A model generated the notes under the pieces. That model searched no databases and was not told the DNA's origin. It was given only the letters and a program-made list of their open reading frames with translations. This document shows positions 1 to 64,000 of a stretch of 64,000 nt of DNA, in pieces. The DNA is from Gracilariopsis chorda. Lineage: Eukaryota; Rhodophyta; Florideophyceae; Gracilariales; Gracilariaceae. The stretch spans positions 153,401 through 217,400 of the forward strand of contig NBIV01000123.1 in assembly GCA_003194525.1 (NCBI GenBank), in the 5' to 3' direction. The position numbers were made by a program, and so were the translations under genes. The number at the start of each line of letters is the position of its first letter. The first letter of the stretch is position 1.

Positions 1-440
1 TTTCGGAAGAAGACCCCAATTTCTACGACAGTGCGGCACAGATTCAGGCCACTCCGCTCGCTCACGCGTCAAACGGATCCCTTCTTACCCACTGCCTTGG
101 ATACTTCATACCCAAACCACAACTTCAAACAGATAGCCATCTTCGGTACGATAAAGCGGAACCGACTATCTGTCGTAGATGTTACCATCACTCTCATATC
201 GCCCCAAAATGTGACTAGACATTCCAGGAGTGCCCAAGGTTATCATGAGTTACGAAATTTTGACCCCAGCTGATGGGGCCCGAGTGCCAAGTACTTCATA
301 TGAAGAGGTGAAAGCATTACTAGCTAACGCCACACTGGCACGAACTGATACTTCCATGGTTGAACCCAGCTCTGATCAACCGGTGGGCGCGGTCGTAGCC
401 ACGAATGGGATTAATTATGGTTCCCACGAATTGGATTAAT
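1..440 (+). pseudogene. Gag C-terminal remnant with CCHC zinc knuckle
   Basis: A nucleocapsid-type zinc knuckle C-x2-C-x4-H-x4-C is readable at 171-212 (C-RR-C-YHHS-H-IAPK-C). It is followed in another frame (230-439) by a segment starting PKVIMSYEILTP, which matches MAKVVANYEALTP just after the knuckle in the 53-64 kb element. The order knuckle then YE.LTP is the same in both. A stop right after the knuckle and the change of frame show decay. The N-terminal part of gag lies before the window. Confidence 0.75.
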
Positions 441-517
441 TATGGTTCCCACCATGGGATAGTGACACCGAGTAAGGTGAATACCTCCTCAAAACAATAG
501 ATTCGGAAGTCTCCACT

Positions 518-3500
518 ATGGGAGAGGCGTCTTCTAAGCCAACGTTGACACCCAAGGTGCTGCAGTTTCACCCCTCTGCTGTCAAGATCCTTACTAGGAA
601 AATGGCTGCAACTGACATGAGCTCGGAAACCATCTCAGTTCAAACGTCGTCCGTGGATGCGTTTTTGTCATTTCCGTATTCCAGATAGATCTCTGGTCAT
701 GTCCAAGAGAAACGACAACTTTTATGCCGATCGTGGCCTATCCATCCAATATATGGTTCGCCAGCTATCTGTTTTAGATACAGGGTCTGCCCCCAACCTT
801 GTCAACTCTGAACTAATACCCCCTGCTCTACGGGCTCACACTCAATGTGGTGCAGGCCTAGATATCGCCAACATGACTAAAAATCCCCTGAAGACCATGG
901 GATACTTTCCTCTCGTTGTGAGATTAGGTACCTGTACATTTCAACTGTACTTGGTTATCTCCGATAAGCTCGCGACACCAGTGATTCTTGGTTGTGACTT
1001 TTTGATCACTTTGTCGAAGCAATTCGCCCCCGTGCGAAAACCGTGAAAATAGCAAACTGTTCTACCGTACCCATTGTCCGGAAACCACTCAAGCGTTCTA
1101 CACAGAAGCGTGTAACGATACTGGCTGCCCAGGAAATGCAGAACACAGATCTCGTTTCTACAAAATTTCGTATCACTCATTCAACTGCCGTATCATCGGC
1201 GTCTCAAGTCTGGGTCACAGTTGTTTCCAATCAGAGTGGATACCATGTGTTTCAACCGGTATCGTCGTTGTACGACCAGCGTCAACTCGCACTTATGAAC
1301 GGAGTCGTTTCTATCAACCTTAATTTTTTTAAGTTCCTAGTTGCCAACTTTGGCAAAACCACTCAGTGGTTAGTGGAAACCCAATTCCTGGGTTTGGTTC
1401 TCTCACACCCGTGGGTAATCGTGCCAAAAAACATACCAGTGGCTGGCGTCCTGAGATTGGAAGACTTTAAGAAGGTGGACGACAACTCTAACAACTCTGA
1501 GGGTAATTCGGATCCCGAACTCGAAATTGAACGAACTACGGGAACACGTGCGCTACCACCTGCTTCAGAACAGGCAAATCCTATGGAGGAGTTCAAGAAG
1601 TTTGATTTGGACCTTGTCTTTGACTGTAATCGTGAGAAACTACGGGATATGCTTCGTGCATTTACCCCTATGTGGGAAGGTTCCTTTGAAACAATAGGAA
1701 TAACAGAGCACCGTATTGATTTGCCACCGAACACTCGACCGATTGTACAGCATCCCTATCGTGCTGGACCGACAGCCCGTGAAGAGGAAAAATCTCAAGT
1801 TGAGAAAATGTTACGCGTTAGCGTAATTGAACTGGCTCAATCACCTTGTGCTTCGCCAGTAGTGCTCGTTTGGAAATCGGATGGATCGTGGAGATTCTAT
1901 ATCGAGTACCAACGTCTCAACACAGTTAACGTCAAAGAGGTTTACCATATCTCTCGGATGGACAAGTACACCGACTCACTTCGGATTGCTACGGTTTTCA
2001 ACGCTCTTGAAGCCAATTAGGGTTATTGGAAAGTGCCAATCCGCAAGGATGGTGGCGACAGAACTGCGTTCGTGTGTCACCAAGGACTATATCGTTTTAA
2101 AATATTGCCCTTCGGGCTAAGTAATTCACCTGCTACATTTCACCGTGCACCTATGAAGTGGATATTGATGCCATTGTTAACCAGGTTGGTTGTGCGCTAT
2201 TTCAAGTAATCGAAGACGGTGAACGAGCCCCAATCGGATATTGGTTTCGGAAATTGAACATGCAGGTAAGAAACTAATCGGTTTCTGAAAAAGTGTGTCT
2301 CGCCGTTGTTTGAGCGCTCCCCACTCTTCGGACATATCTTAAGGGAACCCATTTTAGGGTACATACAGATTACTCCTACTTCTGTTGATTCATGGAGACT
2401 GCCGAAACATCGTGACGCCTCATGCGTTGGCACCTCCAACTCTCGGAACTCGTTTTCGAAGAACCCTACGAAAAGGGAACTCTTAACACCCAAGTAGACG
2501 TGTTATCCCGCCTGGGAACCACTGCAGAAGCAGAAACTGTCGATGATCTCGAGATACCGTGTTTTGTTGTTGAGAACAGTAAACGAAATACCAAGGATTG
2601 TTCAGACGACATTGGTGATGATATTGTATCCTCTCAAACTTCGGAGCCTCCAAAAGAAGGCTCCTTTAAGCCTATTACTGCTGAAGAGTTTATTCGCGTG
2701 GAACATTGCGACCCTTTATGTACGCAGGTTCGCGCTCGTTTCAGTGGAGGATATGAATTATCCTTTTTGAAGAATGATCAAGGATACTTTGTTCGCTTGG
2801 ATAATTGTTCTCCACAGATTGTGGTACCCCACTCTTTTCATATACGTGTTCTCCCCCTTTCTCATAATGTGAAACTTGGAGCACACCCAGGGGGTAGGAA
2901 GTTATATCTACCTCTCTGCAGAGATTTCTACTGGCCCACTATGGCGTTTGACTAGTATGCAGTTCGCTGCTCTTGTACGGAATGTGCGAAGAACAACGTG
3001 AAGCTACGGAAATACTCTAAGAAATTTATGCTGTTCCCAGCTCGCGCGCCGTTGGAATTCGTGGCCATCGATATACTCGGCGATTTGCTTCGTACACCCT
3101 GCGGAAACCGCTACCTGCTAGTAATAACCGACCAGTTTTCTAAACTCGTACCGACAGTGCCGCGTAAAAGAGTTACGGCTGCCGCGGTGCCACAAGCCTT
3201 TATCACATACTGGGTATTCGTTTACGGTCCACCCGTCAATTTTTATCCGACAATGGCCCCAAGTTTACTTCAAAGTTCTTTAAAGTCCTTTGTCGTATTC
3301 TCGATGTTCGAAATATGTTCTTCACAACATATCACCCGCAGGGTAATGGACACGTGGAATGATTTAATCGTACGATGCTTAACGCATTGCCATTTTATGT
3401 TGCCGATCATCCTAAGGACTGGGACCCGTATACCGACGCGTTTACATATGCTTACAATACACAGGCACATTGGGTGACATCGCTTTCACCTTTTGAGTTG

Positions 3501-4452
3501 GTGCTGTCACGAATCCCACCCGCGGTAGCAATCGAGGCTCAACCCACTTTGTCGGTGTACCATTCACCACGGTTACACAGAGATAACTAGAGAGAATGGT
3601 TGAACAAGATGGTACTGGTTGCCCAGAAAGTTATGGACAAAGCTTACCTTCCGTAAAAGCGTAATTTTAGAGGCAAGCCCCGTCAACTGCTACCGCAGGT
3701 TAACACAAATAGCTTTGTTTTCCTTCGTAAAAAGTATTATAATTCTGAAAAGCAAATGCTTCATAAGCCTTCTCCAATCGTGGACGGACCCTATCGAGTG
3801 GTTACTACGGCCTACGACACATTCTTCTTGGACATTAACGACGAACACGAACGGGTTTCGCGCGAATGCGTTACTGCATCTCCTCACGTTCACCCAGCCT
3901 CTCATATGGGGCATACCTGGGACGGTAATCTGGACTCAAAAGACCCGCTCGCGGTTCATTTTCCATCGCAGGCAGTGATTCCACCGTTTATTGGATTTAC
4001 CGAAGGAAACAGATCTCCATCTTCACGACAAGTACCTGGATATACAGGCTCACTCCACCCTATTCAACCCACCACCCACCCTACTCACCCCCCAGGTTCC
4101 GCCTAAAGTGGGGAAGGGAGGTGCAATTGCTGTCGGTTTACCAGCTTCGCCAGGGAAAAATATTCCTGAGCACCACACGGTTATTCCCGCAGTGCGATAC
4201 GTGGACGTGGGACCCCACAAGTTATATGAGAACCTTTATCGGGAAAGACCTCAAAGGGAAGGCACTGCTGTAAAAGCGCTCGCCCCCGTGGCTGGCCTCC
4301 TGAAATCCGGACTTCGCAATAACGATAGCACGCAAGGCCTTGCTCCTCGGACTATTGGCGGACCGTGCCTGGTAATGGGCGACCCCGACTTGGGTTACCT
4401 GAATGAGAACGACTACGCCGATCGAGTGTACACCACGATTTGGTGCTTCTAA
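518..4452 (+). pseudogene. Ty3/gypsy pol pseudogene (PR-RT-RH-IN)
   Basis: Pol starts at the ATG at 518 (MGEASS, shared with the 53-64 kb pol). The protease motif VLDTG lies near 770-785. RT fingers and palm are readable from about 1,550 to 2,150, including the segments HRIDLPPNTRP, SPVVLVWKSDGSWRF and LPFGLSNSPATFH. The sequence then jumps straight into RNase H (VGCALFQ, near 2,190), so about 600 bp holding the YxDD catalytic motif has been deleted. Integrase follows: its zinc-binding region at 2,850-3,000 and catalytic core at 3,040-3,560 (AIDILG, HITRRVMDT). A proline-rich tail follows to about 4,450. At least six stops or frameshifts break the frame. The chromodomain seen in the cousin was not found here. 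Confidence 0.85.
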
Positions 4453-4463
4453 TCCCTGATCGC

Positions 4464-6384
4464 GGGAAAGAACGAGGCTTTCGTGGAACTCTTGAAGAGG
4501 TAGAACGTTCAGGCGTGTGCCATGGCGTGGAGGAAGTTCACGCGCAACGAGCGTCACTGGGCGCACAGGTACGCGGAAAGGCATTGCTGTACACATGGTT
4601 AGATGGGTTGAACGATGCCCACTGAAATCACTGATACCATTACCATATATTTTATAGACACAAAAATACCCTACGAAGGACATTTCATTCGCCACGCTGA
4701 TTTGACATGGCAAAAAAATGTCCCATGACAGCTTACCATGAGTGATTGTTTAGGTCTAGTATGCAGAACTAGAGGTATGCATATAGAACAGCTGTCTGTA
4801 AAAGGACATGTTTGGCGGTCTCACTCTCAGAGCCAACTCGGGCCATACTGTTTCTCCTCCTTTTGGCAGAATCCACCTTATCTCACAGTGGTCTACTTCC
4901 CCTTACCTTTAACACTACTCTACCGCACTTTTTATTCATAATTGTGGAGCTGAGTCTCTTACATATCGTGACTGACTCTATTGTCTCGATTTTGGTAGAA
5001 GAACAATCGACGTACTCACCAGAATGATGTAAAATGAACCGAATCTCCGGTTTTAGTTAATCTCGTGAACAGGTAAAGCTGTAGCTGGTGCTGGTGAGGG
5101 TTGACGTTTGGGTATCACAGTCGTGGTTAACACTGGTTTATATTCCTATGGTTGTCTTGTTTGTCTTGGCTAGGTGCACAGTCTTAAAAATACTGTTAGG
5201 AACCTGTTGTAGAACGCCTGACTTACTACAGGGCTTCAAAAAACATGCGGGTTTTTCCCTTCCTATTTTCACCTTTGTCTATTACCATTACATGCAAGTG
5301 CTGGTACTCTCGGGCAGCCAATCTATTTTTGATCTTCTCTCTGGCGAGGATGTACAAATGACTGTTGTGGTCCGTTTTTGTAAAAGCGTGTTACATGACG
5401 CCACGCTGTTTATATCACAAAGCATAAATAATGCTTTGTTCTGTGCCAATGAGAACTTTTAGTGAAGAATGATGAAAGTTGTTATTCTGTACCACTGTGA
5501 AACGACTCTTTAAGTTGTAGAAGACTGTCTGTAGCCTTAATATGACCATCATAGGTGCCAAAAGACAGTAAAGCACCCTTTGAATTTCGTTGATCTATTT
5601 CGAATTTCAAGAACTTTTATCTACATAAGTCACTTCTAGAGTGTAACGTGGTTGTTTTGCTTCTTTGTTGGTGTAAGCTACATTGTGTTAAACACTACAT
5701 TTTTCTGTTTTAGCCTCAGACGGCCTTGCTCTTCATGAGCAAGGTCGGTGGGAATTTGAATTTATTTATATTTCGGGGAGTGTAAATGAATGAAAGACGA
5801 TTATTTAATATTGCAGAAGAGGAGAATTCGAGCAAATATAATTTCTACAGAGAACTTAACGATAAAGTAGGAGTTATCATCCACACCGACGAACGGTATG
5901 ATTACCCTTTGCCAAGCCTCGGGCCAATATCTTGCATCGGGCTCTCACATGTAGTGCGATGAGATGCTGAGTGATAATCTACTTATAATTTATTACAAAA
6001 GAGGCTGTCATTGTCAATTGTCACTGCAGTGTGTTCCTTCAATTGAGATTTCTATTATCTATTCCCTTCACCCTCGCTTCACTACATCACCATTATCCAT
6101 TACTCTTGCCAAAGATAGTAACCGTTACTGCTCACGGAATCTGTATTGCATAGTCATCACCTTTGCGATGTGAATTTATCACCGTCGTGCTTGCTAGCTC
6201 TAAGTTGCGATACACTATCGCTGACGCCATTACACGAAGTGAAGAAGTTAAAAGGGCTAACTGCCATTTTGTGTGGAACTTGCTTCGAACGTTCATGGGC
6301 GCATATAGAGCTGTTTTGATTGCTTTTTATAGGAATTGCTGGCGGGGTTGCCGATGGGAATGATGAAAGCTCTCTTTCTAGCGG
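4464..6384. other. AT-rich stretch without a recognised gene
   Basis: No coding region here shows a recognisable motif. The longest frame (5088-5462, +) has no supporting feature and is probably chance. This may be the eroded 3' end and LTR of the preceding Ty3 element, but I found no matching second LTR. The only clear structure is an 8-bp stem-loop at 5724-5744. Confidence 0.5.
5724..5744. repeat. Perfect 8-bp inverted repeat (stem-loop)
   Basis: CCTTGCTC and GAGCAAGG pair around a 5-nt loop. It lies isolated in AT-rich DNA. No T-run or flanking gene gives it a function. A chance or relic structure is possible. Confidence 0.6.
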
Positions 6385-6521
6385 GGTTGGATTTCACTCC
6401 CTGCCCTCCTCTCCGACCTTGCGGGGGCAGATCAAGGAGGTTATTTATTTATTGCCTGCAGTTGGAACGAGGGGACTGTATTCCACGTTTCAACTGGTGG
6501 CCAGCGTAGCTCCATCCACAC
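6385..6521. repeat. Two-hairpin dispersed repeat, copy A
   Basis: This ~140-bp segment matches 18034-18173 over its full length, starting GGTTGGATTTCACTCC and ending CCATCCACAC. It has two inverted repeats in series. The first, CTGCCCTCC (6401-6409) with GGGGGCAG (6423-6430), is partly eroded here. The second, CAGTTGGAACGAG (6459-6471) with CACGTTTCAACTG (6484-6496), has one mismatch and one G-U pair. Between them lies an AT block (TTATTTATTTATTG). It could be a small non-autonomous element or a structured RNA gene. I do not recognise it. Confidence 0.8.
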
Positions 6522-6773
6522 CGTCCCTCGCGATTAAGTCATTCAGCGCAGATTGCCACTTCTACGATTAGTAACTACCGTTGAGAACCTGTACCACAGC
6601 AAACACTTATGGGAAAATTCTATAGTCTAGGAAAATGTATGATACTCGTACTACGTACAATATTTATCACATTTAAACCAATATATGTATTTCGAAAACA
6701 GATTTGATAGAAATAAAGCAAGGTTAGTGATGCATTAATGCATTCAGCTGAAACTGACACCGTAGTGAGGATG

Positions 6774-7442
6774 TTAAATTAAGCCACAAAGCAACGTCAG
6801 TCTTTTCAGCGTGTTGAAGACCACAGGCGTAGTGAATATGGTGGCAGCTTGCACTTCAGTCCTTATGAACTTCATGTCAATCACCTTGGTCTCGACCAGC
6901 TATTTTATGTGATGATATTTCAGATCAATATGCTTGTTTTTTTCCGAGACCGTTGGGGTTTTCAAGATCGACATAGAAGTCGAACTGTCCGTTGCTATTG
7001 ATAAGGGGTACATTTGAGGTTCATCCTCCAGAACTGTTTCGTTGCGTAATGCCCAGTAGATTCTAGGCAACCAAGTTATCGTTTTTCCACAATACGATAG
7101 TGCAATATATTCTGCCTCTCCAGACGACAGTGCAACAAGGGTTTGCTTTTTCGTCGTCCACATTACAGGTGCTTCGTTCGCCTTTATTAATAATCCAGTT
7201 GTACACTTTATCGTTTCATGACAACCAGCCCAATCTGCCTCACAGAATGCTTCCATTGATGCTTTCCTATTAGCGGGAAAGAACAAGAAAAACCCTTTGT
7301 AACCTTTAAGTACCTCAGTACTATTTTTCGCTAGCCCAACATGCCTCATGCATGGATCATGTATCTGTCTTACCAGCATTGAAGCAGCAAACATAATGTC
7401 TGTCCTCGATGAGACCGTCAAGTACATCAAACTTCCTACCAA
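6774..7442 (-). pseudogene. Copia RNase H domain and polyprotein C-terminus
   Basis: The segment begins VGSLMYLTVSSRTDIMFA (end of the RT connection domain). It continues with the copia RNase H signatures FCEADWAGCHET and ALSSGEAEYIAL and with DLKYHHIK near 6900. An in-frame TAG follows, after which the frame continues LVETKVIDMKFIKTE, the typical copia C-terminal motif, to the stop at 6774. In a live element this domain degrades the RNA strand of the cDNA hybrid. It overlaps the RT remnant at its 5' side because of a frame change. Confidence 0.88.
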
Positions 7443-8381
7443 TGTCCGGTAGCGGCCATGTACTGCAGATGGAACATGCTATTCGGTTCTCTCGGCGTGC
7501 CGTCATGTGATATAGGGACGGTAATGGAGTCCGTCCAACGTTGGAGTTGGCCATACAAATTTCTAGCAGTATCTTGTCAATATATGTGCTTTGTTGTACC
7601 TTTATTCCGTTCTTTTCTCTTATTATGTCGAATCCCACAAAATGTTTGCCTTGCCAAGAACCTTAACCTTGAAGTGCTTCTGTATCTCTCAAATGAAGTC
7701 TTCTAGAAGAGATAGGGAGTTAAAAAATGTGAGTAGGTCATCAACAACCACTACGATGTTCAAGGTTCCGCTGTTGAACTTGTATATATAGAGTCGGCTG
7801 TCTGTGCTAGACTGCTTGAATCCCAAGCGCAATAGATCCTTGTGAAACAAGGATCCCCATATTTTCCCGGCCTGTTTTGCATCGTATAGTGAATTTAGGA
7901 GCAATCATACCTTGCTAGGAACAACTGATGATCCAGAAGTGTTTTAGGGTTGTTCCTTGATAAGAGGCTCGTCTAAATCTCTGTGCAGGTATGCATTGCT
8001 ATGATCCCTCGTCTCTAATAGCAGGCCGTGAGCTGCAGCCTTTGTCAACAAAAGACGAATGTTTTCAAGTCGGGCAATCGGGGCGTACAAGTTGTCTGGA
8101 TCATAATCCAGGTACGGACGCTGCAAGTCGCCCTGTTCTACGCAAAGGGCCTTTGGAAGAATGCGCGGAGGGTCGGAGCTCAATAATTTTGCTAAGAACC
8201 TCCACAGGAATGGCAAGTGTTTCATGCCGGGTTTCATATCAATCAGCTTCCAAGTGCCTCTTACTACCAACGAATTGTACTCCCGGTCGATGGCTTTTGC
8301 CCATTTTGGCTTCAATTTAGCTTTTTCGAAGCTCTTGGGGACTCTGTCATCATCCCCAAGGTCCTTGGATCGTGAGTGCAC
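7357..8381 (-). pseudogene. Copia reverse transcriptase remnant in several frames
   Basis: Three short frames together give a copia RT. One at 8381-7944 carries the N-terminal motif WAKAIDREYNSLVVRGTWKL. One at 7904-7689 carries LYDAKQAGKIWGSLFHKDLL and the palm segment LYIYKFNSGTLNIVVVVDDL (YVDD-like box). One at 7638-7357 carries GFDIIREKNGIKVQQSTYID and leads into the RNase H region. The frames are joined by indels, so no functional enzyme can be made. Confidence 0.85.
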
Positions 8382-8417
8382 GACACAACAATATGCAAGA
8401 GAAGCATCTAGATGATC

Positions 8418-8795
8418 TTAGTTATCCTCACACACGATGTTCTCGGCTTCGTATCGTCTGAGAGGCGAGAAGTTCATAAAATCTTGGATTGAAAGAAGGG
8501 ACTCCTTCGTAACCTTAAAATCTACCTCGCCGCAATTAATCACTTTTCCCATGGATGGGATGTATATCCTGTACAGTGTCCGCGAGCTCTGAATCACCAT
8601 GAAGTGTCCACGAATAGCACCTGATAGGAACTTCTTACTCCCGACGGCTTCAGGTCTCTAAATGAACACGTGGCCTTCTTGCCCGAACTTCAGTAAGTTT
8701 GTGAAGTACGGTTTTCGTCCGAACCATAATGTGTAAGGAACTTTCATTCCTGCTGTATGATTGGTAGAAGGTTTCTTAAGTAGTTTGCGTGAGAA
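8418..8795 (-). pseudogene. Linker between copia integrase and RT
   Basis: A minus-strand frame at 8600-8418 gives a segment (MVIQSSRTLYRIYIPSMGKVIN) resembling the copia post-integrase region, which normally reads as a short beta-rich stretch before RT. The frame is interrupted on both sides. It is assigned mainly by its place between the integrase core and RT. Confidence 0.5.
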
Positions 8796-8806
8796 ATGGC
8801 TTCCTC

Positions 8807-10018
8807 TCAAAGTTTATGTGGTAGCTTGGAGGCGAACAGGAATGCTCTAGCCATCTTCCACAAGTCTTGGATGACTTTCTCTGCTACGATTTTCGATTGG
8901 TGTGCGTACGGTGGGGTGACCTCTAGTACTATACTATTCTCCATCGCATATGAGACAAAGTCGTCAGACTTATTCTCACCAGCCCTGTCAAGGTTAACAC
9001 GGTACATTAGTTTAAAAGGTAGTTCGATTTCCGCGCGAGCCTTATAACAGCGGACAAATTCAAAGAACTGCGTCTTTTTACTCAGAATGTCTATTGAGCT
9101 TGCCCTCGTGTTGTCATTAATTAGGACTTGCATATACTTGGAACCTTGTAAAGAGGTCGGGTTACTGGGTCCTGTGAGATCGGTGTGCGCTAACTCCAAT
9201 GGTCTCTGCACCACAGAGTGTGATTGCCGAAGAGAAGCACGCTTGGCACCGGCTTCAATGCATGGAGTGTATATGGCATTGTTCACTTCGTGTGGGGAGA
9301 ATTCGCGTACGCCTTGACACAAGTCAATGGATGTCAAGAGTTTATCCCAGTCAGGGTGTCCGCGTTTGTCGTGCGAATCCTTGGCTCTACTGCCAGGTGC
9401 GTGTACCACGGCTTGTACCAGTGGTGGTGGTACGGGGCTCGGTAGGGGATAGAGTCCGTCCCTCGGAGTGGATTTTTGTATGACTATGCCCGTTGTGCGG
9501 TCTCTAATTATGAAGCAGTTTGTGAATTGTACCTCGACATACGTCGCCAGGACAGATAAGGATACCAAGTTATAGTAGAAGGTTGGGGTATGTTTTGCCG
9601 GTAACATAAGTCCGGTTACGAAAGGTAGCTTTCTATTCCCACACCCTACGATCACTGACTGGTGGTCGCAAATGTTTACTATTTGCGGAGGTGTTTGGTG
9701 ATATTCCCAGAACAACCGTTTGTACTTGATGAAAACATGACTAGCCCCAGAGTCTAGCCATGTTGGGGTTATACTGTCCTGATGGAAACTGGCATTAGCT
9801 AGTGGTATGAATCCGCGGTTGTGGTTCCTGTTTCTGTCGCCATGGTTGCGGATAGTGTTTGGTCGCCCTTTCTTTTTGGAGTCGGGAAAGTTTTTCGAGT
9901 CCCAATATCGATTGCTGTTACGTCCTTTTTTTGTTATAATTATTATTGGAGCTTTTATTGTTGAGCTGTTGTTGGTTATTGTTCTTCTTGCGCCAACATC
10001 CGGCCTTGATGTGGCCAA
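8807..10018 (-). pseudogene. Copia protease and integrase, longest surviving frame
   Basis: This 403-codon frame starts inside the region after the gag zinc knuckle. It contains the retropepsin motif WLDSGAS (about 9,740-9,760) and the GAG-pre-integrase motif HDKRGHPDWDKL with the following C-x2-C position changed (TPCIEAGAK). The integrase core follows: AHTDLTGP (first Asp), LDRAGEN (second Asp region) and QSKIVAEKVIQDL (Glu). The canonical NGVAER motif reads KIVAEK. It is open because it sits between stops, but it has no start codon of its own and both flanks are broken. Confidence 0.88.
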
Positions 10019-10030
10019 TGTGTCCAGAAT

Positions 10031-10440
10031 TCAACATACGACTCCCTTCTTATTCTCTTTTGTACTATGCTTTTGTCGGGTTGTAGGTTTCTTCGCAGCG
10101 GGATAAGGGTGAATTCCATATTTCTTGGCCTCTGTGATCGTCGTTATAGATGTAGAAGCCTGGTGAATGCGACGGACCATTTTGGAAAGCACAAGCGAAA
10201 TGAATTGATCGTATTCCATGTTGGATGCGTCGCCGAACAGTGTGATTGCCATAAATGTTTCCATCAAAGTGCGAAACAAAGTCGCAGGTCACTCCTGGTC
10301 CATGAGAGGGTCACCCAATCTAGCGATTGCTACGTTGTCTGCAGCTCAAGCACATGTCTCTGTATGTCGTTGCAATTCTTGAATGTCAAGATGCTTAGAC
10401 TTTGGAGAATGGTCAACATAAAGTGTATGTTGATTTTCTT
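10031..10440 (-). pseudogene. Copia gag remnant
   Basis: A minus frame at 10279-10031 reads ETFMAITLFGDAS...FISLVLSKMV, typical of the UBN2-like gag C-terminus of copia elements. Just downstream, across a frame change near 10,030, a zinc-knuckle end GHIGHIKAGCWRKK can be read. The N-terminal gag is not convincingly readable. A further frame at 10763-10452 shows no gag motif and is left out. Confidence 0.65.
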
Positions 10441-10444
10441 TTAG

Positions 10445-11195
10445 ATAGACTTTAGTTTATTCCATACCTCCAAAACAAAGCAATTATCCCGTGCGAATAG
10501 TTATAGGCCTGTAACGATCGGTTGCATGCCAAGGATATGGACGATGGCCGTTTTTGCCTTACGATCGGCATCGTCTCATCTCTTTCGAGCTGCAGCGGAA
10601 CCCTCACTTGGACGAGATTCCGTAAGAACAAGTAATGATTGTAGGGAGTGCATGGAATCTCTAATGCATATGCGCCAATGGTAATAGTCAGCACCCCCTG
10701 TTGGATGGGATATAAGTTTATTTTCATTGTGAGTCTCAGAGGCCATCGCGGAGTACCACTCAACGCAAGACTAAGTGGGACTGCCAGAAAGGATTCTTCA
10801 CCAGTCCCCGACAGGTCGAAGAATGTTTCTATTACTTTCCGTAGCCGGGTACATTGGCTAGAGATGCTTTATCCAGCTTCCCAAAGGTCAGACCTTTGGC
10901 TCCGAGTAACAATCTCTCGGTGAGATGCAATTTCAGCGGCCTTTAAACGTTCTGCGTAATCCAGAACAAGGGTGTGTGTAACTTACGGAATCCCAAGGAG
11001 GGTTCCTAAGAGCAGGATATGATATGTGTACACCAGTTGGCCTCTTTTTATTCCTTACGGCTACTTGCATGGCGATTGTGCTCGGTAAGAAGTCTTTGTC
11101 CTGACTTAGGTGCAGATTAAAAGACGAGACACCCTGTCCCCATACAAGCTGCTAAACTTACCTCAGATGAGCCAGTTATACGGCAAGTGCGCTAC
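10445..11195. other. Unassigned spacer between two retrotransposons
   Basis: I see no gene or clear repeat. The stretch could hold the eroded 5' LTR and leader of the copia element on its left, but I could not match it to anything near 6.6-6.8 kb. Confidence 0.4.
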
Positions 11196-11200
11196 CCACA
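11196..11200. repeat. Target-site duplication CCACA (left)
   Basis: CCACA directly abuts the 3' LTR and recurs exactly at 16883-16887. Five bases is the usual duplication for Ty3/gypsy integrases. Confidence 0.85.
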
Positions 11201-11401
11201 TTCAACGAGGGATGTGAATCAATGGCAACTGGGTCGATGGCCCTTTTACTGAATCTCTTCTGCTCTGCTGTGGGCTCATAAATACGCCCTCAAACCTATC
11301 TCTTCGCGCCCGTTGGCGCACATCCCACACATTTCTAATTACGAGATCGTTTCCCTCGCTGTGTCAGCGCCTATTTCCGATCTACACAGTGCTCTGTTGC
11401 A
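11201..11401 (-). repeat. 3' LTR (201 bp) of the Ty3/gypsy element
   Basis: It matches 16682-16882 base for base except for scattered substitutions, for example at the GTCGATGG/GTTGATGC and GCGCCTATT/GCGAGTATT positions. On the + strand it starts TTCAACGAGG and ends TGTTGCA. The divergence between the two LTRs measures the age of the insertion. Confidence 0.95.
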
Positions 11402-14400
11402 CCATTGTACTCCTAGACCGTTGGCGTGGGCGTCAACGTAGGTGGGGCAGCAATTTGTTACGAACAATGTATGCGTGCAATGCCTTCGTAATTGTACCAT
11501 CTGCATCAATAAAATCTCGTATTGGCTGCCATTCAGCGTCGTATGTCCGAGAATTCTCCATAAGGGTTAACCATTGATAACCACGACCTCTTTTGCAATG
11601 AGCAAGTACACGAGAAACCTTGAATAATGGTGTAGATGAGTCCGCATCAACAGGAGAAGGGGCCTTTCGGCTCGGCTGAGCAAGCGAAGCGGGCTGCGCG
11701 CGATGAGGCTTAGTGTGGGAGACATGTACCACAAGATGTGCGCGGATATGAGACGGAAAATCGAAGCGAACCGCGTTTTTCCCGATGAGTTCGAGGATGC
11801 AAAACGGACCAAACCTTCTGGCAGATAGCTTTGAAGATGCTTGAGCCTTGCTGTAGGAATCGATAAAAAGTTTGCGAGAGACCCATACTTCGTCTCCGAC
11901 CTGATAATTTGGCACCTTAAAATGAACGCTAGCCTCAGCAGTCTGATGAGCCTTTGCCAGACGGTGAGCATACTGTGCATCAGACAAAACGGAACTCAGA
12001 CGATCTCTGAAGTCTCGGAGGGTCTCCACCGGTGTGGGTGCCTGAAATAAGGCATCAACAGGGGCCTTTGGGGCCCAGCCAAGGTCAACTTGAAATGGCG
12101 AGAGACCGAGATCTTCGGAGACAGCGGAATTGTAAGCAAATTCGGCACTGGGGAGCAACTTGTCCCAATCGTCCTGCTCGAAGGTACAAAAGCAGCGAAT
12201 GTAGTTTTCCACCATGCGGTTCATGACTTCCGAGGCACCGTCGGTTTGCGGGTGGCGCGAAGAGGCCATGCGAAGCTTCAAACCACATAGAGACATCAAA
12301 CATTGCCAGAACTTGGAGATGAAACGGGGGTCGCGATCGGATACTATGGCATCCCGCAGTCCGTGGTGTGGAAGGATGTTCTCAAAGAAAAGCCAAGCAA
12401 AATCGTGAGCTCGATCCGTTTCTTTGCATGCCACGAAGCGCACCCGTCGAGAAAGGTGGTCCACCCAAGTCGAGATAGAGTCAAACCCACGTGCGGTGTG
12501 GGGGAGTTTCACAATAAAGTCCGTTGCCACAAGGACCCAGCGGCGAGTGGGAACCGGTAAAGCGGTCGGATCGTTTAAGGTCTGCCCATGAAAGTCCTTT
12601 TGTTGCTGGTACGAGCTGCAACCAGCACAGTAACGTGACACATCTCTGGTCTTGTGCTTCCAATGAAAATCGGCCAAACGAGCCAAGGTTTTCGCGAAAG
12701 CAAAATGACCTCCAACAGGAGAGTCGTGCGCGAGCTCAAGTACCTTGCGACGCTCCCCCGAAGGGATACAGAGTCGCCCTTCGTACAACAAACGCCAATC
12801 ATCCAGGCGAAAAGACGGCAGGAGAGTTTCGATACGCTTGCGGTGTTGGGCGTCATTTGGCCAGACACCGTTCAAGGCAGCAAAGATAGGCCCAAAGTGT
12901 TGATCGGGGGCATAATCTGCAATCTCCTGCTGTAGAACGGAGAAAGATTGTGTGCTAGACATTAAATTAGACAACTCAACACGTGGCGTGATACGAGACA
13001 AGGCGTCACCAAGGACATGGATCCGTCCCTTCTGAAGATTCACTTCACGGATATTAAAAGAGGCCACCGTGTCCAACCAACGAGCCTCCCGATGGTTGAG
13101 GGTCTTCTTTGTGAGAAAATGCTGAACAACCTGGTTGTCGGTAATGACATCGAAAGAAGAACCCTCTAGATAACACCGAAAGCGCATGAGAGCGAAGACG
13201 AGGCCAAGAAATTCCCGTTCGTTGGCCGTATAGTTTTGCTCGGCAGCAGTTAGCTTGCGCGACGTGTACGCGATAGCCCGATCGCCGTCAGAATCGTCAA
13301 GTTGGGTGAGGGTGGCGCCCACCCCAGTTTGAGATGCATCAATGTGAACACGAAACGGCCGGCCCCAGTCCGGAGGCAAGAGCACAGGGGCCGTGACTAA
13401 CGCGGACTTTAATCGCGAAAGGCGGCAGACGCAGCGTCATCCCAGGACCGAATGCCAGAACCCTTCTGGGTGAGACGAGTCAACGGGGCTGCTCGTGCAG
13501 AGAATCGAGGAATGAAGCGGCGGAAAAACTGCACAAGACCAACAAAACTGCGTAACTCAGTTAGCGTCTGAGGGGTGGACCAGTTGGTAGTGACCTCTGT
13601 TTTCTCAGGATGAACACGAATCCCAGCGCGACTGACAACTAGGCCAAGGAATTCGGTTTTGGACCTCAAGAAGTCACACGTCTTCGGAGAGGCATATAGC
13701 TTATGTTCTCAAAGCCGCTGTAGAACCGCACGGAAATTTTCGAGGTGCGCCTCACGTGTACAACTGTAGATCAGAATATCGTCCATGTACAACACTAGAA
13801 AACGATCAATGTAGTCGTGAAGAACTCGGTTCATAAGCCCCTGGAACGTAGCTGGAGAGTTGCAAAGGCCCATAGGCATCACCAGGTACTCAAATTGGCC
13901 ATACTTGGTGTTGAAAGCCGTCTTTTCGATGTCACTAGGACGGAGGCGAATCTGATGAAAACCTGTCTTCAGATCCAGCTTGGAAAAGTACGAGGCCTGG
14001 CCCAACTGATCAAACATCTCGTCACAGCGAGGGATCGGAGTGCGGCTACGCTTCGTTATATGGTTAAGAGCGCAGTAGTCGACGACACCGCGAAGCCCGT
14101 CCCCATTTTCCAAAAAGAACAAAGGGGCACCATACGGCGAGTGGCTAGGGCGAATCTTACCCGATTTGAGAAGGTCGTCGACAAAGGCTCGAGCTGCATC
14201 CAACTCGGATGGGGACAGCTGATAAAGCGTACGATACAGTGGTTTTGACCCCGGAAGAATGTCAATGCCATGCTCGACGTTGCGTACCGGCGGCAGCCCT
14301 GCGGGCAGCTCGGGCTGGAAGAACTCCTCGAACTCGTTCAATATAGAATGAAAATCACCGTCGGCATGAGAAAAGATGGTTTGTTTCGGGGTTAGGGGAG

Positions 14401-14837
14401 GAGGATCACTAGAGAGACTGTTGCAGCACGAAAGGCGGCGGGAAATGGCCTGGTATATTGTGGTGTTACCTGGACATTTGCGAAGAAGCTTTCGGAAGCG
14501 TTTCACGCCAAGCGATGTGACGCGCAGCTGCTGTGAGCCGGCAACAAGGCGTGCATTCAGAAGGTGCCCGGCGACGGGTATAACCCGCTGCTCATAGTTA
14601 GTTTCGGGGTTTTCCATAGCGTGCCAAGGCATACCAAAGAGAACGTCGTAACGACAATCTGCAACCAGCCAAGTCCCCTCAAATACGCAATTGCCGACTT
14701 GAATAGTCCCACTTGCAATTTCGGTGGCGATCTCATTTGAACCATGCTTAGAGTGATTCACGTCCATCAAGGTAGGCGTAAACTGAAGGGAATCTCTGTA
14801 CTGTTCCGCAAAACGTTGTGACAGAACATTAGAAGTA

Positions 14838-14842
14838 CAGCC
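14838..14842. repeat. Target-site duplication CAGCC (left of solo LTR)
   Basis: CAGCC occurs directly before the LTR and again directly after it at 15668-15672. Joining across one copy restores the protease frame, which confirms the insertion point. Confidence 0.93.
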
Positions 14843-15667
14843 TGTGGTGCAATGCTCCAAAGGGGAGAAACACCGAAAGACGTTCGGGATCTTCCTCTCA
14901 CGAGGTGAACCCAGTTGTGTAGAGCCTTCCCAGAGGTGTCACGGCGAAGCCGGTTTGTAAGACCAGGGACACCTGTCGCGACTTGCGCAGGGAAGTGAAG
15001 GCGAAGAATCGGTATCCGCGTGAGCGGGGTGTGATCCTCAGTAGAGGTATGTTTCCACGTAAGTGGGGATGCGTGAGCAGGTGCACACAGGAGGGCCGCG
15101 GGTAGCGGGAGGTGCTACCCTAAAAAGGGGAAAAAGGAAGGGCGAAGAGGAGAAAAAGAGGGCGAAGTGAGTCGCGAGAGCGACGGGGACGAACGGCGAT
15201 GCCGGTAACAATATCCCTATACAGGGCGAAACACCAATGCAATTGGAACAATTATACTCCCAAGGATGGGCCTGTTTAGATGTGAAAGGGGGTTAGATGT
15301 CTCGTGGTTTACGGCGTTTCCCTCCAAGAAGGAGTAGAGCACGCGCGCAAGCGGTAACAACTAGAGCCAATTCCCCAGGTTGGGGTCCCTTGTTGGGGAA
15401 GGTTTACTGGTGCGACGGCAGTGCGCCGTCGCACTAAGTACTAGCTTTCCAGAAATGGGTGTGAAAATAATAAATAATATTAACTAAAATACTCCACATT
15501 TCGTGGCAACATCCACTACTGTGGCCAACCGCCAATTGGCCCAAAACCGTGTCCCACGTGTCCATACCCACCATTGTGGGGCGTAGTTCATATACACACT
15601 ACACAACCGATAATTTCGGGGAAACGATCAACTACCAGGAATCCCTCCCTGAGGGCGTTGCACTTCA
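14843..15667 (-). mobile_element. Solo LTR (825 bp) of the hairpin-rich 53-64 kb family
   Basis: The sequence is a close copy of the 807-bp LTR at 53407-54213, with the same ends (TGTGGTGCAA ... TTGCACTTCA on the + strand, an imperfect terminal inverted repeat). It carries the same GTGCGACGGC / GCCGTCGCAC stem. The 5-bp CAGCC repeats exactly on both sides (14838-14842 and 15668-15672), so it inserted here and then lost its internal part by LTR-LTR recombination. It lies in the protease gene of the host element, two codons after the catalytic Asp-Asp-Gly. It is rich in short hairpins like its relative. Confidence 0.96.
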
Positions 15668-15672
15668 CAGCC
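15668..15672. repeat. Target-site duplication CAGCC (right of solo LTR)
   Basis: This is the partner of 14838-14842. It codes for the Gly-Cys start of the protease motif on the minus strand. Confidence 0.93.
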
Positions 15673-15849
15673 ATCATCCTTCAATATAGATAACGGAATG
15701 GAATTAGACGTTCCGTCCAATACAAGAAGCGGAACACAAGGAGCACTAGCAATACGGCTAGAAGGATGCTCAAAATGCGACACGTTTGAAACAAGAGGTC
15801 CTTCTGACTTTTTTTTTAGTTGGGAAGGACAGTTTAGTTTTCCGAGCTA

Positions 15850-16652
15850 TCAGACTACGTTTTCAGCTTCGGCCAGAGCAGTAACAACGTTAGCGACCGT
15901 CGCAAAAGAGTCCGGATTCCTCTGAAGGTGCTTGTACGGACGACATCCAGACTTGTGACACGTGAAGCAGGCGTTGTTTTTGATGTCCTCAAGACGCTGC
16001 TTAGAGCGTGCACTTTGGTGAACATTAGTGTTGCAGATGTCCAAAGGTTCAGGAGCGCCATTGCCTGAAGAACCGCCTGAGTTACTGCCACCGGAAGAGC
16101 CACTTTGACAGAGATCCTGAAAGCCAGCTTCAATACGCATCGCGATTTTTGTGGCTTCTTCGAAGTCGAAGCAGTTGGCCTTACGAACTTCGAATTGAAT
16201 TTTGGGTTTCAGCCCACTTACGAACTTGTCCCATTTCGCACTGGAACCCATGTCTGAAACCGTTAAGAATATTCCGGAAGCGTGAAAGATAGTCAGCAAC
16301 ACCGCCTGTTTGTTTACAGGAGCGTAGGGCGTCACGCGCACTTCATTCATGGTCTTCCGGAACAAATTCACGTCTGATAGCTGCGGTAAACTCTTCCTAC
16401 GTTTGCGGCACAGCGTTGGCCTTCAGCACCGTGTACCACCAAATTGCGGCAGTGCCTGTTAGCAAAGTAGTCGCAAAGGATATACGATTTTCGTCACTCA
16501 GTATCACATTTCCGTTGGAGAGCAGGACGAGTTTGAAATATTGAACTACTTTGTACAGCCAAGTGTTGAAAATCAGAAAATCACGATTCACTGAACACTT
16601 CCGGCTTATTTGGCTTCAAATTGATCGGCCTAGCGTTATTAGCAGCTGCCAT
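15850..16652 (-). pseudogene. Gag of the Ty3/gypsy element (frameshifted)
   Basis: The likely start is the ATG at 16652 (MAAANNARPINLKPNKPEVF), 21 bases after the primer site. The frame shifts near 16,595 and again near 16,385. The retrotransposon gag core is readable: TWLYKVVQYF, FATTLLTGTAAIWWY and DKFVSGLKPKIQFEV. Towards the C-terminus is a glycine/serine stretch and a zinc-knuckle-like motif C-FT-C-HKSG-C-RPYK-H. There the third and fourth ligands are exchanged compared with the canonical CCHC order. Gag normally forms the virus-like particle and binds the RNA. The frame ends with a double stop at 15850. Confidence 0.82.
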
Positions 16653-16672
16653 AATGAGGAATGTTCAGCGAT

Positions 16673-16680
16673 TGCTACCA
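16673..16680 (-). promoter_or_regulatory. Primer-binding site, initiator tRNA-Met type
   Basis: On the coding strand, one base after the 5' LTR, the sequence reads TGGTAGCA. This is complementary to the 3' end of eukaryotic initiator tRNA-Met (…TGCTACCA). The match stops after 8 bases (ATCGC follows where GAGCG would be expected), through decay or a short primer. Confidence 0.75.
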
Positions 16681-16681
16681 G

Positions 16682-16882
16682 TTCAACGAGGGATGTGAAT
16701 CAATGGCAACTGGGTTGATGCCCCTTTTACTGAGTCTCTTCTGCTCTGCTGTGGGCTCATAAATACGCCCTCAAACCTATCTCTTCGCGCCCGTTGGCGT
16801 ACATCCGACACATTCCTAATTACGCGATCGTTTCCCTCGCTGTGTCAGCGAGTATTTCCGACATACACAGTGCTCTGTTGCA
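16682..16882 (-). repeat. 5' LTR (201 bp) of the Ty3/gypsy element
   Basis: This is the second copy of the 201-bp LTR. It is the 5' LTR because gag-pol is read on the minus strand from this side and the primer site adjoins it. Confidence 0.95.
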
Positions 16883-16887
16883 CCACA
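16883..16887. repeat. Target-site duplication CCACA (right)
   Basis: This is the partner of 11196-11200. The match fixes the LTR ends to the base. Confidence 0.85.
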
Positions 16888-17229
16888 GGTTCAGTTCAAG
16901 TCCCCAGTCGATTTCCAACCAATATTTGGCTTGCGAAACTTAGCTCAGCCAATTGCTAACCTCGCTAAAGCGGTTATAGCGGCGGAGGCCTTATTAAGGA
17001 CTCCCAAATTTGTTCGCCTTGTAAACTTCACTTGTGGAGTAATAAAACCGCGACGCCTTATTCAGCACTTTACTATTCCCATTGTAGCGTCCATACTCGT
17101 TTACCAAGGTTGAAAACTGCTATGCGGAGCGTGCAGTAACTGCCATGAGTCGCCACTAAAAGCTACAGGTGGTCCATCCAGACAGCAAGCCAGGGGCAAC
17201 AGTTGTTCAACGACACGGTGGCTTTCAAG
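16888..17229. other. Unassigned sequence right of the Ty3/gypsy element
   Basis: Nothing recognisable. This is the flank into which the 11.2-16.9 kb element inserted. Confidence 0.4.
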
Positions 17230-18000
17230 AAGGTTCTAGTGTGTATGCTTTAACGCAAAGAAGAATACGGGGAGGGGGGGTGTACGACGCGAGAGCCAAG
17301 TAGTATGCGTGTAGGGAGTAGGGCGACGGCAGCAACAGCACGTAAACGAAGTAATATGTGCGCCGGAGGGAAGGGAGGAAGCGGCGACAAAACGGCAGGT
17401 AAGTATTATGAGTGACGAAGAGGTGGAAGAATGGCAGCGACAACAAGGAAGCCAACTACTGTATGAATCGGGGAAGGGGGGCTGGCGGGGGGGGTTGTGT
17501 CAGCAAGAATACGGAAAGAACGTAGTCTGTTCGCAGGGGGAGGGGAATGGCGGCGACCACACGGCGGCAAGGAAATGAAGTGTGGCGTCGTGGGAGCGAG
17601 GTTTCAAAACAGTGTTTTTAGAGGGGTGAAGTGCGGCACCAAGGGGACCAAACAAGGTGCGTAGAAGGGGGAGATGCGGTGGGAAGGTAACAAATCAAGG
17701 TTTTCAGACGGGGGGTGCGGCGGCAAGAAAACCAACCAAGGTCCCCATAGGGGGCAGGGTGCGGCCACGCGCACGGAGAGGGTGGATGTGCGGCTGCGCA
17801 GGCGGAGGGGTGGGTATGCAACAGCGCGCGGGCAGGTGGAGAAGGTAGGTGTGCGGAAGTGCGCGCGCGAGGAGAGAAGGTCAGTGCGTGACAGCGCGGG
17901 CGCGGTCGGAGATGATAAGAGCGCGGCAGCGCGCGTGCAGGCGAAGGAAGTCGGTGTGCGGTAGCGTGCGCGAAGGGGAGCGCAGAAGGTGTGGTCGGGG
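17230..18000. repeat. Purine/GC-rich low-complexity tract with a degenerate tandem repeat
   Basis: The + strand is strongly G+A rich from about 17,260, with runs of G. From about 17,770 to 17,990 a loose repeat of roughly 33-40 bases recurs several times with the pattern gtgcgg-(c/a)agcgcgcg-gg-gaag. All long frames in it are products of the composition (Arg/Gly rich) and are not annotated. No gene is supported. Confidence 0.6.
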
Positions 18001-18033
18001 GGGTGGTTTGGTGGCGATGCTACCGTGTACCGT

Positions 18034-18173
18034 GGTTGGATTTCACTCCCTGCCCTCCTCTCTGACCTTGCTGGGAGGGCAGATCAGGGAAGTCATTTAT
18101 TTATTGCCTCCAGTTGGAACGAGGGGAAAGTATTGCTCGTTCCAACTGGGGGCCAGCGCAGCTCCATCCACAC
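18034..18173. repeat. Two-hairpin dispersed repeat, copy B (better preserved)
   Basis: This copy matches 6385-6521. Both inverted repeats are intact. The first pairs CTGCCCTCC (18050-18058) with GGAGGGCAG (18074-18082). The second pairs CAGTTGGAACGAG (18111-18123) with CTCGTTCCAACTG (18136-18148), 13 bp without mismatch. The AT block TTATTTATTTATTG lies between them. Flanking DNA differs from copy A, so the unit ends are close to those given. No target duplication is obvious. Confidence 0.82.
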
Positions 18174-20035
18174 TCTTGCTAGGCGGAATGAGGCCAGGTG
18201 GACACGTCGCAGCCACCACCCGTCATGGCATGTGCTGAAACAAAAGCCCTATCGTCGACAAGACTGTCTCGTGTGGCGGAGGGCAGACGACAACCGAATT
18301 CCACTCTACCGTTTCTCGCTCCCGGGGCATTGCGCCCCAACAGCCGTCACCCATTGGGTGGTTGTCCACAGTATTACCAAGCAGTGTTGAGATCTACCGG
18401 AGGTGTCATGAAGAGGGCAGACAAGGATGTGTTGAACCCAGATAGGGAATCAAGTTTGCCCTGGAGCATAGATACGAACAATAGAACGTTATCGCACCGA
18501 ACCAATGAGAACAACTCAACGGTTCATGGTTGTCTCTCTCCATCAGTGATGATAACGAAATCGGTTCTTTGATTTAGATATTATTATTTTTGGTTCATTT
18601 CTCAGGCATTCCTGCCGTGCGGTTGATTGGCTACACGTCGCGCAACAGCGCGATAAGCACGTTGTATCGAAGAAATCGTGCAATATCTGGTCACTCGACG
18701 GGAATAGTGGTACCTCGCCAGCGGCTCGGAAGCAGTGTTGCCCCTCCTCGTGCCCCGCAATCCGTACTCGTTCTTTGATATTGCTCAGACGGAGGGCAGG
18801 TTCTGAATGATATTTCTCAGCCCGGGCGGTCGTATTGCCCTTACCAAGTGTGGCAGACATGGCTGCCAATCCGAGGATTGAATGTTTTTTTGAAGGTACG
18901 ATAACCCTTGGTAAATAGTTGTGCGACGTGATTTAGGGTAGCACTATATCGAGAGTGGCCTGCTCAGAGAGGCACTATTGCGCGACCCCCCTCTGTAAGC
19001 AATTCTAGCCCTCAACTCGCAAGAGCTCGCTATGGCGCACGTGTCACTTTAGCTGGATACGCGAAAGCCGTTGGTGCGAAGGGTACCGTTGGTAGACTAG
19101 CTGTCGTGTGGGCTCAAACTTGAAGACTGCTTTCCAAGAATGACGTTTTTGATATCAGACGCCAATTTTTTCGCTTATTTAACAAGAAACCCGAACACCT
19201 GTTTTTACGGATATATTTGGCTTGATTCTTGTTGGTTTGTTACTTCCACGTGTCAAAACTTAAAATTAATATTATTGTTAGGAAAATGTATTCAAACACC
19301 GAGGCACTTGTTTTTGGGACAGTTTGGACGCTGCTGTTCAACGGGACGTGGGCCTAGCTCTACAAACGGTACCAACGGTATGTCTAACTTACCCCTCATT
19401 ACCCTTAAGTTGGGAGCGCATGAACGTCTGCTGATGCAGCGAAATCGCAGATGTGTATGAACTCGAGAAGGGAAGGGAGCCTAGCTTCAAGACGCTGTCT
19501 GTCAACATTGCATGCGTACGTACAGTAGGATCTGCAGAGATTTTTCGAGTGTAAGGCAACATGGTATCTACTGTATAAATGCGAACGGGAGGCCATTCTA
19601 ATCGGTTGACGGCTTATAATCAGAGGTTATCGCCAACCACTCGCAAACACCTCAAGAATATCCACGTGGCGAGAGAAGTTTACGATCTAGCCTTAATGTA
19701 AAGGAGGGGCGAAATAGTGATGATCTTGCACTCTTTGAAGTGCAACCAAGGCCTTCTACCCTCCGAAGTTCGAGCTTCGTTAAAACAGCGCGAATTCGCG
19801 TGCTATTCTCAGCGCTGATATTGAAGTTATCGAACAAGGCTGGCGATCCGTGAAGTCCGGCCAGTTCACCTTCCTAAACAGCATTGTTCCCCACTTCCAA
19901 AACTACACATCTGTTACGCCCAGCTCTAGAGCTTCAGAGCAATATGGATATTGTTCAGACGGAGGTAGTTGTGGCTACATAAGGTAGTCACAGTGACTTC
20001 TTCGTCACGTCGGAAGCTTACACATTCCTGATCCC
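18174..20035. other. Unassigned intergenic stretch
   Basis: No frame in this stretch shows a domain or a credible start and length. It may contain eroded transposon sequence, but I could match none of it to the elements in this window. Confidence 0.4.
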
Positions 20036-20040
20036 GCTGT

Positions 20041-20132
20041 CACTGTCTCTTCTCAAGCGAAGACAGTGAGATAGCAGTATGATCAGAGGAATAAAAGGCC
20101 CCCTCGTGGATCGAAGAGGAAGATCCACGAGG
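20041..20132. repeat. Two adjacent stem-loops around a TATA-like box
   Basis: CACTGTCT (20041-20048) pairs with AGACAGTG (20061-20068). After a TATA-like AATAAAAGG at about 20,090, CCTCGTGGATC (20102-20112) pairs with GATCCACGAGG (20122-20132), a perfect 11-bp stem. A CT-rich run follows. The arrangement resembles the U3/R part of an LTR or the 5' part of a small mobile element, but no second copy is in the window. Confidence 0.5.
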
Positions 20133-21154
20133 TAGACGTGCCCTCTCTCTCTCCCTCAGAGTTCTAAGCACGAACTCCACCATCCGTTTTGCAGAAAGCC
20201 GCCGAGCGGTCGCTATTGATCTTAACAACACCCAAGGTTTCGCGCGTGTTGCAGTGTCCACAAGTTGATAGAAGTGTGGATGGAATAGAAATGGACGTCC
20301 CTTGGAAGCACGAAAGTTTACCCGTCCTCCAAACACCGGACAAGTGATCACACATTATCTGAGCTCCCCTGTTGTTTTAATGATAAGCAAGGGCAACTTT
20401 CCCAAACATGACGCGCAAATAGCTTACCCTTTGTATTATGCTTCCGTGCCTTGCGCACTCTGCCTTACGCCCTCGTGATATGGATGCAATGCATCGGCGT
20501 AAGGCTGTTGCATGCATATCCTTATAGAAGAAGTTGTCACCATAATACAGAAAAACAGCTCTATAAACTCTTCTGAGACTTTATATATATAACAAAGGCC
20601 GATGGGTTGTCCGCGTAATATCGGTTTGTGAAGTCCAATACCCCCCCTCACCGAAGACATGAAGGGGAGACACGCCATCAAAATCTTGTCGCCGTAGGAG
20701 CACCCTTGACAGGGAGTAATGAAAATAACTGTATGCGGATGTGTTTACGCATTTGCACCCCGGAGTAAAATGCCAACGTTGGCAATATCGATTCAACTGC
20801 TTCATCCACTCAGTGAGGTGGGGAGTAAGGTAATCCCTGCCCCGCCCCATATGGCCAGAAGAGCGCTCAACGGGCGACGCATGCATACCTCAAGATATTA
20901 TCATTTCAGGTTTCATACCGAATATAGAATGTTCCTCACGGGGGAACAGCGATATCAATTTGAGCCCTCATCGTTCTGGTACCGTTGGTATAAGAGGGCA
21001 CCCGCGCAAATCCCAACAGCATGGTGAACGGAGAATATCCATTGCGCTTGTTACTTGCATCCACCACCTGTGGTGAGTCGACAGTGCGCTTTGAAGACTA
21101 CGTTTCGAGAATATCTTTGACTGCTTGCATCTTTCGGCTCTCCGAGAGAATACG
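20133..21154. promoter_or_regulatory. Upstream region of the glucan lyase gene
   Basis: About 1 kb lies between the hairpins and the lyase start. No gene is recognisable. A TATATATATA run near 20,582 is too far from the start to be its core promoter unless there is a 5' intron. No TATA box is visible close to the ATG. Confidence 0.35.
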
Positions 21155-24100
21155 ATGTTTTCAACCCTTGCGTTTGTCGCACCTAGTGCGCTGGGAGCCA
21201 GTACCTTCGTAGGGGCGGAGGTCAGGTCAAATGTTCGTATCCATTCCGCTTTTCCAGCTGTGCACACAGCTACTCGCAAAACCAATCGCCTCAATGTATC
21301 CATGACCGCATTGTCCGACAAACAAACGGCTACTGCGGGTAGTACAGACAATCCGGACGGTATCGACTACAAGACCTACGATTACGTCGGAGTATGGGGT
21401 TTCAGCCCCCTCTCCAACACGAACTGGTTTGCTGCCGGCTCTTCTACCCCGGGTGGCATCACTGATTGGACGGCTACAATGAATGTCAACTTCGACCGTA
21501 TCGACAATCCGTCCATCACTGTCCAGCATCCCGTTCAGGTTCAGGTCACGTCATACAACAACAACAGCTACAGGGTTCGCTTCAACCCTGATGGCCCTAT
21601 TCGTGATGTGACTCGTGGGCCTATCCTCAAGCAGCAACTAGATTGGATTCGAACGCAGGAGCTGTCAGAGGGATGTGATCCCGGAATGACTTTCACATCA
21701 GAAGGTTTCTTGACTTTTGAGACCAAGGATCTAAGCGTCATCATCTACGGAAATTTCAAGACCAGAGTTACGAGAAAGGCTGACGGCAAGGTCATCATGG
21801 AAAATGATGAAGTTGGAACTGCATCGTCCGGGAACAAGTGCCGGGGATTGATGTTCGTTGATAGATTATACGGTAACGCTATCGCTTCCGTCAACAAGAA
21901 CTTCCGCAACGACGCGGTCAAGCAGGAGGGATTCTATGGTGCAGGTGAAGTCAATTGTAAGTACCAGGACACCTACATCTTAGAACGCACTGGAATCGCC
22001 ATGACAAATTACAACTACGATAACTTGAACTATAACCAGTGGGACCTTAGACCTCCGCATCATGATGGTGCCCTCAACCCAGACTATTATATTCCAATGT
22101 ACTACGCAGCACCTTGGTTGATCGTTAATGGATGCGCCGGTACTTCGGAGCAGTACTCGTATGGATGGTTCATGGACAATGTCTCTCAATCTTACATGAA
22201 TACTGGAGATACTACCTGGAATTCTGGACAAGAGGACCTGGCATACATGGGCGCGCAGTATGGACCATTTGACCAACATTTTGTTTACGGTGCTGGGGGT
22301 GGGATGGAATGTGTGGTCACAGCGTTCTCTCTTCTACAAGGCAAGGAGTTCGAGAACCAAGTTCTCAACAAACGTTCAGTAATGCCTCCGAAATACGTCT
22401 TTGGTTTCTTCCAGGGTGTTTTCGGGACTTCTTCCTTGTTGAGAGCGCATATGCCAGCAGGTGAGAACAACATCTCAGTCGAAGAAATTGTAGAAGGTTA
22501 TCAAAACAACAATTTCCCTTTCGAGGGGCTCGCTGTGGACGTGGATATGCAAGACAACTTGCGGGTGTTCACCACGAAGGGCGAATTTTGGACCGCAAAC
22601 AGGGTGGGTACTGGCGGGGATCCAAACAACCGATCGGTTTTTGAATGGGCACATGACAAAGGCCTTGTTTGTCAGACAAATATAACTTGTTTCCTGAGGA
22701 ATGATAACGAGGGGCAAGACTACGAGGTCAATCAGACGTTAAGGGAGAGGCAGTTGTACACGAAGAACGACTCCCTGACGGGTACGGATTTTGGAATGAC
22801 CGACGACGGCCCCAGCGATGCGTACATCGGTCATCTGGACTATGGGGGTGGAGTAGAATGTGATGCACTTTTCCCAGACTGGGGACGGCCTGACGTGGCC
22901 GAATGGTGGGGAAATAACTATAAGAAACTGTTCAGCATTGGTCTCGACTTCGTCTGGCAAGACATGACTGTTCCAGCAATGATGCCGCACAAAATTGGCG
23001 ATGACATCAATGTGAAACCGGATGGGAATTGGCCGAATGCGGACGATCCGTCCAATGGACAATACAACTGGAAGACGTACCATCCCCAAGTGCTTGTAAC
23101 TGATATGCGTTATGAGAATCATGGTCGGGAACCGATGGTCACTCAACGCAACATTCATGCGTATACACTGTGCGAGTCTACTAGGAAGGAAGGGATCGTG
23201 GAAAACGCAGACACTCTAACGAAGTTCCGCCGTAGCTACATTATCAGTCGTGGTGGTTACATTGGTAACCAGCATTTCGGGGGTATGTGGGTGGGAGACA
23301 ACTCTACTACATCAAACTACATCCAAATGATGATTGCCAACAATATTAACATGAATATGTCTTGCTTGCCTCTCGTCGGCTCCGACATTGGAGGATTCAC
23401 CTCATACGACAATGAGAATCAGCGAACGCCGTGTACCGGGGACTTGATGGTGAGGTATGTGCAGGCGGGCTGCCTGTTGCCGTGGTTCAGGAACCACTAT
23501 GATAGGTGGATCGAGTCCAAGGACCACGGAAAAGACTACCAGGAGCTGTACATGTATCCGAATGAAATGGATACGTTGAGGAAGTTCGTTGAATTCCGTT
23601 ATCGCTGGCAGGAAGTGTTGTACACGGCCATGTACCAGAATGCGGCTTTCGGAAAGCCGATTATCAAGGCTGCTTCGATGTACAATAACGACTCAAACGT
23701 TCGCAGGGCGCAGAACGATCATTTCCTTCTTGGTGGACATGATGGATATCGCATTCTGTGCGCGCCTGTTGTGTGGGAGAATTCGACCGAACGCGAATTG
23801 TACTTGCCCGTGCTGACCCAATGGTACAAATTCGGTCCCGACTTTGACACCAAGCCTCTGGAAGGAGCGATGAACGGAGGGGACCGAATTTACAACTACC
23901 CTGTACCGCAAAGTGAATCACCAATCTTCGTGAGAGAAGGTGCGATTCTCCCTACCCGCTACACGTTGAACGGTGAAAACAAATCATTGAACACGTACAC
24001 GGACGAGGATCCGTTGGTGTTTGAAGTATTCCCCCTCGGAAACAACCGTGCCGACGGGATGTGTTATCTTGATGATGGCGGTGTGACCACCAATGCTGAA

Positions 24101-24421
24101 GACAATGGCAAGTTCTCTGTCGTCAAGGTGGCAGCGGAGCAGGATGGTGGTATGGAGACGATAACGTTTACGAATGATTGCTATGAGTACGTTTTCGGTG
24201 GACCGTTCTACGTTCGAGTGCGCGGCGCTCAGTCGCCGTCGAACATCCACGTGTCTTCAGGAGCGGGTTCTCAGGACATGAAGGTGAGCTCTGCCACTTC
24301 CAGGGCTGCGCTGTTCAATGACGGGGAGAACGGTGATTTCTGGGTTGACCAGGAGACAGATTCTCTGTGGCTGAAGTTGCCCAACGTTGTTCTCCCGGAC
24401 GCTGTGATCACAATTACCTAA
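21155..24421 (+). CDS. Alpha-1,4-glucan lyase (GH31), plastid-targeted
   Basis: The enzyme cleaves starch or glycogen chains from the non-reducing end by elimination, giving 1,5-anhydrofructose. In red algae it starts the anhydrofructose path of floridean-starch breakdown. The ATG at 21155 gives 1088 residues. An upstream in-frame TTG at 21125 is not a plausible eukaryotic start. Residues 1-50 are a Ser/Ala/Arg-rich transit peptide ending before TALSDKQ, the mature N-terminus I recall for the Gracilariopsis enzyme, leaving 1038 residues. The GH31 nucleophile is D603 (FVWQDM; mature D553). The acid/base is D715 (WVGDNST; mature D665). Both numbers fit the published enzyme as I remember it. No intron or lesion is seen. 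It stands at the right edge of a transposon-rich tract, with an AATAAA at 24892 downstream. Confidence 0.97.
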   Translation: MFSTLAFVAPSALGASTFVGAEVRSNVRIHSAFPAVHTATRKTNRLNVSMTALSDKQTATAGSTDNPDGIDYKTYDYVGVWGFSPLSNTNWFAAGSSTPGGITDWTATMNVNFDRIDNPSITVQHPVQVQVTSYNNNSYRVRFNPDGPIRDVTRGPILKQQLDWIRTQELSEGCDPGMTFTSEGFLTFETKDLSVIIYGNFKTRVTRKADGKVIMENDEVGTASSGNKCRGLMFVDRLYGNAIASVNKNFRNDAVKQEGFYGAGEVNCKYQDTYILERTGIAMTNYNYDNLNYNQWDLRPPHHDGALNPDYYIPMYYAAPWLIVNGCAGTSEQYSYGWFMDNVSQSYMNTGDTTWNSGQEDLAYMGAQYGPFDQHFVYGAGGGMECVVTAFSLLQGKEFENQVLNKRSVMPPKYVFGFFQGVFGTSSLLRAHMPAGENNISVEEIVEGYQNNNFPFEGLAVDVDMQDNLRVFTTKGEFWTANRVGTGGDPNNRSVFEWAHDKGLVCQTNITCFLRNDNEGQDYEVNQTLRERQLYTKNDSLTGTDFGMTDDGPSDAYIGHLDYGGGVECDALFPDWGRPDVAEWWGNNYKKLFSIGLDFVWQDMTVPAMMPHKIGDDINVKPDGNWPNADDPSNGQYNWKTYHPQVLVTDMRYENHGREPMVTQRNIHAYTLCESTRKEGIVENADTLTKFRRSYIISRGGYIGNQHFGGMWVGDNSTTSNYIQMMIANNINMNMSCLPLVGSDIGGFTSYDNENQRTPCTGDLMVRYVQAGCLLPWFRNHYDRWIESKDHGKDYQELYMYPNEMDTLRKFVEFRYRWQEVLYTAMYQNAAFGKPIIKAASMYNNDSNVRRAQNDHFLLGGHDGYRILCAPVVWENSTERELYLPVLTQWYKFGPDFDTKPLEGAMNGGDRIYNYPVPQSESPIFVREGAILPTRYTLNGENKSLNTYTDEDPLVFEVFPLGNNRADGMCYLDDGGVTTNAEDNGKFSVVKVAAEQDGGMETITFTNDCYEYVFGGPFYVRVRGAQSPSNIHVSSGAGSQDMKVSSATSRAALFNDGENGDFWVDQETDSLWLKLPNVVLPDAVITIT

Positions 24422-25744
24422 AGGGGGATGGACAAAGTGGATGGAGTGTTTAGCAGCTGTGCACTTTGGGGTGATGAAGTGTTCGTTGAGCAATGGCCAT
24501 TAGTGGCTATTAATTAATAGTAAGTTCGAAGCGATTGTGCTGTTGTGTGCATTGAGGTGATGGTAACACGTGTTGATGAGTGCACATCGTTGAGTAAAAT
24601 GCGTTTGTTGTTTATGAGCTGTGCGTGTGTTTGCTCACAGTTGTTGGGTGAAGGGTTAGCAGTCGGAAGGGCTTTACTTGAGACGAATTTTTTGCGAAAA
24701 AGGTGGCCAAAGTTGAGAAAAACCTGTTTTTCTTTTTTGTAATTAGCCCAATTTTGGTTTTGTAAAAATTTGACTTCTAATACAGATGCAAATTAATGCA
24801 GAAAACAGAGTATGTCTATCAAGATGTCAATTGCAGGAGCTTTGGGTTTTGGGAGTGCCAAAATCGGCATAAATGTACCCTTCGTAGCTTGAATAAAGTG
24901 GCTGCAAACTTGAATGTGAAGTACTCAAGGGTAAAAGCTTTTGCGTCTTCCGATTAGAAGAAAGAATTTACATTTTTTAATGTCTTTGATGTGTTGCAGG
25001 TTAAGCCCTTCTGACTGCTCAACGGTACAGTGCAAGTTGATGTGGGCGGAGGCATGAATGAGGAATGAGGTTGCAGAAGACGTGGCACAAGTGTAACGCG
25101 GAATCGTGGACTGCGTAGGGCACTGGGATACGCACAGTGCACTCGCGGGGGTGGTGCCGAAGTACAGCCTCGCTTTTGCGCTGTGCGTTGAACCGTTTAT
25201 TCGAGTGGTATGTACTGTAACTGGAGGCTGGGGCGAGCGTCGCTGAGGGCGAATACCACGCGTATATGTTCCGTTGCGCACAGCAGGGAGCGGTGGGAAA
25301 CGCAAATGCGTCAGGTCGAGCGTGGGAGAGCAATGGCTGTTTCCAAATGGGCACAGCATACGCGTCCATTCGTCTGGACAGCTGAAGAGCGGCGGCGCAG
25401 CGGCGATTGGACGAGGCCAGCCCACGTGTACTTCGTGGATGGCAGTTGGCCGCACAAAAGCCAACGCGAGGAGAGCCCGCAATAGTTGCGCTGTAGACAC
25501 GTACGCATGGCGCCATGGCGGGCGCAGATCGGCGCTTGTATGAAACACGCCATTGTCGCATTGCGTTAGCGCGCGCAGCGCCCAGTGCGCGGCTCAGCTT
25601 GGCCACACGCCACCCGGCTGGCTGTTCCAAAGGCGCTGTCGTAGCGTCACTGCCGTGTTTCACGCCGAGTTGTGGCATAGTGCTTTTGGTTACCGCAGCT
25701 ACGCTGCCTGCTGCCAGTGCGCGTTCGTGCCTTGCTTGTGCGTC
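24422..25744. other. Intergenic region after glucan lyase
   Basis: The first 500 bases are AT-rich, with an AATAAA at 24892-24897 that could end the lyase transcript. From about 25,000 the DNA becomes GC-rich and frames open on both strands. None shows a motif, and overlapping frames on opposite strands indicate a composition effect. Confidence 0.45.
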
Positions 25745-26287
25745 ATGACCGCTCTCGACGTTTCACCGCTATTACCAGCCGCGTCCAACTTGCGTTGCCG
25801 CACCCCGCCGCCGGACGGCCACGGCGCGGACGCCCAACCGCCGTCGTTCAGCAACTACCTGTGCCGCAAGCACGCCAGGCTGTGGTCCACGCTCAACAGC
25901 CACCCGTTCGTGTGCAGTTTCATCGAGGAGCGCCACCCGGGCACTCTGAGGCGCACGCGCGCAAACACGCGTCTCAACAAGAAAGTGGCGCCCGCGCGCG
26001 ACAGCTGCCTGTGCGCCGGCCGCGCACGCTGTCACGCGTGCTCGTCGCCCGCGCGCAGGACGAGCGCCGCGCAGAAGCTGCTGCGACGAAGACGCGTCCA
26101 CTTTCAACACACCGTGGAGGTGTTCTCGCACGCCCTGCAGTCGCAAGTGGTGCAACGCTCCATTCGCTTCGCGCCGCCGCGCGCGCCGCGCGGCGCCGAG
26201 CGCGACGCGCGCGCGCGACGGCCGGATGCGAACGCGCCGCAGTCGCTTGCGGGCAAATGGTTGCTGCGACGCTCATCCGCTTCGTGA
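25745..26287 (+). CDS. Hypothetical basic protein with RVxF-like motif
   Basis: I do not recognise a family. The ATG at 25745 opens 180 codons ending in TGA at 26287. The frame is open further upstream, but the ATG before MTALDVSPLL is the first good start. The N-terminal half (SFSNYLCRKHARLWSTLNSHPF) looks like ordinary folded sequence. The C-terminal half is Arg/Ala rich and includes LRRRRVHFQHTVEVFSHAL, in which RVHF fits the [RK]-V-x-F docking motif for protein phosphatase 1. The DNA is very GC-rich, and an opposite-strand frame overlaps, so it may not be real. Transcript data would decide. Confidence 0.35.
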   Translation: MTALDVSPLLPAASNLRCRTPPPDGHGADAQPPSFSNYLCRKHARLWSTLNSHPFVCSFIEERHPGTLRRTRANTRLNKKVAPARDSCLCAGRARCHACSSPARRTSAAQKLLRRRRVHFQHTVEVFSHALQSQVVQRSIRFAPPRAPRGAERDARARRPDANAPQSLAGKWLLRRSSAS

Positions 26288-26380
26288 TTTGCGCACGTCC
26301 GCTAACTTGGCTTGCACCGCCCAGGCGCAATGCGCTTGGCGGCGATGGGTTACCGTATCACATTTTGCATTTAGTTCGTT

Positions 26381-26668
26381 CTGCTTAACTGCTGTCATAG
26401 ACCACCCACGCACATGTAAAGAGCTTCCGTTGTGATGCATTTCTGTCCGTCCTGCTTAACTGCTGTCATAGACCACCCACCCACATGTAAAGAGCTTCCG
26501 TTGTGATGCATTTCTGTCCGTCCTGCTTAACTGCTGTCATAGACCACCCACCCACATGTAAAGAGCTTCCGCTGTGATGCATTTCTGTCCGTCCTGCTTA
26601 ACTGCTGTCATAGACCACCCACCCACATGTAAAGAGCTTCCGTTTTGATGCATTTCCGTCCGTCCTGC
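26381..26668. repeat. Tandem array, four copies of a 71-bp unit
   Basis: Units start at 26381, 26452, 26523 and 26594 (CTGCTTAACTGCTGTCATAG) and end in TTTCTGTCCGTC. Copies differ at only a few positions (CACGCAC/CACCCAC, CCGTTG/CCGCTG/CCGTTT, CTGTCC/CCGTCC). There are no spacers. The array lies 450 bp upstream of the P4-ATPase start. Such an array may be a minisatellite, or may affect the promoter if transcription factors bind each unit. Confidence 0.93.
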
Positions 26669-27121
26669 GCGCGCTTGCCAACTGTTGTTCGCTTGGAGAT
26701 GCACCCGCGCTGACAGTTGGCTCCGCTGTAAAGTGCCGCTCGTCTGTCGGGGTGGCCATGTGGCCAAGTGAAACACCGCTTTAATTCGCTACTGTCAACG
26801 CGTTGTTGCTGCGTGCGCGTGCCGTTCTGTTCAGCGCTGCCGCTTCGCGGCCTCCCCCGCCCGCTCACTCCCAAAACAAACAACCTCTCCGTGTCCATTT
26901 GCACCAAAAACTCCACATCAACTCCCGTCAGCACCTCCCCACCAATTTCCTCCCCTCCATCCTCCTTACACACACTCTCTCCTTCCCCCCCCTTCCCCCT
27001 CCTCCCCCCACCCCCCTCTTCCCCTCCTTCCACACACTAACTCCAAAACTCCAAACCTGTACCCTCAACTCCTCACAAACTACACCGCCCCCCCTTGTAT
27101 CACTAAAAACTCCCTCCCAAT
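26669..27121 (+). promoter_or_regulatory. Promoter and C-rich 5' leader of the P4-ATPase gene
   Basis: From about 26,840 to 27,120 the + strand is almost free of G and rich in C and T with ACT/CTC repeats, typical of an untranslated leader. The start context is CCAATATGTCC. No clear TATA box is seen. The transcription start is not visible from sequence. Confidence 0.5.
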
Positions 27122-30100
27122 ATGTCCAATCGAGACCGTCCGCGCGAGAAACGACGCGTCGGTTTCCGACTCAACCCCGCCGAAGAATCCCCACAACCTC
27201 CAGACACCTCCTTCATGATGCTTCGCGACGACGAAGCAGAGCGTCTAGCAGGACGTGTGCAACAGGATGCCACCAACAACCACGAGTCCACAAATGACAC
27301 CGACCAACACCAAACCTCCTTTCTGCCCAAGTTGTCCGCGCGCGAACTCGCCGGAATGGCGGACAAGTCCATTCAAAGAGCGCAAATGTTGGGTGGACGA
27401 GCCGTAACTCGAGCCGCGGGCTTGGCCAGAGTTGGTCGACTTCCCAGTTTAGCCGCCATAACAGCCTTTGGTGGCAAACGCGCTCCCGTTGAAGATGACG
27501 CCTCACATCGTGACGAAGACGATGATGATGCTAGTCCCGGACGCCGTTTGTCCACGCTTTCAGCTGCCGGCTTGCATGCGCTCAGAAGACGCGCCCCAGA
27601 ACCGGATCTTCGCACCGTTCGCATCAACGATGAGTCAGCCAATTCACACTTTCCTAGTAACTACGTGTCTACTACAAAGTACTCCCTGTGGAGTGCGTTG
27701 CCCTTGTTCTTGTACGAGCAGTTTACTCGTTTTAGTAACGCCTATTTCTTGATGGTGGGTATTGGATACACTATTAATGCTATCACGCCCATCTTTACCG
27801 TCGGCCGGTATTCCACTTTGTGGGTCCTTGCTGTCGTTGTTTCCATATCAGGAGTTAAGGAAGGTTTAGAGGATTATCATCGTTACAAGGAGGATCGCCG
27901 AGTCAATCGTGCAATTACTCATGTCGTCGGAAGCTCTCGCGAAGAAGATCAGTGGGCCACTGTACGCGTTGGCGATATTCTTAAGGTCTACGAAAGTGAG
28001 CACCTTCCCGCAGATATCGTGCTTGTTGCGTCGTCTAGCGATGATGGTATTGCCTACATTGAGACCAAACAGCTTGACGGCGAGAGTAATCTCAAGGTTA
28101 AGGCTGTTCCGCAAGCTATATCAAAGTCGTTTGTATCCGAATCTAGCGCACTTCTGGTTCGCGGCCGCATTGAGTGTGAAGCCCCGAATGACCGTCTGTA
28201 CAAGTTCAACGGACGAATGTTCCTGGAGAAGAATGGGGTACCCACAGATCCGTCAGAACCCATTCCGTTGGGTCCGGAGAATATCATGATTCGCGGTTCC
28301 TCTCTTCGCAATACTGATTGGGTTATGGGAATTGTTGTTAACACCGGTAGAGATACCAAACTTATGCAGAACATGAAGCCTAGACCCCGGAAGAACTCTC
28401 GCTTGGAGAGGGAGACCAATAAGCACTACTTCTTGACCCTCCTTCTTCAGATTTGCGTCGTTGTAGCGCTTACAATCCAGAATAGTCGTATCTGTCAGGA
28501 ACTGTTTGACGACGACACGCCGCGTGCTTGGTATTTGTTCGAAAAGGACGGATGCAGTCCGAAAGACTCGTTCTTGCGGTTTTTTACCTTCTTTCTTACC
28601 TTCGCCGCCCTTATTCCTATTTCGCTGTACGTTTCTATGGAGATTGTTAGAGGCTTCCAGGTATACTTTATTGAAAGAGATCGTCACATTATCGACCCTG
28701 AAAATGGCGTTAAGACGGAGGTTCGCACGTCAAATCTCAACGAGGAGCTTGGTATTGTTCAACATCTGTTTACGGATAAGACGGGAACGCTTACTGCCAA
28801 CCGAATGGAATTCAAAAAGTGCTCTATCGCAGGTCGTGTGTACGAAATGGCTGATAAACCGAACGACGGAGCCACGAGCATGCGCGAGCTAAAGGAAGCC
28901 TTGCAAGCGGGACCAGAGTCATCTGCTGTGCGCCACTTCTCCGTACCAGAACTGGAAGGTGCTTCAATCACAATGCGTCTGCTTGCTATATGCCATTCGG
29001 TTGTTGCCGAGTATGTCAACCCGAGTGATGACGCAAGCGAGCACAACACCGATGTTAGTGAAGGGAGCAGTGGTATTCGGCAGCGAATGCTCCGGAGGCG
29101 TAGAAACAAGAATGGTGGGCGGGTAGCAACTGATCTGGGAACCCAAAACGATCCCTCCAGGGAGAGCGCAGCGTCTATGCTCACCATCCAGAGCAAGCAG
29201 ACTGGAAGCGGCTACGAAGATGCCCAGCGTGAGGCCAGCTCACTAGGTGACTCCGCAGCTGGTGGAGCGTTGCTGAACTACCAAGCCTCTTCTCCAGATG
29301 AGGCTGCGCTGGTGCAAGCCGCTAGAGCACAGGGATTCACCTTCCTCTCAAGATCAAACAAGGACCTTGTTGTGGAAGTTTTTGGAAAGCAAGAGACGTA
29401 CCAGCTGCTAGAGGTTATCGAGTTTGATTCCACTCGAAAGAGAATGAGCGTAATTACAAGAGATCCAGACGGTCAAGTTCGCATCTTCACAAAAGGTGCA
29501 GATGCTATAATCTTCGACAGACTGGCACCGGGACAGCAAGAGGCTTATGAGTCTACCGAGCTCCACCTTCATGAGTTTGCAGTTGAAGGCCTTCGGACTC
29601 TTTGTCTTGCTTACGCGGATCTGGATGACGACTGGTTTGACGAATGGCGTCACAGATATCGCGTGGCGGCCTCTGAATTGACTAATCGTGACGAGGCCAT
29701 GGCGAAGGTTGCAGATGAGGTAGAAACAAACCTCACGTTAATCGGAGCAACAGCAATTGAGGACAAGCTCCAGGACGGTGTCCCAGACACATTGCAGAAG
29801 CTTGAACAGGCCGGAATTAAGATATGGGTGCTCACTGGCGACAAGCAAGAGACCGCTATCAACATCGGGCTCTCATGCGGAGCCATTGACGAAGGGATGG
29901 ACGTCGTTATCGTGAATGAAGATAATCTTGAAGACACAGCTGCTCAACTTGATCGGGCCTTGGGACGGTGGGGAGCAATGGTACAGTCCGATCGCAGTAT
30001 GGAAAAGAAATTCGGTATCGTCATAGACGGACAGACGCTTCACTACGCTCTGGAGGAGGGGCTACAGAAGAAGCTCATGGTGGTTACTAGAATGGCGAGA

Positions 30101-31690
30101 TCTGTGATTGCATGCCGGGTGAGTCCTAAACAGAAGACTGAAATAGTGGAACTGGTCAGGAAGAACGAGCCGCAGCAGGTAACGCTTGCTATTGGCGATG
30201 GAGCTAATGATGTTGGAATGATTCAGGCTGCACATGTCGGTGTTGGCATCGTCGGGCTGGAGGGACAAGAAGCTAAACTCGCGTCTGATTACTCAATTTC
30301 TCAGTTTAGATTCTTGGGTCGCCTGATGTTGGTCCATGGCCGCTGGAACTACAAGCGTCTTGTGAAACTCGTGTTGTACACTATTTACAAGAACGCATGT
30401 CTTACGCTGTGTGAGATTTACTGGGCAACTCAATCTGCATATTCTGGACAACCCCTTTTGGATCCATGGATGGGTGGCTTGTACAGCGTTGCGCTCACGT
30501 CGCTGCCTCCAATTGTATTGGGTATATTCGACCAGGAGCTCACAGCAGAGTACGCTCTCACGTTCCCGGAGATATATTCCAAGGGGCAGCGCAGCACGGC
30601 ATACAACTACAGGGTGTTCATCAGCTGGCTTAGTGCGGCGTTGTGGCAGTCGGCCGTGATCTTCTTCATTTGTTTCTGGGGATTTGGCGATATACCTTCC
30701 AGCAATGGACAAATGTTTGGAATGTGGCCGTTTGGGACAGTGGTTTTCTCTGCAGTTATAGTCAATGTGCATATCACGCTATTGGTGTACCAAAGCTCAT
30801 GGACAAAACTGACCGCCTTTCTCTACGTAGTATCGTTCTTATCGTGGTTCCTGCTCGGTTCTCTGTTTTCATGGCGGCCGATAGCTCTAACTGGCGCACT
30901 GTCGCCGCCGCTCTACGCCGTGACTCATCGTATTTTTGCTGATGCGCGATTTTGGCTGGTGATTATGCTGTGTCCCGTGGTTACTGCCACACCTACTCTG
31001 TTGTGGAAGTACAGCAAGCGACGAAGGCGACCAAATTTGAAGATGATCGTGCAGAGAATGTTGCGTTCTGGGTTGACTCGAGAGGAGATCACCGGCGAAG
31101 CGCAGAGGCCGTTACACCGAGCGCCTAGTTACGATCCAAAGAGACCGGCTACTCCTTCGGGCCCTGTGACTTTTGTCTTCAAGGGAGAGCGAGAGTATCA
31201 GTTTTCTGGGTTCAATTTTGATGCTGGTGAGACTGGTGCAGTGCTACGGCATACGTTCCATTCACCTCGTGGAGTACGACGGAGGCACATGCAAAGGTTG
31301 AAACGATCTGGGAGTGATCCTGACCTGGATGTGCGAGGACTTGGAGAATCGAGGCCGAGAGACCAGCGTGATATTAGGGGGGATATGACGAGTGTGTGGG
31401 TGCAGGGTCATGCGGCGACGAACTTTGGGGACAGAGAGGAGAGGGGCGGTGTGGCCGACGGACAAGACAGTAATGCACCTTTGTTTCTGGCTTCTGATTT
31501 TGCAGAGGTCGACGTGCAGCAGCGCGGTCAGCATCGACGTGCTATCAGTGATGGTGCTGTGTTGGTGGAGGATCGCTATCAACGGCTGGGTGAAGCGGAT
31601 GAGGCAGGAGCAGGAGGGTACGGAGGTGGAGGATATGGAGCGAACCTGTCCAGTGATGATAATGATGACGACGTGGAGAGAGCACGTTAA
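27122..31690 (+). CDS. P4-type ATPase, phospholipid flippase (Drs2/ATP8/ATP11 family)
   Basis: It moves aminophospholipids from the outer to the inner leaflet of endomembranes or plasma membrane using ATP. The protein has 1522 residues, long for the family because of a ~170-residue N-terminal and a ~200-residue glycine-rich C-terminal tail. The first membrane pair follows residue ~185 (SALPLFLYEQFTRFSNAYFL). The P4-specific PISL motif is at 499-502, where cation pumps have PEGL. The phosphorylated Asp is D552 (DKTGTLTANRM). KGAD, TGDKQETAINIG and the hinge GDGANDVGMIQ (D1026) follow, and then six C-terminal membrane segments. A Ser/Gly-rich insert at ~640-700 lies in the nucleotide-binding domain. 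It normally works with a Cdc50 subunit, which is not in the window. No introns. Confidence 0.97.
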   Translation: MSNRDRPREKRRVGFRLNPAEESPQPPDTSFMMLRDDEAERLAGRVQQDATNNHESTNDTDQHQTSFLPKLSARELAGMADKSIQRAQMLGGRAVTRAAGLARVGRLPSLAAITAFGGKRAPVEDDASHRDEDDDDASPGRRLSTLSAAGLHALRRRAPEPDLRTVRINDESANSHFPSNYVSTTKYSLWSALPLFLYEQFTRFSNAYFLMVGIGYTINAITPIFTVGRYSTLWVLAVVVSISGVKEGLEDYHRYKEDRRVNRAITHVVGSSREEDQWATVRVGDILKVYESEHLPADIVLVASSSDDGIAYIETKQLDGESNLKVKAVPQAISKSFVSESSALLVRGRIECEAPNDRLYKFNGRMFLEKNGVPTDPSEPIPLGPENIMIRGSSLRNTDWVMGIVVNTGRDTKLMQNMKPRPRKNSRLERETNKHYFLTLLLQICVVVALTIQNSRICQELFDDDTPRAWYLFEKDGCSPKDSFLRFFTFFLTFAALIPISLYVSMEIVRGFQVYFIERDRHIIDPENGVKTEVRTSNLNEELGIVQHLFTDKTGTLTANRMEFKKCSIAGRVYEMADKPNDGATSMRELKEALQAGPESSAVRHFSVPELEGASITMRLLAICHSVVAEYVNPSDDASEHNTDVSEGSSGIRQRMLRRRRNKNGGRVATDLGTQNDPSRESAASMLTIQSKQTGSGYEDAQREASSLGDSAAGGALLNYQASSPDEAALVQAARAQGFTFLSRSNKDLVVEVFGKQETYQLLEVIEFDSTRKRMSVITRDPDGQVRIFTKGADAIIFDRLAPGQQEAYESTELHLHEFAVEGLRTLCLAYADLDDDWFDEWRHRYRVAASELTNRDEAMAKVADEVETNLTLIGATAIEDKLQDGVPDTLQKLEQAGIKIWVLTGDKQETAINIGLSCGAIDEGMDVVIVNEDNLEDTAAQLDRALGRWGAMVQSDRSMEKKFGIVIDGQTLHYALEEGLQKKLMVVTRMARSVIACRVSPKQKTEIVELVRKNEPQQVTLAIGDGANDVGMIQAAHVGVGIVGLEGQEAKLASDYSISQFRFLGRLMLVHGRWNYKRLVKLVLYTIYKNACLTLCEIYWATQSAYSGQPLLDPWMGGLYSVALTSLPPIVLGIFDQELTAEYALTFPEIYSKGQRSTAYNYRVFISWLSAALWQSAVIFFICFWGFGDIPSSNGQMFGMWPFGTVVFSAVIVNVHITLLVYQSSWTKLTAFLYVVSFLSWFLLGSLFSWRPIALTGALSPPLYAVTHRIFADARFWLVIMLCPVVTATPTLLWKYSKRRRRPNLKMIVQRMLRSGLTREEITGEAQRPLHRAPSYDPKRPATPSGPVTFVFKGEREYQFSGFNFDAGETGAVLRHTFHSPRGVRRRHMQRLKRSGSDPDLDVRGLGESRPRDQRDIRGDMTSVWVQGHAATNFGDREERGGVADGQDSNAPLFLASDFAEVDVQQRGQHRRAISDGAVLVEDRYQRLGEADEAGAGGYGGGGYGANLSSDDNDDDVERAR

Positions 31691-32335
31691 GTGTTTGGTT
31701 GTGTTGTACTTGAGTTGAGAGTCGCAAGCGTTTCCCTGTTTTCAGTTTAGACTGGAAGTAGCCTTAAGCTAGCTAGCCCGTTTTGTGAGCGGACCACGAA
31801 GAACTAAACGGATATGTTCGTGAGGTAGGGTTGAAGTTTCAAATGGGTGTTGCAGAGCTGAATGCGTGGCGTTGTGATCCAAAGTAGCCTTGCGAGAACG
31901 ACGGGCAGGTCGTGAACACTTGGCGCGCATCAACTGGATGCCGTGGCATGTTACCCTTCAGCCGGAGCCAATGGAACGGGGCCACGTGGCCAGCTGTATC
32001 CGTCCACAGTCGCATCCGTCCACAGTCGCATCCGTCCACAGTCGCTCGCCGACCATCAAAGAACGCTGTTGGGCGTTTGTGGTGCGCAACGGACACTCAC
32101 AACTCGCTGAATTGGCCCGCACCCGCTCACAGCCACCGATGTAAGTTGCTCGCTTTGCCCTTGCACCGCCGCCGATCCGAACCTCCCACACAACCACCCC
32201 GCATTCTCCTCCTCTCCTTTAGCCGATCCGATCCCCCCCCCCCCCCGCGAACGCTTCTTCCCGCCACTCTGCCACTTGCATCTTCGCCCGCTTCCTCCTC
32301 CTCCTCCTCCTCCTCCGCCTCCCCCTCCCCCAACA
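31691..32335. promoter_or_regulatory. Intergenic and leader region before the phosphate carrier
   Basis: It holds three tandem copies of a 16-bp unit (TCCGTCCACAGTCGCA, 31999 to about 32046), a run of 14 C (32233-32246) and a CCT repeat (about 32290-32317) just before the start. A G-poor, C-rich leader is shared with the P4-ATPase gene. No other gene is seen. Confidence 0.55.
31999..32046. repeat. Three tandem 16-bp repeats
   Basis: TCCGTCCACAGTCGCA occurs at 31999-32014 and 32015-32030 exactly. The third copy (32031-32046) differs at its end. It lies about 290 bp upstream of the phosphate carrier start, so it could be a set of protein-binding sites. Confidence 0.8.
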
Positions 32336-33454
32336 ATGGCTTTCGGTTCTTCGCCGCTCTACGAGCGGGCCGCTGCCGCCAGTGAGGGGCTGTCCTCCAC
32401 CGTCACGTCCAGCATTTCATCCTACGTCAGACGTCGTGATAGCACTTACCCTACTTTCACTGCTCTTGCCCGCACTGCGCCTTTCAATTCCCCCTTCACC
32501 AAGATCGCTGCCGCCTCCGTTGCGGAGGGCGACAAGTGGGACTCTAGATGGTCACATGACCCGCCGCACACCAACAGTTACTATGCGCAATGCATGGTTG
32601 GAGGAGCACTTGCCTGCGGACTTACCCACGCCGCTGTAACGCCTCTCGATGTCACAAAGTGTAACATGCAGGTCGATCCTAAGAAGTACAACAGCTTGAT
32701 GTCCGGTCTCCGCATTCTCGTTGCCGAGGAGGGTGCCAAGGGGGTGTGGAAGGGCTGGCTTCCCACTCTCATTGGCTATTCCATGCAGGGCTTGTTCAAG
32801 TTCGGCCTCTACGAATATTTCAAGGACATGTACAGCACAATGGCTGGAGAGGAGAACTCCAAAAAGTACAAGGGTGTCATCTACTGCTTGGGATCTGCAT
32901 CTGCTGAATTCTTCGCTGATATTGCGCTTTGCCCGATGGAAATGGTAAAGGTCAAGGTGCAAACCTCTCCTCCCGGCACCTGGCCAATTGCCTTTGGTCC
33001 AGCCCTCGCCAAGATGTCGGCCAATGCCGCCGAGACGCGTTTCCCGTTCGGGTCCGTTGTTCCGTTGTGGAGTCGTCAAATTCCCTACACGGTCGCCAAG
33101 TTCTACTTCTTCGAAAAGGCCGTGTCCCTCTTCTACACGCACGTCTTCACCGAGCCGAGGGAATCGTACTCGAAGAACGCGCAGCTTGGAATTACTTTCT
33201 TGTCGGGCTATGCCGCTGGTGTGGTGTGTGCTATTGTTTCTCACCCTGCTGACTCCATCATTTCTCAGATCGGAAAGGCTGAGAATCAGGGCAAGGCAAT
33301 TAGTAAGATTGCTTCTGAAGTCGGATTTAGAAACCTTCTCACTCGGGGGTTAAGTACTCGTATCATTATGATTGGTACGCTCACTGGGTTGCAGTGGTGG
33401 ATCTACGATACATTTAAGACCATGGCCGGTTTGGGAACGAGCGGTGGCAAGTAA
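32336..33454 (+). CDS. Mitochondrial phosphate carrier (SLC25A3/PiC family)
   Basis: It imports inorganic phosphate with a proton across the inner mitochondrial membrane for ATP synthesis. The ATG at 32336 (context CAACAATGGC) gives 372 residues. A longer in-frame reading starts with a poly-proline run encoded by the CCT repeat and is unlikely. The first ~75 residues are a Ser/Ala/Arg-rich N-terminal extension, as in plant and animal phosphate carriers. Three carrier repeats follow, each with the P-x-[DE]-x-x-[KR]-like signature: PLDVTKCNMQ, PMEMVKVKVQ and PADSIISQI. The third has Ile instead of a basic residue, which is known in this family. Six membrane helices are expected. It runs in the same direction as the flippase and converges on the synthetase gene. 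Confidence 0.96.
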   Translation: MAFGSSPLYERAAAASEGLSSTVTSSISSYVRRRDSTYPTFTALARTAPFNSPFTKIAAASVAEGDKWDSRWSHDPPHTNSYYAQCMVGGALACGLTHAAVTPLDVTKCNMQVDPKKYNSLMSGLRILVAEEGAKGVWKGWLPTLIGYSMQGLFKFGLYEYFKDMYSTMAGEENSKKYKGVIYCLGSASAEFFADIALCPMEMVKVKVQTSPPGTWPIAFGPALAKMSANAAETRFPFGSVVPLWSRQIPYTVAKFYFFEKAVSLFYTHVFTEPRESYSKNAQLGITFLSGYAAGVVCAIVSHPADSIISQIGKAENQGKAISKIASEVGFRNLLTRGLSTRIIMIGTLTGLQWWIYDTFKTMAGLGTSGGK

Positions 33455-33995
33455 GCTTATCGCGCTTGATATACCATCTTCTTTTTGAAGCAGTTTTGGG
33501 GCACTTACGCACACTACCTCCCAATAATGTCGTTAGAGCTTGCGTCAGTTGTCTGTCCTTTTAAGATGGGCGGGTGCATGGCCTAATGGTTGTACTCTAG
33601 TACTCAGTAGTAGGTATTTAGTGCCTTCACTGCACTGGATTTATCTAATCACCATGGAATTCAACACTTCGATGCATGAGTAAAAGCTTGTTACGCTACG
33701 CAAGTGATGTTGTTCCACCCGCCGCTGCCATAGGTTGAGATGAAAAACATGTGTGATTTAGCAAAGCTTTTAAAGAAATCGCCGCTTGTTATGAATGCCT
33801 ATAAGGCTTCAGGATCTCTGACCTCATGCGTTAAGAATTGCGTTTCCAACTGCAACTTCTCCTAGTCATGTTTCTGTAATCAACTCTTGTGTACAGGCCG
33901 AAGGGTACTCAGCTCTTGCAAATCAAGGGGGTTTGTATGAGTTAATTTGGGCTTTCTTAGTATCTCTACACGTAGTGCTGTTGCTCCCGACAGCT
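33455..33995. other. Convergent 3' intergenic region
   Basis: It separates the phosphate carrier (+) from isoleucyl-tRNA synthetase (-). Both transcripts must end in this 541-bp stretch. It is AT-richer than the genes. A polymerase III A-box-like sequence (TGGCCTAATGG, about 33,589) has no B box and no tRNA fold. Confidence 0.5.
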
Positions 33996-36900
33996 CTATT
34001 GAGGAGCATGAGCTGCTACCCGTTGAGCAGTTGTTTCGAAGATATGAGTACCGAGTGCTAGCTCGCACTCAATAGCCTTACCGTCGACCATCATACTAAT
34101 GCTAATCGATTGATCTGGACCTACGTCTTCACTTCCCGCCAGGGCATGAACTTGTCTACATCTGATGTATTTCGCCACTGCCTGAGCTGCCTTCACGTCA
34201 CCCCCGAGTACGTCTGCAATACGGCCTGCACTTGGGCACAGGGACCCATTTGTAAGGCAGACACGAAGGTTGGCATTTCCGATTGGCTCCACCGCCTCGT
34301 CAGCGATGACCACGCTCATGCTTGACCTCTCGAATATGGGCAACGGCGCAGTGCTGCCTCGCAAGTCCTGGAACACAGCGACCTTGTTCGACATGACGTT
34401 GAGAATGCTTTCATCTGCACAATCAACGAACACCTCAATCTGGTCTTCTGGTCTCAACTGAACTTTCTTCCGAAGCTTCTGAATGCGGTTGATGATCTCG
34501 CGAGCAACCCCTTCTTGCCGCAGATCATCGTCGCGAACTGTGTTGAGTACCAATAGCAAGCCGTTGGACTGTGCTTCAACTTGCAATTCGCCACCTGCGC
34601 GGAATCCCTCACGCAACTCCCTAGTGATCTTCACGTCGCTCGTGGTGAGAAGGTGTCCAGCGATTTCCATCTCACCTTCATCTTCGAACCGTGAAACCTC
34701 TTCCGCACTTAATGCCTTAACAGCCTTAAACACTTCCTTGAAACTCTTTCCTAGTTTCTTCCCGAGGACACGCCCATCTGCGTCCGCCTTTAGAGCCACG
34801 TACTCTGATTCCTCTGTTGAATAATGCAGCGTGCGGATATTCAGTTCAGACGTAACATATCCTTCCAGCGATTTGATGGCGTCGAGAATCTTTTGGTCGC
34901 GGTGAACCATCGTTGCCTCTCTCAATGGTTGCTTGAGCGGAATCTCGCGATGCTCACGGGCCAAACGCCCGAGCACAATAGCTGCTTTCATGTGCTCGAT
35001 CGCGTCTTCGAACTGCTTGTCGACCGCAGTCTTATCCACACTGGGCAACATAAGGAAGTGCACCGAGTCCATGTCAAGCTCAGCGGGAGCAAGGGGCTTA
35101 AGGATCTGGTAAGTGTACTCAGCAAAGAAGGGAGCGAAGGGAGCCATCAGACGAGATAAGGAAAGAAGCACATGCGCAAGCGTTCCTAGTGCTGCTCTCT
35201 GCTCTTCCATTGTGCCCATTCCTTTCAATCGTGGCCTGTTCAGGCGAACATACCAATCTGTGAGAGAGTCGACGAAACTGAGCAGCTTCGGTACAACAGT
35301 ATACAATCTGTAGGCCCCCATTTCTTGATGAACAGATTCCGTCAACGACCCGAGAGCGGACTCGATCCAGTGATCCATTTGATTTTTGTGTGCTGAATAC
35401 TTCGAAGCGTCTTCAATCGTGACCAGGGTATTACACGACATTGAGAGAGCGCGAACGTTTTGCAGCAGAAAGCGTAGCGCGTTGAACCACGGGAGCATAA
35501 CGTCTTTGACAACGTCCCTTACGCCATCTTCCCTAAACCTTAACGGTTCCGCTCTGACCACGGGGGAGTTAATGAGATACAGGCGCAAGGCATCTGCGCC
35601 GTAAGAGTCGAACACATGATTAGGATCCGGGTAGTTCTTAAGTCGTTTTGACATCTTCTTCCCGTCTTCCGCAAGAACAAGTCCGTTGACAACGCAGTTC
35701 TTGAAAGCGGGTTTATCATAAAGCGCCGTGGCAAGTACCATAAGCGTGTAGAACCAACCGCGAGTTTGGTCCAAACCCTCTGCGACAAAATCGGCCGGAA
35801 ACGATTTTGTAAATGTTTCCTCGCTATCGCTTTCAAATGGATAATGTTGAGCCGAGTACGGCATGGATCCGCTTTCAAACCAGCAGTCAAATACCTCCGG
35901 AACGCGTCGCAGCATGGCGCCAGTCTTTGCAGACTTTATCTCGATATCATCCACATGTTCTCGATGAATATCGGTGATGTCGGATCTTCCCGACAGCTGT
36001 TCCAATTCCTCAATGGAACCGACAACGATGCGCTCTCCAGTTTCGTCGTTAGTCCAAATGGGAAGCGGGGTTCCCCAGTATCTATTTCGAGAGACATTCC
36101 AGTCGCGGGCATTCTCTAACCAACTGCCAAAGCGATTGTGCTGAACAAAGCCCGGAACCCAATACGTCTTCTTATTATTCGCAACCAGCTTGTCCCTAAT
36201 GTCCGTGACGCGAACAAACCATGAGGGCACGGCACGCTGCATGAGAGGGGTATCAGACCTCCAACAGAACGGGTATCGATGGTTAACAGACTCATTTTTA
36301 ACAAGACGCCCGGCCTCTTTCAACGCGGCGACAATCTTTTTGTCGGCGTCTTTAATGTACATGCCTTCAAAGTCGGTAGCGGGAGCTGTGAAGTTTCCGT
36401 CGGCGTCGACGGGGCAGGGAAGATGAGCATCTGCATCCACTACGCCATTAGAAATACAGACACGATGATCATCTTCTCCAAAGGCCGGTGCCTGATGCAC
36501 AATGCCCGTACCATCAGTATCAGTAACATAATGATCCTGCAATACTCGGAAGGCGCGATGGCCCATTTGCTGAACGAAGAAATCGAACAGCGGTTGATAT
36601 CGCATACCGACCAGCTCAGATCCCTTGACCTTTTTCAGAATCTCAAATCCCTTCTTCTTCTTTGGGTTCTTGTACAGTTGCACAAGACGGGATTCGGCCA
36701 GAACATAAACTTGCGAGGACTTTTCATCGCGGACGTAGACATAATCAAACTGCGGGTGCACACACAGGGCGAGATTCGATGGTAAAGTCCACGGGGTAGT
36801 GGTCCAGGCGAGGAAGGAAGCCGGGATGTCGGAGTGAATGATAGGGAAGGAAACGGTAACAGCAGGGTCATCTACGTTTTTGTAATTGAGTCCGGCCTCG

Positions 36901-37682
36901 AAGTTGGACAAGGGGGTGGTGCATCCAGTGGAGTACGGCATGACTTTGAAGCCCTTGTAGACGAGGTTTTTCTGATAGAGCGTTTTGAAGACGTACCATA
37001 TGGACTCCATGAAGGAGGTGTCGAGCGTTTTGTAATCGTTTTCAAAGTCGATCCAGCGGCCGAGTCGATTGACGACGATCTGCCATTCGTTTGCGTAGCG
37101 CATGACGATGTTGCGACACTCGGCGTTGTACTTGTCGATGCCGAATTGGAGCACCTCCTGCTTGCTTTTAATGGCGAGTTGCTTCTCGATTTCAAACTCG
37201 ATGGGTAAACCATGGCAATCCCAGCCGAAGCGACGGGGCACGTGATGGCCGGTTTGGTACGCGAATCTGGTAACGGTGTCCTTTATGGTGCCCGCGAGGA
37301 GGTGGCCGTAATGGGGGAGCCCGGTTGCAAACGGGGGTCCGTCGTAGAAGGAGTACACGGGTCGGCCTTCTGAAAGCTTGTTGGAGGTGTGGAAGGCATC
37401 AATGTGACGCCAGTGCTCAAGGACGGAGAGCTCTGCATCTGGGAAGGTGATGCGCTCTGGGACGTCCCGTAGCTGTAGCTGTTCCATAGGTGGGGGCGCG
37501 TTGACGGCGGGGGGCTGCAACAAGAGCGGCGCGCCCGGCGAGCAGTTTGACGACAGGCGCGCGACGGTGAGAGCGCGGACGGCGACGGGGGGGGACGGAA
37601 GTGGCACTGGTGCAGGCGTGTGTGTGGGATAGAGTGCCACAGCTGGCGCGGTGGACACGTGTGACATGTGGCCACGTGTCAT
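33996..37682 (-). CDS. Isoleucyl-tRNA synthetase (class I), cytosolic type
   Basis: It charges tRNA-Ile with isoleucine and edits mischarged valine. The frame starting at 37682 has 1228 residues. The conserved protein starts at M66 (MEQLQLRDVPERITFPDAE, ATG at 37487), the usual start of the eukaryotic cytosolic enzyme. Residues 1-65 are Pro/Ala/Val/Arg-rich with few acidic residues and could be an organelle-targeting peptide made from an upstream start. The class I signatures are HYGH (124-127) and KMSKR (676-680). The connective editing domain (about 245-460; LAWTTTPWTLPSN) lies between them, then the anticodon-binding helices. Domain order is that of eukaryotic and archaeal IleRS. It is divergent from EF3 and 874 bp away. 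Confidence 0.97.
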   Translation of the reverse strand: MTRGHMSHVSTAPAVALYPTHTPAPVPLPSPPVAVRALTVARLSSNCSPGAPLLLQPPAVNAPPPMEQLQLRDVPERITFPDAELSVLEHWRHIDAFHTSNKLSEGRPVYSFYDGPPFATGLPHYGHLLAGTIKDTVTRFAYQTGHHVPRRFGWDCHGLPIEFEIEKQLAIKSKQEVLQFGIDKYNAECRNIVMRYANEWQIVVNRLGRWIDFENDYKTLDTSFMESIWYVFKTLYQKNLVYKGFKVMPYSTGCTTPLSNFEAGLNYKNVDDPAVTVSFPIIHSDIPASFLAWTTTPWTLPSNLALCVHPQFDYVYVRDEKSSQVYVLAESRLVQLYKNPKKKKGFEILKKVKGSELVGMRYQPLFDFFVQQMGHRAFRVLQDHYVTDTDGTGIVHQAPAFGEDDHRVCISNGVVDADAHLPCPVDADGNFTAPATDFEGMYIKDADKKIVAALKEAGRLVKNESVNHRYPFCWRSDTPLMQRAVPSWFVRVTDIRDKLVANNKKTYWVPGFVQHNRFGSWLENARDWNVSRNRYWGTPLPIWTNDETGERIVVGSIEELEQLSGRSDITDIHREHVDDIEIKSAKTGAMLRRVPEVFDCWFESGSMPYSAQHYPFESDSEETFTKSFPADFVAEGLDQTRGWFYTLMVLATALYDKPAFKNCVVNGLVLAEDGKKMSKRLKNYPDPNHVFDSYGADALRLYLINSPVVRAEPLRFREDGVRDVVKDVMLPWFNALRFLLQNVRALSMSCNTLVTIEDASKYSAHKNQMDHWIESALGSLTESVHQEMGAYRLYTVVPKLLSFVDSLTDWYVRLNRPRLKGMGTMEEQRAALGTLAHVLLSLSRLMAPFAPFFAEYTYQILKPLAPAELDMDSVHFLMLPSVDKTAVDKQFEDAIEHMKAAIVLGRLAREHREIPLKQPLREATMVHRDQKILDAIKSLEGYVTSELNIRTLHYSTEESEYVALKADADGRVLGKKLGKSFKEVFKAVKALSAEEVSRFEDEGEMEIAGHLLTTSDVKITRELREGFRAGGELQVEAQSNGLLLVLNTVRDDDLRQEGVAREIINRIQKLRKKVQLRPEDQIEVFVDCADESILNVMSNKVAVFQDLRGSTAPLPIFERSSMSVVIADEAVEPIGNANLRVCLTNGSLCPSAGRIADVLGGDVKAAQAVAKYIRCRQVHALAGSEDVGPDQSISISMMVDGKAIECELALGTHIFETTAQRVAAHAPQ

Positions 37683-38556
37683 AGACGCTGTGGTGGCGGC
37701 ATTTGTGGGTGCGGCGCGTGCAGCGGGGGAGCGCGGAAACGACGGTGGACAGCGGGGTGGGAGCAGTTGGGAAAGGGGCGCTTTAAAAAAGGTTGCTGAG
37801 CATTGCGCAAGTTATGTAAGTTAAGCTGGTGTGTCGCAGCCTTCGGGCTGTGGTAGACCAGGGGTTGGCGGGAAGGGGAACGGCGAATGCATGGTTGCGC
37901 GAGAGGAAGACCGGTTGGTTTCACGCTTTGGGGGATGCTGTGTATGGCATGGACTCTATGCGCCTGTGTGACGTGCGCGAAGGCGCGCTGGAAAAAAAGC
38001 AATGCCACGCAAGCGCCAGCGGGCAGCAAAGGCGGCGAGGACATTGTTCACACGTGGGACGAAATGGGCCGGTGCGCGCGCTGTTGATTTGCGGCGCTCG
38101 TGCGGCGACAAGTGTCCGTCAGCCAAGCGCGCGCGCTTACGCGCGCTTACAGCGCATTTCAGCGCGCGGCGCGTGCGTGACGCCTTTTTGGTGCGCACGG
38201 CGGCGCGTCCACTCCGCGGCGCGCCAAGTGTGTCCACCGCGCGCGCCGCGTTTGTTCGCGCCTGAATCGCGGCCAATCAGCGACGCGCACGCTCCGCCGC
38301 CGCTCCGCTGCCGCCGCTGATCCGCCGCCCCCGCAACACATCCCTCGCTGCGCCGTGTGTCACCCCGTCACGCCCGTCACGCCCCGCCGTCGTTGCACAC
38401 CGTGCCGCAACAACACACACACACACACATAAAAGCGCGACGCCGCCGTCCGCCGCTCCTTCTCGCCGCCGCCCTTTCATCCCCCCGCCACTAACACTCC
38501 TCTAACTAGCGTTAGCTTCGCTCTTTGCTTCGCCACCCCAGTTTTGACACTTAACA
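37683..38556. promoter_or_regulatory. Divergent promoter region between isoleucyl-tRNA synthetase and EF3
   Basis: This 874-bp stretch serves two outward-facing genes of protein synthesis. From 37,950 to 38,350 it is very GC-rich with repeated GCGCGC blocks. Near the EF3 side is an (AC)n run (38412-38428) followed by a TATA-like CATAAAAG (38429-38436), 120 bp before the EF3 start. Frames on both strands here are composition effects. Shared regulation of the two genes is an inference. Confidence 0.6.
38429..38436 (+). promoter_or_regulatory. TATA-like box of the EF3 gene
   Basis: CATAAAAG stands alone in GC-rich DNA directly after an AC repeat. A CT-rich leader follows, then the start at 38557 (TTAACAATGCC). 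The spacing allows a transcription start about 30 bp downstream and a leader of about 90 bases. Confidence 0.5.
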
Positions 38557-41500
38557 ATGCCGTCCTCGCCCGTGTCGTTCCGCCAATTGACGGCCGTGGA
38601 TACCGTCAAGCCCGCTTTCGAACAGCTTCTCGCCGCCAACGACGACCGCAACGCCGCTGCCGCAGCCTTTGTGCACCACCACTGTGCCCAATTGGACACT
38701 CTTTCCCCCGCTTCCGAGCTCGTCTCAGCCCTGCACGCAGTTCTCTCCACCTCGGACAAGAAGCGCGCCGCCCACCGTGAGACCGCCCTGCACGTGTGCA
38801 ATGCGCTGTTCACCAAGCATGCGCTTGTGGCCGCCCCGTTCCTCTCCCACTTGCTGCCGTCCATGCTCACCCTCATGGCCGACAAGCACAGTCGTAACGT
38901 CCAGTCCGCCGCCACCGCGGCTGCCACCGCCCTGCTCCACCTTCTGCCCCCCGTGGCAAAGCGCGCCGTCTGCCTTGAGCCCCTTGTCCAGGCACTCAGC
39001 ATTCAGTCCAAGTGGCAGACTCAGGCCGGTGCCCTGGCTCTCATCTGCAACATTGCTACTGACGCACCGCACGAAATCGGATCCTGCATGCCTGACCTCG
39101 TTCCCGCAGTCGCCCCGCTCATGTGTGAAGCGAAAGCTGCTCTGTCCAACGCTTCCAAACACGCCATGTCCACCATGTGTCACTGCATTGACAACCCGGA
39201 TGTCAAGCCGCTCGTGCCTCATCTCATGACCGCCCTTGGAAACCCGACCAAGGTTGAAGACGCCATTCACAAATTGGCCGCCACCACTTTTGTCGCCCAA
39301 GTTGAGTGCAACGCACTGGCCATTACTGTGCCGCTTTTGAAGAGAGCCTTCCAAACCCGTTCCACTCCGCTCAAGCGTATTTCCGCTAAGATTATCACTA
39401 ACATGGCCAAGTTGGTTGAACGTCCTTCCGATGTGCAACCATTCATCCCCACTTTGATGCCGGCTCTCAAACGCGCCGCCGACGAAATTTCCGACCCGGA
39501 GGCACGCTCCGTCTGTGCTGATGGTGTTCAAGTTTTGGACGCTGCGTCGAAGGGTGAGGGTATGGCTCCGGAACCTCCACGTGTGGAGAAGCAAACCGTG
39601 CTGGACACCCTCAAGGAAGCTTGTGGCCTTGCCCAGCCGCACCCGGCTATTGAAACCGCCCTCAATTTTGTCGCCGAGGAGGCTACCATTCTCATTGCCA
39701 ATCAGGCATTGGACTTTGATGAGTGGAACGTCTCGATCGCTCCCATTTTGTCGCCCTTCGTGGCGGAAGGCTCCGTCGATGAGCTTGTCAACAACATGCT
39801 TGCTCGATGCACCAAATACATGACCATTGTTGACGAAGAGGAGGAGGAAGAGGATGCTGAGGAGCTGTGCAGATGCAAGTTCTCTCTTGCTTATGGTTCC
39901 AAGGTGTTGCTTAACAACACTGACCTGCGTCTCAAGAGAGGCTTCCGCTATGGTCTGCTTGGCCCCAACGAGTGCGGTAAGACCACCCTCATGCGCGCCA
40001 TTGCCAATGGCCAGGTTGAGGGCTTCCCGCCTCCGGATGAGGTGCGTACTGTTTTCGTTGAGGCTGATATCCTTGGAGAACTGAGCCATCTCAATGTTGT
40101 GGACTACATTTTCGCTGATGAGGCCATCAAGGCTTGCAATGTGCCTCGTGATACTATTGAGTCTGTGCTGTCCTCTGTTGGATTCACCCCGCTTATGCTC
40201 ACTGGTTCTGTTTCCTACCTTTCTGGAGGTTGGCGCATGAAGCTGGCGCTGGCTCGTGCTATGCTCCAGAACGCTGATATCCTGCTTCTTGATGAACCGA
40301 CCAACCATCTCGACGTTGTCAACGTCAAGTGGGTTGAGGACTACCTCAACAACCTTAATGATGTCACCAGTATCATCGTGTCCCACGACAAGGGCCTCCT
40401 CACCAATGTTACCACTCACATCATCCAGATTGAGAACCTCAAGCTCAAGTTGCACAAGGGTAACCTCCAGGAATTCGTCAAGAAGGTGCCCAAGGCCAAG
40501 AGCTACTTTGAACTCAAGGAGTCGAAGCTCAAGTTCAAGTTCCCCAAGCCTGGTGTTCTTGATGGCATCACCTCGAAGGGAAAGGCCATCATCAAGATGG
40601 AAAATGTGCAGTTCACGTACCCGTCTGCCAACCGCCCTCAGGTGGCCGGTGTCACCATCCGCTGCTCTCTTGCCTCTCGTGTCGCCTGCATCGGTCCCAA
40701 CGGTGCGGGTAAGTCTACCATTGTCAAGCTGTTGACTGGAGAACTGGAACCAGACTCTGGGTCTGTGTGGAAGCACGCAAACGCCCGTATTGGGTACATT
40801 GCGCAGCATGCATTCCATCACATTGAGAACCACTTGGAAAAGACTCCGAATGAGTACATCCGCTGGCGTTACGCTTATGGTGAGGATCGCGAAGCTCTTC
40901 AAAAGGACACTATGCAAGTGAGTGATGAAGAACTTCAACTCATGAAGACCCCAATCCAGTACGTGTGGCTCAATGATGATGGAACTGAGCGCCGGGAGAA
41001 GCTTGTCATCGACCGACTCACCACTCATCGCCGTACCGCCAAGGGAACGAAGAATGACTACGAGTACGAAGTCAAGTGGGTTGGCAAGCCGTCCACCTTC
41101 ACTGCCTGGTTGGCTCTTGACAAACTTGAGGGACTTGGGTGGGGCAAGGCCATCAAGACCGTTGATGAGAAGGTTGCCTCTCGTGCTTCTGCATTCACCA
41201 TGCCACTCACCTCTACTAACGTCGAGAAGCACCTTGAGAACGTTGGTCTGGATCGCGAATTCGGTACTCATTGCCGTATTGGTGCTTTATCTGGTGGGCA
41301 AAAGGTTAAGGTTGCTCTTGCTGCTGCGTTGTGGAACTGCCCCCATCTTATCGTTCTTGATGAGCCTACTAACTACTTGGACCGTGAGTCTCTTGTTGCC
41401 TTGGCTAATGCCATCAAGCAATTCGAGGGAGGAGTTGTCATTATTTCTCACAACGCCGAATTCACTGGTGAAGTTTGTCCAGAGATTTGGAACTTGACTC

Positions 41501-41766
41501 CTGCCACTGAGACTGAGCCGGCTAAGCTCAACCTTGAGGGTGATTTGGATTGGACCAAGAACGCTGAGAAGGAGAAGATTCAAACTAAGCAAATTACTGA
41601 AATGACTGACGCCTTTGGAAACACAGTGAAGGTGAAGGGCCCCAAGAGAAAGAAGAAGATGTCTCGCCAGGAAAAGAAGAAGCTTGAGCGCAAGCGTGCT
41701 GCTCAAAAGGCGGCCGGTGAATACTATGAAGGTATCAACGGCACGGACTCTGAAGGGGACTACTGA
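38557..41766 (+). CDS. Translation elongation factor 3 (ABC-F-like ATPase)
   Basis: EF3 binds the ribosome and uses ATP to help release deacylated tRNA from the E site. The protein has 1069 residues. Residues ~1-330 are HEAT repeats. The first ATPase domain has Walker A GPNECGKT (469-476), signature YLSGG (554-558) and Walker B LLDEPTNHLD (D579, E580). The second has GPNGAGKS (713-720), signature LSGGQ (911-915) and VLDEPTNYLD (D935, E936). The chromodomain-like insert typical of EF3 lies at ~790-870 (YEYEVKWVG). The C-terminal ~45 residues are Lys/Arg-rich for ribosome binding. Length and order match fungal EF3. Codon use is strongly biased toward C-ending codons, as in highly expressed genes, which creates a long antisense frame that is not a gene. 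Confidence 0.97.
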   Translation: MPSSPVSFRQLTAVDTVKPAFEQLLAANDDRNAAAAAFVHHHCAQLDTLSPASELVSALHAVLSTSDKKRAAHRETALHVCNALFTKHALVAAPFLSHLLPSMLTLMADKHSRNVQSAATAAATALLHLLPPVAKRAVCLEPLVQALSIQSKWQTQAGALALICNIATDAPHEIGSCMPDLVPAVAPLMCEAKAALSNASKHAMSTMCHCIDNPDVKPLVPHLMTALGNPTKVEDAIHKLAATTFVAQVECNALAITVPLLKRAFQTRSTPLKRISAKIITNMAKLVERPSDVQPFIPTLMPALKRAADEISDPEARSVCADGVQVLDAASKGEGMAPEPPRVEKQTVLDTLKEACGLAQPHPAIETALNFVAEEATILIANQALDFDEWNVSIAPILSPFVAEGSVDELVNNMLARCTKYMTIVDEEEEEEDAEELCRCKFSLAYGSKVLLNNTDLRLKRGFRYGLLGPNECGKTTLMRAIANGQVEGFPPPDEVRTVFVEADILGELSHLNVVDYIFADEAIKACNVPRDTIESVLSSVGFTPLMLTGSVSYLSGGWRMKLALARAMLQNADILLLDEPTNHLDVVNVKWVEDYLNNLNDVTSIIVSHDKGLLTNVTTHIIQIENLKLKLHKGNLQEFVKKVPKAKSYFELKESKLKFKFPKPGVLDGITSKGKAIIKMENVQFTYPSANRPQVAGVTIRCSLASRVACIGPNGAGKSTIVKLLTGELEPDSGSVWKHANARIGYIAQHAFHHIENHLEKTPNEYIRWRYAYGEDREALQKDTMQVSDEELQLMKTPIQYVWLNDDGTERREKLVIDRLTTHRRTAKGTKNDYEYEVKWVGKPSTFTAWLALDKLEGLGWGKAIKTVDEKVASRASAFTMPLTSTNVEKHLENVGLDREFGTHCRIGALSGGQKVKVALAAALWNCPHLIVLDEPTNYLDRESLVALANAIKQFEGGVVIISHNAEFTGEVCPEIWNLTPATETEPAKLNLEGDLDWTKNAEKEKIQTKQITEMTDAFGNTVKVKGPKRKKKMSRQEKKKLERKRAAQKAAGEYYEGINGTDSEGDY

Positions 41767-42899
41767 AGAGACCCCCACCCTTATTCTATACGCCAAATTT
41801 GTTTCCACCTCACTTGTCTTTATTTCAGTGCTTTATAGAACAGGAGGACCCAGTACCGTTGGTACGACGTTCTATCCTCATCGCTTACATAAATTTCGAA
41901 AACCTTTCAAAGAACATCTCATCTGAAACTCCCTTTACTCCTTGTCGCAGCGCAGGCCGCGCCACTCGAGCTGATTGACACCACTTGCCGCCCCAGGCCG
42001 AAGAAGTCTTAGGAGGCCGGTTTGGTTCAGTACGGTCTGCACGCGCTAGTCCTATAAGCTACGCTCTGCGTGAACAAGGATGCTTGCAGTCCACAGCAAA
42101 CAACGATGACGAGACAGTTCTCTCTCTCCCTCTCTTTCACGGGTGCCTATGTCTAATTCCTACATAGCGCAGATCGTTCCTTTTCAAAGAAGCGTTGTCT
42201 CATTAGGTAGACCAACACGTTTATGGTCATTTCCTAATAAGTTCGTCAACTGATAAACCACAACGTTCGCGAAGGGGAGGTAGGCTTCCTCTTCTGGTCG
42301 AGTTTCTCAAAAGGGCATCGCAGTAGAAAGTGTTCAACGTCGTTCAACACCCCTGGCCTGCAAGTACAGACTAGTCTCTTCTTGAGTAAAAAAGAGCCTA
42401 GCGGGCACATGCAACTCGCCTTCACGCGGTGTGCCTGACTTCTCTACGATCCTGTCGCAGAGAAGCGAAATGAGGTCGCGACCGGGTCTCCAACGGGGGG
42501 GCTAGAAGAGGTAAGACTATGGCGGAGATAGTCCGCCAGTGGCCACAAAAGTTGTTAGCTTTTCTGAGGAGAGAGAGGGTTTTCACATGAGAAACCACTA
42601 CCAACATGCCGTAATCAGGCATATTGAACCCTCAATAAAGAAGAAGAAGAAGAGCCTAACGGTTGCAAACAAGGCGTGTGCCCTACTGACAACTGATAGA
42701 GTGTCACTTCCGCTTCCCTTTGCGAAACTACTTTTGACGAGACAGTTGCTCAAGGAGACCCACTTCCCGACCAGCCTCTTTCGCCTTGACTCGGCATCTG
42801 ATGATCCGAGAAGCAAGCTTTTCCTTTTCTTTTCAGGAGCCAAGCGCTTGCCCGCTGTGAGGCCCAGCTGCATCGTCGTGATAATCCATGGTGAACACT

Positions 42900-42949
42900 G
42901 CTAGAATATGTGTTAATTCAGTGTGTGTGTGTGTGTACTCTATTCTAGC
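42900..42949. repeat. GT microsatellite flanked by a 9-bp inverted repeat
   Basis: GCTAGAATA (42900-42908) and TATTCTAGC (42941-42949) face each other across a (GT)n run. This may be chance or the terminal repeat of a tiny element. No second copy was seen. Confidence 0.6.
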
Positions 42950-43506
42950 AAGGCTAGAAGCTCTTGTACACGAACTTGGAAGACTGGGATACGGTGGTAA
43001 ACGGGCATATCCACAAAGCCGAATGGATCACAGAGTGGGTCCGTTTCAAGAAACATACTTTTCGGAGCAGAAACCTTCCTTGAAGGCCAACCTAGGTGTC
43101 GTAGTCGGACAACTAGCGCCCATGTGATGAACGAGAAGAAGAGCGGGGTGGCAATCTGGTTTAGGAATGACGGTATGGCTCGAGGACCAAGGATGAAGAC
43201 AACACACATCTTTTGGGGCGTCAAAGTTGTCGTAGCCCATATGGAACCACGATGCTAAATAGCTTTGCGGTGGATGCCTGCTGTGGTGAGGGATCACTGC
43301 AAGCTACTCACTGCAAGCTACTGGCGAGTCCCGCTAAGGGCACATGCAGTTCCGCCCGTAGAGGTGTGCCGACCTTCCGAAAAGGCTACAAAAGACTATG
43401 AAATTACGCCGGATGAGGAAGCCGGATGAGGAAGCCAAATGGATATGCGATTGGGTCTGTTAGGGGAATTTAGCCGTCGAATAGATGATTAGCCTTCTAC
43501 TTCTTC

Positions 43507-43568
43507 TAGAAAGTTAATACCGCTGCCTCGGAATTAGAGGCACGTGCCCGTAAACACACACACACATC
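43507..43568. repeat. Dispersed ~60-bp repeat ending in an AC run, copy 1
   Basis: It shares the order TAGAAA, TACCGCTGC-TCGG, ATTAG and AAACACACACACACATC with 44907-44972. Divergence is high, so it is an old repeat. Its function is unknown. Confidence 0.55.
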
Positions 43569-44906
43569 TTTTCCCTTGATGCTTCCCATTCGGAGTGAAG
43601 TGAATGAGTGACTGCAGGGCAAGGCATTGCTAAGATAACCATTCCGCCCGGAGCAGATACAGATGACGCGCTGCGTGAGATAAATCAATCTGACTAGAAA
43701 GACTCTGAAGCGTTACCACGCTATACAATACCTAACGGTGCATTCACCTCGCCTTCTTATGGTGCGCGTTTCCCTCATTCAAAGCTGCTCATACAACGCG
43801 AAATTGATTTCGATGGCCCACAAATATCCTTAGCCCAAGTCACTATCGAAGGAAAAAGGATAGTCAAACCCTAAGCCACTTCGTAAGAGGTGCTTTTCAT
43901 AAGTGCGTAATCGTTAGGAAAGAGTAATGCCATTCCGTGCCCAGCCTATTGCCTAGTGTCTGCGCCCAAGTACAACTCGAAACTTCAATGCCATACTTTA
44001 GTACACGGTTCCTAGTACACTTTTGCTTGACACAGCGATTTGTTCCTCTGAAATGTTCCGACAAGGATATTCTGTTGCATGTGCTTCATATAGTCAATGT
44101 GTCCCTGACTAATACACCATTCCGCAAAGGGGTGTCTCCTTCGGTCACTTAGACAACACCTTCGGATACAGAAACTATGAACAAGATTATCCCGATTAAT
44201 ATCAGAGCATCGCGCAAAGGGGCTTCCAGAGATTCCCCAATTCATGCGTGAATGCAACCCAGTGTACATGCAATGCTTCATCCTGGAAGCTTCATTGATC
44301 TGTGAGAATCATGGGCGTGTTTCGGGAAGTATCACAGGTTTTCTAGACCTTCTTGACAGTGTTTCCTGCACTGCGTACGATAGCCCTTGACTAATGCACC
44401 AAATTGTGCTAAAGAGCGGGAGGGATCGTTCCACAAAGCACTTCGTAGATGAAAATATCAGCTGAAAAGTAACGTAGGTTGCCCCTGCATAAGCCAACGT
44501 TCAAATGACAGTAGGCCCATCATTTCAGCTTTTTCAAGACGATCTTAGACCTGATAGAATACGAAACCCATCATGTTCTTGGAGGTTGGAGAAGGGCTTC
44601 GTGTCCGCCTTTCAAGTGCTGTGCCGATAGCTGAAGAGCCAGAGCTGTTGTTGGGCAACCAGCACACACAACTCTGACGCAGATGTTTACTGGCGATGTT
44701 TCGACCTTGCCCCCAGTATCTACGTACCCCCACAAAGGACATTTTCCTGCCCACTGGAACGCGGACCCAACATACAAAGTAGTGTTGACCTTCGACGATG
44801 TCGCCATAGAGCGGTATCACGACAGAAAGAGCTTCTCAACGCCCATTCAATAGTTAGAACATGGCCAGAGAAGCTGCCGATATATCTAGAGAGAGGCTAT
44901 TCATGT

Positions 44907-44972
44907 TAGAAAACCCCCTACCGCTGCGTCGGGATTAGGAACTCGGCCTTTATAAAACACACACACACATCG
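44907..44972. repeat. Dispersed ~60-bp repeat ending in an AC run, copy 2
   Basis: This is the second copy of the repeat at 43507-43568, with a TATAAAA just before the AC run. Confidence 0.55.
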
Positions 44973-45839
44973 GGTGCGACAATAGTCGAAGACCGGTTCA
45001 AAAGTGCAGAGTGCACACGGTGCCTTGCAGGAATAATGCTTGTCAAAAAGGTAAGAACCATTAGCTTGGTTCTCATGAACAGCCGCCCCCATTTCCCATT
45101 TGTGCTGAACTCGATTCAGTAAAGCATCGCGCTCCGTCTAGTTCACCGCAATAAACACCGTCCCTGCTCGTGGAAATGCATGTCACTCTGCATCTCTTCC
45201 AGACCAACGCAGATCTTCTCCACTGAACCGTCATGACCGCTAGGAAGGCTAGCCCCATCCCATGTGGGTTCAGTTACACAGGACCGAGGCATGTCTCGAA
45301 GGAGTTCTTCAGGCTCTTGCCGAACTACGTCCCAAAGGTACAAGGGTTAGACGACTGCTACCCTTCGCCTAACCGCTAGTAGCCCCTACGGTAGCCTCTT
45401 GACCTGTGTCTAAACGGTAGACGAACGTATGCCTACCCCGCCAATTGCAGTTTTTTCGAAGCTAAAACTTGGGCCAAACCATGAAATGTCAAGTGTCACG
45501 TGATTGCCGCGCCAAACAAGAACGCCCCGCCTGCAAGTTGGCTGGATGGAAGGGGATGAAGATGGCACTTTTTCAGTTCCATGAGCGATTGTGTTCACAT
45601 CGTTTGCGATCTTGAGGAGGCGCTCACATATCCATAGCCTCGTACTTGAGAACGGTATTAAACTTCAAACGGTTCTTTCTCATGTCACTCTCGGTCGCCC
45701 TCGGCTAACGTAAGAGGTTCACAAAACCTTGTCGTCAGTATTGCGTTTCGTGACATCGATAATCTTTGGCGCGAGCGCGATCATTCATTTTCTTCACACA
45801 GGCTCGTTGCGTTCTCTTTGAAACCAGTCGTACTTTTCA

Positions 45840-46376
45840 ATGATGGCCGAGAGGAGCTCAATAATCATCCGAGCATCCTCCGCATTTAGCGGTTTTCTAA
45901 ATCGATCCACACTAGCATATGGTGCGCACCCAGCCGTGCTTGTAACACTTGCGGCGGTAGCATCTTCAACGGCCGCTGCAGAAGAGTCCAACCCTGCAGA
46001 TACCGACCACGCTCAAGATCGGGAACGGACAGAACCCAAGAGCCTCGAGGATACCGTCGAGAAAAAACCAATCGTCCAATCGATTGGCGAACAAGTTTCC
46101 TTCGGAGCCGTGCTTGGTTTTGCGACAGGGTACTCAATACGAAAGATTGGAAAGCTCATATTACTGGTGGTTGGTACTGAGGTTGTCGTATTGCAATATA
46201 TGGCATACCGGCAATGGCTTGTGATGGATTGGCGACGTATCGGACGCGATCTCTCCCCAAAATTCAATCGTTCCATGTGGGACGGCCTGCTGAATGTTTT
46301 GCTGTACAAGATGCCGTTCAGCGCTGCGTTCAGCGGGGGACTGGCAGCTGGGCTTCGCCTGTCCTACCAAAAGTGA
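45840..46376 (+). CDS. FUN14-domain protein (FUNDC family), organelle membrane
   Basis: FUN14 proteins sit in the outer mitochondrial membrane or, in some lineages, in plastids. Animal FUNDC1 is a mitophagy receptor. The ATG at 45840 (a second follows at once) gives 178 residues. The N-terminal ~45 residues are Ser/Ala/Arg-rich and could be a targeting segment. An acidic, charged linker (about 48-75) follows. The conserved domain begins at GEQVSFGAVLGFATGYSIRK and continues with KLILLVVGTEVVVLQYMAY and the C-terminal SGGLAAGLRLSY, giving two to three membrane helices with the Gly-rich pattern of the family. No LIR motif of the animal YxxL type is evident near the N-terminus. The mitophagy role is therefore not established here. 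Confidence 0.85.
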   Translation: MMAERSSIIIRASSAFSGFLNRSTLAYGAHPAVLVTLAAVASSTAAAEESNPADTDHAQDRERTEPKSLEDTVEKKPIVQSIGEQVSFGAVLGFATGYSIRKIGKLILLVVGTEVVVLQYMAYRQWLVMDWRRIGRDLSPKFNRSMWDGLLNVLLYKMPFSAAFSGGLAAGLRLSYQK

Positions 46377-48188
46377 ATTGGATTGGGAATGTTTTCTACA
46401 TTGCAGAACTGTTCTAGTGCCATCATTTTGTTTGGGTCGAAGGCAAGGCGTTAGTGTGCCAAAGGCTAAAACTCATAGGCTCCCCTTGGCTTCCTAGGTA
46501 TGCGGATGAGATCTGTTTGCTAGGTGGCTGCACCTGGATTCAGTGACATTGATGCCTCCGTCACACTGAATGTCAGACAATCCGAACCCGTGAAAGAGCG
46601 GTGATAATCTTGACTTCTTCAGTATGTGGATGAAATGTGCATTGCCATGTTCTCTAACCCAACTTCACACTGAGTTCTACTTAGATGAGCAAATAATATT
46701 ATTTCATCCGGATCTTGGGCCTCTGCCTCATCGGAAATGAATACTTCAGTGACCGCTGAAGGCAATCTGAAGCGACTTCGGCCGAACAGTGCTTCAAACT
46801 CAACGCACACAACCCGTGCTGTACGTAAGTCGACGCTTCAATTGCATGGCGTGACCTAAGCGTACTCTTGCCCTTGCGCTTTGGGATTCGGAGCTTGCAG
46901 CTGCTAAGGAAGGCCTCTCTTCTCAAGATACGTCGTACATCTTCTGCAAATACCTTCTGTCTTAAATTCTCGTTTCATGAAAGGATACCGATGATGGCAA
47001 AAGCGTTTAGCAAGGATAAGTATCCGCTATAGCAGACAGTAGGCTACTAAAGGGGTAGTGAATCAGCAACACTCTTTCGGCCAAGGGATAATCTACACGG
47101 CGCAGCCGGCGTAGGACGTTGACTGAAAAGGAACAGCTCAGCACAAGCTCTCCAGAAAACTGACCCAGCTCAATGACCCGCATATGCACATTCTCCTGCG
47201 GCCAATCACAGCCCCCTACTGCCCGAAAAGAACAATCAAACAAAAATGGGCAACTCAAACCAGCAACAACGTACCCCTACGCGCCAAGTGTTCAGCCATC
47301 TTTGATCTTTCATCGCGTTAACTGACGCCACACCAGCCCACGGTCTTTGCCGCCGTCGATTCCCAGATCTCCGGAATGGATTGCCAGATCCCTGGCGTCG
47401 CCTTCATGCACTGATCTTGCTTCTTCTTTCACCCATTTCTCTCACCATTTTCATTCCAGCCAGATATCTACAAACCACCGTTACCTTTTCCTGTTGCCAC
47501 CGCTGTTCATGCATTTTCATTCTATGAATTTTGCATTGCTCTTTACCCAAGCTCCGTTTTTCTCTGCTTTCTGTTTCTGTGAGCTAAGAATTGGTCTTTT
47601 TGGGTCTACTGTCGTCTTAAAATCTTTCTTTCGTAAACTATAAGCTTTTCTTGCACCTGCTATCGTCCTGTGTATATCCTTCTCCTATTACGTGCTTGAT
47701 TGCCCTTTCTGCTCTCATTCAAGTATGGCGGAAAGAAAACTTCTTTTGCTGGATCTATGCAGGGCAAATGCAAGGTCTCTCGCTTACCATTCAATTCTTC
47801 GTCGTCTGTATCTTTCTCACTCACTATTTTCTGCAGCTACGTACAGAAAAGCAGCGCTCTACTCTTTTTCTTACATTGAAGCGACTGCGCGTGTTATTGT
47901 TCTCTTTCAATCCACCATTGGCTCTGTCTTTTTCACCACTGCACATATTGGCGTATGGCAACAGCGCTGCTCTACTCTTCTTTCTACTAAGATGCGTTTT
48001 CACAGCTCATTGATTGTTTCGTACCCCTCATTCCTGTCAAATTTGTTTCACATACGCTAATTGAAAAATGTTGCAATAAGAATTTACTTAGATCCAACTT
48101 CTAACAACTTGTACTCCCTTCAAATATTTTCAGCTATTCTCAAAGCCTTTCGCTGTGCTCTGTCTATATCAGCAGAAGAAGGACTCGA
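46377..48188. other. Unassigned, pyrimidine-rich stretch beside the Mutator-like element
   Basis: No gene is recognised. From about 47,340 to 48,060 the + strand is rich in T and C. Two related phrases occur (GCAGCGCTCTACTCTTTTTCTTAC near 47,852 in shortened form, and CAGCGCTGCTCTACTCTTC near 47,962). This may be the terminal region of the Mutator-like element, whose other end lies outside the window, so its inverted repeat cannot be checked. Confidence 0.45.
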
Positions 48189-50520
48189 TTATGGTTGCGA
48201 TGGTTCCTGAGATGTCTCTTTAAGCTCCGAAGATGAAAAAGACGTGCGTTTCTTCTTCAAGTTGAATCTCTCCGTATATCCTTTAATTCTGCGTTTCATT
48301 CTAACATAATCTTCATTCTGTGGTTTAATCGTCGTGTGCTTTTCAGGTCTAGAACCGGAAAGCACAACGAATTCTCTTTGCAAACCAGTAAGGCTCTCTT
48401 AGTCTGAAACTAAAGAATGCGGTTGTACCAATCCTTGAGATAATACGTCGCCGACTTTTTCCAAGATTTGGTGAACGCTCTCGACCGCATTCATAGTCTT
48501 GCTTGATGCAAATCTGTGACATTGATCAAATAGCGCGATTTCAGCTGCTCTGGTAACGTATTTCTGTACCTCAGCATCTTCCTTTTTGCACAGCATGTCA
48601 TCGAAATCAATATCAGTTTCGTTTGTAGCGGATTTGCACAGCAGCTGTTCTAACTCTTCTTTTTTATACACTCCTGCCTGCTTTCGTACTTCGCTTGTAT
48701 CTTCAACAACAGAGATACCGCGATCAGATGCTTTCCAGTAAGGATCAAAAGGTTAATGAATGGGGATGCATTCATCCAAAACGTGACTTAGATCTGGTAG
48801 TCTTAGAAGTTCTTCTGGGTATACATATGCACATCTCACAATGTTTCTATATGGAAACCCCAATTTTAGTGACATTTGACAGGTGCATGATGCAAAAAGA
48901 CTGCTTTCTGGGCCATTATCCGTTGGATTGACCGTAGTTGCGAACAAGACGACAACTGGTCTTGACTGTTGCGGCGAGATCGTGGATGAAGAGGTCGGAG
49001 GTCTTTGTTGTTGCAGTTCGAATCGCGCGACTGGGAAAATTGAGCTCCCGTGTTCTAAAACCAGTGCGGAACAGGTTTCGATGTCGTACTCGATCACAGA
49101 GGTTGAGATAACCGCAAACTTTTTCGCGCTTTCGATGCTCAGCTCTTTGAACTTAGTGAGAGAGTACGTCTTGTACTCTACTAAAAGATAGTTCAGAACT
49201 TCGTCGGGTAACGGTAGCTGGCAATCTCGTAGAGATCTAGATCTATTACTTAAAGAAGATACTGACTTTGTGCGAGCTTCCTGGAGCCTGTCCTTTCTTT
49301 TCAACGTTGGTCGACGCATCTTGTAGGGGATATGAGAGAACAGAACCTTCTTAGAGAGAATATACGCCTTATACCCGAATTTGGATGCCTTCGTGTAGCC
49401 AGTACCTTGGAAAAGGTACCTCTTAGGCACGGCTAGGTCTTTAAAAACAGCTCACGACCAAGTTCGGCTTCTTCAAGTAAAAGTATCGATACCAAACTGG
49501 AGGTCTTTCCCCGAAATGTTCAAACTACTTCCTTTGGAAAGACTCCCTGCGTCTCATAAAGTCTTGTACGGTTCGTGATCTTCGCATAGCGAACAAGTCC
49601 CTAGACATATCGTCAAACCAAGACTGGCGTTTTATATGGGCGCACCATGATGTCACGTTGCGCATCTGGTTCTGGTTAAGATGCGATTCATCGAAAGACA
49701 GAAATGACCTATCAAGCACCTGCTCCACAGCGTTGATGCATGGAATGCTTTGGTCCATCGTTATCGTTGCTGGTGGCATTGGAATGATAGACCTAAAGCA
49801 GGACAGCACCTCAACGAAGTCAGCTGTCGTTTCTCCTGAAATGAAACCCATAAAGAAAGTTAAGGTGAATCCATCGTTTGCTCTTCCATTCACAGTGAAA
49901 AGTGGATACCCAAATCCACTTGCTATGGCTTTGCAATCAACTGATACACCAGGTACAATTCAAAAACTTTCGTAGTCCTCCAACCACTCTTTCAATGACC
50001 AGCAAGCCAGCTTCAATAGTCCTGCGGAGTCACACTTAAAGAAAAATTTGTTTCTTGGATCCTTTCTATTGAGCTCAATAAGAATCTCGCTCAACTGCAT
50101 GCACTCCAAGTCCTTCGGGTCACTCACTGACCCTGCATATCCTAGTTGCTTTCGTGCAGATATGGGATTGATAGGCGTCTTGTACTTGTCTTCACGGTAC
50201 CTTATTGTGTCATCGAAAGACATGTGTAGCTTTCCCGTGATTTGAATTGCCTCGGCTCTCATTTTCCGAGCTAAATGCTTCACAGCTTCGTGTTGGGTTG
50301 ACGGGTGTGTATGCATCGCCACTGTGAAGTCAGCGACGTAGCTTCGTCCACTAGTACTATCCGAAACCGTCTTGATAGTCATCGAAAACGAGCAACGGTC
50401 TTTCTTGTCGTTGTACTTCTGGCACTTCAAAATTCCTTTTTGTAGAACTCGCTGATCTCCAGCTACTCCGTTACATTTTCTTTCCTTCTCCTTAAAACCA
50501 ACGTAGATAGAAGTTCTCAC
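48189..50520 (-). pseudogene. MULE transposase (DDE, MULE/PF10551-like) remnant
   Basis: The N-terminal part has a FLYWCH/FAR1-like zinc domain (LKCQKYNDKKDRC ... MHTHPSTQHE). A single in-frame TGA at about 49,960 is followed by the transposase core: VSVDCKAIASGFGYPLF (first Asp), GFISGETTADFVEVLSCF and PPATITMDQSIPCINAVEQVL (second Asp). A frame change near 49,430 leads to a C-terminal part with SSLFASCTCQMSLKLGFPY, a degenerate SWIM zinc finger whose last Cys and His are Tyr and Asn. More C-terminal sequence follows to 48,189 across further stops. In live MULEs this enzyme cuts and reinserts the element, giving 8-11 bp target duplications. Confidence 0.85.
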
Positions 50521-50588
50521 AAATATGTAGAATCATATACAGTCGGCAATATGTTGAACCTCCTTCAGAACACCATGGCCAGGGGAAT

Positions 50589-53342
50589 TCAAAAGGAGTG
50601 ATTGAAAAATGCAACAACCGCAGCCTTAAAGCATTCTTCTATATCATCGTTCTGATAGTAATCACCACTCTGGCTGTTGTCGTCATCCTGTTTAATATCC
50701 TCCCCGTCAGTTTCCAGAATCTCAATCTGGCCAGTAGCCCTACTATTGTCGTCCAATTCTACTATAGGGACATGAAATAAGTCGAGAGGGAGCTCCTCTT
50801 CGTCGTCAAGAAAGCGTTCTATAAGCTCAATTGGATCTTCACCACCTTCCGAACTTCTTTCTTCACCCAATTTAATACTGCGTGTGAAAAGCGACCCATC
50901 CTCTTCCAAGGGAACCTTATCTGTAGGTACTTCAGTTGCCATTGCTACAATCAACTCCAAGTTCTCCAGTGAAGTTTCCGGATACCATTATTCACGCTAC
51001 TCAAAAAGCCCAGGTGTGTCGTCTGCGGTCGATCCTTTGTCAATCTCAAAAGGCTCCTTCCCATTCGTCAAAACAGCAAAGGGATTTTTGGAGCCAGATA
51101 CGTCCTCTACAACACCTGAATTATGTCCCTGGTCCACTACGTCTCTTACAATGAGAAGATTGTCATCAATCCTTCTCACGTCTCCTACATCATGCCCGAT
51201 AGCATCTTCTCCACATTCTCCAATCCCAAGATTTATATGTACAGAGCCTTTATTGGTATTCTGGAGCGATGTCAATTGCTCAGAGTCGCGATGAAAGCGC
51301 TTCGCATGGGATAAAGGTGGTGGGTTTAATGCAAATTTAAACATCAGACCTTTGTTTGAACCTAGTTCAAGAGATTTCCCATGAGACACTCTTTCCAGTC
51401 GTTCATCATCCCAATGCAAAGGTCTTTCTGGTAATTGACACCCTCTCCTCGGCAGCAAATGTTTTTCCAACATCTTCCAATCCAGTTCAGTCATCCCTGT
51501 TACTCCATCCTTTCTCCAGTTCTTAAAGAGGGAGATAAGAGATCGCCTAATAATCTCAACTCGCTTTTCAATCTTCTTTCTGATGCTCGATAGAGGGTTG
51601 TGGTTGTGATTCAGACAATAAGATACCTCCCATTTCTTTTTATGTCTGATGAGGTTGAAAGAGATGTTCGAAGGACAATTCGAATTCATACAGCGCATCC
51701 TTCCAGTAGCAGCCCTATCGTTTCCCTTAACTCTCCTGCAAACTGTTCGAAAGTAGTGAACACCGTACATCCAACCATTCTTTGTTGCCAGTGACTGTAG
51801 GATTCCTACTAAATCGTCCACATGAGGCACTTCATTTGGCAACTGCAACTGTGGCACAGAACTGTTATCCACATTACTCAAAACTGTGCGAAGTAGGTCT
51901 TGAAGTACGGAAGAAGTTGCATTTTAGCTATCTTCAAAGTATATCTTCCGGGTTACACGCTTCATAGACACCGTGGAGAGACGTCTATTCAGCAGCTCAA
52001 TTTTCTCAAGACGAGCTTCCCTTCTCGAATGTTTCTCCTCTCTCCTTTCTATATATATTTTTTCAGGCGTCTCGGCGTAAACCTCGTCGCTGTCGACTTT
52101 GCCGTTCCCAGTGCCTGACTCACTTCTACGAGATTTCAATGTCCCGAATTCTGTAGAATTGTGCGGCTGTTCTACCATTTCTCAGCCCCCAGAAGTGCTC
52201 CCATTCGTATGTTTCGTACGCTTTGACTTTTGTGCCTTCTCTCCTTTGAATTTGGCGTCTTTATACGCCACTTCGTACCCTGGACTCAAATTTCTGTTTT
52301 GCTGGCTAGCCTGAGTCTGAATTTCTTTCATTCGCGACAAACCGCGAGCTCGAGCCTCAAACATGTGCTCTTGGTTGTGAATTCGGTACTCGCTGACCAT
52401 TGTTTCTGTCACTTTTTCAGCGCCAAAGTACTGACCTGTCATCAAAGTGTGTACCAGCCGGCTCCCTATCGACATCCAACGGTATCGCTCGGAGAGCTCA
52501 GAAATATATCCCTGTGCATAGGTTTTCTCCGGAGCACTTTCTCGATGCGAAGCAACCTCGGTAAAGAACAAGATTACGTAGCATCCACAGCTGTAACTGT
52601 CTGCTTGACGGTAGTAATTCTTGATGTCCAGTACTACATTCTTCCGGGAAACGATAGCCTCACTTTGTTCATGGAGAATGCTGTAGTCAAAGGCTTTCTC
52701 AAAATGCATCAAGACAGGCAGTGGACACTCAAAACGTAGAATATCCCCAAATTACACCGTAGGCTTCTCTATCTTGTTTCCATTAAGATCAATATATCGT
52801 GTTCCTAGTAATAAACCCCAATGTTCATTTCGCAGGTTCAAGGGAACGAGTATCGTGTGAATATCACCCGAATGCCCAGATACATTTACAGAAAACGACT
52901 TTTTCATCATTGACAAGAAAGATTGTTCTTCCTCCTGAGATAAATTATTTTGTCGCTTCGAGAACCCAGACAGCGCAACCCCTGTATCACATGGACAAAA
53001 GCATACACCGCGGTTTGGTTTCATGTCCATAATCGCGCTAGTGATGAGATCGCTGCAAAGATAAGATATCATTTTCGAGCTGTGAGCAAAAGAGACAGGA
53101 TCTATTTCTTTCTGTTCTGCATCTACTATACAGTATAAATGATGTTGAATCAACTTAAACCGAGGTATGGAAGTTGTGATTTGCAGTCCGGTGTGCCTTT
53201 CTACATTTAGATGAAAAGATCTGCAAATCTTGCTTACTCTTGTATCGACATCGCTTGTCATTAATGTGTCAAGCCCCGCTTTGGAATCCAAGTTGGAAGC
53301 TGTATCGGACGCAGAGCTGGAAGTTATAGAATAAGCATTGTG
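50589..53342 (-). pseudogene. MULE-borne Ulp1-type protease with FAR1 DNA-binding domain
   Basis: One reading frame runs through about 2.7 kb with no frameshift but several in-frame stops: TAA at 52752, TGA near 52,180, TAA at 51924, and two close stops near 50,990. The protease part has LRNEHWGLLLG (catalytic His) and QADSYSCGCYVILFF (oxyanion Gln and catalytic Cys), the C48/Ulp1 signature of SUMO-type proteases. Next comes a FAR1/WRKY-GCM1-like domain: GVHYFRTVCRR, RCMNSNCP and WEVSYCLNHNHNP (C-C...H-x-H ligands). The last ~120 residues are highly acidic. The frame opens after a TAA at about 53,343 without an ATG, so the start is missing. Every stop could derive from CAA, CAG or CGA by C to T change. 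Confidence 0.82.
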
Positions 53343-53401
53343 TTAGAATGGAATGCGGTTCTGCTTACATGTCGAGGAGAGCGTCTCAAAGTTGCTTGGT
53401 C

Positions 53402-53406
53402 AGATT
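53402..53406. repeat. Expected target-site duplication AGATT (one side)
   Basis: AGATT abuts the LTR end. If the LTR ends are right, AGATT should also directly follow the 5' LTR beyond the window. It is predicted by analogy with the exact 5-bp duplication at the solo LTR. Confidence 0.5.
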
Positions 53407-54213
53407 TGTGGTGCAATGCCCCAAAGGGGAAAAACACCGAAAGACGTCCGGGATCTTCCTCTCACAAGGTGAACCCAGTTGGGTAGAGCCCTCCCAGAGG
53501 TGTCACGGCGAAGCCGGTTTGTAAGACCAGGGACACCTGTCGCGACTCGCGCAGGGAGGTGAAGGCGAAGAATCGGTATCCGCGTGAGCGGGGCGTGATC
53601 CTCAGTAGAGGTATGTTTCCACGTAAGTGGGGGTGTGTGAGCGGATGCGCACACGAGGGCCGCGGATAGCGGGAGGTGCTACCCTAAAAAGGGGAAAGAG
53701 GAAGGACGAGTGGGTCGCGAGAGCGACGAGTAGATACGGCGATGCCGGTGGACGGGACTCCCTATACAGGGCGAAACACCAATATGATTGGAACAATTAG
53801 TACTCCCAATGATGGGTCTCCTTTAGATGTGCAAGGGGGGTGAACTTCCGTACACTACGGTGCTTCCCTCCAAGGAGGAGTTGAGAACACGCGGAGGCGG
53901 TAAAGCTCAGAACCAATTCCCCAGGTTCGGGTCCCTTGTTGGGGAAGGTTTACTGGTGCGACGGCAGTGCGCCGTCGCACTAAGTACTAGCTTCCCAGAA
54001 ATGGGTGTGAAAATAATAAATAAAATTAACTAAAATACTCCACATTCCGTGGCAACATCCACTACTGTGGCCAACCGCCAATTGACCCAAAACCGTGTCC
54101 CACGTGTCCATACCCACCGTAGTGGGGCGTAGTTCATATACACACTACACAACCGATAATATCGGGAAAGCGTTCAAGTACCCAGAATCCCTCCCTGAGG
54201 GCGTTGCACTTCA
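53407..54213 (-). repeat. 3' LTR (807 bp) of the hairpin-rich element
   Basis: It aligns over its full length with the solo LTR at 14843-15667. Ends are TGTGGTGCAA and TTGCACTTCA (+ strand), a 10-bp imperfect inverted repeat. It is packed with stem-loops. The largest is GTGCGACGGC (53956-53965) with GCCGTCGCAC (53971-53980). Others are CCCTATACAGGG, CCAATATGATTGG, CCACTACTGTGG and CCGATAATATCGG. An AT-rich stretch near 54,008-54,035 reads as a TATA-like region on the coding strand. Confidence 0.95.
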
Positions 54214-54228
54214 TATCCCCCCCCTTAA
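54214..54228 (-). promoter_or_regulatory. Polypurine tract for plus-strand cDNA priming
   Basis: On the coding strand TTAAGGGGGGGGATA ends exactly where the 3' LTR begins (TGAAGTGCAA). A G-rich purine run in this place is the standard primer for second-strand synthesis. It confirms the minus orientation and the LTR boundary. Confidence 0.88.
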
Positions 54229-54270
54229 GACGGGAAAACGACCGCGGGGGCGGAGGATTCCCAGACGAAA

Positions 54271-56058
54271 ATGGGTGATAAAAGCGCGTGCTTTGTCTCC
54301 GGTTCTCCGGTAAATCCCTCTGCACCAGAGTCATCAAGCACACAAACGACAACAACAGCCACCCTCCAAAAGGGACAAATGAACGACGACAACCATATCA
54401 ACAGCCACAGCCAACCGCCGAGACTTCTCGGGCGGTACACCACCGGTTTCCGGTCAGTTCCCCTGCCTCAGGGCGATCGAAATCCGGTACAACCGGGGAA
54501 TATGGCTGCTGCAGCCGACCATCCCTTCGCACTACCACCTTCGGTGGTGTCCTCCGGAACCACTCCGGAGTCCAACTGGCCAACCTACAACACCCTGGTG
54601 GGGCTCAACCCGATGAATCGGAATCACGCGTCGCGCCTGCGCCTTGCCCCGTGGTTTCACCCGGTCGCTGTCCTCAATGAGGGATTGGTCACCGATTATG
54701 CGGATGGTTCAGACACCCTTCCGGGGGATCTGCCCAGAGCAGTCACCACATCGTGGGATTGGCGTCACCGGATTGCGATTCCGCGTCACCACCTCCGAAG
54801 AAACTCGGGCGAGACCGTCGCTGCGGCGCAGACCGCGTTGACGCGGATGGCGTACCAACGGCAGAGCCGGGCTCCATTCGATGTACCGGTCCCACCGGAG
54901 TTTGACTTCGACGTTAGCTACTTCCGCACTCGCGGGGAGATTGGGTACGGCGAGAACCTGTTCCGCCTCGAGACCCTCGCTTGGAGGAATTTCCCCGCAG
55001 CGCGGCAAGAGGCCCTTTGCTGGGAGCGACCGATTATTCGGGCGGAGTTCAGGTACCTTCCCCGGCAATACCGGTCCAACTTTCTCCAAAACTTCATCCG
55101 CTACGAGCGGCGTTGGCGATCCCGATTCGGGTACTTTATCCCGTACCAGAACGTGGAGATAGAGCGGATTGCGCCGCCTCACCGACTAGGTTGGTATGTA
55201 GCACTCCCCGAGTGGTGGCGCTTCCATGAAGCCTGCCGGGGGTGCTACATAGAACTCCCGCCGGTACTTACGTACCTCGGTTCGCTGCTCATGCAGGATC
55301 CCCGGTCGGGGTTGTGGTCCGTAGTGGTTACGGAGTGGGCGGCCCGCAGTGCGGCTTATATCCTCAACGAGGCGTACGACCAGTATCGTCTCTGGTTCCT
55401 TCAACCGCGTGTGCGGGCAGCGATCCGAAACCTGGATCTTCGCATCCCCCTTGGGGGCCAGGCCAACAATGAAGAGGTCCTCCAATTACTTGGGTACATC
55501 GACAGCGTTAGCTGGAGTGAGGTCCCGCTGGAGCAAAGCGGTCGTCTGGATGGCGGCAGCGGTAACACCGGTGGTCCGGGACTCGGTAGAAACACCGCCC
55601 TTGCGGGGGACTTTATCTACTTCGACCCCTGGGAGTTCCGGGAAATTTCCTCCGAGGAGGCGCGAGAGCTTCGCGATACGCCCCGGCATGTGCCGGAAGA
55701 CCACCCGGTGGGGTACGTCGATTCTGACGACTACTACCGCGCATACGGCGGGGATGACCCAATGGTCGATAACGAACCGGAAGAACCCGGGGAGATGGAC
55801 GTAGAGGAAACCGGCGCTAGCGCGGAAGCTTTTCCAGAGGGGGTATCTCCGGCCGAGCCGGCTGCTGACCCTTCAACGGCAAGTGCCGGACCTTCTATCC
55901 CCAGCGGGGTGACGGCGAATGAAAACGAAATCATCGCACGTTTCCTCCGGGGTGCCGGTCTTAGCGCTGCCGAGGTATCGGGGGATGTCACCACCATGGC
56001 GGACGCGTTGGCCTACCGCCTTGCTGGGGGTTACGCCCCGGACGATGGGGGTGAGTGA
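54271..56058 (+). CDS. Antisense gene inside the retrotransposon, unknown protein (595 aa)
   Basis: I do not recognise the protein. It lies between the polypurine tract and the pol stop and is read opposite to gag-pol. The ATG at 54271 opens 595 codons without interruption, and 192 bp separate its stop from the pol stop. The first ~90 residues are Ser/Thr/Pro/Gln-rich and probably disordered. Residues ~100-400 look folded and are rich in Trp, Tyr and Arg (NFIRYERRWRSRFGYFIPYQ, LGWYVALPEWWRFHEACRGC). The last ~130 are acidic (DVEETGASAEAF). No membrane segment, zinc finger or nuclease motif is visible. An AATAAA at 56146 could end the transcript. The DNA has the same hairpins as gag-pol. Some plant Ty3 elements carry antisense genes in this position, but I see no resemblance. 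Confidence 0.7.
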   Translation: MGDKSACFVSGSPVNPSAPESSSTQTTTTATLQKGQMNDDNHINSHSQPPRLLGRYTTGFRSVPLPQGDRNPVQPGNMAAAADHPFALPPSVVSSGTTPESNWPTYNTLVGLNPMNRNHASRLRLAPWFHPVAVLNEGLVTDYADGSDTLPGDLPRAVTTSWDWRHRIAIPRHHLRRNSGETVAAAQTALTRMAYQRQSRAPFDVPVPPEFDFDVSYFRTRGEIGYGENLFRLETLAWRNFPAARQEALCWERPIIRAEFRYLPRQYRSNFLQNFIRYERRWRSRFGYFIPYQNVEIERIAPPHRLGWYVALPEWWRFHEACRGCYIELPPVLTYLGSLLMQDPRSGLWSVVVTEWAARSAAYILNEAYDQYRLWFLQPRVRAAIRNLDLRIPLGGQANNEEVLQLLGYIDSVSWSEVPLEQSGRLDGGSGNTGGPGLGRNTALAGDFIYFDPWEFREISSEEARELRDTPRHVPEDHPVGYVDSDDYYRAYGGDDPMVDNEPEEPGEMDVEETGASAEAFPEGVSPAEPAADPSTASAGPSIPSGVTANENEIIARFLRGAGLSAAEVSGDVTTMADALAYRLAGGYAPDDGGE

Positions 56059-56145
56059 AACCTCTAGTCCAGTTTCCTGGTTCTTCTTTCCCTGGCTATG
56101 CCAGTTAGTGTAGTGTAGTATTGTGGGGAGCTAGCTGCTCCCTTG

Positions 56146-56151
56146 AATAAA
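56146..56151 (+). terminator. AATAAA polyadenylation-type signal after the antisense gene
   Basis: AATAAA lies 88 bp after the stop of the antisense gene and before the pol stop on the other strand. It fits a transcript made in the antisense direction, but a single hexamer is weak evidence. Confidence 0.4.
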
Positions 56152-56249
56152 CTTTCCCGTTTAGAACGGTGCTTCTCGGTTGAGTTCCCCGTCTTCGACG
56201 GACCTTGTCTTGTTATCCTTTCCTTTCGCTCTCCGCTCGCGCGGCAACG

Positions 56250-59200
56250 TTACCCAACTTGGGCATTTACCAGCGTGGCTGGAGCTGCAGTTCCCGTTTG
56301 ACGGTGGTATCGCACGACCTGCGACCGTGGGAGGTGTTCCATTGGCTCCCACGTATCCCCACTGGGGTCGTACCCGTACCAGCGGACGCGGTATTGTAGA
56401 ATACCATCCTGGTCCCAGGTGTGTTCGACAAGTCGGTCTACTACAAACTCTCGTTCGTAGACCTGCCGGCCGTGCCAGGTGGTGGTTGTAATCCCTGGCG
56501 AGGGTTGCCCGCGGTGCGGTATAATGTCCCTTAGCAAGGTGTTCGGCGATAAATCCGACGTTGCCGTGCGCTGTCCTAGTGGCCGCTGCTCATGCGGGAA
56601 AATATCCCTCAAGAGGGTGTGTGGTGCCACGGTTTTCACCGGCAAGTCGTTCCCCAGAGGGGTGTCGTTGTTCCCGTCTTCACGGTAGGCCGGGCGAACC
56701 GCCAGTCGGCGGGGGACTTGGGTTCCGCCTTCGCGGTTGAGCGCACGAACCGCGAGTTTGCGGGAAGATGACCGCTCCTGCGGGATCGGCATTTCCACAA
56801 TCCCCTGGGGGGTCCCGTGCGACACGGTGATTGGGTGGCAAACCGCCTCCCTGCCAGGCGCACGAGCGCTCTGCACCATACGTTCCGGCGATGCCGTGGT
56901 GTCCCCGGCTACTGACGGGTTGCCTGGGGCTAACTCCGGTACACCGGTATTTTGGTCAAAATTCCCCTCTGGGGGGTTCCGGGCAGGTGCCGATGACACC
57001 CTTTTCAGGGGAATTGCCGCTGAGCGCAGTGCACCATCTCCGTGAGGAGGAGCAGCGTCCGGTACGACCTGTTTCGAGCGTGCGATGGCGCGCGTTATTC
57101 CCGAGTTCCTTGGTTCTTCGCCGCAGCGATGCGGGGGTTGGCGCAAATTATTCCCCGTAGCGGGGGCTTTGATTCCGTCAACGACGGGAGGCGTTTCCGG
57201 TGCTTGCGAGCCAGGGCTTAAAGCTTCGACTGCAGCTTGGCCGCCTTTTTCCCCAAGAGGGGTGTGGGTATTCCCCTGTGAGGCCGGCGTATCTGGGCGC
57301 CCCTTCCCCGCAGGGCGCGGGTCTGATCGACCTGATTGAACCGCTTCCGCGGGGACTTCCGCCAACGGCGGCTTCGAGGCATCGGGCGATTGCCTTTCCG
57401 CTGCTGCGGTATTGGAGTGAGGCTTCTCGTTTTCCCGTGACAAACGGTGTATTTGCCGCCTTTGCGGGGCCTGCGCGTCTGGTTCCTGTTGCACAGCACT
57501 GCCCGGGAACGGGGGATTAGTGTCGCGTGACACACTCCGTGCTCCATGGTCAGTGTTCCGTATGTTACGGTGTGTTTCCCGTTGCGACGGTGATATCGTT
57601 CCTCGAAAACGAGTGTTCTCCTCCCCCTCCTTAGACGGAGCGGCGGGATAAGGGATAACATTCCCCGCCTGGCGGGTATAGATGCGCGCCAGTGGGGCAG
57701 ACGTGGTAGGGGCGGGCGCTGAGGGGCCCGAACTACCCGGCTGAGCCGGTGAGTCCGACAGAGTCGGTAGGTCTGAGAGTCCCCGGCTGGGGTGTGGTAG
57801 TACCGTAGGTCTAGTACTCCCGGATTGTTCCGGTGTAGCGGAGTCCGTAGAAACGGGGTTGCCTGGATCCAGGACTACCTCTGACGAGGGAGGAGGGGCG
57901 AGGACAACACGATCACGGGAAATCCGTTCGTGCGTGTCCCCCATCTCTACTACGACAGTGTCGGTGTTAACAGAGATCACCTTGAAGGGTCCATCCGCCA
58001 CAGGCGAGAGTTTGTGACGCTTCTCCCGTTCCGGGTTGTAGTATTCCTTCCTGATGAAGATGTAGTTATTTGCCCGAATCGGGGATGGTTTTCCTCGCAC
58101 GCGAGCGTCAAAATCCCGCTTGTAAGCGGCTTGGGCCCGTGCCATAGACTTCCGCGCAGCGGGGACCAGCTTGGAAAGCCATCGCTTCCATTGCTGCCGG
58201 TAGATACCCACAGATGGGAAATTGTCCAAGGTAGCTTGGGGTTCCAGCGCCACAGGCGGGGGTGTTCTAGATAGAACCAACTCGAATGGCGAAACTCCGG
58301 TAGTCCGGTGTACCTGCGTATTGTACGCGTAGGTTACCGCATCAGCGTAGAGATCCCAATTCATTGGGTGGTCAGCGACGTAGGAACGTAACGCCGCGAG
58401 TAACGTCCGGTTAAACCGTTCAACTTGCCCATTACACTGGGGGTGGTAGGTAGTCGTAAACAAGTTCTTGACATCCAGGATGCGACAAACATCCTGGAAG
58501 AACTTGCTCAAGAACTGCTTCCCGTTGTCGGAGAGCACCTCCACAGGGGGACCGTAGACAAAAATCCAGTGCGTCACCAGAGCCTGGGCCACCGTGAGAG
58601 CGGTTATCCTCCGAAGAGGGACAGTCCGTACCAGCTTAGAAAAGCGGTCGGTAATGACAAGTAGAAACTTGTTTCCACGTTTCGTGGTGAGTAATGGTCC
58701 GAGAATATCGATCGCGATAAACTCCAGCGGCGCCCTTGCGGGGAATAGTTTCATCTTCTTCGCATTTTTGCGGAGTTTGACGCGATTCTTCGCGCATTCG
58801 CTACAAAACCGCACAGTTGCGTAGCAATCCACAGCCATTGCGGGCCAATAGAAATCCCTTCGCAGGGTTAGGTAGAGTTTCCTCCCACCTGGGTGACCTC
58901 CAATGGGGGCGTAGTGTGATAGATGTAACACCCGCGATTGCAGGGAATGTGGTACCACAATCTGTGGGCGGGCTTCGACCTTTCTTACGAGGTAGCCTTT
59001 GTCGTTTACCCCGAAAGGGAGATCTTCACCACCGTTGATACGGGCACGAATTCTCGTACAGAATGGGTCGCCGAATTGTTCTCGGATCATTTCTTCCGGT
59101 GATACCGGTACAAAGTTTCCCGGTAACGGGTTCTCAGATTTATCTCGCGATGCGAGTAGTTCGTCAAAATCAGCATCCTCGTCCCAGGTTTCTGGCCTAG

Positions 59201-61811
59201 CCTCGACGGCATATTCCGGATCATCCGGGTCTATAGCCATGAAGCATGGGACTTCATCATCCTCTGTTGGGAGTGCTTCCCCACTTGTGGGTAACCGCGA
59301 TAAAGCGTCGGCCTGGGTGTTCTGGGCACCCTTTTTATAAATGACTTGAAAGTCATATTCCGCGAGGCGGAGTCTCCAGCGCATGAGGCGTCCCGACGGG
59401 TCGGAGATATTCATCAACCACCTCAATGAGGAATGATCCGTGTACACGGTGAAGTGAATTCCCATAAGGTAGGGGCGCAGAGTGGTCATCGCCCATACGA
59501 CGGCGAGGCACTCTTTCTCCGATACGGAGTAGTTCCGCTCATGAACATTGAGCGAACGTGACCAATAACCAATTGGATGTCGTTCCCCCTCGGGGGTGGT
59601 TTGAAAAAGAGCACACCCGACTTGGTAGTCGCTCGAGTCCGTATCTACGGAGTATGGCAACCCAAGTTTTGGGAGATGTAGGATTGGTGCTGATGTGACA
59701 GCCTCCTTTAAGGAGTTAAAAGCTTCCGATTGCTCGGGCGTAAATGTTCCCAGTTTTGGGGGGTTCCCCTTTCGCAACAACGCGTTCAGGGGCGCTGCAG
59801 TATCCGAAAAGTTCGGGATAAACCGTCCATAGACGTTGACCAGCCCCAGAAAGGAGCGCAGTTCCGTTTGAGTACGGGGTTCTTTCGCCTCAACGAGGGA
59901 TTTGACTCGAGCTTTCTCGATCGCTAACCGTCCAGGACGGATAATGTGACCCAGATACTTCACAGTATCTGTGAAAAACTCGCATTTCCTCAACTTGAGG
60001 GTAATTCCCGCATCGCGGAGTACGGTCAGCACGTCTCGGACGTGAGTGAGATGGTCGTCCAACGAGTTGGAGAAGATGATAATATCATCAAGGTAGACCA
60101 GACAACTCCGCCACTTAAAGCGGTTGAGTAGAATATCTACTGCACGCTGAAAGGTGGCGGGGGCGTTGGTTAACCCAAATGGCATCCGCTTGAAGCGGTA
60201 CGTTCCTGCATGGCAGGTGAATGCGGTTTTGTCGCGATCCTCCTGTCTGACAGGTACTTGCCAATATCCCCAATTGGCATCAAGGGCCGTGAACACGGTG
60301 GCGTCTCCAAGGGAGTCAATGCACTTGTCCATACGAGGGATGGGGTACGTGTCCCTAACAGTCACGGCATTGAGCCGGCGGTAGTCGACACAGAACCTCC
60401 AGGTTCCGTCGGCCTTTAAAGCCAGTACAACTGGGGATGCCCAGGGCGATTGAGCGGGCTCAATCACACCTGCGCGGAGCATCTTGTCCACCTGGGACTG
60501 CTCCTCTTCCCGAGCTTTCGGACCTGCCCTGTAAGGGGGTTGTGCAACCGGTCGCGCACCGGGGATTAAATCGATCCGGTGTTCCGTTGCATCAATCTCG
60601 CCAAGCGAGCCATCCCACATTGTGGTGAATTCCCGTAACATAGTACGGAGTTTGTCGCGGTGCGACTCTGGCACGTGGCTGAAGTCCAGCGCTTCAAGTG
60701 CTTTTTCCGGATCAATCCGGTCATTGCTCGATGGAGCATTGTCCTGTGGAACAGGTGTGGTTCGCAATTCCGAGTTACTCGGTATGTTCAACGCTGAAGT
60801 AGCGGTTTCCTCCCCCTCCTTAGACTTGACGTCTTCGGACGGCGGGGCGAACTCTTCAGAAGAGGTGGTAACTCCGAGTACATCGGCGGCTGTCATCTTC
60901 GTTGGCAGCATTCCCATAGGATGGGGGGTTACACTCCCAATTACTTGGTGTTTGACCAGATATTGGGGGTGTTTGCCAAGGTTGGCAACCAATATCTGGA
61001 AAGGAACATCCGGGGAAATGGAGACAATTCCATTAGCCAGCGCCAGCTGGGATTTCTCGTACAACGAGGCGAGGGGTTGTATAACCCGAAGACCGTGTTG
61101 ACGGGAATTTACCTGTACCCAGACTTGGGACTCAGCCGGTATAGAAACCGAGGCAGCGACGCGGAGCTTGGTGGACTCGCGGGACGCGGGCGGTGGTTCC
61201 TGCGCAGCAGGGAGCGGAACTTGTTTCCGAGAGGACCGCTTTAGCGGGCGGCGAACAATCGGAACCGACGATCCGTCGTCAAGTTCTACACGCCTGAGGC
61301 GGGGCCTGATTGCGTCGACAAATCTGTCGCAGTAATCACATCCCAGTATGACTGGTGCTGCCAATGAACGGCAAACGATGAAGTCCAACTTCACCACAGA
61401 GGTACCAAGTCTCACGACGAGGTCCACTGTGCCCACCGTTTGTAACGGATTGTTGTTCGCATCCGAAATGTCGGGGACCGCGTCAGAGCGGATACGCGAC
61501 CGCACAAGCGGGGGTAACAATGATTCCATGACAAAGTTGGGGCCTGCACCTGTATCCAGGACGGTGAGAAACCTCACCATAAACTGGGGGTCAAGGCCAA
61601 GGTCGGCATAGACCTTATAATTGCGCTTGGCCAAGACCAAGACTCTACCGGGAATCCGGGGATTTTTACTCCGTATCCACGGGCGACGCAACACACCGAG
61701 GTGCGCAGAGTCCGCGTCAGCGGTGTCTTTCCTCGAGAGGACTTTCACCGGGGAGCGAGGCGAGGACGCCTCGGGCGCCAACAGCCTCGTGTTTGAGGAC
61801 GCCTCTCCCAA
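56250..61811 (-). CDS. Ty3/gypsy Pol polyprotein (PR-RT-RH-IN-proline-rich linker-chromodomain)
   Basis: It is a 1853-codon uninterrupted frame. There is no ATG at its start: the frame begins LGEASS (TTG) and is open further upstream into the end of gag, so it is probably made by a -1 frameshift. Protease: VLDTGAG (D86). RT: QSPWASPVVL, MPFGLTNAPATF and VYLDDIII (YLDD 573-576). RNase H: SVDTDSSDYQVG. Integrase: H-H-C-C zinc finger (HLSHYAPIGGH ... FCSECAKN) near 960-1010, then catalytic D1035, D1095 and E1131 (D-x35-E). A proline/serine-rich linker spans ~1330-1780. A chromodomain follows at ~1786-1835 (FVVDRLVEH, YRVRWYGY, DTWEPMEHL), as in chromoviruses, which target chromatin by it. All catalytic residues are present, so the enzyme set could be active. 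Confidence 0.95.
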   Translation of the reverse strand: MGEASSNTRLLAPEASSPRSPVKVLSRKDTADADSAHLGVLRRPWIRSKNPRIPGRVLVLAKRNYKVYADLGLDPQFMVRFLTVLDTGAGPNFVMESLLPPLVRSRIRSDAVPDISDANNNPLQTVGTVDLVVRLGTSVVKLDFIVCRSLAAPVILGCDYCDRFVDAIRPRLRRVELDDGSSVPIVRRPLKRSSRKQVPLPAAQEPPPASRESTKLRVAASVSIPAESQVWVQVNSRQHGLRVIQPLASLYEKSQLALANGIVSISPDVPFQILVANLGKHPQYLVKHQVIGSVTPHPMGMLPTKMTAADVLGVTTSSEEFAPPSEDVKSKEGEETATSALNIPSNSELRTTPVPQDNAPSSNDRIDPEKALEALDFSHVPESHRDKLRTMLREFTTMWDGSLGEIDATEHRIDLIPGARPVAQPPYRAGPKAREEEQSQVDKMLRAGVIEPAQSPWASPVVLALKADGTWRFCVDYRRLNAVTVRDTYPIPRMDKCIDSLGDATVFTALDANWGYWQVPVRQEDRDKTAFTCHAGTYRFKRMPFGLTNAPATFQRAVDILLNRFKWRSCLVYLDDIIIFSNSLDDHLTHVRDVLTVLRDAGITLKLRKCEFFTDTVKYLGHIIRPGRLAIEKARVKSLVEAKEPRTQTELRSFLGLVNVYGRFIPNFSDTAAPLNALLRKGNPPKLGTFTPEQSEAFNSLKEAVTSAPILHLPKLGLPYSVDTDSSDYQVGCALFQTTPEGERHPIGYWSRSLNVHERNYSVSEKECLAVVWAMTTLRPYLMGIHFTVYTDHSSLRWLMNISDPSGRLMRWRLRLAEYDFQVIYKKGAQNTQADALSRLPTSGEALPTEDDEVPCFMAIDPDDPEYAVEARPETWDEDADFDELLASRDKSENPLPGNFVPVSPEEMIREQFGDPFCTRIRARINGGEDLPFGVNDKGYLVRKVEARPQIVVPHSLQSRVLHLSHYAPIGGHPGGRKLYLTLRRDFYWPAMAVDCYATVRFCSECAKNRVKLRKNAKKMKLFPARAPLEFIAIDILGPLLTTKRGNKFLLVITDRFSKLVRTVPLRRITALTVAQALVTHWIFVYGPPVEVLSDNGKQFLSKFFQDVCRILDVKNLFTTTYHPQCNGQVERFNRTLLAALRSYVADHPMNWDLYADAVTYAYNTQVHRTTGVSPFELVLSRTPPPVALEPQATLDNFPSVGIYRQQWKRWLSKLVPAARKSMARAQAAYKRDFDARVRGKPSPIRANNYIFIRKEYYNPEREKRHKLSPVADGPFKVISVNTDTVVVEMGDTHERISRDRVVLAPPPSSEVVLDPGNPVSTDSATPEQSGSTRPTVLPHPSRGLSDLPTLSDSPAQPGSSGPSAPAPTTSAPLARIYTRQAGNVIPYPAAPSKEGEENTRFRGTISPSQRETHRNIRNTDHGARSVSRDTNPPFPGSAVQQEPDAQAPQRRQIHRLSRENEKPHSNTAAAERQSPDASKPPLAEVPAEAVQSGRSDPRPAGKGRPDTPASQGNTHTPLGEKGGQAAVEALSPGSQAPETPPVVDGIKAPATGNNLRQPPHRCGEEPRNSGITRAIARSKQVVPDAAPPHGDGALRSAAIPLKRVSSAPARNPPEGNFDQNTGVPELAPGNPSVAGDTTASPERMVQSARAPGREAVCHPITVSHGTPQGIVEMPIPQERSSSRKLAVRALNREGGTQVPRRLAVRPAYREDGNNDTPLGNDLPVKTVAPHTLLRDIFPHEQRPLGQRTATSDLSPNTLLRDIIPHRGQPSPGITTTTWHGRQVYEREFVVDRLVEHTWDQDGILQYRVRWYGYDPSGDTWEPMEHLPRSQVVRYHRQTGTAAPATLVNAQVG

Positions 61812-61828
61812 AGGGGAGACTCCCTCAG

Positions 61829-63438
61829 TTAGTTTTCCGCCTTCGGCGGTGGGTTGGTTTCCTCGACAACGAGTGCTTCATCCCGTTGACGGGGGTTTCT
61901 ATCCGCATAAGCGGGGGTTGCAACGGATGGTTGCGTGATCTCCCGAATCGGGGTGTATGAAGCTTGCCGCGCACGCGGGGTCTGTGGTAGGGCGTGAGAA
62001 AAGTCCGTTTTAGCACGGAGGTAGGAAGCCGTCGGGACGGAACGTTTCTCCTCTGGAGTGAGGGCCTCATAATTTGCCACCACCTTGGCCATATCCTTCA
62101 GTGAACAAATACACTGAGGAGAGGTATGGCCATGGGCATAGCACAGGTGGCAAATGAGAGCCAGCACCGCGACACGCGGATTATTATTCCGAGTATCGGA
62201 GAAGCGAACCGCAGGGCGGGTGTCAGTCCATCCAGGCCGTTGATAACGGGATTGACCGTTTGAAAACGGGAGTCGTTGGGGTTGAACCCGACTGTTACCA
62301 CCGTATAGAACGGGATCTTCTGTTCCCGTATCATGGGTCATCTCCGTCGTTGACGGTAACTCACTGGTGGGTATCGACACACCATCTCCCTGCGCTAAAT
62401 GCACGGTATCAAATCCCTGTCCAGGGTTCCCATCCGCGGTGAGCGGGAGAGAGGAAGCTTCGCTTTCCAGCAACAACGCCTTGGCGGATTTAGACCGATT
62501 GTTCGGAGTTCTTGCACGAAGTGCATCCCCTTCCGCTCGAGCGTGTTGGACCAGCTCGAGGTAGGTGATCCTTCGCTTGTCCTCCGATAACGGGTAACTA
62601 AACTCCGGATTGCCGGGTCAAGACCATCAATGAACATGGTACTGCGCTCCCCAGCGGGGTATACGTTACCACATCTGTGGAAAGCCTTGTTAAGGCGCAC
62701 CGAGTAATCGGTCTCGGTCTCTCCAGCACGCTGGCGTGTATCTCGCAAAGCGAGGATAGCCTGCTGAATAGCGGTGTTGGTGGCGTAGGAGCGCAGAAGA
62801 TACTGCACGGCCTCCGGCCAGCAAGTAACTCCTCCCTCGGAGGCGCGAGAAGATCCTCGGACAGAGGTGTATTGGTCCTCGGCCACTCCCCGTAAGAAAT
62901 ACGGTAAAGCCAAATAGGCTTGTCCCTCATTCATACCGAGGATATCGGCCTCCGCTACAAAGCGGGATAGGAAATCCAGTACTAGGACTGGGTCCTCTCC
63001 AGTAAAATACTGCTTGCGGAGCGAGAGCTGCATTCGCTTAATGCATTCTCGCACCTTTCCCGTACCACGGGGCGTACGTCCAAGTGACGAATCTTCAAGC
63101 CGGTAGTACCGGTATGATAAAAGCTTCCGGTAATCCGGGTTTGTCGGTTTCAATTCCCGGAGACGGTGTCTTCTCCCCTTCTGGCGGGTTCGGACCACAC
63201 CTTCAGTGGCCGATGACCGCTTCGAGCGGGAGGAGTAGCCTCGCTTCTCGTCCTCCGAGTCGGAGTCCGAGGAGCTCGAGCTAACCGAATGGTTTCGGGA
63301 TGAGTCCGACGATGTCGAAGAATCGGAGTCCGAATATTTTCGGTGGTGTTTCCGTCGGTGACGGCGTTTCTTCTTCCCAGCAAGCTGGTCTTTGTGCGAT
63401 GCCTCGTTTACCGGATCACCCGGGGATGGTTTGTCCAT
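61829..63438 (-). pseudogene. Gag of the hairpin-rich element, with a frame change near 62.6 kb
   Basis: The frame from ATG 63438 (MDKPSPGDPVNEASHKD) has a Lys/Arg/His run and a Ser/Asp-rich stretch, then the capsid-like core (FTGEDPVLVLDFLSRFV, TDYSVRLNKAFHRCG, MFIDGLDPAIRSLV). After about 62,600 the natural continuation (TYLELVQHARAEGDALRA) is in the -1 frame and runs through a CCHC zinc knuckle C-HL-C-YAHG-H-TSPQ-C to the stop at 61829. The original frame continues with unlikely sequence to 62,395. I take this as a one-base deletion or insertion, since no good slip site lies at the change. A programmed shift is a less likely alternative. This copy may thus depend on other copies for Gag. 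Confidence 0.75.
61832..61838 (-). promoter_or_regulatory. Putative -1 ribosomal frameshift site at the gag-pol junction
   Basis: The last gag codons are GCG GAA AAC TAA, so GGAAAAC is read just before the stop. This resembles known retroviral slip heptamers with a GGA first part or an AAC end. The pol frame is the -1 frame and is open here. Within about 8 bases downstream begin overlapping stems GGGAG/CTCCC and CTCCC/GGGAG, which could act as the pausing structure. The decayed cousin at 1-4.5 kb also has AAAAC at the matching place (about 491-495). Confidence 0.55.
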
Positions 63439-63492
63439 GAGACGAACTGCTCCAGCGTCTCCAGGCGGGCACCAATCCGATCAAATCGGGCT

Positions 63493-64000
63493 TCAACTCC
63501 TTTCGATGAAGGCGGCGGGTTGTCCCAAACTCTCCAACACGGAGTTGACGTCAGACCGTAAAATACGGAGTTCCTCGGCGACCTCCTTTACAGGGGTTGC
63601 CGAAACCACCTCTTGGAGGGATTTTAGTTCCCCTACAAGGGTGTCATGGGCGGTCCACAGAGCGCGGACCTGGGATCCAGGGAAGTCCCCTGGGGGGGTG
63701 TTTATCGCCCGTTCCACGGGGGCTTGAAGCCGCGACAGCGGGAGCAGGCCGGGGTGCCTGGGGCACTGCGGCAACAGCCGGAGTCGATGCTGCATTCCCT
63801 GCGGGGGTGATAACGAGGGCAAAAGGAGGTTCCGGGGTTCCCGGTCGGGGGTATCATTCCGCGATGAAGCGGCGCCAGCACGGCTGGAACTTGTCCGTAT
63901 AGGGATACGGGGTACGAACCGAAACTTCGGAAGTGTCCGCGTTGTCGCGGGAGCGACTACGCGTAACCACTGGCTCCGCGTCGGAGGGATTTCTCGACAT
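63493..64000 (-). pseudogene. Upstream gag segments (N-terminal region) in several frames
   Basis: An ATG at the window edge (64000) opens a short frame (MSRNPSDAEPVVTRSRSRDN) that stops at a TGA near 63,850. A second frame (to 63,493) contains a helical stretch HDTLVGELKSLQEVV ... EELRILRSDVNSVLESL that looks like the coiled coil at the start of many Ty3 Gags. It is in the same frame as the gag at 63438 but separated by stops. Either gag has suffered further indels here, or gag proper starts at 63438 and this is leader. Confidence 0.5.

Follow-up and report, generated by a model that had tools for sequence, protein, structure and literature searches.

A red-algal chromovirus lineage in which very short perfect hairpins occur at two to five times the chance frequency

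The element and its parts

The DNA analysed here, called the window, is a stretch of 64,000 nucleotides from the red alga Gracilariopsis chorda (contig NBIV01000123.1, positions 153,401 to 217,400). Its end, from position 53407 on, is occupied by a Ty3/gypsy chromovirus of this Gracilariales species. One minus-strand ORF (pol, 56250..61811) matches the Pfam families RVT_1, RT_RNaseH, Integrase_H2C2, rve and Chromo in this order, with the chromodomain at its C-terminus, and the order of reverse transcriptase, RNase H, integrase and chromodomain is shared with chromoviruses. The 3' LTR (53407..54213, minus strand) shows TG and CA ends, and its bounds were taken from an LTR relative (88%) at 14843..15667; the contig stops before the 5' LTR of the same copy. 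Adjoining the 3' LTR is a putative polypurine tract, AAGGGGGGGGATA in the sense direction (54214..54226, minus strand), assigned by its position.

Three further ORFs were called. An antisense ORF of 595 amino acids (54271..56058, plus strand) has relatives in other red algae. The minus-strand ORF 61829..62476 carries in its translation a motif found by eye, CX2CX4HX4C, which we take to be a CCHC zinc knuckle, and is probably the nucleocapsid end of gag. The minus-strand ORF 62395..63438, with a basic N-terminus, is called probable gag from its position, because it has no match in Pfam. Searches of the element for known RNA families gave no match reaching gathering scores, and no DNA relative of the element was confirmed in viral contigs.

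Two other parts of the window belong to the same kin. A decayed relative (1..4500, plus strand; "cousin") is a broken-up copy with no long frame, and an LTR of subfamily Y of the same lineage (14843..15667, minus strand) lies inside another Ty3 element at 11-17 kb.

Size and geometry of the hairpin excess

In this lineage, very short perfect hairpins are two to five times as frequent as chance would predict. A preliminary description, made from the letters of the sequence, had called the element packed with hairpins, and the counts bear this out. For stems of at least 4 bp and loops of 2-6 nt, pol holds 249 hairpins against 114.2 in synonymous shuffles (z 14.2), the antisense ORF 83 against 39.1 (z 7.2), the gag ORF 55 against 22.5 (z 7.6) and the ORF 61829..62476 27 against 12.7 (z 4.0); in the 3' LTR, 26 hairpins of 4 bp with loops of 3-4 nt were found where 5.6 are expected (4.6 times chance). 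The excess is therefore present in all four parts for which it had been claimed: LTR, antisense gene, pol and gag. All nine hairpins quoted earlier are exact, including CCGGC TGA GCCGG (57737..57749) and the one formed by the LRKNAKK codons (58761..58772), whose counterparts in the cousin, the LRKYSKK codons, literally form none; the "at least six" reported for 57661-57860 correspond to six non-overlapping ones (stem at least 4, loop 2-6). A second type of shuffle, which keeps protein, codons and codon-junction dinucleotides, agrees with the synonymous one. The hairpins are built through codon choice.

In total, 332 non-overlapping hairpins are found in the 10.6 kb of the element, and all 11 of the 1-kb windows between 53 and 64 kb lie at 2.7-4.8 times chance. 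Density (stem at least 4, loop 2-6) is 46.2 hairpins per kb, compared with 20.0 in the window at 18-53.4 kb, 26.9 in the cousin and 20.0 in the Ty3 element at 11-14.8 kb. It equals neither that of synonymous shuffles nor that of other sequence of the genome, and the excess stands.

The excess has a narrow geometry: loops are about 3-5 nt long, stems measure 4-6 bp, and the whole hairpin spans about 11-15 nt. Against junction-dinucleotide shuffles, 4-bp stems in pol number 85 versus 26 at loop 3, 98 versus 32 at loop 4 and 70 versus 26 at loop 5; loops of at least 9 nt are near expectation. Perfect hairpins with stems of at least 4 bp and loops of 3-5 nt number 209 in pol and cover 43% of it, against 17% in shuffles. 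The combination of 5-bp stem and 3-nt loop occurs 61 times against 11 expected, 3-bp stems show no excess, and stems extend past 5 bp no more than in shuffles. Enrichment in the element is 2.6, 3.25 and 1.8 times at stems of 4, 5 and 6 bp. Direct and mirror repeats in pol are without comparable excess, so that only reverse-complement repeats are involved. By hairpin energy, enrichment is about 1 above -1 kcal/mol, is 92 against 27.5 hairpins at -5 to -4 kcal/mol and amounts to 25 against 18.4 below -6 kcal/mol.

Folding calculations give the same scale. The folding excess is 7.1, 4.5 and 3.8 kcal per 100 nt at spans of 16, 60 and 300, and at span 16 structure is in excess in all 30 fragments of the element. 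Of the 21-nt windows sampled in pol, 74% reach a folding energy of -1.5 kcal/mol or lower, compared with 57% in shuffles; a perfect 4-bp hairpin is present in only 33% of such windows. Even spacing of hairpins, as if every small-RNA-sized window had to fold, was considered and rejected: it is marginal for stems of at least 4 bp (CV 0.89, null 0.90-1.11) and absent for stems of at least 5 bp and in the two related families, B and C.

Tetraloops and their strand mirrors are enriched alike (GNRA 11 against 3.0, mirror 9 against 2.9), and the commonest loops have no obvious consensus. There is no sign of tuning for sense-strand RNA, which counts against the explanation preferred below. Stems of 4-5 bp show no enrichment of G.U pairs, either in the element or in the RNA phages MS2 and Qbeta used as control; in 6-bp stems they are raised 1.4 times in the element and 1.7 times in the phages. 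Stems of 5 bp with a single mismatch occur about as often as chance predicts (G.T 66 against 65.3, A.C 75 against 68.8, other 260 against 264.4), 4-bp stems with one G.T are slightly low (143 against 169), and 6-bp stems with one mismatch are up 1.3-1.45 times, but these contain enriched 4-bp stems. The wobble test was dropped as proof of a process at the DNA level, because 4-5-bp stems of MS2 and Qbeta behave alike; the idea that loop size is specific to the element was dropped as well, since both phages also prefer 3-4 nt.

Distribution among families and host genes

The excess is present in three diverged families. Two of them, at about 71% DNA identity, carry it at 30 of 30 loci: family B at 23 (hairpin ratio 2.5-2.9) and family C at seven (2.8-2.95). 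It is absent in copia elements (all eight loci measured) and in most Tf2-like loci (six of eight). That copia is abundant in this genome (150 scored hits) while its eight measured loci lack the excess counts against selection.

The earlier contrasts with neighbouring sequence hold in part. The cousin, said to lack hairpins, has a ratio of 1.74 over chance, and its ORF 1043-2020 has 28 against 18.3 (z 2.7); the contrast is real but was overstated, because the cousin is a decayed copy whose excess is intermediate. Host genes were likewise said to be free of the property, which is true of three of the five host ORFs with Pfam matches (78 against 76.6, 21 against 19.6 and 56 against 63.0 hairpins), whereas the other two show a mild excess (80 against 57.9, z 3.2; 70 against 54.8, z 2.3). 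As to the Ty3 element at 11-17 kb, the statement is correct for its own sequence but not for the inserted LTR of the hairpin lineage (44.8 hairpins per kb, ratio 3.8).

Evolution of the stems

Private mutations fall at random with respect to hairpins: 444 singletons destroy 103 and create 30, where 114.2 and 32.7 are expected. Shared variants gain hairpins beyond expectation (13 against 6.9), and their share in stems (21 of 98) does not differ significantly from that of singletons (123 of 450; p=0.26).

After exclusion of five of 24 LTR pieces that are partial or not LTRs (L093, L096, L100, L102, L103), fixed differences between the two LTR subfamilies hit one of 252 stem sites against 27 of 467 others (p=0.00014 per site). 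LTR singletons are divided 42 in stems to 76 elsewhere (fixed against singleton p=0.0004). With stems of either subfamily the fixed differences are 3 of 273 against 25 of 446 (p=0.002). In coding pieces alone, with L055 excluded from both groups for its mixed pattern, the difference is not significant (5 of 1583 stem sites, 24 of 3310 others; p=0.11 per site, 0.28 against singletons); pooled, LTR and coding pieces give 6 of 1835 against 51 of 3777 (p=0.00016 per site). No compensated pair was seen in the one X-Y pair of LTRs compared.

Between the families compared, synonymous sites are nearly randomised, and stems persist partly, compensated pairs included: 45 of 304 are intact in place, against 156 of 2280 chance inverted repeats (p=1e-5), and 14 are intact through compensation, against 48 for chance inverted repeats (p=0.014). 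Nonsynonymous positions within stems are conserved as elsewhere.

Interpretation

We propose that selection during propagation probably acts on the whole sequence of this one chromovirus lineage and favours its folding into minimal hairpins. Selection during propagation fits the data best. The selected form would be perfect stems mostly of 4-5 bp with loops mostly of 3-4 nt, at about -2 to -6 kcal/mol. Its object would be the single-stranded nucleic acid of the element, most likely genomic RNA and the complementary strand in replication, and its function, judged from sequence, may be to keep single-stranded copies folded. The likeliest benefit is that a densely self-folded strand would be compact, shielded and a poor annealer to complementary strands (sense-antisense duplexes, small RNAs), by analogy with the shielding proposed for GORS of RNA viruses. 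Such a shield against small RNAs would be only partial, given the fraction of 21-nt windows that hold a perfect 4-bp hairpin. The ceiling on stem length might exist because stable hairpins carry a cost, be it in reverse transcription, in translation or by way of Dicer.

A stricter formulation, which we put forward tentatively as a possibility we would not rely on, is a genome-wide, strand-neutral rule: a retroelement lineage would have to be covered with micro-hairpins that are marginally stable and fixed in geometry. The rule would constrain both RNA and complementary cDNA, would differ from GORS and would be imposed by a process to which no more than about 14 nt of single strand is visible.

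Strand symmetry would also suit a constraint at the DNA level, on single-stranded cDNA or in the transcription bubble, for example protecting or pacing the reverse-transcription intermediate. The hairpin span is near the size of such a bubble, and the enrichment is fitted slightly better by DNA than by RNA hairpin energies (log-likelihood -3483.7 against -3488.4). This difference is small, and neither the loop preference nor the missing G.U excess points to DNA, because RNA phages show both; we regard this alternative as rather unlikely.

Tight geometry and the ceiling on stem length would also be expected of dispersed packaging signals, with Gag or nucleocapsid reading the shape of 5-bp hairpins with 3-4-nt loops and many copies raising encapsidation. 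The element has a zinc-knuckle ORF, and hairpins of MS2 and Qbeta below -3 kcal/mol likewise favour loops of 3-4 nt. The loops, however, are without clear strand asymmetry or, among the commonest, obvious consensus, the LTR and antisense gene are hairpin-filled too, and so many non-overlapping hairpins seem far beyond need, which makes packaging an unlikely explanation.

Besides selection for structured RNA, the preliminary description had offered a copying mechanism by which quasi-palindromes become perfect. A switch of template by reverse transcriptase on a fold-back could create and perfect short palindromes with no benefit required, and would account for perfect Watson-Crick stems, strand symmetry, the span limit of about 15 nt, restriction to one reverse-transcribing lineage, the turnover of hairpin positions and the hairpin gains of shared variants. 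The former proposal is supported; the latter is disfavoured, because private mutations break hairpins randomly, where a mutational process predicts hairpin-building or arm-to-arm copied changes, and because LTR stems are conserved without a compensated pair. Copying correction should make about half of stem mutations paired changes, so their absence from the X-Y pair compared counts against it. The levels of mismatched stems given above and the ordinary conservation of nonsynonymous stem positions also speak against copying, which we consider quite improbable.

An artefact, whether of codon or dinucleotide bias, of high G+C or of decay, can practically be dismissed: the G+C content of the element (0.57) is above that of its surroundings, but the excess survives both types of shuffle, is gone at longer lags, and is absent or mild in host ORFs of G+C 0.50-0.55.

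Comparison with known systems

GORS denotes pervasive stem-loops with shifting positions in RNA viruses (PMC7642675). As far as the available part of that source goes, the element shares with it many short-range stem-loops across coding sequence, a folding energy that exceeds that of shuffled controls, poorly conserved positions among relatives and less variable paired sites. Folding energy difference (MFED) against dinucleotide shuffles averages 11.8% in the element, with 27 of 30 fragments above 3%, the GORS threshold in the consulted part of PMC3950689. This threshold is loose, because the host stretch 42001-52000 averages 3.7% with 15 of 28 fragments above it; this value, and that of family B (only five of nine fragments above 3%), count against selection. 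Structure is element-wide, few stems are intact in place between families, and paired sites are less variable in the LTR, the coding pieces alone giving no significant difference. Unlike GORS, the excess lies mostly at spans up to 16 nt, with stems capped at about 5 bp, a ceiling on stability and strand symmetry, and lacks the longer spans and stems. The element would work like GORS and is not filed as a member because it is an integrated LTR retrotransposon and not a positive-strand RNA virus genome. The earlier view that no described element has this property holds for retrotransposons among the literature matches listed, none of which reports pervasive short hairpins; GORS, as described in the accessible text of PMC7642675, is the same in kind.

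If selection is indeed responsible, pervasive selection for structure reaches beyond RNA viruses into an algal LTR-retrotransposon lineage. Near-identical and decayed copies, and structured and unstructured families, in one genome would make the purpose of GORS directly testable: which elements need structure, against what and at which length scale.

Yeast Ty3, of the same superfamily, has genomic RNA with a well-folded core of about 20% of its length; the part of that report available describes no element-wide micro-hairpin excess (PMC11381356). Its hairpin density and its antisense ORF may set the element apart from other chromoviruses.

MS2 and Qbeta resemble the element in their excess of perfect short hairpins and in favouring 3-4 nt loops in stable ones. 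Their excess rises as stems lengthen (1.8, 2.6 and 3.6 times at 4, 5 and 6 bp) and as the span widens to 60, whereas in the element the excess declines at wider spans and falls off for 6-bp stems. Between spans 16 and 350 MFED falls from 55% to 12% in the element, compared with 38/34% and 30/31% in the two phages.

Organization and copies of the element

The hairpin-rich element is a Ty3/gypsy chromovirus occupying positions 53407-64000 on the reverse strand of the window, at the end of contig C123, which stops short of the 5' LTR. Its 3' LTR (53407-54213, reverse strand) adjoins a purine run, and pol (56250-61811, reverse strand) codes for reverse transcriptase, RNase H, integrase and a chromodomain. 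Two further ORFs of the element lie on this strand, one containing a CCHC knuckle, the other probably gag. The forward strand carries an ORF of 595 amino acids (54271-56058) without a Pfam match, whose protein relatives are a hypothetical protein of Gracilariopsis chorda (50%), one of Gracilaria domingensis (48%) and three metagenome-type proteins. A search of the genome (91.3 Mb, 1081 contigs) scored this ORF in at least 74 places at 95-100%, at least 61 of them stop-free; it seems to be an antisense accessory gene that the hairpin lineage conserves. The element itself has at least 40 scored copies at 98-100% identity with a 1.2-kb DNA query and at least 59 at 97-100% with a 767-aa query. Isoleucyl-tRNA synthetase, encoded in the same window, is 83% identical to the enzymes of Gracilaria domingensis and Agarophyton chilense. 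Together with the Gracilariopsis chorda match of the antisense ORF, this places the host among red algae of the Gracilariales, probably in Gracilariopsis.

Excess and geometry of short hairpins

The hairpin excess proposed in the preliminary description is real. All nine hairpins quoted there are exact, and counts exceed those in synonymous shuffles in pol (249 observed, 114.2 expected), the antisense ORF (83 and 39.1) and the gag ORF (55 and 22.5). The excess survives shuffles that also preserve codon-junction dinucleotides and is limited to reverse-complement arms with short loops: in pol, loops of 15, 20 and 30 nt give observed/expected counts of 27/27, 22/23 and 27/25, practically no excess, and neither direct nor mirror repeats exceed junction-preserving shuffles to a comparable degree. 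Parallel-complement arms in pol (56250-61811) rise more weakly when 3-7 nt separate them, with counts such as 39 against 29 and 43 against 30. In 1-kb sliding windows hairpin density rises sharply at 53 kb and stays at 2.7-4.8 times chance up to the end. Host genes, described as free of such excess, are so in three of five ORFs, the other two having a mild one (z 3.2 and 2.3).

In a pool of pol, gag and a single copy from each of the diverged relatives, families B and C, stems of 3 bp are no commoner than expected, those of 4 bp are enriched 2.0-2.4 times at loops of 3-4, those of 5 bp 5.6 times at loop 3 (61 vs 11) and 3.7 times at loop 4, and those of 6 bp mostly at loops of 1-2, which sets the outer span at about 11-15 nt. 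Grouped by RNA energy, hairpins are enriched 1.2 times between -2 and -1 kcal/mol, 2.0 times between -3 and -2, 3.3-3.5 times between -6 and -4, and 1.4 times below -6. Further extension of 5-bp stems in pol is no commoner than in shuffles, and no clear strand preference of hairpin loops is seen.

Distribution among retroelements

The element's own family (A) has ratios of observed to chance hairpins of 3.4-3.7 in twelve loci (nine distinct copies, including that of the window). Among 150 scored reverse-transcriptase matches, 30 loci were examined, 23 of family B and 7 of family C, each family about 71% identical in DNA to the element across 0.8-1.4 kb; all 30 are hairpin-rich (2.5-2.95). Eight copia loci show no 4-bp-stem excess (0.89-1.10). 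Eight Tf2-type loci range from 0.70 to 1.62, the maximum being the window's own copy, which carries an inserted LTR, and one further locus, L080, reaching 1.46; their 5-bp ratios of 0.83-1.73 come from only 8-16 hairpins per locus. The related copy at 1-4500, supposed to lack hairpins, is decayed and in fact intermediate (1.74). Part of its excess persists despite a broken reading frame, so hairpin density might work as a decay clock. On contig C383 (36202-50459), six copia reverse-transcriptase matches follow one another about every 2.7 kb, which may reflect a tandem array or a feature of the assembly.

Selection or mutation

Among copies of families A, B and C, singletons break and make hairpins like random changes (444 variants; 103 lost and 30 gained, 114.2 and 32.7 expected). 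The 96 variants common to several copies are nearer balance (18 lost and 13 gained, 24.6 and 6.9 expected; p about 0.02 for gains, 0.11 for losses). In a separate count of variants falling in stems of the three families, shared ones do not differ significantly from singletons (21/98 vs 123/450, p=0.26).

Among the LTRs, 8 copies of a subfamily X were compared with 13 of a subfamily Y, to which the LTR inserted in the Tf2-like Ty3 element at 14843-15667 belongs. Fixed differences hit 1 of 252 stem sites, 19 of 371 sites between hairpins and 8 of 96 loop sites, the corresponding singletons numbering 42, 52 and 24 (fixed against singleton, Fisher p=0.0004). With stems of either subfamily the figures are 3/273 vs 25/446 elsewhere (p=0.002). 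Coding pieces alone point in the same direction without significance (5/1583 vs 24/3310); when they are pooled with the LTR, X labels give p=0.00016 (per site) and 0.0016 (against singletons), and stems of either subfamily 0.003 and 0.014, respectively. Divergence between X and Y reaches 8-10% in the LTR but is near 2% in the pol core, with 7% at 56700-58199; LTR exchange or a strong constraint acting on pol may account for this pattern.

Between families, fourfold-site identity is 31-34% overall, 26-32% outside stems and loops and 36-48% in stems. Against chance inverted repeats with loops of 15-74, stems are intact in place in 45/304 vs 156/2280 cases (p=1e-5), and compensation keeps 14 vs 48 intact (p=0.014); both p-values are approximate because stems overlap and families are shared. 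One hairpin reads CTCCG/CGGAG in A, CTCGG/CCGAG in B and CTCTG/CAGAG in C. Most hairpins turn over; what persists is density, not place.

Comparison with RNA phages

The RNA phages MS2 and Qbeta, our positive controls, share with the element an excess of perfect stems without G.U excess in 4-5-bp stems, and a preference for loops of 3-4 in stable hairpins; neither feature therefore tells RNA from DNA. The difference is one of scale. With the maximal span set to 16, 60 and 300, the folding-energy excess of element pol falls (7.1, 4.5 and 3.8 kcal per 100 nt), whereas that of the replicase genes is 2.7, 10.1 and 8.3 in MS2 and 2.7, 7.1 and 7.1 in Qbeta. Expressed as percentage over dinucleotide shuffles at spans 16/350, the difference is 55/11.8% for the element (antisense strand 50/9.6%) vs 38/30% for MS2 and 34/31% for Qbeta. 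Family B (locus L034) gives 32/6.4%, family C (L017) 45/8.7%, with 5/9 and 8/9 fragments, respectively, above 3% at 350, and the decayed cousin 32/4.1%. Values are -3.0/0.4% and 2.2/3.7% for two host stretches, 1.0/-0.4% for a Tf2-type locus (L077), and -1.3/-1.6% and, with wide scatter, 22.6/3.9% for two copia loci (L070 and L065).

Possible function

Dense minimal hairpins are made through codon choice and, in the LTR, are maintained during propagation of the element. Their nearest known kind, described in PMC7642675 and PMC3950689, is the pervasive stem-loop structure of RNA virus genomes (GORS), for which shielding has been proposed in the former. Among the open-licence papers listed, none reports an element-wide short-hairpin excess in a retrotransposon, an absence that is weak evidence; in yeast Ty3 RNA a well-folded core makes up about 20% (PMC11381356), in contrast to the hairpins throughout the element here.

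The selected form would be single-stranded nucleic acid of the element, strand symmetry being compatible with RNA and its cDNA complement alike. Self-folding would limit recognition of this strand and annealing to it, and by analogy with GORS such protection is the most likely function. Shielding would be partial, since a perfect 4-bp hairpin occurs in 33% of 21-nt windows (11% in the host), and of the pol windows of this size that were sampled, 74% fold at -1.5 kcal/mol or better (57% in shuffles). Alternatively, the hairpins may serve packaging through shape recognition, or may play a role in reverse transcription. For self-folding as protection, pressure from RNA silencing is possible, as the host genome contains two full Argonaute-type matches and two Dicer-like genes with paired RNase III domains. 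Piwi-domain fragments, many with internal stops, also recur about every 8 kb as opposite-strand pairs on contigs C483, C648, C777 and C944; they appear to be a repeat carrying Argonaute pieces.
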